Below are positions 1 through 26,808 of a stretch of 26,808 nucleotides of DNA, piece after piece. The stretch's first letter is position 1. Every line of letters begins with the position of its first letter. The position numbers and the translations under genes are program-made. Origin of the DNA: Baffinella frigidus (lineage: Eukaryota > Cryptophyceae > Cryptomonadales > Baffinellaceae); NCBI GenBank assembly GCA_026770585.1, contig MU646562.1, forward strand, positions 488,007 through 514,814, read 5' to 3'. The notes below the pieces were generated by a model. The model had not been told where the DNA came from, made no database searches, and saw only the letters and a program-made list of their open reading frames with translations.

Positions 1-148
1 TAGGATGTAGGGTGTAGGGTGTAGGGTGTAGGGTGTGGAGTGCAGGGTGTGGGGTGTAGGGTGTAGGGTGTAGGGTGTAGGGTGTAGGGTGTAGGGTGTG
101 TGGTGCAGGGTGTAGGGTGTAAGGTATAGGGTGTAGGGTGTAGGGTGA
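1..148 (+). repeat. TGTAGGG heptamer array
   Basis: About twenty near-perfect 7-bp units of TGTAGGG with occasional changes (gtgtggt, gtaaggt). It is related to TTTAGGG telomere repeats but ends against an exon copy at 150, so it is interstitial or intronic on this side. Whether it continues left is not visible. Confidence 0.8.
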
Positions 149-149
149 C

Positions 150-190
150 CTGCAGTTGCGGCTCCCGAGACCTCATTCTGGTGGAGCACC
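150..190 (-). pseudogene. Partial copy of the 444-531 exon
   Basis: The minus strand encodes VLHQNEVSGAATAG, matching VLHQQEFSGAAPP of the exon at 444-531, and ends with GCAG|GTCACC, so a donor is kept. Its 5' half is replaced by an inverted-repeat element (190-309) whose end abuts the codon for Val. It is either a second, partial exon or a broken copy. Confidence 0.4.
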
Positions 191-309
191 ATTTCGAATA
201 ACCCTTAAGCGATAAGACCTATGACCCTACGGTAGGCAATCCGTAGGGGCATAGGTGGGGTTCCTACGGATAAGGTAACGGCAAGGTGGCCCGCTGGGGA
301 CGAAAATCC
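190..309 (-). mobile_element. Element family E copy 1
   Basis: In reverse, AAAGGGATTTTCG, GTTACCTTATCCGTAGGAAC, TGCCTACCGTAGGGTC and GGTTATTCGAAAT match the copy at 26158-26296. The end abuts the exon copy at 150-190. Confidence 0.6.
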
Positions 310-443
310 CTTTGTAGTCCGCTGTGTGGGTACGACAGATGCCATCTGGGCCCGCAATTGCTCATAAACCATTACCATGGGTCCACACATAATAATAAAT
401 AATTAACAACAATAAACATAATAATAAAGAGTAAAGATATGAC

Positions 444-531
444 CTGGTGGCGCGGCTCCCGAGAACTCCTGCTGGTGGAGCACCCACCACTTCTCGTAGA
501 GCTCCGCGTTCTTTCTCCGGTATTGCTCCAC
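444..531 (-). CDS. Exon of minus gene (VEQYRRKN type)
   Basis: After GGATATTCAG come 29 open codons plus one base, ending CACCAG|GTCATA. The peptide is VEQYRRKNAELYEKWWVLHQ, then QEFSGAAPP. It is a helical, charged segment with a Trp pair, ending in a turn. Incoming phase 0 fits the preceding exon; the outgoing single base requires a further exon, found neither here nor clearly to the left. The second half recurs at 190-150. The exon is flanked on both sides by inverted copies of TATGACCTGG/CCAGGTCATA, the terminal sequence of an element family seen elsewhere. Confidence 0.5.
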
Positions 532-559
532 CTGAATATCCGCGCCAGGTCATAACTCC

Positions 560-640
560 CAATTTCCGCGCCCTACGGATTTGCCTACCGTAGGGTCCTA
601 GGTCTGATCGCTCAGGGGTTATTCACAAGCATTTGTACCC
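560..640 (+). mobile_element. Element family E fragment
   Basis: CCCTACGGATTTGCCTACCGTAGGGTCCTAGGTCTGATCGCTCAGG and GGGTTATTC match the right half of family E. It is followed by GTACCCGGATCCGG, also seen at 25977. Confidence 0.5.
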
Positions 641-675
641 GGATCCGGAAATGGATCCGATTTTTTTCTCCTGCC

Positions 676-889
676 CCACTCGAGGCTAGAAATGGGACCA
701 TTTTAAAACAGAGCTTCTTTTACAAGTGAAGGGGGAAGAAAAGAAATGTGTAGTAATTTTCATACAAATAGGGGCATTTGGTCACGTAGCTCAAGTTATA
801 ACTTGAGCTACGTGACCAAGCATGCCCGTGACTGTTACAAATGTTTACAACCCCACATTTAAAATGCTCCCCTTTCCAGCCTCGAGTGG
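676..889. mobile_element. Element family B copy 1
   Basis: CCACTCGAGGCTAGAAATG at the left mirrors the right end, with inner arms ACGTAGCTCAAGTTATAACTTGAGCTACGT forming a perfect hairpin at the centre. Four copies in the window: 676, 10974, 16955 and 23359. Length 205-215 bp, no protein. Confidence 0.8.
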
Positions 890-1060
890 CCACGCCAGAT
901 TCTTGGAAGGAGTCGCCAAAAGTCAATTCCTCCTCAAGGCAAGGGTTTGAAAAGTTCACACCCGTATCCTCATACGGTTTAAAAAAATCAACCCCCACAT
1001 CCAATCTTTTTCCAAGTAGTTTCAACGAAAATTACCACACAATTTGTGTGTACTTTTAAA
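890..1060. mobile_element. Element family C relative, right end lost
   Basis: CCACGCCAGATTCTTGGAAG, CCAAAAGTCAATTCC, CAAGGCA and GGTTTAAAAAAAT match 15747-15872 in order, but no CTGGCGTGG end is found. A piece with AATTTTCGTTG follows (1020-1110). It abuts family B copy 1 directly. Confidence 0.55.
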
Positions 1061-1169
1061 AAAGGCCACGTCCGTGTAGTAATTTTCGTTGCAAATCCGA
1101 TCAGAGATCCCCGAAAATTATTTTGCCAAAATACGATTCGATCTCACTCCAGCCTGCTCGATCCTGGAC

Positions 1170-1526
1170 CCTAACCCCATACACCCTAAGCCCAAACCCC
1201 TACCCCCTACCCCCTAAACACCCTAACCCCTATAACCCCATACCCCCTACCCCCTGACCCCTACCCCCTACCCCCTGGACCAAGTGCCCTAGCCGCTACC
1301 TCTCAAGGGCATCCCCCCCCGCCCCACCTACCCCACCCCGCGCCCCTAAACCCTAAACCTCCCTAAACCCAAAACCTCTAAACCCTAAACGTGTAAACTT
1401 TAAACCTGTAAACCCTAAAACTGTAAACCCCTCAACCTTGAATCCTAACCCTGCAAACCCGTAACATGTAAACCCCTGAATCTGGAAACCCTAACCCTAA
1501 ATCTGTAAACCATAATCTTGTAAACC
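1170..1526 (-). repeat. Degenerate CCCTAAA/CCCCTAC heptamers
   Basis: C-rich telomere-like repeats on the plus strand, that is G-rich on the sense strand of the minus gene. This is one of two blocks that run against the general orientation. No coding signal seen. Confidence 0.75.
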
Positions 1527-1529
1527 CCC

Positions 1530-1654
1530 CACGCCAGAGGGATCGAGGGAAACCGACGCCTTATCCACGCCAGATCTGGCGTCGTTGACTTAAGTATTCA
1601 GGGGATTTCCCCTGAAAGATGTCAAAAGTGGATGTTTCGAGGCCTCTGGCGTGG
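1530..1654. mobile_element. Element family C, short subtype copy 1
   Basis: CCACGCCAGAGG at the left mirrors CCTCTGGCGTGG at the right. The interior, TTGACTTAAGTATTCAGGGG and TCAAAAGTGGATGTTTCGAG, is nearly identical to 12823-12947. About 125 bp. Confidence 0.8.
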
Positions 1655-1661
1655 CCAGCAC

Positions 1662-1796
1662 CTAGCTCTGTCCCACTTGGATTTGGGCTTCCCATAAATT
1701 CACCCCCCCGGAAATTTTACGGGCGAATTTTATGGGGTGTGTGTCAAAATTTACCCGTAAAATTGGAGGGGGGGGCGAATTTATGGGGAGAGCTAG
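1662..1796. mobile_element. Introner-like element (family H)
   Basis: CTAGCTCTGTCCC at the left and GGGGAGAGCTAG at the right are inverted ends. Inside, AAATTTTACGGGCGAATTT and its mirror form a second inverted repeat. AGCAC(C) is duplicated on both sides (1657-1662, 1797-1802). On the minus strand the element begins inside GAG|GTGCTC and ends GAGCTAG|GTGCT, so it can be spliced to restore the exon exactly. Confidence 0.75.
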
Positions 1797-1825
1797 AGCA
1801 CCTCGTGTTCCAGGCGTTGTCTCTC
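1797..1825 (-). CDS. Short coil exon split by an introner-like element
   Basis: The minus strand reads ERQRLEHE and then meets GAG|GTGCTC, the left border of the inserted element at 1662-1796. On the far side the reading would resume as VLA (GTGCTGGCC, 1661-1653). Splicing from this GTGCTC to the TAG at the element end restores RLEHEVLA. The upstream acceptor could be CCTAGAG. The piece is short and surrounded by repeats, so it may be a relic copy rather than a used exon. Confidence 0.35.
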
Positions 1826-1852
1826 TAGGTCTCTCCCCCCCCCGCCTCCTGC

Positions 1853-2290
1853 GTTTAGGGTTTAGGGTTTAGGGTGTAGGGTGTAGGGTCTAGGGTTTAG
1901 GGTTAGGGGTTAGGGTTTAGGGTTGGAGGTGTAGGGTTTAGGGTTTCAGGTTCAGGGTTTAGGATTTAGGTTTTAGGGTGCAAGTTTTAGGGTTTAGTTT
2001 TCGCACAGGTTGGTGTGTGCTCACGCGGGGTGTTGTAGGGGTTAGGGTTTAGGGTTTAGGGTTTAGGGTTTACCCAAGCGCGCTCCACCGGAGTCTTTAG
2101 GGTTTAGGGTTTGGTCGAAGGTTTGAGGTTGAGGGTTTTAGGGTTTAGGGTTTACCCCCTAGTTTTAGGGTTTAGGTTTTACCCCCTAGGTTTAGGGTTT
2201 AGGGTTTAGGGTTTAGGGTTTAGAGTTTAGGGTTTAGGGTTCAGGGTTCAGGGTTCAGGGTTCTTTTCAGGGGTTAGGGTTTACCCTGCG
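1853..2290 (+). repeat. TTTAGGG heptamer array
   Basis: The closest match to a plant/algal-type telomere repeat in the window: many TTTAGGG units with TGTAGGG and TTCAGGG variants. It is broken by short unique stretches near 2000 and 2070 that look like exon relics with GTAAACCC donors. Confidence 0.85.
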
Positions 2291-2521
2291 CGCCTCCTCC
2301 TCCTCCTCCTCCGTGGATGGGTGTAGGGTCCAAGGTTTGAGGTTCAGGGTTCTAGGGTTTAACCCCCGCACGCCTCCTCCTCCTTCTCCTCCGTGGATGG
2401 GTGTAGGGTCCAAGGTTTAAGGTTTAGGGTTCTAGGGTTTCGGGTTTACCCCCCCGCACACCACCTCCTTCTCCTCCTCCGTGGAGGGCTCCGACGCCCC
2501 GCACGGACCACGAGACCTGAA
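2286..2521 (-). CDS. Possible exon copies encoding PSTEEEKE
   Basis: Three copies encode a Pro-Ser-Thr-Glu-rich stretch: 2521-2455 (ASEPSTEEEKE), 2403-2366 and 2319-2286 (PSTEEEEEEARR). Each is followed by G|GTAAACCC or GTTAAACCC, so the donor merges directly into CCCTAAA-type heptamers. The best copy starts after TTCAG and would need an incoming phase of two bases, which the neighbouring exon does not provide. I list this as a probable exon family that may be skipped or broken. A fourth, shorter relic sits near 2073-2100. Confidence 0.3.
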
Positions 2522-2660
2522 TTTGGGGGGTTCGGGTTTCGGGTTTCGGGTTTCGGTTTTCGGGTGGCACGGACCACGAGACCTGAAGTTCCGGGCTTCG
2601 GGTTTCGGGTTTCGTGTTGCGGTTTCGGTTTTCGGATTTCGGTTTTCGGGCGACGGATTT
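2396..2660 (+). repeat. TTTAGGG to TTTCGGG heptamers
   Basis: Heptamers change from TTTAGGG to TTTCGGG within this block and flank two copies of CACGGACCACGAGACCTGAA (2510 and 2567). Open frames reading GFRVSGF across it are repeat artefacts. Confidence 0.75.
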
Positions 2661-2850
2661 GGGGAAGCTGCGGCCTAATCAATCGGGAAAAGCAGGAAAC
2701 GGTCCAGGGAGAGAGAGGAGTCAGCCATGCGAGGGCGGGCGGGAGGGTTTCGGGTTTTGAATTTCGGTTTTCGGGCTTAGGAAAAGCTGCAGTCAGGAAA
2801 AGGAAGATGCAAGCAGGAAAGCTCCAGTGAGGGAGCAGTCAGCAGCACGC
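2660..2850. repeat. Duplicated AAGCAGGAAA segment
   Basis: Two similar stretches (2686-2745 and 2809-2855) share AAGCAGGAAA, TCCAG, GAGGGA and AGTCAGC before a GGGA-rich end. They could be exon relics on either strand; I find no clear frame. Confidence 0.3.
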
Positions 2851-2925
2851 GGGAGGGAGGGAGGGAGGGAGGGAGGGAGGGAGGGAGGGAGGGAGGGAGG
2901 GAGGGAGGGAGGGAGGGAGGGCGGG
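2850..2925 (+). repeat. GGGA tetranucleotide microsatellite
   Basis: About eighteen GGGA units, interrupted near the end by GGGC. On the sense strand of the minus gene it is TCCC, a pyrimidine tract. Confidence 0.9.
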
Positions 2926-3024
2926 AGGGGGTAGCAAAGCGCGGGAGGGAGTCAGGTTCGTTCGAAAGTCGTTTGGGGTGAACCCCCAACCCCCAACCCT
3001 AAAGGAGGGAGGGGGAGAAGGGGT

Positions 3025-3070
3025 ACCATGCTCGTGTCATGGTCGGCGTTGTCGAAGCTCTTGAAAACCG
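3025..3070 (-). pseudogene. Copy of the ADHDTSM exon
   Basis: The minus strand reads FKSFDNADHDTSM and ends at GTACCCCTTC, matching the exon at 3573-3621. A further short copy (TDHDTSI) is at 3502-3530. No clear acceptor is visible, so these look like duplicated fragments. Confidence 0.4.
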
Positions 3071-3118
3071 GTTTTCAAAAACGGGAAATCCCCGAGGTGA
3101 TGCCCTTTCAAGTGCACT

Positions 3119-3265
3119 GCCAGCGAGAATGTTTCGTGGAGGACGTGAAGACCTTTTTGAAACACTATATTGGGTCTCAGACCCATGATAGTGTGAATAA
3201 TGGGTCTGAGAACCATTTTTTTTTCTTACAAGGGTTTGTTTTTCCTGCGAAATATTCTCGCTGGT
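3119..3265. mobile_element. Inverted-repeat element ending CCAGCGAGAAT
   Basis: CCAGCGAGAATGTTTCG at the left faces CGAAATATTCTCGCTGG at the right, about 147 bp apart, with inner inverted halves (TGGGTCTCAGACCCA and TGGGTCTGAG). No protein is encoded, so it is a non-autonomous MITE-like element. Single copy here. Confidence 0.55.
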
Positions 3266-3274
3266 AGTAAGTGT

Positions 3275-3490
3275 GCAAGCCATCTGTTCACGTGGCACGA
3301 AACCAATAGGTCCCTACGGACCTCCTTCCGTAGGGTCCTATGGAATCAATTTCCGAAGTTCCCAGGCCCAGGAGTGTGCAAGCCATCTGTTCACCTGGCA
3401 CGAAACCCATAGGTCCCTACGGATGTCCTTCCGTAGGGTCCTATGCAATCAATTTCCGACGCTCCCAGGCCCGGGATAAGCTGTTTCGGG
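3275..3490. mobile_element. Element family G, two tandem copies
   Basis: GCAAGCCATCTGTTCAC ... ATAGGTCCCTACGG ... CCGTAGGGTCCTATG ... TCAATTTCCGA occurs twice in a row (3275-3370, 3371-3480). Relatives are at 9452-9565, 10051-10150 and 10352-10475. A CCTACGGTAGG-like palindrome is at the centre. Confidence 0.6.
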
Positions 3491-3509
3491 TTGCTGGTGG
3501 TACTATGCT

Positions 3510-3775
3510 CGTGTCGTGGTCGGTTTCGGGTTCAGGGTTTGGGGTTTGGGGTCTAGGGTTTAGGAGGGGTACCATAGAAGTATCGTGGTCGGCACTGTCC
3601 AAGCTCTTTTCGCTCGAGCTTCTGTGTTGAGGGTTTCGGGTTTTGGGTTTCGGGCTCAGGGTGTAGGGTTCCGGGTTTAGGGTGCAGGGTTTGGGCTCAG
3701 GGTGTAGGGTTTAAGGTTCAGGGTTTGGGGGTTTAGGGGTTTAGGGGTTTAGGGGTCTAGGGAGTAGGGTTTCGC
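3510..3775 (+). repeat. Heptamer-like G-rich repeats
   Basis: TTTCGGG, TGTAGGG and TTTAGGGG variants fill the stretch on both sides of the exon at 3573-3621. Confidence 0.6.
3573..3621 (-). CDS. Exon of minus gene (EKSLDSADHD type)
   Basis: After a CAACACAG acceptor, one base plus 16 codons lead to an ATG|GTACCC donor. The peptide is SSSEKSLDSADHDTSM, acidic and less clearly helical. The incoming phase matches the two bases left by exon 4844-4756. Two more copies of the 3' half (ADHDTSM, TDHDTSI) lie at 3070-3025 and 3530-3502, each followed by GTACYMCC. The repeated unit and donor support a transcribed exon family; its place in the final protein is less sure. Confidence 0.45.
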
Positions 3776-3835
3776 GTGCTAATCGAGGTCAGAAAAGGGA
3801 CCAGTTTGAAAACTGCTCCAGCTGAAAGTCGAGAG

Positions 3836-3990
3836 TTCTAGCTCTGATCCACTTGATTTCGTCTCATTATTAAAAACATCTAAACGTCATTATTAGTTTT
3901 AAAGGAGGATCTCCAGTACAAATTGACTGTCCATTTACGGCTAAACGTTTTTAATGATGAGACGAAATCAAGTGGGACAGAGCTAGAATT
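3836..3990. mobile_element. Element family H with 38-bp inverted ends
   Basis: TTCTAGCTCTGATCCACTTG at the left is mirrored by CAAGTGGGACAGAGCTAGAA at the right, and the inversion continues through GATTTCGTCTCATTATTAAA. The middle is unique and AT-rich. It shares its terminal 15 bp with the elements at 1662-1796 and 15589-15722. No clear target duplication is visible. Confidence 0.7.
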
Positions 3991-3994
3991 TGAG

Positions 3995-4370
3995 GCGGGG
4001 AGATCACGTTCCCTCTGTTCCAACCGGAGGGAACCTTGCTCGGATAGCGAGGAAATCAATGTATAATATATGTTTAGACTTGAGAACTGCATGTACAATA
4101 CATGTAAAACCTGTATAAGTACATGTTGGTACCAGGAACGGAACGTATATAGATGATTAGGCTGTAACGCCAGATGTTGATGAGGTAAAATAGATGTACA
4201 GACTGTATACCTTGCTCGGATAGCGAGGGGGCAAACGGATCGGGTAATTTCTGGCTAGCCTTCCAAATGGGAAGTCCAGCGCCCACAAGTTGGACACGAC
4301 TCGTACCAGTTTTTGGATTCGTACCCGAATTGATTCCCCAAACCTGCAACCCGCAACCCGCAACCGCAAC
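3995..4370. other. Non-repetitive intron sequence
   Basis: Between the element at 3836-3990 and the family D copy at 4376 I see a direct repeat, CCTTGCTCGGATAGCGAGG (4032 and 4211), and CAACCCGCAACCCGCAACCG at 4347, but no gene or inverted-repeat element. Confidence 0.4.
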
Positions 4371-4375
4371 GCTGG

Positions 4376-4456
4376 CGATTCATCGCCCTAACTCGCCCTA
4401 GGCAGGTCCTGGGGCCCTACCGTAGGGCGTACGAACCTACTCACCACTTAAGGGAT
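4376..4456. mobile_element. Element family D copy 1 (left end lost)
   Basis: CGCCCTAACTCGCCCTAGGCAGGTCC, the palindromic CCCTACCGTAGGG and a right end CACTTAAGGGATA match the copies at 20947, 22037, 22186 and 25615. The left inverted end is missing or altered. Confidence 0.6.
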
Positions 4457-4482
4457 AGGGTTTCGGGGGTGAAGGTTAGGGT

Positions 4483-4680
4483 TGATACACGTATACTTCG
4501 CGGCAAAGCCCTCAAACTGGAGGCGCGCGCCCTATACCCTACAACCTAGACTCTAAGGAACCAGAACCCGCCTGTTGACAAATGTTAGGGAACCGTCCAT
4601 TTATGACAAACGGGGGGAACCCTCAACGGGTGTAGGGCTGACGCACGTGTACTTGGCGGCAAACGCCCTCCGACTGGAGG
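4483..4680 (-). pseudogene. Two decayed copies of the FAAKYT exon end
   Basis: At 4680-4628 and 4530-4486 the minus strand repeats the 3' half of the exon at 4756-4844 (RLQSE/RLQFE, FAAKY, GTGYRTC). Both lack the 5' half and an acceptor. Each is separated from its neighbour by about 100 bp of shared intron sequence, so the duplicated unit includes intron. Confidence 0.45.
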
Positions 4681-4755
4681 CGTGCGCGGCTTAGCGGTTC
4701 AGGGTCTATGTGTGAGACGATAGGGTTTCGGGGTTGAAGGTGCGGGGTGACGCAC

Positions 4756-4844
4756 GTGTATTTGGCGGCAAAGTCCTCCGACTGGAGGCGCGCGCGCGCG
4801 ACGGCCCCCGTCTCATCGCTCCTCGCTAGGTCGTCCAGCGCCCC
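4756..4844 (-). CDS. Exon of minus gene (GALDDLARS type)
   Basis: The reading GALDDLARSDETGAVARAR, then LQSEDFAAKY, runs from a GTGAAG acceptor to an AC|GTGCGT donor: 89 bp, 29 codons plus two bases. Two decayed downstream copies (4628-4680, 4486-4530) keep the RLQSE/FAAKYT end and the GTGYRTC donor. An upstream copy of the start at 4994-4971 (GALDHLAA) has a better acceptor, CACACTCAG. The two leftover bases AC are completed by the first base of the 3621-3573 exon. Part of the CG-rich middle, 4787-4802, is a CG dinucleotide run that may be expanding. Confidence 0.5.
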
Positions 4845-4884
4845 CTTCACAGTTTACGGTGCAGGCTTTCAGGGTGCAGGCTTC

Positions 4885-5960
4885 AGGGGTTTGGGGAGAA
4901 CCGTGAGGGTTTGGGGTTTGGGGTCCAGGGTTTATGGGTTAGGGGTTGGAGGTTTAGGGTTTAGGGTTTGGGCCGCCAGGTGGTCCAGCGCACCCTGAGT
5001 GTGGGTGTACAGGGGTACCTTGCTCATGAGAAACCGCCCCCCACCTCGAGGGCGAGGGCTTTGGCCTTCCAGAACTTCATCGCGAGGGTTCAGGATTCAG
5101 GGTGCAGGGTGCAGGGCGTCAAGGTTGAGGGGTTTATGGGGTGTACCTCGAGGGTTTAGGGTTTAGGGTTTTCGGGTTTAGGGATTCACCTCAAGGGCGT
5201 GTACTTTGAGGGTTTAGGGGGTTTGGGGACCTCGAGGGTAAGGGATTTCGCCAGAACTTCATCGCGTTCTTCAGGGGTTAGTGTCGAGGGTTGGGGGTTC
5301 AGGGTTTAGGGTTGAGGGTGCAGGGTGTCAGGGTTGAGGGGGTTATGGGGTGTACTTCGAGGGTTTAGGGGGTTAGGGTTTCACCTCGATGGTTTAGGGG
5401 TTCAGGGTTCAGGATTTTAGAGGTTTAGGGTTTAGGGTTTAGGTTCTGGGGTCTGGGGACCTCTAGGGCGAGGGCTTTCGCCTTCCAAAACTTCATCGCG
5501 TCCCGGTTTAGGGTTTAAATCCCAAACCCTAATCAGGGATTAGGGGGTTCGGTTTAGGATTCAGGGTGCAGGGAGCAGGGTTTCGGGGTTTCAGGGGTTC
5601 AGGGGGTTATGGGGTTCACCTCGAGGGCGAGGGCTTTCGCCTTCCAGAACTTCATCGCGAGGGTTCAGGATTCACGGTTCAGGGTTTGGGGTTTAGGGTT
5701 TAGGGTTTGGGGTGTCAGGGTTGAGGGGTTTATAGGGTGTACTTCGAGGGTTTAGGGGGTTAGGGACTCACCACGGTGGTTGAGGGGTTCAGGGTTCAGG
5801 ATTTTAGAGGTTTAGGGTTTAGAGTTTAGGGTTTAGGTGTTTCGGGTTTAGGGGTTCACCTCGAGGGCGTGTACTTTGAGGGTTTAGGGGGTTAGGGGGT
5901 TGACCTCGAGGGCGAGTGCTTTCGCCTTCCAGAACTTCATCGCGTCCCGGAACTCGCGCG
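4885..5960 (+). repeat. Heptamer field with exon copies
   Basis: TTTAGGG, TTCAGGG, TGCAGGG and TCGAGGG variants fill about 800 bp between five related exon pieces. Longer units of 150-230 bp, exon piece plus intron, are repeated with the same internal heptamer order. Confidence 0.65.
5038..5660 (-). pseudogene. Four repeated copies of the AMKFWKAKALALE exon
   Basis: Copies at 5616-5660, 5461-5505, 5226-5275 (most decayed) and 5047-5085 repeat the second half of the exon at 5905-5967. They are separated by 150-230 bp of TTTAGGG-like heptamers that also repeat in detail (GAGGGTTTAGGG, CTTCGAGGG). Most keep GAG|GT at the 3' end. The copy at 5047 is followed by a fragment of an inverted-repeat element that ends GTACCCCTGT. 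None has a clear acceptor. They could be alternative exons but read as tandem duplication relics. Confidence 0.5.
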
Positions 5961-5967
5961 TCTTGTT
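5905..5967 (-). CDS. Exon of minus gene (NKTREF type)
   Basis: A CGAAAGCAG acceptor is followed by 21 open codons ending CTCGAG|GTCAAC, phase 0 at both ends. The peptide is NKTREFRDAMKFWKAKALALE, a basic amphipathic helix fitting the coil. The second half, encoding AMKFWKAKALALE, is repeated four more times downstream (5616-5660, 5461-5505, 5226-5275, 5047-5085), mostly with the GAG|GT donor kept. This is the only copy with the upstream half and a clear acceptor, so I treat it as the functional exon. Confidence 0.6.
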
Positions 5968-5984
5968 CTGCTTTCGGCTTCGGC

Positions 5985-6180
5985 TTTAGCGTTTCGGGTT
6001 TAGGGTTTGGGGTTTAGGGTTTGCCTGCGTTTGTGTGGGTTTGTTTGAGTTTTGGTGGATTTGTTTGAGTTTGTTTGGGGTTGTTTCGGTTTCGGTTTCG
6101 GGTTTGAGGTTTCGGGTTTCGGGTTTCGGGTTTGAGATTTGAGGTTTGGGGTTTGCGGGTTGGGGTGTAGGGCTCGGGGT
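5985..6180 (+). repeat. TTTCGGG/TTTGAGT repeats
   Basis: Heptamer-like G/T-rich repeats immediately upstream, in transcription, of the exon at 5905-5967. Sense-strand orientation is C/A-rich. Confidence 0.65.
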
Positions 6181-6274
6181 TGAGGGTTTAGAGGATGTCC
6201 CTTTTTGGACGAGATTCGGAGGGTATGACCTGAACGCCCTCAAGCTGGGCAGTGAGAGCTGTAGTCGACGACTG

Positions 6275-6385
6275 AGGGCGGTTTGAGGGTTGAGGTTTGA
6301 GGGTTGAGGGTTGAGTGTTGAGTGTTGGGGGTTTCGGATTTCGGGTTTCGGGATTCGGGTTTCGGATTTCGGGTTTCGGGTATGA
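6275..6385 (+). repeat. TTGAGGG to TTTCGGG heptamers
   Basis: Starts with TTGAGGG units and converts to TTTCGGG, ending exactly at the GTCATA donor of the exon at 6387-6473. Confidence 0.7.
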
Positions 6386-6386
6386 C

Positions 6387-6473
6387 CTGGAGGCCCTCAA
6401 GCTGTGCGGTGAGGGCGTCGACGACCGAGGGCGAGGCCACCCCGCGCGGCTTCCCTTGCTCCATCGCGTGCAA
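6387..6473 (-). CDS. Exon of minus gene (LHAMEQG type)
   Basis: A CACCCTGCAG acceptor precedes 29 open codons that end at CTCCAG|GTCATA, phase 0 at both ends. The peptide is LHAMEQGKPRGVASPS, then VVDALTAQLEGLQ. The last half is helical and continues the coil; the first half has a Gly/Pro turn. A shortened copy (TALTAQLEGVQ before the same GTCATA donor) is at 6226-6265. Heptamers of TTTCGGG type begin immediately after the donor in the sense-strand CCCGAAA orientation. Confidence 0.6.
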
Positions 6474-6502
6474 CTGCAGGGTGGGGCTTCGGGTTTCACT
6501 TG

Positions 6503-6604
6503 GGCCGCCTAATTAAGGTCAATTAGGCCGCCTAATTAACTTCAATTAGGCCGCCTAATTGACTTCAATCAGGCCGCCTAATTAAGTCCAATTAGGCCTA
6601 ATTA
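6503..6604 (+). repeat. 23-bp tandem repeat
   Basis: Four copies of a unit starting GGCCGCCTAATTAA followed by a shorter fifth. The AATTAATT core is partly palindromic. It lies 30 bp upstream, in transcription, of the acceptor of exon 6387-6473. Confidence 0.85.
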
Positions 6605-6657
6605 ACGGAGCAGACGTACCACTGAGGGGGGTTGAGCGGCTGGAATGAACGTTCATG

Positions 6658-6782
6658 GTTTACAGGGGTACCTCGCTCAAAAGAAACGCCCACCCCCCTA
6701 GGGCCACCATAGGGCCCTAGGCATAGTCCTACTGTAGGGTCCTAGGGGGGGTTGGTTTCGTATGAGCGAGGTACCCCTGTAG
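6658..6782. mobile_element. Element family Q, full copy
   Basis: ACAGGGGTACCTCGCTCA at the left mirrors TGAGCGAGGTACCCCTGT at the right; the inner arms are CCCCCCTAGGG and CCCTAGGGGG. About 125 bp. Partial relatives are at 19900-19990 (right end intact) and 5006-5040 (end only). Confidence 0.75.
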
Positions 6783-6847
6783 GGTTTGGGGTTTAGGGTT
6801 GCGACAGGCCGCCCCGCGCGGGAACCCCCGCTTCAATGCAACTTCAT

Positions 6848-6935
6848 CTCCGCAAAAGTATAAATTAATTGCTTTTGGCGCAACGAAATGTACTACAAAA
6901 AGCTTTATTATTACTAGTACGACGACAGGGTAGGG
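6848..6935 (+). mobile_element. Element family K, truncated copy
   Basis: The left half, with CATCTCCGCAAAAGTATAAA and GCTTTTGGCGCAACGAAAT, matches the full element at 17559-17697. The right half is replaced by three GACAGGGTAGGGTTGC repeats. Confidence 0.65.
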
Positions 6936-6984
6936 TTGCGACAGGGTAGGGTTGCGACAGGGTAGGGTCTACGCTAGACCTCAG

Positions 6985-7092
6985 GGGTGGCAATCACAAA
7001 AGTCAAACTTATTTACAGCCTCGAGTCAACTTTTGGCAGAATGTATGGATTTCCGTAGATTCTGCCCTTACGGAAACTTTTGATTGCCCCCC
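6985..7092. mobile_element. Small inverted-repeat element
   Basis: GGGTGGCAATCACAAAAGT faces ACTTTTGATTGCCCCCC about 105 bp away. It contains AGTCAACTTTTGGC, a word shared with many other elements. No coding. Confidence 0.45.
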
Positions 7093-7159
7093 ATCACGTC
7101 TAAAGTAGTGCGACAGGCCCCGCGCGGATCTGGCGCCACGCGGCGGCGTGCTCCGCCCG

Positions 7160-7402
7160 CGCGAAAGAGAGAGAGCGAGAGAGGGCGAGAGAGGGCGAGA
7201 GGGAGAGAAAGGGAGAGAGAGGGAGAGAGAGAGAGAAAGAGAGAGGAGGGAGAGAGGGAGAGAGAGCGAGGGAGAGAGAGCGAGGGAGAGAGAGCGAGGG
7301 AGAGAGCGAGCGAGGGAGAGAGAGCGAGGGAGAGAGAGAGAGAGAGAGAGGGAGAGCGAGGGAGAGAGCGAGCGAGAGAGAGATAGAGCGCGCGAGAGAG
7401 AG

Positions 7403-7438
<36 letters not shown>

Positions 7439-7500
7439 CGGAAGAGAGAGCGAGAGAGCGAGAGAGGGAGGGAGAGAGGGAGCGAGAGAGAGAGAGAGCG

Positions 7501-7532
<32 letters not shown>

Positions 7533-7712
7533 AGAGAGAGCGCAGGCGAGAGAGAGAGCGAGAGAGGGAGAGAGAGAGGGAGGGAGGGAGGGAGAGAGAG
7601 AGAGCGAGAGCAAGAGAGAGCAAGAGAGAGAGAGCGAGCGAGCGAGAGAGAGCAAGAGAGAGAGAGCGAGCGAGCGAGAGAGAGCAAGAGAGAGAGAGAG
7701 CGAGAGAGACAG
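7160..7712 (+). repeat. GA microsatellite, about 550 bp
   Basis: An almost uninterrupted purine run of GA with GGGA, GCGA and short CG parts. It splits a decayed exon copy. The long Ser-Leu or Arg-Glu frames across it are repeat translations, not genes. Confidence 0.95.
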
Positions 7713-7769
7713 AGAAGGAGGGCTCCTCCTCGCCCTCCTCCTTCTCTTTCGCCGTGTTCTTCTACATCG

Positions 7770-8660
7770 AGTTCTCCAGTCCCTACATGTAGTTATACAT
7801 CCCATACATGTAGTTATACAGCCCATACATCTATTATTCGCTCACATCCTGGTACAAACGGTATCCCGCGGCATCCCCCCGGTTAGCTACATCATCGGAC
7901 CTGGCGGGCCAACATACTTGTTTAGGATATAGAAATACGTAAAAATACATGTATAGGATATACAACTAATTGTGCAGCTGTACATACATATATAGGATAT
8001 ATATAACTTGAACCTGGCGGCGGCGTGCTCCACGCGGACGCGCCGCGTCCCTGTACATCTAATTATACAGCCTCTACATGGAGTTATACAAACTGTACAT
8101 GTATTTATACAGCCCATACATGTATACTCTGCTCCCTTCCTGGTATAAACCGTACAAACATTATGCCCCGATTAGCTCCCCTCTCCAACCTGGCGGCACG
8201 CGGGTGCTCCGCCCGGACGCGCGACAATTTAATTTTGGAACAAGACAGATTCTGTCCGTTATTTTAGGCTTCCGACGCCGAAGATAAGGGTGTGTATGCT
8301 ATTTCAGGAATACAATGATGCTATTTTACGCCTTTTATGTGGACAGATTCTGGTATGTTCCGAGATGAAATTCCTTTGAACTCGCCGCGCTCCGCCCTCC
8401 TCCCCAAACAAGTAGTTATACATATCCTATGTATGTATGGACAGCTGCAAAATTAGTTGTATATCCTATACATGTATTTTCAAGTATTTATATATCCTAA
8501 ACACGTGTTTTTGAACCTGGCGGCGTGCTCAGCGCGGACGCGCGACAATTCCGCGTCCCCCTACATGTAATTATACAGTCCCTACATGTAGTTATACCGC
8601 CCATACATCTATTATTCGCCCCCTTCCTGGTACAAATTGCTCCCCCCGGTTAGCTACGCT
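7770..8660. mobile_element. Element family R, three copies
   Basis: A motif series (TCCCTACATGTAGTTATACA, GCCCATACATCTATTATTCG, CCTGGTACAAA, CCCCCCGGTTAGCTAC) occurs at about 7770-7892, 8050-8180 and 8560-8660, with a relative at 20173-20262. Between them are other AT-rich segments with TATAGGATATA inverted arms (7920-8005, 8412-8512). The units alternate with exon fragments. Confidence 0.55.
8223..8372. mobile_element. Element with ends around GACAGATTCTG
   Basis: ATTTTGGAACAAGACAGATTCTGTCC at the left is partly mirrored by GGACAGATTCTGGTATGTTCCGAGA at the right. A second copy is at 11587-11742, and a fragment at 20118-20172 is in reverse. About 150 bp, no protein. Confidence 0.55.
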
Positions 8661-8667
8661 CTCCAAC

Positions 8668-8787
8668 CTGGCGGCACGCGGCGGCGTGCTCGGCGCGGAC
8701 GCGCGACAGCTCCTCCTCGCCCTCCTCCTTGGAGCTCGCGGCGTTCTGCACCAACCGCCGCACCTCGTCCTCTAAGGCTCGCGTCAC
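8668..8787 (-). CDS. Coiled-coil exon of minus gene (VTRALED type)
   Basis: A CACACGCAG acceptor is followed by exactly 40 open codons and a CAG|GTTGGA donor, phase 0 at both ends. The peptide begins VTRALEDEVRRLVQNAASS, then EEGEEELSRVRAEHAAACRQ. It is strongly charged and predicted helical. The second half recurs in at least four decayed copies downstream, at 8517-8555, 8187-8228, 8011-8048 and 7106-7163. A TC tract (8820-8876) and an inverted-repeat element (8903-9071) lie just upstream in the intron. Confidence 0.65.
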
Positions 8788-8816
8788 CTGCGTGTGGGGG
8801 TCAGGGTTAGGGTTCC

Positions 8817-8819
<3 letters not shown>

Positions 8820-8874
<55 letters not shown>

Positions 8875-8876
8875 CC
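8820..8876 (+). repeat. TC microsatellite
   Basis: A TC run of about 55 bp in the intron just upstream of exon 8668-8787. It is purine-rich on the sense strand, the opposite of the general trend. Confidence 0.9.
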
Positions 8877-8902
8877 CCTTCCTCGTCCCCGCGAGAGGGG
8901 AT

Positions 8903-9071
8903 CCACGCCAGGGCATAAGTGCAAAAATCACCACGCGACGTTTCGCTTGGAACGTGTTTCGTGGTACAAATCCCACATTGTTGCGGTGGGCGGGATTCAC
9001 TTTTGGCGTGGTTTCCCCCCCAAATCTCCAGAATGTACTTGAGGCAGATTGCCACTTCTGACCTGGCGTGG
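8903..9071. mobile_element. Element family C, long subtype
   Basis: CCACGCCAGGGCATAAGTG at the left mirrors CTTCTGACCTGGCGTGG at the right. About 169 bp. The terminal word CCACGCCAGGTCATAAG recurs at 19166-19360 and 25925-26112 and next to the exon at 444-531. Confidence 0.7.
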
Positions 9072-9109
9072 AACCTGGAACCCTAAGAGAGAAAGTTTGG
9101 CGCAAACGT

Positions 9110-9260
9110 TGAACCCTCACACCGAACCCCAACCCTCAACCCTCAACACCAACCCCTACCCCCTACCCCCTCACTCCTCAACCCCTCAAGCCTCAAACCC
9201 TTTCACCCCAGCCCCCCCAAAATGACGCGCTTGACCCCACACCCCAAATGCCCCACCGCG
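9110..9260 (-). repeat. CCCTCAA/CCCCTAC repeats
   Basis: C-rich heptamer-like repeats on the plus strand, together with 9560-9840 the second block opposed to the general orientation in the minus gene. Confidence 0.55.
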
Positions 9261-9273
9261 GGCTCCTCACTGA

Positions 9274-9413
9274 CCACGAACCCTCACGGGAGGAGCAAAT
9301 CGTCGATTTGCGATTTCGATTTCCACCCTACGGAGGGGTCGGATCCGACCCCGCTGTAACGAGAAAATCGGTTATTTAAATTGACGATTTGCTCCTCCTG
9401 TGGGTGTTGGTGG
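9274..9413. mobile_element. Element family M copy 1, inside an exon copy
   Basis: CCACGAACCCTCACGGGAGG faces CCTCCTGTGGGTGTTGGTGG; the inversion extends through AGCAAATCGTC/GACGATTTGCT. A GGGTCGGATCCGACCCC palindrome is near the centre. On the minus strand it splits an exon copy between GAGCTGAAGCTC and AGTGAGGAG. Relatives are at 14214 and 16598. Confidence 0.75.
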
Positions 9414-9451
9414 GAGCTTCAGCTCCGAACCCTCGAGGTCTCTAAAATACA

Positions 9452-9565
9452 TCAGCCATCTATTCACCCCCCCTAGGAAACCCCTACGCCCCTAGGCATG
9501 TCCTACGGTAGGGTCCTAGGGAATGAAAATTCGAAGCTCCCAGACCCGAAATAAGCTGTTTCGAA
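9452..9565. mobile_element. Element family G copy 3
   Basis: AGCCATCTATTCACC, CCCTAGG, CCTACGGTAGGG, GAAGCTCCCAGACCCGAAAT, AAGCTGTTTCG in the same order as at 10051 and 10352. On the minus strand it ends just upstream of a TTTTAG acceptor. Confidence 0.6.
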
Positions 9566-9840
9566 ACGGTTAGGGGTTAGGGGTCAACCCCGCCAACCCC
9601 TTCACCCGAACAGCCCCCCCCCCACGCCTCAAACCCTACCCACCCCGAAATCACGCAACCCTCAGCCCCTGGGACACGTCAAACACCGTCTGTGTCACCC
9701 TTTACCCCCGCCCCCCGTCGCGCCTCACCTTCCAATAAACCCTGAACCTCAACCCTACAGCCTCACCATAAATACTCCTCAACCCTCATCCCCTCAACCC
9801 CTCAACCCCTCAACTCTCAAAACATTTTATACCCCAAAAC
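9566..9840 (-). repeat. C-rich degenerate repeats
   Basis: CCCTCAAC, CCCCTCAACC and similar variants with no coding signal, apart from a relic GTGAGGCGCGACGGG donor-like sequence on the minus strand at 9714-9730. Confidence 0.5.
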
Positions 9841-9980
9841 TTATCCGGGGAAACCTATTTTTTCCCCATTTGATGGCAAGGAAAATTACTACGCAATGCG
9901 TTCTTACTAGTAATATCAAATCATCCGTGTAGTAATTTTCATTGGAATCGAATGAAAGAAAAATCGGTTTCCCCGGATAA
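9841..9980. mobile_element. Element family J copy 1 with AAAC target repeat
   Basis: TTATCCGGGGAAACC and AAAATTACTAC arms are mirrored at the right by GTAGTAATTTT and GGTTTCCCCGGATAA. AAAC immediately flanks both ends (9837-9840, 9981-9984), a likely target duplication. About 140 bp. Confidence 0.75.
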
Positions 9981-10050
9981 AAACAACGCGCCTCACCGCG
10001 CGATCCCCCTGAGCTTGAGCTCCTCCCCCTCGAGTTCCCTAAAACACATC

Positions 10051-10150
10051 AGCCACCTATTCAACCCCCTAGGAAACCTCTACGCCCCTGCGGTAGGGTC
10101 CTAGGGAATGAATATTCGAAGCTCCCAGACCCGAAATAAGCTGTTTCGGA
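10051..10150. mobile_element. Element family G copy 4
   Basis: Same series as 9452-9565. On the minus strand it ends 8 bp before a GTGTTTTAG acceptor of an exon copy. It is followed at 10140-10255 by four repeats of AGACCCGAAATAAGGTGTTT. Confidence 0.6.
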
Positions 10151-10351
10151 TTGTTGAGACCCGAAACAAGGTGTTCCGAGACCCGAAATAAGGTCTTCCC
10201 AGACCCGAAATAAGGTGTTTCGGGTTGCCGAAATAAGGTGTTTCGGGTTGTTGTCAGCACCGCACGCTCCTCCCCGAGCTTGAGCGCCCCCCCCTCGACC
10301 TCCCCCCGCGTGCGGTCCAGCGCCCCCTGCAGCGCGGCATTCTCGCGCTCC

Positions 10352-10475
10352 AGCCATCTATTCACCCCCCTAGGAAACCCCTACGCCCCCAGGCATGTCT
10401 TACGGTAGGGTCCTAGGTCCTAGGAAACGAATATTCGAAGCTCCCAGACCCGAAATAAGCTGTGTCGGGTTGTTG
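10352..10475. mobile_element. Element family G copy 5
   Basis: The same series, placed so that on the minus strand its end GGTGAATAGATGGC runs straight into the codons LEREN of an exon copy. TCCTAGG is duplicated in the middle. Confidence 0.6.
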
Positions 10476-10728
10476 GGGTTAGGAGCACCGCGCGTTGCTC
10501 CCTGAGCTTGAGCGCCTCCCCCGCGAGTTCCCCCCGGGTGCGGTCCAGCGCCCCCTGCCTCCACTTTGTGTCCATCTAAACGAATCGAATGTTCTAGAAC
10601 GTTCCGCACCCTCCTCCACCTTGCCCCTCAAATGCAAGACTCGCCCCCATCGGGCATTGGCGTCTTCCCTTGAGAATCTACGCTATCTGAATGTGACCCT
10701 TTACCCCCGCCCCGCCCCCGCGCCTCAC

Positions 10729-10842
10729 CGCGCGCTCCTCCCTGAGCTTGAGCGCCTCCCCCTCCAACTCGCGCCGCGAGCGGTCGAGCGCCCCCTGCAG
10801 CGCGGCCTTCTCGCGCTCCAGCCCGGCCAGCACGCTGATCAC
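10729..10842 (-). CDS. Coiled-coil exon of minus gene (VISVLAG type)
   Basis: A CTCGCAG acceptor is followed by 38 open codons and a GTGAGG donor, phase 0 in and out. The peptide starts VISVLAGLEREKAALQGALD and continues RSRRELEGEALKLREERA. This is a heptad-like, highly charged helix typical of a coiled coil. It is the most complete member of a block of related exon copies spanning 9.2-11.6 kb. The acceptor region is itself duplicated as a 27-bp tandem repeat (10843-10896), giving two possible acceptors. The family is unknown. Confidence 0.65.
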
Positions 10843-10896
10843 CTGCGAGCGTGCCCAAAGTCAACTCCACCTGCGAGAGTGCCCAAAGTCAACTCC
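10843..10896 (-). repeat. 27-bp tandem duplication of an acceptor region
   Basis: Two copies of GGAGTTGACTTTGGGCAC followed by CTCGCAG on the minus strand directly before exon 10729-10842. A third, diverged copy precedes the exon relic at 11566. TTGAC about 20 bases before the AG fits a branch-site position. Confidence 0.6.
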
Positions 10897-10973
10897 AGAT
10901 TTCTTGGATTTCCCTCGAAAAGTGGCCGGTTCGTGGTACGAATGTTACAAGGGCGGGTGTGCGGCGCGTGCGG

Positions 10974-11185
10974 CCACTCGAGGCTAGAAATGTGACTGTT
11001 TTAAAACAGGGATTCCTTCACAAGTGAAAGGGGGGAAAGAGGCGTGTAGTAATTTTCACACAAATGGGGGAGTTTGGTCACGTATCGGGCGGAATTCCGC
11101 CCGATACGTGACCACGCCTGCCCGTGACTGGTACTAAATTTAACAACCCCACATTTAAAATAGTCCCATTTCTAGCTTCGAGTGG
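10974..11185. mobile_element. Element family B copy 2
   Basis: Same plan and about 212 bp. The central hairpin is ACGTATCGGGCGGAATTCCG and its mirror. It shares TGTAGTAATTTTCACACAAA and CTGCCCGTGACTGGTACTAA with the other copies. Confidence 0.8.
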
Positions 11186-11299
11186 GGTGTGGCTTCCGCA
11201 GTGGATAAAGTGGCGAATCCGACCTCGTTTGTTGATGGCATGGGCTGACACCGACAACCCTGTCTAAATAAAACGAAATCAACGAAATCCACGCTGCAG

Positions 11300-11395
11300 C
11301 TCGAGCGCAGCATTATATACGTTGTATACTCGGTGATATATGACTCTGGGTAGTTCACTCTCTAGAGCATCTTCTGCTTTTGTGTGTCGCCTCCC
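11300..11395. mobile_element. Element family W copy 1
   Basis: TATACGTTGTATACTCGGTG, ATATGACTCTGGGTAG and TGTGTCGCCTCC match, in reverse, the stretch at 15913-16000. No inverted ends identified. Confidence 0.5.
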
Positions 11396-11403
11396 TGATT
11401 CTA

Positions 11404-11545
11404 TCATCCGGGGAATCCTATTTTTCTTTCATTTGATGGCAACGAAAATTACTACACAAATGCTTTAATATTACTAATAAGAACGGATTGTGTGGTAATT
11501 TTCGTTGCCATCAAATGAAAGAAAAATAGGTTTCCCCGGATAATG
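11404..11545. mobile_element. Element family J copy 2
   Basis: Near-perfect inverted arms of about 50 bp (ATCCGGGGAATCCTATTTTT, CATTTGATGGCAACGAAAAT and mirrors). It cuts the exon relic at 11545-11566 after VASVLAG. Confidence 0.8.
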
Positions 11546-11586
11546 CCCGGCCAGCACACTCGCCACCTGCGACAGTGGCCAAAGTC

Positions 11587-11742
11587 AATCTAATTTCGGA
11601 ACCAGACAGAATCTGTCCCGCTATCTGAGGCTCCCCGCGCGGAAGGTAAGGGTGTATATGCTATTTAAGGAATCAAATGATGCTATCTTACGTCTTTTTA
11701 TCAGGACAGATACTGGTATGTTCCGAGATGACATTCTAGTGA
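11587..11742. mobile_element. Second copy of the 8223 element
   Basis: AATTTCGGAACCAGACAGAA, GGTAAGGGTGTATATGCTAT and TCTGGTATGTTCCGAGATGA match 8223-8372 in order. Confidence 0.6.
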
Positions 11743-11809
11743 GGATTTCTGGGCTGGAGCGCGACCACCTCCAATTAAGAATTGCTCTCCCACGCAGGGC
11801 TGGAGGGGG

Positions 11810-11935
11810 GGGGATTCAAAAGTCAATGTTTTAAGAGAAAACTGTATTCGAAAGTCAATTTTTAACAGGAAACGGCTCCAAGAACGCGGAAACGGCTCGA
11901 AGAACGCGGACGGGATACCCTACCCAAGAGCCTGG
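11810..11935. mobile_element. Element family X copy 1
   Basis: ATTCAAAAGTCAAT, GAAAACTGTATTC, AAAGTCAATTTTT and two repeats of ACGGCTCSAAGAACGCGG match 16826-16925 in reverse. Confidence 0.5.
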
Positions 11936-12171
11936 CGTGGAAAGGCATCTTATTATTGACCGACATTTCGACAGGTTTCTGCCCAAAATCTCCTTCGAAA
12001 CCCACTGTGCCCCACTGCTGGCTGTCGTGTGAGAGTCTCGAAACATCATTGCGAGCTTTATCATTGATGCTGGGATCGGACCCAATCCCGGGAAGTCATA
12101 AGTTGAATAAAAGTGTCTTCTGACAGCGCCCCTCCTGCTTGCAGGCCTCGCAAGACGAGAGGGGCGCGCAC
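11936..12171. other. Intron after the second exon of the minus gene
   Basis: It starts at the GTGCGC donor (12171) and runs to 11936 with no recognised element. CCTGGCGTGG at 11931 is a lone family C end. CTGCTTGCAGGCCTCGCAAG at 12135 forms a small inverted repeat. Confidence 0.35.
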
Positions 12172-12294
12172 CTGCGGCGCGACGTGCACGCGCGGCCGTG
12201 TCGGAGTACCGTACGGGACGTCGCCCATTAGGTCGAGGTCTTGCCCGTTGGCGGGGGCGTGGTGGGCGCCGGGCGACGTGGGGGTGGGAAGGAG
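12172..12294 (-). CDS. Second exon of minus gene: Pro-rich linker
   Basis: After a good acceptor (CTTCCCGCAG) come 41 open codons ending at CAG|GTGCGC, phase 0 at both ends. The peptide starts LLPTPTSPGAHHAP, runs through NGQDLDLMGDVPYG and ends RPRVHVAPQ. It is Pro/His/Gly rich and non-helical, continuing the disordered N-terminal half. The preceding intron, 12295-12476, is only 182 bp and free of inverted-repeat elements, unlike the downstream introns. Reading through that intron is also open, so a retained-intron form is possible. No known domain was recognised. Confidence 0.55.
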
Positions 12295-12476
12295 CTGCGG
12301 GAAGCGAGTTAGCGGGTGGGGGCAGGACCAACCTGGTGCGCCGCGCTCCGCTCACGCAGCTGGGGGCGTGCTCCCGATTGCAATCAAGCAGCAGGAAGGC
12401 GGAAGGGCACGTGAGCGTGGACGAGAGGGGGGTTGCGGGGAAGCGGACGCGGCCCCCATCGTGGGGGAGGGGGTAC

Positions 12477-12755
12477 CTCAGCGGACGCGCTGTTGGTAGA
12501 GGGAGGCGAAAGGGGGATTGCAGGGCCTCGGTCAGCCGAGCTCGACTCATCAGACTCCTCTCTGCTCAGTTCGCTTGAGAGCGAGATGTGTCGGGGGGTC
12601 CCGGTGAGGGGGAAAAGGAACTGCGCTGGAGCCGTCGGGAACGCCATTCGGGAAACAGGCGACTCCTTCCCCGCGTGAGTCTTAGGCACCGGACTCGGGC
12701 TGAGTACGAGGCTGTCGTCGTTGTTTCTAGGCGGGCTGTTTGAGCCGTCCTCCAT
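12477..12755 (-). CDS. First exon of minus gene: Ser/Pro-rich N-terminus
   Basis: The ATG at 12755-12753 opens 93 codons that end at a GAG|GTACCC donor. The peptide begins MEDGSNSPPRNNDDSLVLSP, is rich in Ser, Pro and acidic residues (ESPVSR, REESDESSSADRG) and looks disordered. There is no signal peptide or membrane segment. A TATA-like TATAAAAA lies 57 bp upstream on the same strand. The first 30 codons recur at 18056-17964, which supports this as a genuine conserved coding start. Overlapping frames on the plus strand are shadows. The function is unknown; a Ser/Pro-rich regulatory region is possible but is inference. Confidence 0.65.
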
Positions 12756-12811
12756 CTTGGCTCGTCTGAGCCTACCCCCCCTCTGCTCGACGACCCTCTG
12801 CTCGACGACCG

Positions 12812-12819
12812 TTTTTATA
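12812..12819 (-). promoter_or_regulatory. TATA-like box of minus gene
   Basis: TATAAAAA on the minus strand, 57 bp upstream of the ATG at 12755, a normal spacing for a short 5' leader. It sits just outside the left end of the inserted element. Confidence 0.4.
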
Positions 12820-12822
12820 ATC

Positions 12823-12947
12823 CCACGCCAGAGGGCTCGAGGGAAACCGACGCCACATCCACGCCAGATCTGGTTTTGTTAACTTAAGGATTCAGGGAAT
12901 TTCCCCTGTGAGATGTCAAAAGTGGATGTTTCGAGCTCTCTGGCGTG
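12823..12947. mobile_element. Element family C, short subtype copy 2, in the promoter
   Basis: CCACGCCAGAGGGCTCGAGG to CTCTGGCGTG, nearly identical to 1530-1654. It occupies 125 of the 292 bp between the two start codons. Confidence 0.8.
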
Positions 12948-13047
12948 TTCCGGATTTTATAGGTTTGAACTTTTTTTCGGCACCTTCACGGTCCTCTTTC
13001 GGCTATTCCTTCCTGCTCTCACAAACAACACTCCTTTCGAGAACACA

Positions 13048-13284
13048 ATGGTCGACTCCCCGGCACTAACCAAAGCGGAGCGCCAGAACGGGCTGGAGCG
13101 GCGCATCCAGCGCGCGACGGCCGACCGGGACGAGAGTGAGCAGCGATGTCGCAAGGCCGAGCAGGCCGCGGTGGATGCTGAGGTGCGGGCGGAGGCGCTT
13201 CAGGACCAGCTGCGCTCAGCTCAGAGCGAGAGCGCGCGGATGCGGGAGGAGAATCGGGCGCATGAACGCGCCGCGCGATCGAAG
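13048..13284 (+). CDS. First exon of plus gene: coiled coil
   Basis: The ATG at 13048 sits in AACACAATGG, a good eukaryotic start context, and opens 79 codons ending TCGAAG|GTAGTC. The peptide starts MVDSPALTKAERQNGLERR, continues IQRATADRDESEQRCRKAEQ and is a continuous charged helix to the donor, with heptad-like spacing of Leu, Ala and Ile. An in-frame ATG further upstream (12913) lies inside an inverted-repeat element and gives a hydrophobic, repeat-derived extension, so I prefer 13048. Exon base composition (GC-rich, codon third-position G/C) contrasts sharply with the flanking element sequence. Confidence 0.7.
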
Positions 13285-13436
13285 GTAGTCGCTCACTTCC
13301 GTTGAACGAACGGCTGTCTGACAAATCAATCAGCAATTGAGGCTCTGTCCTGTCAGGACGCGCGTGGCCAACCCAAGGAGAGACACGTACGACTTTTGAC
13401 CTAACCCTAGCTCTGCCTCAGTCGGGTGGCCGCCTA

Positions 13437-13548
13437 TTCTCAAGTTGACATGCTGGGTTTGCGGTACAATCCGGCAATTTTGGAGCGGAAAAGAGCCCGG
13501 GCCCGCCAAACTGGTGAGCCCAAATAGACTGAGAGAGAGCTAGAGCTA
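13437..13548. mobile_element. Element family I copy 1
   Basis: TCTCAAGTTGACATGCTGGG, TGCGGTACAA, GGCAATTTTGGAGCGG and TGGTGAG match 25003-25116 and 26316-26378. Ends not defined. Confidence 0.5.
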
Positions 13549-13592
13549 GCGCAAAACCTGCCCGGTTTCTAGAAACCGGGCAGGTTTTGCGC
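13549..13592. repeat. Perfect 44-bp palindrome
   Basis: GCGCAAAACCTGCCCGGTTTCT is followed at once by its exact reverse complement. It would form a cruciform or RNA hairpin with no loop. It lies in the first intron of the plus gene. Confidence 0.9.
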
Positions 13593-13827
13593 CAAGACAG
13601 TAACTCGACCGGGAAGGATGAGTACGGTGGGGGTGCGTACACAGCGGCCGTGCTGGTATCAATAAAAGGAACCAAGAACGCTATCCCTCTCTCGGTATCA
13701 ACAAACGCCTCTGTCTCTTTAACGCCCAACCCTGAACGCGCCCCCAGAAACGGCGCTACGTCATCCTGAACCCTAAAAGCCCTTAACACACTCAGAACCC
13801 TAAAAATCTATCGCCCTTTCGCCTCAG

Positions 13828-13889
13828 GAAACGGCGCTGCGAACAAGAGCGGCCGAGCTTGAGTGCGAGATGAGCGGAGCGCGGGGCAG
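13828..13889 (+). CDS. Second exon of plus gene
   Basis: A CGCCTCAG acceptor leads to 20 codons plus AG, then a GGCAG|GTCGCC donor. The peptide is ETALRTRAAELECEMSGARG and the split codon becomes Arg on joining to 14903. A broken repeat of the start (AAACGGCGCTACG) lies at 13747, and a repeat of the end (GAGGCAG followed by GTAGAGCG) at 13971-13977, so this exon too has been partly duplicated on both sides. The helix continues from exon 1. Confidence 0.6.
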
Positions 13890-13978
13890 GTCGCCCTAAA
13901 CCCTAAACCTTGAATAACCCCTGAACCTTGAATAAACCCTCAAGGTGGGTCCCTAAGGTGGGCGCCGCGCGAGGCAGG

Positions 13979-14155
13979 TAGAGCGTTTGCGGTAATTGTT
14001 GTCCGTTTTGGACGTGCGGTTTCCCGGTTTTCCGGTTTTCATTTGTACCAGAAGTGTCCTTTTAAAATGATTTACGACCTTGATAACATTTTAAAAAACC
14101 GGAAAACCGGAAAACCGCACGTCCAAAACGGACAACAATTACCGCAAACGCTCTA
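13979..14155. mobile_element. Element family L copy 1 with TA target
   Basis: Inverted arms of about 60 bp begin GAGCGTTTGCGGTAATTGTT and are flanked by TA on each side. The centre is AT-rich with TTTTAAAATG. It sits exactly at GGCAG|GTA, so the donor GT is kept. The relative at 17383-17554 also has TA flanks. TA targets suggest a Tc1/mariner-like source (inference). Confidence 0.8.
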
Positions 14156-14213
14156 ATGAAAAACGCCGACGCTAGCGGTGGTGCAGTCCGGTGGACATCC
14201 ACCAGCCATCCCA

Positions 14214-14350
14214 CCACCAACCCTCACAACTTGGGCGAATCGAAAAGGTCAAAAACACCAAATACCCTTGGAGGCCGTCGGAATCCGACGGCCTTCAGGG
14301 GGATTTTCGGAGCTATTTTCCCGATTTGCCCAGACTGTGAGGGTTGGTGG
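14214..14350. mobile_element. Element family M copy 2
   Basis: CCACCAACCCTCACAACTTG faces CAGACTGTGAGGGTTGGTGG; inner arms are GGGCGAATCGAAAA/TTTTCCCGATTTGCCC. AGGCCGTCGGA and its mirror form a central hairpin. Confidence 0.75.
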
Positions 14351-14465
14351 CAAGTGGCTCAAATAGTGCCCTGGAAGGTCTTCGATTTTACCTTGGATCG
14401 GGGTCGGATCCGACCCCGATCCAAGGTAAATCGAAAATTCCCCAGAGCACTATTTGAGCCACCTC
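14351..14465. repeat. Nested palindrome around GGATCC
   Basis: CAAGTGGCTCAAATAGTGCC mirrors GCACTATTTGAGCCACCT, and at the centre 14389-14428 is a perfect 40-bp palindrome (TACCTTGGATCGGGGTCGGA and mirror). It is adjacent to family M copy 2, so the two may be one composite. Confidence 0.85.
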
Positions 14466-14511
14466 CAAGGGCTAGTGGATGGGGCTCTAACAAGAGGCCG
14501 GTGGGTGCCTG

Positions 14512-14672
14512 GGCGAGATCTCATCCCCCCAGGCATTTAAATTAAATGCTCGAAATGCATACTTTTGGCGTCAGATTCTGCCTCAAGTGGCCAAATTGGC
14601 AACTTCTGGCAACTTCTGACGCCAAAAGTATGCATTTTGAGTATTTGATTTGAATGCCTGTGGGGATGAGAT
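14512..14672. mobile_element. Inverted-repeat element with AGATCTCATCCCC ends
   Basis: GATCTCATCCCCCCAGGCAT, AATGCATACTTTTGGCGTCA and their mirrors give arms of about 60 bp around a 40-bp centre. Single copy here. Confidence 0.8.
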
Positions 14673-14689
14673 CTTGTCGCCCGGAACCC

Positions 14690-15050
14690 TAACCCCCCCT
14701 CATCCCGAAACCCTGTACCCCAAACCCCAAACCCCAAACCCCACACGCAGGGTCAACGCCGAGCGGGACGAGGCAAGGGGGCTTCTAAAAAAATTCGGCC
14801 TTGAAACCCCAAACCCCAAACCTGAGACCCCAGCCCCGAAACCCGAAACCCGAAACCCGAAACCCGGAACCCGAAACCCCAACCCCGAAACCCGAAACGC
14901 AGGGTCGACGCTGAGCGGGACGTGGCGAGGGTGCTCGAGCAGACCCTCGCTGCGGAACAGGTTCACTCACTCCTATCCCCTCAACCCTAATCCTTCAACC
15001 CTACTCCATATACCCGTCAACTACACCCCAAACCACGAACCCTCATAACC
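14690..15050 (+). repeat. CCCCAAA/CCCGAAA heptamers
   Basis: C-rich heptamer repeats on the plus strand flanking three exon copies. Open frames through it (PKPETRNP) are repeat artefacts. Confidence 0.7.
14903..14960 (+). CDS. Third exon of plus gene (VDAERDVARV type)
   Basis: After AAACGCAG, one base plus 19 codons end at GAACAG|GTTCAC. The peptide is VDAERDVARVLEQTLAAEQ, a helical coil segment. Incoming phase matches the AG left by exon 2. This is the best of six copies between 14751 and 16600: it alone has a clean acceptor, a full reading frame and a GT donor. Heptamers of CCCGAAA type fill both flanking introns. Confidence 0.6.
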
Positions 15051-15178
15051 TGCACGATCTGGTTTGTGAGGACGGCAAGCTCGCGGACCAGGCGTGACCC
15101 GAAACGCAGGGTCGGCGCCGCGCGCGACGTGCCGAGGGTGCTCCAGCAGACCCTCGCTGCGAAACAGCTTAGTTGTTC

Positions 15179-15315
15179 AACGACCCGAAATAAGGCTAGT
15201 TTAGCCTACGGGTTGCCTACCGTAGCCCGAGGGGCTCCTAGGACCTGGTCCTAGGAGACCTACCTCCTACGGTAGGCCTGGTCGTAGGAGATCCGTACCC
15301 TAATTTCGGGTCGTT
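15179..15315. mobile_element. Element family F copy 1
   Basis: AACGACCCGAAATAAGGCTA at the left and TAATTTCGGGTCGTT at the right; inside are GCCTACGGGTTGCCTACCGT and its partial mirror. Relative at 22712-22858. Confidence 0.75.
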
Positions 15316-15391
15316 TCCCTATGAATATGTTGGATTGGTAGAAGGGCGCGACATGGCGAGGGTGCTCGAGCAGACCCTCGCTGCGGAACAG

Positions 15392-15588
15392 GTTCCTTCT
15401 TCTTCTTCTTTGTTACTCTCGATACAGGTCCTAAATGAGGCCCTTGAGCCTTGAGGTGAGTGATACAAAAGTCTATGGGCCTTAAGAAACGGGCCCGCCT
15501 CAGAGACGAGAGCTGCTTCGCGCACTCGAGAATGCTGGAGGATCCTATCTATATGTGGCGTTGTAAATGTTCGCATAGATAGCCTCGT
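15392..15588. other. Intron sequence without defined element
   Basis: It starts at a GTTCC donor with a CTT run. GTGAGTGATACAAAAGTCTA resembles GTGAGTGATCCCAAAGTCTG at 17352, so part is repeated. GAGAATGCTGGAGG near 15530 matches the end of the 16311-16481 element. Confidence 0.35.
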
Positions 15589-15722
15589 CTAGCTCTGTCC
15601 CAGTTCAATTTGGGCTCGTAGATAGAGTGCCCCCCACGAAATTTCACAGGTGAATTTCATGGGGGGGGGGGTCAAAATTCACCTGTGAAATTTCGGGGGG
15701 GGGGGGGCACTCTATCTACGAG
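15589..15722. mobile_element. Element family H copy 3
   Basis: The left end CTAGCTCTGTCCCAGTTCAA matches 1662. The interior is a long hairpin: CTCGTAGATAGAGTGCCCCC, GAAATTTCACAGGTGAATTT and mirrors, with G runs of 11 and 13. The right CAGAGCTAG end is missing. A micro-exon-like KLTEEQ piece follows. Confidence 0.65.
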
Positions 15723-15746
15723 CAGAAACTCACCGAGGAACAGGTT

Positions 15747-15872
15747 CCACGCCAGAGCCTTGGAAGGGGTCGCCAAAAGTCAATTCCCCTTCAAGGCAGT
15801 GGTTTTCAAAAGTCAACAGCCTCGTTTAAACGCGGTTTAAAAAAATAAACACCCTCCTGCACTCTGGCGTGG
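15747..15872. mobile_element. Element family C, short subtype copy 3
   Basis: CCACGCCAGAGCCTTGG to CTCTGGCGTGG, with GTTC on both sides, a likely target duplication. The GT donor after GAACAG is the first two bases of that GTTC. The interior matches 890-1010. Confidence 0.75.
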
Positions 15873-15912
15873 TTCAGGGTTGACGTTTCCAGGGTGGAGT
15901 TTGTAGGGTGGC

Positions 15913-16000
15913 ACTCGGGGGAGGCGACACGAGACAAGAAGATGTCGAAAGGTCACCTACCCAGAGTCGTATATCACCAAGTATATAACGTATACTAAGA
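15913..16000. mobile_element. Element family W copy 2, with an empty-site relative
   Basis: The flanks (GTTGACGTTTCCAGGGTGGA and AGAGCGTTGCTTCATTTAG) recur without it at 17166-17231. The inserted 88 bp match 11300-11395 in reverse. Confidence 0.55.
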
Positions 16001-16070
16001 TAAATACAGAGAGCGTTGCTTCATTTAGGAAGTGGTTATTGCAGGTTTCGGGTCAGCGCGGAATTCGCAT

Positions 16071-16269
16071 CCGCACCCGGATGCGAACAGGGCTACGTCC
16101 TTTTAAATTCGTGTCTTCATTTCGGATGTGACCTCAAATTTGCTTCAAATTCGGGCTCTTTTTCGACAAGTTCGGTCAATTTCGCCACTTTTTGTTAAAA
16201 AACGCAACGTTTCACGAAGACATAAATAGTGTGTTCGCGAAACGTAGCCCTTTTCGCCTCCGGGTGCGG
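16071..16269. mobile_element. Inverted-repeat element with CCGCACCCGG ends
   Basis: CCGCACCCGGATGCGAACAG and GGCTACGT at the left mirror ACGTAGCCCTTTTCGCCTCC and GGGTGCGG at the right. About 199 bp. Single copy here. Confidence 0.7.
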
Positions 16270-16310
16270 CAGGGGAATCGAAACCCTCGCCGAGGGCGAG
16301 GTTTTCCACA

Positions 16311-16481
16311 CGAGAATGCTAGAGGGACCTATTTCAAAGTGAGTTGTAACATTTGTGTAGTAACTTTCGCGAGATTGGTCACGTAACTCTGCGAAATGAG
16401 CACAGTCACGAGGTTGGAATACCCTCTTCTGGTACAAATGTTTACAACCCCACATGTAAATAGGTTCCTCCAGCATTCTCT
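16311..16481. mobile_element. Distant relative of family B
   Basis: GAGAATGCTAGAGGGACCTA mirrors TAGGTTCCTCCAGCATTCTC. It contains TGTGTAGTAACTTT, TTGGTCACGTAACTC and TGGTACAAATGTTTACAACC, words of family B. Confidence 0.65.
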
Positions 16482-16597
16482 AGTGGTTGAGGGGTGAGTT
16501 ACTTGGGTGGCGCAAAGAAGGCCTTGGTATCACGATGTAGTAGCGCACGATGTTTCGAGATAGGTTCGATTGATCGAAGAGCGCGACGTGGCGAGGG

Positions 16598-16768
16598 CCA
16601 CCAACCCTCACGGAAGGACCAAATCCATGATTTAGACCAGTTCCCAAAAGTTGATTTTTCACCAAGATTGGGACTTAAGTTGACTCAGAGACCCCAGGTC
16701 TGGGGTCTCTGCAAGGTGAATTTGAGGTCTGAAAATCGATGATTTGGTCTTTCCTTGAGGGTTGGTGG
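16598..16768. mobile_element. Element family M copy 3, inside an exon copy
   Basis: CCACCAACCCTCACGGAAGG faces CCTTGAGGGTTGGTGG; arms continue ACCAAATCCATGATTT/AAATCGATGATTTGGT, and a central GAGACCCCAGGTCTGGGGTC hairpin. It splits the copy ERDVAR. Confidence 0.75.
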
Positions 16769-16825
16769 TGGGCTCCAGCAGAACCACACAGGGCGCTACG
16801 TGGGGGTATTGGAGGTGCGGTCTTG

Positions 16826-16925
16826 GAGCCATTGGTGCGTTCTTGGAGCCGTTTTCCTTTGAAAACGACTTTTGAATACTGTTTTCCCTGGAAAAATTGA
16901 CTTTTGAATATACTTCCCAAGAGCC
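16826..16925. mobile_element. Element family X copy 2
   Basis: Reverse match to 11810-11935: GCGTTCTTGGAGCCGTTTTC, AATTGACTTTTGAAT, CCCAAGAGCC. Confidence 0.5.
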
Positions 16926-16954
16926 CTCCGTGGACTCGCTACGGAGCACCTTCA

Positions 16955-17162
16955 CCACTCGAGCCTAGAAACGCCACCACTTTAAATGTGGGGTTGTTAA
17001 ATTCAGTACCAGTCACGGGCAGGCTTGGTCACGTATCTCAGGGAATTCCTGAAGATACGTGACCAAATGCCCCTATTTGTATAGAATTACTACACCCCTC
17101 TTTGTTCTTCACTTGTGAAGGAATCCCTGTTTTAAAATAGTCACATTTCTAGCCTCGAGTGG
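16955..17162. mobile_element. Element family B copy 3 (reverse)
   Basis: About 208 bp in the reverse orientation, with the central hairpin ACGTATCTCAGGGAATTCCT. Both ends are CCACTCGAGC/CTCGAGTGG. Confidence 0.8.
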
Positions 17163-17380
17163 CGGGGTTGACGTTTTCAGGGTGGAGTTTTTAGGGTGGC
17201 GTAAATAGAGAGAGCGTTGCTTCATTTAGCAAGTGGTTACGTGCCTCAGTGTGTTCCGGGAAAGGGCTAACATGAGTGAAATTGAACGAGCCTTCTTGTC
17301 AAACGATTACCTTGGTGTGTCTTCTCCTTCTTTATTCCTCTCGAGCGTGGGAGTGAGTGATCCCAAAGTCTGCGAGCCAA
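17163..17380. other. Intron stretch with the empty site
   Basis: 17166-17231 repeats 15880-16036 without the 88-bp insert. The rest up to 17380 includes TTCTCCTTCTTTATTCCTCT and a TGAGTGATCCCAAAGTCTGC word shared with 15460. No coding frame that I trust. Confidence 0.35.
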
Positions 17381-17556
17381 TAGAGCGCTTGCGGGAAAAC
17401 TTGTCCGATTTCATCGAGATTTTTTTCCAGAAATTCAGAGAATTTGTACCAGAATCGTTTAGATGGACCGGTTTCATGTCACGTCCTGGTACAAATTCTC
17501 TGAATTTTTGATTTTTCCCCCCGTTGAATCGGACAAGTTTTCCCGCAAGCGCTCTA
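17381..17556. mobile_element. Element family L copy 2 with TA target
   Basis: GAGCGCTTGCGGGAAAACTT and its mirror, flanked by TA. A second inverted repeat nested inside (AAATTCAGAGAATTTGTACC and mirror) surrounds GTTTAGATGGACC. Confidence 0.8.
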
Positions 17557-17558
17557 TC

Positions 17559-17697
17559 ATCTCCGTAAAAGTATTGATTAATTGCTTTTGGCGCAACGAA
17601 ATTTGCTACAAAATCCTTCACTATTACTTGTATAAGCAAATCGTGTAGTAGTTTTCGGTGCTAAAAAGCAATTAATTAATACTCTTACGGAGATTAA
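17559..17697. mobile_element. Element family K, full copy
   Basis: ATCTCCGTAAAAGTATTGAT, TAATTGCTTTT and mirrors at the right; GGCGCAACGAAATTTGCTAC and TCGTGTAGTAGTTTTCGGTG inside. It directly follows family L copy 2. Confidence 0.75.
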
Positions 17698-17699
17698 AT

Positions 17700-17963
17700 A
17701 GCTCCACCTCGGATGCATCGGCACTGCGCACTTGAAAACGTGCCCCCTCTCAAAAACTCTGTTATGGGATAGATTCAGTGGGACTGGCCTGGTTCGCTTT
17801 ACAAGCGTGGAACCCGTAACCATCAACGTTTGCCGTTGTTTCATGGCACACAGACGCGGAAGCAGCTCCAGGCTCCGATGGGATTTGGTCGGCTCTGCGC
17901 ACCTCCCGAAATCCTCTCGAAGGGGGTGAGTAACATTGGGGGGGGCCTCCCGATGTTGTCACC
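17700..17963. other. Non-repetitive intron sequence
   Basis: No element recognised. Minus-strand frames continue open from the exon copy at 17964 but lack similarity to the main gene. A GGGGGGGG run is at 17939. Confidence 0.3.
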
Positions 17964-18056
17964 TTCCCCGCGTGAGTCTGAGACACTCGACTCGGGCTGA
18001 GTACGAGGCTGTCGTCGTTGTTGCTAGGTGCACTGTGTGCGCCGTCCTCCATCTTG
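17964..18056 (-). pseudogene. Second copy of the minus gene's first exon
   Basis: The minus strand reads MEDGAHSAPSNNDDSLVLSP, then SRVSQTHAGK, matching the first 30 codons of the exon at 12755. Similarity stops at a GAAG that here is followed by GTGACA, a possible donor, while the main copy reads on as ESPVS. It lies antisense inside an intron of the plus gene, with no TATA-like box at the matching distance. Either a duplicated gene start or a relic. Confidence 0.5.
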
Positions 18057-18067
18057 AAAGGTCGGAT

Positions 18068-18245
18068 CTTTCCACCAACCACCAGAAGCGAACCAAATCG
18101 AAGAATGGCAGACGTTGATTTCCCCTGCTGCAGGGGAAAGCAACTTCTGCTTTGGTTCACTTCTGGTGGCTGGTGCCCCCCCTGGTGTATCAGGAAGTTG
18201 GTTGGAAATACAACTTCTGCTTTGGTTCACTTCTGGCTGGTGGTT
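18068..18245. repeat. Inverted and direct copies of AACTTCTGCTTTGGTTCACT
   Basis: CCACCAACCACCAGAAGCGA mirrors CACTTCTGGTGGCTGGTG; the centre is TTTCCCCTGCTGCAGGGGAAA, a perfect palindrome. A third copy (ACTTCTGCTTTGGTTCACTT) is at 18213-18234. Confidence 0.7.
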
Positions 18246-18348
18246 GAACGTGCGCCCTCGGATCATCCATGAGCATCTTTGTCGTTTCTCCGTGACTTTG
18301 ACCATCAATATATGACAACACGTTTGAACGTGCACCCTCATCCCGCAG

Positions 18349-18396
18349 GAGCGAGTCGAGGAGCTGCAAAGAGATGTGGAGGCTGCTGAGGGCCGG
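18349..18396 (+). CDS. Exon of plus gene (ERVEELQRD type)
   Basis: A CATCCCGCAG acceptor precedes 16 open codons, ERVEELQRDVEAAEGR, and a CGG|GTAGCC donor, phase 0 at both ends. It is coil-like and follows AAEQ of the previous exon in phase. A second, degraded copy ending MEAALAR|GTAGCC is at 18592-18620, with the same first nine intron bases. Confidence 0.55.
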
Positions 18397-18402
18397 GTAG
18401 CC

Positions 18403-18541
18403 TCCCCCTACACCCCGAACCCTACACCCTACACCCTACACCCCGAACCCTACACCCTGCATCCCCTACACCCTACACCCTACACCCTACATCCCCTACA
18501 CCCTACACCCTACACCCTACACCCTACACCCTACATCCCTC
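18403..18541 (+). repeat. CCCTACA heptamers
   Basis: About eighteen CCCTACA units with CCCCGAA and CATCCCC variants, starting right after the GTAGCCTCCCC donor region. The mirror image of the TGTAGGG array at 1-148. Confidence 0.9.
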
Positions 18542-18591
18542 CCCGCTTGATTACTCTCGAGCCTAGCAACGCGTGGTCCTCCGAATCTTGA

Positions 18592-18620
18592 GCGCCCACA
18601 TGGAGGCGGCTCTGGCCCGG
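18592..18620 (+). pseudogene. Copy of the EAAEGR exon end
   Basis: HMEAALAR followed by GTAGCCTCCCCC repeats the exon end and donor at 18385-18408. No convincing acceptor is visible, though CTTGAG at 18587-18592 could serve. Its downstream intron would be the almost pure pyrimidine tract at 18621-18812. Confidence 0.4.
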
Positions 18621-18812
18621 GTAGCCTCCCCCCCTCCTTCTTCCTCCTCCTCCTCCTTCTCTTCCTCTTCCTCCTCCTCTTCCTCCTCTTCTCCTTCTTC
18701 TCCTTCTTCTTCTCCCTCTTCCTCTTCTTCTCCTTCTTCCTCATCCTCTTCTCCTCCTTCTTCCTCATCCTCTTCTCCTCCTTCTTCTTCTTCTTCTTCT
18801 TGAGTATTACAG
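18621..18812 (+). repeat. Pyrimidine-only intron candidate
   Basis: From a GGG|GTAGCC donor to TTACAG, almost every base is C or T (CCT, CTT, CTC units) for about 180 bp. If spliced it would be a 192-bp intron that is essentially one long polypyrimidine tract. Confidence 0.7.
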
Positions 18813-18922
18813 AGCCCTGATGCAAAGACGCGAAGGGGCGGCCGAGGCTACCCGCCCCGCCCCCTTGAGACTCCTGCTCTCAGAAAGCAGAGCGCGCGCG
18901 AGAGAGAGAGAGGGAGAGCAGG
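18813..18922 (+). CDS. Possible exon after the pyrimidine tract
   Basis: A long CTT/CCT tract ends GAGTATTACAG, an ideal acceptor, and an open stretch follows to GAGCAGG|GTGCGT. One frame reads LMQRREGAAEATRPAP and later SESRARARERE. The frame that joins in phase 0 from 18620 is Gly/Arg/Pro rich instead, so the coding status is doubtful. Confidence 0.25.
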
Positions 18923-18995
18923 GTGCGTGGGGGGAAGGGGGGGGGGTCAAGCTGCCCCACAAGCCTGCTACCCGCCCCGCCCTCGCCTGCCACAA

Positions 18996-19133
18996 CCACA
19001 CGGTGGACTACGAACCTTTCATCAAAAGTCAACTTGCCTGGAGGCAATTACCTTAAAGGATTTTCTGGCGCAATTTGATCACGTAACACCTTGAATTTCA
19101 GCCCCAAAAAAACTTTCGTAGCCCTCCGTGTGG
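18996..19133. mobile_element. Element family A copy 1
   Basis: CCACACGGTGGACTACGAAC faces GTAGCCCTCCGTGTGG. CTTTCATCAAAAGTCAACTT and AAGGATTTTCT are shared with 21671 and 25224. About 138 bp. Confidence 0.75.
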
Positions 19134-19165
19134 CTGGACAGCGCTTCCCCCTCCCTGAAGAGAGG

Positions 19166-19360
19166 CCACGCTAGGTCAGAAGCCAAAATTTGAACGTTTT
19201 TTAACTTTACTACACGATCTACAAGTAAAGTTGATTCTACCCGGGGAACACGCCAAAAGTGTTGGGAATTGGAGCTGTTTGCCGCCGGAGTTTGAAAAAC
19301 CTGTACCACGATAAGCCATCTAAGTGTGTGTGTGAAAAAGGAACTTATGACCTGGCGCGG
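19166..19360. mobile_element. Element family C, long subtype copy 2
   Basis: CCACGCTAGGTCAGAAG faces CTTATGACCTGGCGCGG. About 195 bp. The interior is unlike the other long copies. Confidence 0.6.
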
Positions 19361-19447
19361 TTTGCCCAACGTGAACGGACGTTTCTCTCGTAAGGCATCG
19401 ATCGTCAACTTCCGGCATTGCTCTACTCTTGTCGTGATTGCAGGGTT

Positions 19448-19480
19448 CCCCCGTGGGGAGCAGGCGCGCGCGCGCGCGCG

Positions 19481-19525
<45 letters not shown>

Positions 19526-19581
19526 TGGCGAACAACGCGCAGAGGATGCACCGGGACCACTCAGCGGGCTTCGAGCGTTTC
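19448..19581 (+). CDS. Possible exon fragments around the CG/CT repeat
   Basis: A GTGATTGCAG acceptor at 19434-19443 leads into GGTTCCCCCGTGGGGAGCAG, then a CG run and a CT run, then AACGCGCAGAGG encoding RMHRDHSAGFERF. The two halves look like exon edges separated by an expanded CG/CT microsatellite. No GT donor follows the second half. Probably a relic. Confidence 0.2.
19464..19520 (+). repeat. CG run followed by CT run
   Basis: About eleven CG pairs, then about seventeen CT pairs. The CG run can adopt Z-DNA. It interrupts a probable exon relic. Confidence 0.9.
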
Positions 19582-19737
19582 AGATTTCCTATATATGAAT
19601 TCATAGGAATTCATAGGACTTGATAGTGAGTCATAATAAGGCATAGGAATGCGTTTTGACCGGGGTAGGCAGCAGATGTGATTTCTGACACCGCCTCTCT
19701 GCACCCCGCTTTCCAGGTGCCACACGAGCCTACCTCT

Positions 19738-19883
19738 CCACTCGGTGGCCTTCGAGGCTTTCGCATGAATTTGGGGCCGAGTTCTGGGGTGTTACGTGAC
19801 CAAATTTACACCATAAACTCCTCAAAGTTAATTGTGTCTGGGCTAGTTGACTTTTATTGAAAGGTCCGTAGTCCACCGTGTGG
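19738..19883. mobile_element. Element family A copy 2 (reverse)
   Basis: CCACTCGGTGGCCTTCGAGG to GTAGTCCACCGTGTGG in reverse orientation, with TTACGTGACCAAATTTACAC and AGTTGACTTTTATTGAAAGG. Confidence 0.7.
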
Positions 19884-19899
19884 ATAGGACGACGCCGCC

Positions 19900-19990
19900 C
19901 CCCCCTAGGACCCTACTGTAGGCCTATGCCTAAGGTCCTTCGGTGGTCCCAGGGGGTGGGGCAGTTTTCTATGAGCGAGGTACCCCTGTC
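19900..19990. mobile_element. Element family Q, partial copy
   Basis: CCCCCCTAGGACCCTACTGT through TATGAGCGAGGTACCCCTGT matches the right part of 6658-6782. Confidence 0.6.
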
Positions 19991-19995
19991 GCGCC

Positions 19996-20078
19996 TCAAA
20001 CCTCTTGACTAAGTCCCCTATGGACTTCTTCCTGCAACATGCAAGAGGTCCACAGGGGAATTAGTCAAGCGGTTTGAA
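19996..20078. repeat. 83-bp hairpin
   Basis: TCAAACCTCTTGACTAAGTC and CCCTATGGACTTCTT are mirrored almost exactly, leaving a loop of about ten bases (CCTGCAACAT). It abuts the family Q end. Confidence 0.8.
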
Positions 20079-20117
20079 AGAACCAGGTCTCACGAACCAC
20101 ATAGCAGCCACTTACTT

Positions 20118-20262
20118 TCCGCGTGGGGAGCCTAAGATAGCGGGACAGATTCTGTCTTGTTCCGAAATTAAATTGTACAGTCCCTACAAGTAGTTATACA
20201 GCCCATACATCTATCATTCGCCCCCTTCCTGGTACAGATTCCTTCCCCCGGTTAGCTACCCC
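20118..20262. mobile_element. Fragments of the 8223 element and family R
   Basis: 20118-20172 is a reverse fragment of 8223 (GACAGATTCTGTCTTGTTCC). 20173-20262 is a family R copy (CAGTCCCTACAAGTAGTTAT to CCGGTTAGCTAC). The same two are neighbours at 8040-8280. Confidence 0.6.
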
Positions 20263-20399
20263 ACTTAGCAGCCACCGGGGGCCTCACGGATACAGTCCAT
20301 CTAAACGATTTGTACTAGAATCTTATCCATTGCCCTGGAACCTAACCGGAATTTCACCTTGAATTCAAGGTGAAAAGGTTCTCAGTCGCTGCTAAGTGG
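20261..20399. mobile_element. Element family S copy 1
   Basis: CCACTTAGCAGCCACCGGGG to GTCGCTGCTAAGTGG, with ACGGATACAGTCCATCTAAA and TTCACCTTGAATTCAAGGTG. About 139 bp. Copies at 24613 and 25393. Confidence 0.8.
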
Positions 20400-20514
20400 T
20401 TGGTGAGACCAAATAGACTGAGACGGAGCGCGGGGGGCGAAGGGCACCGGGTAACAGCCGTAGGACTGTTGTCTGGTGGTGGGACCGAAATGGCCATCTG
20501 AATGTACAGAGGGC

Positions 20515-20570
20515 AGGCGCGGGCGAGCGAGGGGCAGCGGAGTGGGTGCAGGAGGAGCACCTTCGTAGAG
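20515..20570 (+). pseudogene. Frameshifted copy of the 20861 exon
   Basis: The acceptor GAGGGCAG and the first eight codons match the exon at 20861-20928. A four-base insertion then changes the frame, and the 3' end diverges into an AATTAATT repeat with no matching donor. Confidence 0.55.
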
Positions 20571-20576
20571 TGTCAA

Positions 20577-20634
20577 TCAATTAATATTAATTAATTAATT
20601 AAAACTGATTAATTGATTAATTGATTAATTAAGT
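20577..20634. repeat. AATTAATT/ATTGATTA repeat
   Basis: Nested palindromic AT repeats following the broken exon copy at 20515-20570. Confidence 0.85.
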
Positions 20635-20723
20635 GTAGGGTGTCCCCGCCCCGCCCCCGCCTGCCTCGACCAAACGGCGCGTTCCCCTTCACACGCGTCA
20701 ACGGAGCACGGGGGCAGGCGCGG

Positions 20724-20851
20724 CCATCTAAATGTATAAAAGGCCATCTAAATGTATAAAAGGCCATCTAAATGTATCAAAGGCCATCTATAAAAGGCCA
20801 TCTAAATGTATCAAAGGCCATCTAAATGTATAAAAGGCCATCTAAATGTAT
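20724..20851 (+). repeat. 20-bp tandem repeat
   Basis: Six to seven units of GGCCATCTAAATGTATAAAA, one shortened to GGCCATCTATAAAA. The word also occurs singly before the exon copy at 20515, so the repeat arose from the 3' end of the intron. Confidence 0.9.
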
Positions 20852-20860
20852 AGAGGGCAG

Positions 20861-20928
20861 GCGCGGGCGAGCGAGGGGCAGCGGGTGCAGGAGGAGCAGC
20901 GGCGGCAGACACTTATGGATGACCACAG
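20861..20928 (+). CDS. Exon of plus gene (ARASEGQRVQEE type)
   Basis: After AGAGGGCAG come 22 codons plus AG, then GTTGCG. The peptide is ARASEGQRVQEEQRRQTLMD, then DH, with the split codon completed to Arg by exon 22471. It is a Gln/Glu/Arg-rich helix. An earlier copy, 20515-20570, shares the acceptor and start but carries a 4-bp insertion (CGGAGTGGGTGC) that shifts the frame, so this copy is preferred. A 20-bp tandem repeat directly precedes it. Confidence 0.6.
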
Positions 20929-20946
20929 GTTGCGAGCCCCTACCCC

Positions 20947-21051
20947 TATCTCTTGAGTGACCAGTAGGCTCATACGCCCTACCGTAGGGCCCTAGGACCT
21001 GCCTAGGACCTCTTGGGGATCAATTTTGACGGCCTCGCCACTGAAGGGATA
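20947..21051. mobile_element. Element family D copy 2
   Basis: TATCTCTTGAGTGACC to CGCCACTGAAGGGATA, centre CCCTACCGTAGGG and CCTAGGACCTGCCTAGGACC. Reverse of copy 1. Confidence 0.7.
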
Positions 21052-21475
21052 CCCTGAACCCGACACCCGGAACCCGAAACCCGAAACCCGATACCCGAAA
21101 TTCGAAACCCGAAACCCGAAACCCGAAACCAAAAACCCGAAAACCGAAACCCGATACCCGAAAACCGAAACCTGAAGCCCGAAACCCGAAGCACGACCGA
21201 AATCCAAAGCTCAAGATCCGAAACCCGAGACCCGAAACCCGAGACCCGAAACCCGAGACCCGAAACCCGAAACCCGAAACCCGAAACACGAGACCCGATA
21301 CCCGAAATTCGAAACCCGTGACCCGAGACCCGAGATCCGAAACTCGAAACACGAGACCCGATACCCGAAACACGAGACCCGAGACCCGAAACCCGAAACC
21401 CGACACCCGAAACCCGAAACCCGAAACCCGAAACCCTGATGCCTCAACCCGAAACGCCGAAACCCAAAGTTGACA
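21049..21475 (+). repeat. CCCGAAA heptamer array
   Basis: About sixty units of CCCGAAA and CCCGAGA variants, the longest heptamer array in the window. The open frames reading GFRVSGFGFRV on the minus strand come from it. Confidence 0.9.
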
Positions 21476-21670
21476 CCCGCAACCTGTAAAACAACGCCAA
21501 AAGTTGCCGATCCTGGTAAAACGCGCCCCTCAGACTTAGAGCGGTTCCCGTATTTTTTGGGGGGACGAAAACAATCACACAATGCCAAAAGTTGACGGTT
21601 TAGTACCAACAGCGTCACCTTTTACCATTTTTGTTATTCTGGCGGCCAACTTCTCCGCACACCACTCTAT

Positions 21671-21808
21671 CCACACAGTGGACTACGGACCTTTCATCAA
21701 AAGTCAACTGACCCTGTGGGCACTTAACTTCAAGGATTTTCTAATGCAAATTTGGTCACGTTACCGCTAAATCTAGGAGTCCCGAAACCCTCGTAGCCCC
21801 CCGTGTGG
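21671..21808. mobile_element. Element family A copy 3
   Basis: CCACACAGTGGACTACGGAC to CGTAGCCCCCCGTGTGG. It shares AAATTTGGTCACGTTACCGC with 25224. Confidence 0.75.
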
Positions 21809-22001
21809 AACGGGCGGACTGGGGTCTTGGAGTTCACGGCTTGTTGTTTCGGGTCTAGTGTTGACAGTTTGTGAGGGGTGTCGGAACCTTGGAGCATCAC
21901 CGCGCATGCTCCGCAGACACCTCCACAGGACCGAAACCTTCGAAGGCCACCCTCGAAGGCCACCGTGTTGCTCGCCTCGCCATAGAATACGTTTAGACAG
22001 G

Positions 22002-22290
22002 AAGTCCGGTATCAAACTTCAAGTGATCATCTAAACATCCCTTAAGTGGCGGACGGGTGATTAATCGCCCTGGCTCGCCCTAGGCAGGTCCTACGGCCCT
22101 ACCGTAGGGTGTATGAACCTACTCGCCACTTGAGGGATATACGCCAATCAGAACTCCGGTATCAAACTTCAAATGATCATCTAAATATACACTGGGCGGC
22201 GAGTAGGCTCCTGCGCCCTACCGTAGGGCCCTAGGACCTGCCTAGGACCTCTTGGCGGTCAATTTTAACCGCCTCGCAACTTAAGGGATA
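22002..22290. mobile_element. Two tandem units containing family D copies 3 and 4
   Basis: GTCCGGTATCAAACTTCAAG and TGATCATCTAAA precede a D element twice (22037-22139 and 22186-22290). The second D is in reverse orientation and its left end is worn. CCCTACCGTAGGG is central in both. Confidence 0.7.
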
Positions 22291-22308
22291 CACCGGAAAT
22301 GCCACAAT

Positions 22309-22450
22309 CTAACGCCAGTGGACCCCTTAGCCTACGGTAGGAACCCCCCCGCCTGCTACGACGTTTAAAACAAAAAGGTCTTTAAAAGTCGTAGGAGGGG
22401 GGCTCCTACCGTAGGCAATCCGTAGGCTTTCAGTACCTCGGTGGCGTTAG
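22309..22450. mobile_element. Inverted-repeat element with CTAACGCCA ends
   Basis: CTAACGCCA faces TGGCGTTAG. Inner arms are AGCCTACGGTAGGA/TCCTACCGTAGG and CGACGTTTAAA/TTTAAAAGTCG. It lies 20 bp before the acceptor of exon 22471-22540. Confidence 0.7.
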
Positions 22451-22470
22451 CTTGTTGCATGACTGGGCAG

Positions 22471-22540
22471 GCGGCGGATGGAAGAGCTCCGCCGCGCGTC
22501 GGCCGCCGAGATCGACCTGCTGAGCCACTCCCGCGCCCAG
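22471..22540 (+). CDS. Exon of plus gene (MEELRRASAAE type)
   Basis: An ACTGGGCAG acceptor, one base plus 23 codons, then a GCCCAG|GTGCGC donor. The peptide is RRMEELRRASAAEIDLLSHS, then RAQ. Incoming phase matches the AG left by exon 20861-20928 and the outgoing phase is 0. It is a charged coil. The 3' half is repeated at 22634-22660 (LSHSRAQ with a GTAGAG donor) and as a block at 22880-23125. Confidence 0.6.
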
Positions 22541-22633
22541 GTGCGCCCCGGATACAGCCGGATCAACTCATGTAACTCATCTCATATTCCCACACGAGGC
22601 TATGCATGCGAACAGATTGACAAGTCAATTATT

Positions 22634-23125
22634 GGATGCTGAGCCACTCCCGCGCCCAGGTAGAGCGGTGTTCATACCTGCCAAAGTTGCGGGCGCACGA
22701 CTTAATCGTCAAACGACCCGAAATTAGGGTAGTTTAGCCTACGGGTTGCCTACCGTAGGCCGAGGGGCTCCGAGGACCAAAAAAACAAGTGGACCTAGGA
22801 GCCCCACGGCCTACGGTAGGCAATTCCCAAGGCCCAACTACCCTCATTTCGGGTCGTTTTCCTATGAGACTGGTGAGATGAAGTGTATCAGATCACGCGA
22901 GGCTTCTCGAGATCGAGCGGCTAAGGACGGGCCAGAATAGAACTCAGGCAGAGCTGGACTTGCCCCGCTTTTACCCGGGGAAAACACCCCCCCGAAAACG
23001 GTTGAAGGGACGAGATCGAGCGGCCGAGCCACTCCCGGACCGAGATCGAGCGGCTGAGCCACTCCCAAGATCATGCGGCTGAGCCACTCCCAAGATCGAG
23101 CGGCTGAGCCACTCCCGCGCCCAGG
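22634..23125 (+). pseudogene. Tandem copies of the EIERLSHSRAQ exon
   Basis: One LSHSRAQ copy with a GTAGAG donor is at 22634-22660. From 22880 on, about five repeats of a 27-30 bp unit encode variants of EIERLSHS (GAGATCGAGCGGCTGAGCCA). The last, ending 23125, is followed by GGGTGCCCCGGACACAGCCG, which matches the intron start after the real exon but has lost the GT donor. So the exon 3' end plus intron start was duplicated and one unit then amplified in tandem. Confidence 0.5.
22712..22858. mobile_element. Element family F copy 2
   Basis: AACGACCCGAAATTAGGGTA faces TACCCTCATTTCGGGTCGTT; inner arms are GGCTCCGAGGACC/GGACCTAGGAGCC. The CCTACGGTAGG word occurs on both arms. Confidence 0.8.
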
Positions 23126-23169
23126 GGTGCCCCGGACACAGCCGGGTTAATTCATCTAGCTGCACTGCC

Positions 23170-23358
23170 AGGGCGAAGTTTTTGTATTAGTCAACTCAAG
23201 GCGAAAATCGAAAATCGATGTACACCGAGGGTGCATCTCGTTTCTAAAGTTGACAGATGTGTGGGGGTGTTGACTTTTACAAAATATCCGGATTCGCACT
23301 GAACTGATCTCAGGTTCAGGGGGGTATTGGAGCCATTTTATACAACAAGGGCTTCAAA
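23170..23358. other. Non-repetitive intron sequence
   Basis: It contains AAAGTTGACAGATG and GTGTTGACTTTTAC but no defined inverted-repeat element or exon. Confidence 0.3.
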
Positions 23359-23568
23359 CCGCTCGAGGTTAGAAATGTGACTATTTTAAAAGTTTTAGCT
23401 TTACAAGTCCTTTACAAGTGGAACGATGTGTAGTAATTTTCACACAAATATCGTGCTTGGTCACGTTCCTGGGGGAATTCTCCCAGGAACGTGACCAAGC
23501 CTGCCCGTGACTGGTACTAAATTTAACAACCCCACATTTAAAATACTCCCTCTTCCAGCCTCGAGTGG
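23359..23568. mobile_element. Element family B copy 4
   Basis: About 210 bp; left end CCGCTCGAGGTTAGAAATG, central hairpin CACGTTCCTGGGGGAATTCT and mirror, right end CCTCGAGTGG. Confidence 0.8.
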
Positions 23569-23577
23569 CTTCGCGTT

Positions 23578-23705
23578 CCTGAATAGATTCATTTTCAGAT
23601 TTGGCTTGGCGTTTCAGCCATTTCGTACTTTCAGGGCTTTAAATTAGCTGGGTTTGTGCCATAAATCTTTTACATGGACAGTTCCCGAAGTTGAATCTAT
23701 TCAGG
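23578..23705. mobile_element. Inverted-repeat element with CCTGAATAGATTCA ends
   Basis: CCTGAATAGATTCA faces TGAATCTATTCAGG. About 127 bp, unique interior. Confidence 0.65.
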
Positions 23706-23925
23706 TCCGGGACTAAAACTCGTCGGGCAAACTGTCTCGTTCCGGGCATCCCCCACACCCAAACCCGAGGAGGCCCAGCCCCTGATTGCTGGTCAAATTT
23801 TGATGGTCAAATCGATGTAAAGCGACGCTGGCGCGCCATTCTATCGCAGAGGGTTCAGGGTTCCGGGAACCCTCAACTCCCAACCCCTCCACCAGGCGGC
23901 GAAGCAGAGGGTCAAATCTGAGGAC

Positions 23926-24058
23926 ATGTTTAATTTAAAAGAACATGAACCCTTATTTGTTCATAGGAGTTGCCCGAAGCTTAATTAGGACCCCAAGTAA
24001 ATTCAATAAGGGCCAGAATCCGGTTTGATAGGCCATTTCCTTTCAAAGTAAACATGTT
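23926..24058. mobile_element. Inverted-repeat element inside an exon copy
   Basis: GGACATGTTTAATTTAAAAG faces CTTTCAAAGTAAACATGTTC. It lies between AAGCAGAGGGTCAAATCTGA and GATGAGGTCGAGGTCTTGGA of an AAEVLKQ exon copy. Confidence 0.65.
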
Positions 24059-24094
24059 CCCGGATGAGGTCGAGGTCTTGGAGATCCGCCAGCA

Positions 24095-24290
24095 TCCCTA
24101 ACCCCACCAAAATGATCCCCAAACCCTGAACCCCAAACGGGGTAACACCCTGAAGTGCCCCCGTCGGAACCCCACCAAAATGATCCCCAAACCCTGAACT
24201 CCAAACCCTGAACCCTGAACACCAAACACCAAACACCAAACACCAAACAACACACACTAAACACCAAACACACAAAACCCTACCCCCCCA
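24095..24290 (+). repeat. CCCTGAA/CCAAACA repeats
   Basis: C-rich heptamer-like repeats ending in an ACACCAAAC run. Includes a direct repeat, CCCCACCAAAATGATCCCCA (24101, 24171). Confidence 0.65.
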
Positions 24291-24612
24291 AAAAACACAA
24301 TGGCGGCGGAGGTGCTGAAGCAGAGGGTTGAGGTATTGGAGATCCGCCTGGAAGTAGGACTCGTGGGAAGAAACAGTTTTTTAAAATGCTTCTTTCAGCC
24401 TCAAGTGGACCCGGTGTCTGTTTTTCTGTGTGCGAAAACACACATTCCTCAGAGCGCTGCCCACCGAGACAAAAGTCGAGAGTGGAACGTCTCAAAGCGA
24501 AAGTGGAACCTCGGTTAACTTAAGGTAACGGTGGAGAACTCAAATAAATGGTCCGGCAGGCCGCGGAAGTGCTGACGCAGAGGTGTTGGTCCAGGTATTG
24601 GAGACCCGCCTG

Positions 24613-24719
24613 CCACTTAGCAGCCACCGGGGGCTTCACGGATACAGTCCATCTAAACAATTTGTTCTAGAATCTTATCCATTGTCCTGAAACCTAACCG
24701 GAATTTCCCCCTGGATTCA
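24613..24719. mobile_element. Element family S copy 2, right end replaced by an exon
   Basis: It starts CCACTTAGCAGCCACCGGGG directly inside an exon copy and breaks off after CCTGGATTCAACAG, where the next exon copy begins. The element sequence thus supplies the acceptor AG. Confidence 0.65.
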
Positions 24720-24898
24720 ACAGGCGGCGGAGGTGCTGAAGCAGAGGGTGGAGGTGCTGGAGATGCGCCTGGCGGATGAACCCTACAGTCTACCCGCCCT
24801 AATATACACAACCGTAAAATATACCCCACCCACAATATACACATACACGTAGTGGCTATATTTCTGAGAGAAGAGAATTCAAAGAAAGGGTCCGGCAG

Positions 24899-24991
24899 GC
24901 GGCGGAGGTGCTGAAGCAGAGGGTGGAGGTATTGGAGATGCGCTTGGAGGACGAGCAGCGCGCGGCCGCCGAAACCCTCCTCGATCTCACG
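24899..24991 (+). CDS. Exon of plus gene (AAEVLKQRVEV type)
   Basis: A GTCCGGCAG acceptor, 31 open codons, then an ACG|GTATCT donor, phase 0 at both ends. The peptide is AAEVLKQRVEVLEMRLEDEQ, then RAAAETLLDLT, a clean leucine-rich coiled-coil segment with heptad spacing. It is the only full-length, uninterrupted member of an eight-copy block at 23.9-25.8 kb. It joins in phase to RAQ of the previous exon and to GRVREYEE of the last exon. Confidence 0.7.
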
Positions 24992-25002
24992 GTATCTTCT
25001 AA

Positions 25003-25116
25003 AGTTGACATGCTGGGTTCGCGGTACAAATTCGTCAACTTTGGGGCGGGAAGGAGCCTGGGCCCACCTGATTGGTGAGACGCAATATACGGAGACAGGG
25101 CTAGGTTATGAGTCCC
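25003..25116. mobile_element. Element family I copy 2
   Basis: AAAGTTGACATGCTGGGTTC, GCGGTACAAATTCGTCAACT and GGTGAGACGCAATATACGGA. It follows the donor of exon 24899-24991 after ten bases. Confidence 0.5.
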
Positions 25117-25223
25117 ACGAACGAACGCCTGTTGGCTAGGGTTCGTAACCTGGAGATGCGCCTGTCGGACGAGCAGCGCGCGGCCGCCGAGAACCTCCTC
25201 GATCTCACGGTGACTTGTTCATC

Positions 25224-25377
25224 CATCCACACGGTGGACTACTAACCTTTCATCAAAAGTCAACTTACCATGTGGACAGTTAACTTTAAGGATGTTCTAA
25301 TGCAAATTTGGTCACGTTACCGCTAAATCTTGGGGCCCCGAAACCCTCGAAGCCCACCGTGTGGATGCTTATCCCAG
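25224..25377. mobile_element. Element family A copy 4
   Basis: CATCCACACGGTGGACTACT to AGCCCACCGTGTGGATG, the most symmetric copy. It begins 14 bases after the GTGACT donor at 25210. Confidence 0.8.
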
Positions 25378-25392
25378 GGACATTTCACTTCC

Positions 25393-25531
25393 CCACTCAG
25401 CAGACACCGGGGGCTTCACGGATACAGTCCATCTAAAATATTTGTACTGGAATCTTATCCATTGCCTGGGAACCTAACCGAAATTTTGCCTTGCATTCAA
25501 TGCGAAAAGGAACTCGGCCGCTGCTAAGTGG
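25393..25531. mobile_element. Element family S copy 3
   Basis: CCACTCAGCAGACACCGGGG to GGCCGCTGCTAAGTGG. CAGGGACATTTCACTTCCC is present on both sides (25374, 25542), so the flanking intron is duplicated. Confidence 0.8.
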
Positions 25532-25614
25532 CTTGTTCCAGGGACATTTCACTTCCCCGGGGGGGGCAGGGGGCGCCGAAAACCTCCTCGATCTCAAGGT
25601 TCGTTGCTTATCCA

Positions 25615-25718
25615 TATCCCTGAAGTGACCATAGGGCGAATATTCACCCTAACTCGCCCTAGGCAGGTCCTAGGGCCCTACCGTAGGGCGTGTGAGCCTA
25701 CTGGCCACTTAAGGGATA
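25615..25718. mobile_element. Element family D copy 5
   Basis: TATCCCTGAAGTGACC to GGCCACTTAAGGGATA around CCCTACCGTAGGG. It sits 15 bases after a GTTCGT donor. Confidence 0.75.
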
Positions 25719-25767
25719 CTCATCCCAGGGACATTTCACTTCCCGGGGGGGGGGCGGGGGCCGCCGA

Positions 25768-25815
25768 AAACCCTAAACCCTAAACCCTAAACCCTAAACC
25801 CTAAACCCTCAACTA
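25768..25815 (+). repeat. CCCTAAA telomere-like array inside an exon copy
   Basis: Six CCCTAAA units lie between GGGCCGCCGAAAA and CCGATCTCAAG, exactly where other copies read CTCCTC. Confidence 0.8.
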
Positions 25816-25924
25816 TACTCTAAACCGATCTCAAGGTCTCCTTCCATCTAACGTGAAATCAGATTCAATTTCAATCTCGTTTTGTTGCTATCTTAAGGGT
25901 GGAAATTGCTATCTTAGCCTCGAT

Positions 25925-26112
25925 CCACGCCAGGTCATTTGAGAAAATTTCAGGTAGAAGTTTTTTTTTTTAAAATGTACCCGGATCCGAAAAATTATTC
26001 GGACCGGGTTTGGAAAGGACGAGGAGTTGCGTGTTGCCAGGTCAGTACGTACCATTTAGTACCACGAAACAAACCGTTGCGTCCTGAAACTCTGACCAGT
26101 GACCTGCCGTGG
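25925..26112. mobile_element. Element family C, long subtype copy 3
   Basis: CCACGCCAGGTCATTTGAG faces CAGTGACCTGCCGTGG. It contains ATGTACCCGGATCCGAAAAA, also seen near 630. Confidence 0.6.
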
Positions 26113-26157
26113 ACAGCTTTACCATAGGATAAACCCCACCCATAAGCCACACAGCGG

Positions 26158-26296
26158 GCTTCGAAGGGATTTTCGGCCCATTTCGGGCCACCTTTTCGTT
26201 ACCTTATCCGTAGGAACCCCTCTATGCCCCTACAGGTTGCCTACCGTAGGGTCGTAGGTCTTATCGATTAGGGGTTATTTCGAAATCCCTTCTAAG
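26158..26296 (+). mobile_element. Element family E, full copy
   Basis: CTTCGAAGGGATTTTCGG faces TTCGAAATCCCTTCTAAG. Inner words are GTTACCTTATCCGTAGGAAC and TTGCCTACCGTAGGGTCGTA. Confidence 0.65.
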
Positions 26297-26315
26297 ATCG
26301 CCTTGACTGATTATC

Positions 26316-26378
26316 CTCAAGTTGACAGCCTGGGCCGGTGGTACAATTCCGTCAACTTTGGAGTGAAAAGGCGCCCCT
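26316..26378. mobile_element. Element family I copy 3
   Basis: CCTCAAGTTGACAGCCTGGG, GGTGGTACAATTCCGTCAAC and TTTGGAGTGAAAAGGCGCCC. Confidence 0.45.
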
Positions 26379-26413
26379 CACCCCCTCAATGCCTACACCC
26401 AATAACCCTCAAA

Positions 26414-26452
26414 CGCAAGCAGGGGCGGGTGCGGGAGTACGCTTCATAGGCT
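26414..26452 (+). pseudogene. Deleted copy of the last exon
   Basis: GCAGGGGCGGGTGCGGGAGT is followed directly by CGCTTCATAGGCTAACGTCC, so the 17 bases between TAC and CTTCATAGG of the last exon are missing and an in-frame TAG results. Confidence 0.5.
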
Positions 26453-26583
26453 AACGTCCTGAAACCCGGATAGTCAAGCCTACGGTATTGCCCACGGTAG
26501 CCCGTAGGGGCCTAGGGGGTCATGACTCGCTAAGATTCGGGCTTAGGGGGTCATGACCTGCTCAAACCCTAACCCCCAAGCAG

Positions 26584-26607
26584 GGGCGGGTGCGGGAGTA
26601 CGAGGAG
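26584..26607 (+). CDS. Possible micro-exon GRVREYEE
   Basis: CCAAGCAG acceptor, 24 bases in phase 0, GAG|GTAAGC donor. The following intron, 26608-26704, is 97 bp, the shortest good intron in the window, and ends CTAAGCAG. It repeats the start of the last exon. Including it adds eight residues without changing frame. Confidence 0.45.
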
Positions 26608-26704
26608 GTAAGCCTACTGTATTGCCTACGGTAGGCGGTAGGGCCCCTAGGACCTATGGTTTCATAGGACCCCCCCTAGGCCCCTAACGCTAACCCCTAA
26701 GCAG

Positions 26705-26761
26705 GGGCGAGTTCGGGAGTACGAGGAGGCGATCGACGAGCTTCATAGGCTAACGTCCTGA
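26705..26761 (+). CDS. Last exon of plus gene (GRVREYEEAIDELHRLTS)
   Basis: After CTAAGCAG the frame reads GRVREYEEAIDELHRLTS followed by TGA at 26759-26761, in phase 0 with the previous exon. It ends the coil with Thr-Ser. An upstream copy, 26584-26607, encodes GRVREYEE and ends at a consensus-like GAG|GTAAGC donor, so an 8-residue micro-exon may precede this one. A third copy at 26414-26452 lacks 17 bases and hits a stop. Alternatively CTAAC|GTCCTG could be a donor and the gene may run on past the window. Confidence 0.5.
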   Translation, partial: GRVREYEEAIDELHRLTS

Positions 26762-26808
26762 AACACCGGGTAGTAAAAACCGGGTATGTAGTCCGGGAAA
26801 ACCGGGTA

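Follow-up and report, generated by a model that had tools for sequence, protein, structure and literature searches.

Introner elements of Micromonas and Aureococcus are reportedly MITE-like, with terminal inverted repeats (TIRs) and target site duplications, and are said to act as introns. In Symbiodinium microadriaticum, introners carry TIRs and are bounded by 4-bp duplicates, the donor being derived from the duplicate while the acceptor is carried by the element, as depicted in Fig. 2B of Gozashti et al. 2022 (PMC9860276). The introner elements of Amoebophrya have inverted repeats together with direct repeats of 3-5 nt over the exon-intron boundary, according to PMC7789003. A nested arrangement is that of the stwintrons, in which an internal intron lies at the donor of an external intron, so that the outer donor is restored once the internal intron has been cut out, as outlined in PMC12403724. 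The main text of the Symbiodinium study (PMC9860276) names neither cryptophytes nor Baffinella, Guillardia or Cryptista, and a search of partial coverage, judged on titles and the beginnings of abstracts, retrieved no report of introners in cryptophytes, so that we make no claim of their absence from print. Here we describe an inverted-repeat element with introner-like features in a 26,808-nt stretch of contig MU646562.1 of the cryptophyte Baffinella frigidus (hereafter the window; position 1 is its first letter).

The inverted-repeat element, its target duplicate and its relatives

Three features define the insertion site:

1662..1796, minus strand (that of the host gene), 135 bp: inverted-repeat (MITE-like) element, recognized from its sequence, a fold z of -11 and its relatives
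1657..1661, unstranded: copy AGCAC of the target duplicate (minus strand, GTGCT), a possible second donor (GTGCTGG)
1797..1801, unstranded: copy AGCAC of the target duplicate (minus strand, GTGCT), the putative first donor, directly after the predicted exon

The 9-bp ends of the element (CTAGCTCTG and GAGAGCTAG; reverse complement, CTAGCTCTC) match at 8 of 9 positions, and the inner arms complete one long hairpin; as RNA, the minus strand of 1657-1801 folded at -74.9 kcal/mol (z = -11.05), and none of 200 shuffles folded equally well. The two AGCAC copies are 5 bp long, perfect and flush with the element, and the direct repeat extends to 7 bp (AGCACCT) when the element's first CT is counted in. 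Two hallmarks of a MITE, terminal inverted repeats and a target site duplication, are found here.

The duplicate was set against the flanks of 35 inverted-repeat elements, hand-chosen mostly from 77 listed rows, telomere-like pairs, inner arms and short palindromes having been dropped; some ends, including those of 1662-1796, were placed by eye or by alignment. A flush duplicate of at least 3 bp occurred in one of the 35 chosen elements, namely 1662-1796, and eight showed a flush match of at least 2 bp, against 9.7% expected by chance. Among mismatched flanks, paired from different elements of the same set, a match of at least 5 bp arose in 3 of 1190 cases. When the ends were allowed to slide by 3 bp, 5 bp was reached by 4 of the 35 (4.9% each by chance, and so not far from it) and at least 6 bp by 1662-1796 only (1.5% by chance). 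An initial annotation had claimed an inverted-repeat element with AGCAC duplicates at 1662-1796, and this observation is confirmed here. No known RNA family was matched at the gathering threshold. The 18-bp element end had no match in viral contigs and none in prokaryote genome contigs; a 14-base version matched 72 viral stretches, a count that stands without a computed chance rate.

Two relatives of the element are present in the window, and three further elements bear on its interpretation:

3838..3986, unstranded: relative of 1662-1796, terminal 18 bp identical (CTAGCTCTGTCCCACTTG), core different
15589..15725, plus strand: relative of 1662-1796 along its length, with identity at 100 of 128 aligned bases and 14 gap positions over 15589-15723
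24997..25104, plus strand: copy of another CTAG-ended element, 81% identical to 13437-13543, its CTAG end being the predicted acceptor of coil exon 25105-25209
9274..9413, minus strand: contrasting element inside a coil-exon copy, with a 2-bp duplicate, an empty site seen against an intact exon copy, and no GT-AG at its ends
16598..16768, plus strand: contrasting element inside a coil-exon copy, two other copies aligning with a 2-nt gap at the site, with no clear duplicate and no GT-AG at its ends

No flush target duplicate borders the relative at 3838-3986, which is close to a coil-like stretch placed 25th in the donor coil ranking. The alignment of the 15589 relative scored 113, whereas none of 200 shuffles exceeded 16. 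At its right end this relative has GAGCAG, adjoined, by eye, by a short coil-like stretch, KLTEEQ, which was read against the exon copies 14903-14960 and 15345-15391 and was too short for the exon scan. The two exon-interrupting elements have ends like CCACCAACCCTCAC. No second clean introner-like case was found in the window among the 35 chosen elements. At 4227-4033 on the minus strand, an intron-like stretch that reads, by eye, GTATACAG...GAGCAAG/GT (a slash marks a possible splice junction throughout) lies between the copies of a 19-bp direct repeat, CTCGCTATCCGAGCAAGGT; it is possibly another duplication-type intron.

The host gene and the splice motifs

The window was read on the minus strand over 1-11900 and on the plus strand over 1-4200, 12800-16200 and 16200-26808. 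The concatenated predicted minus-strand coil exons gave one match (E = 0.001) among 1986 candidates, the hypothetical protein T484DRAFT_1747755 of Baffinella frigidus, with 99% identity over 41% of the query. All 217 of its 217 residues are encoded exactly on the minus strand, in pieces at 12755-12477, 12294-12169, 10839-10726 and 8784-8653, confirming a coiled-coil gene with the minus-strand orientation of the finding. The NCBI model spans 12755 to 8653, with no piece near 1.8 kb, and omits the exon copies at 10489-10575 and 10261-10357. Since its C-terminus, VGERS, is a read-through past CAG/GTTGG, a possible donor (8640-8680, minus strand), the public model may be truncated. A Pfam search with the two coil genes gave nothing above cut-offs (one protein had three weak matches and the other had none), and a PDB search at E up to 1 gave no match for the minus-strand protein and two weak ones (0.029 and 0.27) for the plus-strand protein. 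The coil exons occur as tandem, often broken copies (for example AERDVARVLEQTLAAEQ, AAEVLKQRVEVLEMRLEDEQ and LEREKAALQGALDRSRRELEGEALKLREERA), separated by inverted-repeat elements and repeats, and a second copy of the start of the T484DRAFT_1747755 gene (17963-18052, minus strand; 30 residues, 77% identical, starting MEDGAHSAPSNNDDSLVLSP) sits inside a stretch of plus-strand coil exons. Degenerate repeats of a telomere-like 7-base unit (TTTAGGG and variants) occupy intron-like stretches on both strands.

14749-15391 (plus), 24303-25206 (plus), 10008-10854 (minus), 8016-8790 (minus): tandem coil-exon stretches
1-150, 1160-1530, 1853-2660, 4900-6380, 14690-14900, 18390-18540, 21050-21460: telomere-like repeat stretches

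On the minus strand the insertion reads exactly GAG/GTGCTCTA...AGCTAG/GTGCTGGC, which forms a flush GT-AG interval (GAG/GTGCTC...GAGCTAG/GTGCTGG) and corresponds to the 140-nt intron, from 1801 down to 1662, predicted by the initial annotation. A scan of the 35 elements on both strands, with 0-8 flanking bases, detected a flush GT...AG in two of them, 1662-1796 (minus) and its relative 3838-3986 (plus). The proposal of a donor derived from the duplicate and a possible acceptor from the element end thus holds at the level of motifs, the GT coming from the duplicate and the AG from the end. In the minus frame the third codon of the element is a stop (GTG CTC TAG), so that an exon that is in use and continues would require removal of the element by splicing. 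A second inverted-repeat element and three predicted gene parts surround or include this interval:

1802..1848, minus strand, 47 nt: predicted exon, with acceptor ACGCAG before 1848, ending CACGAG in phase 0 (...RDLERQRLEHE)
1530..1653, unstranded: second inverted-repeat element (CACGCCAGAGG...CCTCTGGCGTG), separated from 1662-1796 by 8 nt, with a related copy at 12824-12947 (90% identity)
444..531, minus strand: predicted next exon, VEQYRRKNAELYEKWWVLHQQEF..., phase 0 after ATTCAG, ending CACCAG/GT (end placed by eye)
532..1801, minus strand, 1270 nt: predicted present-day intron, containing, from its 5' edge on, the element, the second inverted-repeat element and telomere-like repeats

RDLERQRLEHE, encoded in phase 0 by the 11 codons that lead up to the GT at 1801, had the best coil score of 8922 donor-by-phase cases (9006 before simple-repeat stretches were left out), and 0.46% of 34,560 open 11-codon windows scored at least as high. 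Because the coil-composition score is a simple scale of our own making, set after the peptide had already been read by eye, this rank is support and not proof. Being the best coiled-coil stretch before any GT, RDLERQRLEHE makes it probable that the exon ends at 1802; its start at 1848 is less certain, since it was placed by eye and includes a run of G. We found no gene model covering 1802-1848 or reaching 1.8 kb, and no convincing second copy of RDLERQRLEHE in the window, the next best being RDMDKQR (57%, E = 0.91).

The initial annotation further proposed that the element had inserted into an exon, which its excision restores. The arithmetic is exact, the joined flank with one duplicate copy kept reading ...CACGAG/GTGCTGGCCACGCCAGAGG...; this is no evidence by itself, because it is true of any insertion cut out with one duplicate copy. 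An interrupted exon was not supported. Beyond the junction come 8 nt (1661-1654), then the second inverted-repeat element, then telomere-like repeats, and the codons on the 3' side carry no coding signal: the peptide VLATPEASKHP is like any open stretch, being equalled by 46% of the 34,560 windows. Where an introner would have coding exon on both sides, we observed a strong signal upstream and none downstream.

Below 1660 on the minus strand, the best acceptor-plus-coil site was ATTCAG/GTGGAGCAATACCGG at 531 (VEQYRRKNAELYEKW..., phase 0), ranking 1 of 297; in the whole window it ranked 103 of 9024, and 2.7% of open windows scored equally well. The exon phases agree across 1802 and 531 (LEHE/VEQYRRKNAEL). 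This top-ranked site in matching phase suggests that the element lies at the 5' edge of a 1270-nt intron, and the most economical present-day structure would be an exon to 1802, an intron from 1801 to 532 and an exon from 531 to 444. A search with the predicted downstream exons for a homolog showing the sequence beyond LEHE covered 742 candidates, limited to proteins between 0.55 and 1.75 times as long as the query, and none of them scored at E ≤ 10. Other intron-like stretches of the minus strand likewise start right after an end in ...GAG and run, by eye, into telomere-like repeats (for example CTCGAG/GTGAACCCC). In two of the three introns of the T484DRAFT_1747755 model the donor and the next exon both start with GTG, so that the match of GTGCT with GTGCT is partly ordinary here (3 of 5 bases).

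Proposed insertion at an existing donor and the alternatives

Read from the sequence, the locus comprises the element, the duplicate, the splice motifs and a strong coil stretch on one side; we infer the translation of the exon, the next exon at 531 and all splicing. We lean towards the interpretation that the element is a MITE, a short and non-autonomous TIR DNA transposon, whose insertion hit the 5' splice site of an intron already present in a long minus-strand coiled-coil gene. In that case it probably extended this intron instead of giving rise to another. The MITE would have landed on the donor and duplicated the five bases with which the intron begins, GTGCT. Of the two copies, the upstream one (1801-1797) would have stayed beside the exon as the present donor, and the downstream one (1661-1657) would have become a second donor, preceded by the element's CTAG. 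A single splicing step could then join the donor at 1801 to the acceptor that precedes 531; alternatively, a first step could remove the element (GT...CTAG) and regenerate the old donor GAG/GTGCTGG, from which a second step would remove the rest. Both routes would give the same mRNA, since excision of the element rebuilds the old donor. Consistent with such an insertion, the donor follows immediately on the coil stretch, in phase 0, the joined flank lacks a coding signal downstream and the 531 exon is in the same phase; against it, the 531 exon ranks only 103 of 9024 window-wide, the homolog search with the downstream exons came back empty and the T484DRAFT_1747755 model ends at 8653. A duplicate beginning at the first intron base also requires luck, target preference or selection, because random insertion rarely starts there.

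A rather doubtful alternative is that the element is a true introner, which hit a coding exon and formed a new 140-nt intron (1801-1662) whose removal restores the exon, the rest having been removed or displaced by later insertion and repeat growth. The exact GT-AG and the length-neutral excision would agree with this, as would the related CTAG-type ends adjoining predicted coil exons at 15725 (by eye) and 25104 and the same splice arrangement described for Symbiodinium introners. It needs, however, exon sequence beyond GTGCTGG that has since been lost, and we gave a strict exon introner less weight because the joined flank lacks coding on its 3' side. Also against it, the elements that do interrupt exon copies, at 9274-9413 and 16598-16768, have no GT-AG ends, and no pyrimidine tract is seen by eye before the CTAG.

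That an ordinary MITE lies in a decaying exon copy, in a gene full of broken exon duplicates and with no splicing as described, appears unlikely. Many partial exon copies occur on both strands, elements inside exon copies are without splice signals, and T484DRAFT_1747755 omits copies such as 10489-10575 and 10261-10357, all of which would fit; however, the coil stretch is open, in phase and ends exactly at GAG/GT, and RDLERQRLEHE has no convincing second copy in the window. Were the 5-bp duplicate instead a chance match, with element bounds other than 1662-1796, one would understand why the relative at 3838-3986 has no flush duplicate, why 34 of the 35 chosen elements have at most 2 bp and why three other elements reach 5 bp with the 3-bp slide. 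Yet the flush 5-bp match was reached in so few mismatched flank pairs (3 of 1190) that chance was judged unlikely, and the left end is identical to that of 3838-3986 for 18 bp; we regard this explanation as very improbable. In summary, the locus is a well-described real transposon insertion with the splice motifs given above, and the label of textbook introner, with its exon restored, claims more than the evidence bears.

Insertion at a donor bears on the old question of how introns arise and grow. As a tentative extension, to which we attach limited confidence, cryptophyte CTAG-ended MITEs might insert at donors in general, each duplicate creating a pair of donors around a removable unit, so that introns would grow from their 5' edge in splice-neutral, possibly recursive steps. 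Were CTAG-ended MITEs to grow introns in this way, the process would be one of intron lengthening and not of intron birth; the single case here is a pointer only. If the element family proved to be spliced genome-wide, a cryptophyte would join the lineages with introner-like transposons, and the family would also illustrate how landing on a splice donor can be neutral from the outset, because the duplicate copies the donor.

Comparison with known systems

The Symbiodinium introners, as illustrated in PMC9860276, have the same arrangement and share TIRs, a short duplicate (4 bp there, 5 bp here), a duplicate-derived donor and an element-borne acceptor. According to the same account, those introners come in families with many genic copies in annotated genomes of a dinoflagellate, whereas the present host is a cryptophyte in which we read, from sequence alone, a single duplicate-flanked copy and two relatives in the window, with no visible downstream exon. 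The Aureococcus example given there has 8-bp duplicates, compared with 5 bp here, and the elements of Micromonas and Aureococcus form whole-genome families. With the Amoebophrya elements, as characterized in PMC7789003, the element shares inverted repeats able to form a hairpin joining the exon ends, as well as direct repeats at the boundary; those elements are found among non-canonical introns genome-wide, whereas canonical GT-AG motifs at one site are seen here.

The resemblance to stwintrons, as described in PMC12403724, is that removal of an inner unit rebuilds an outer donor, here GAG/GTGCTGG, a likeness in sequence that depends on the predicted donor of the longer intron. The stwintrons described there are fungal and have their donor split between bases 1 and 2, whereas the inner unit here would lie before base 1 and be a TIR element. 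A duplicate that supplies a splicing signal is a known route by which transposons are kept out of mRNA, and the present case would add an example with a nested-donor twist.
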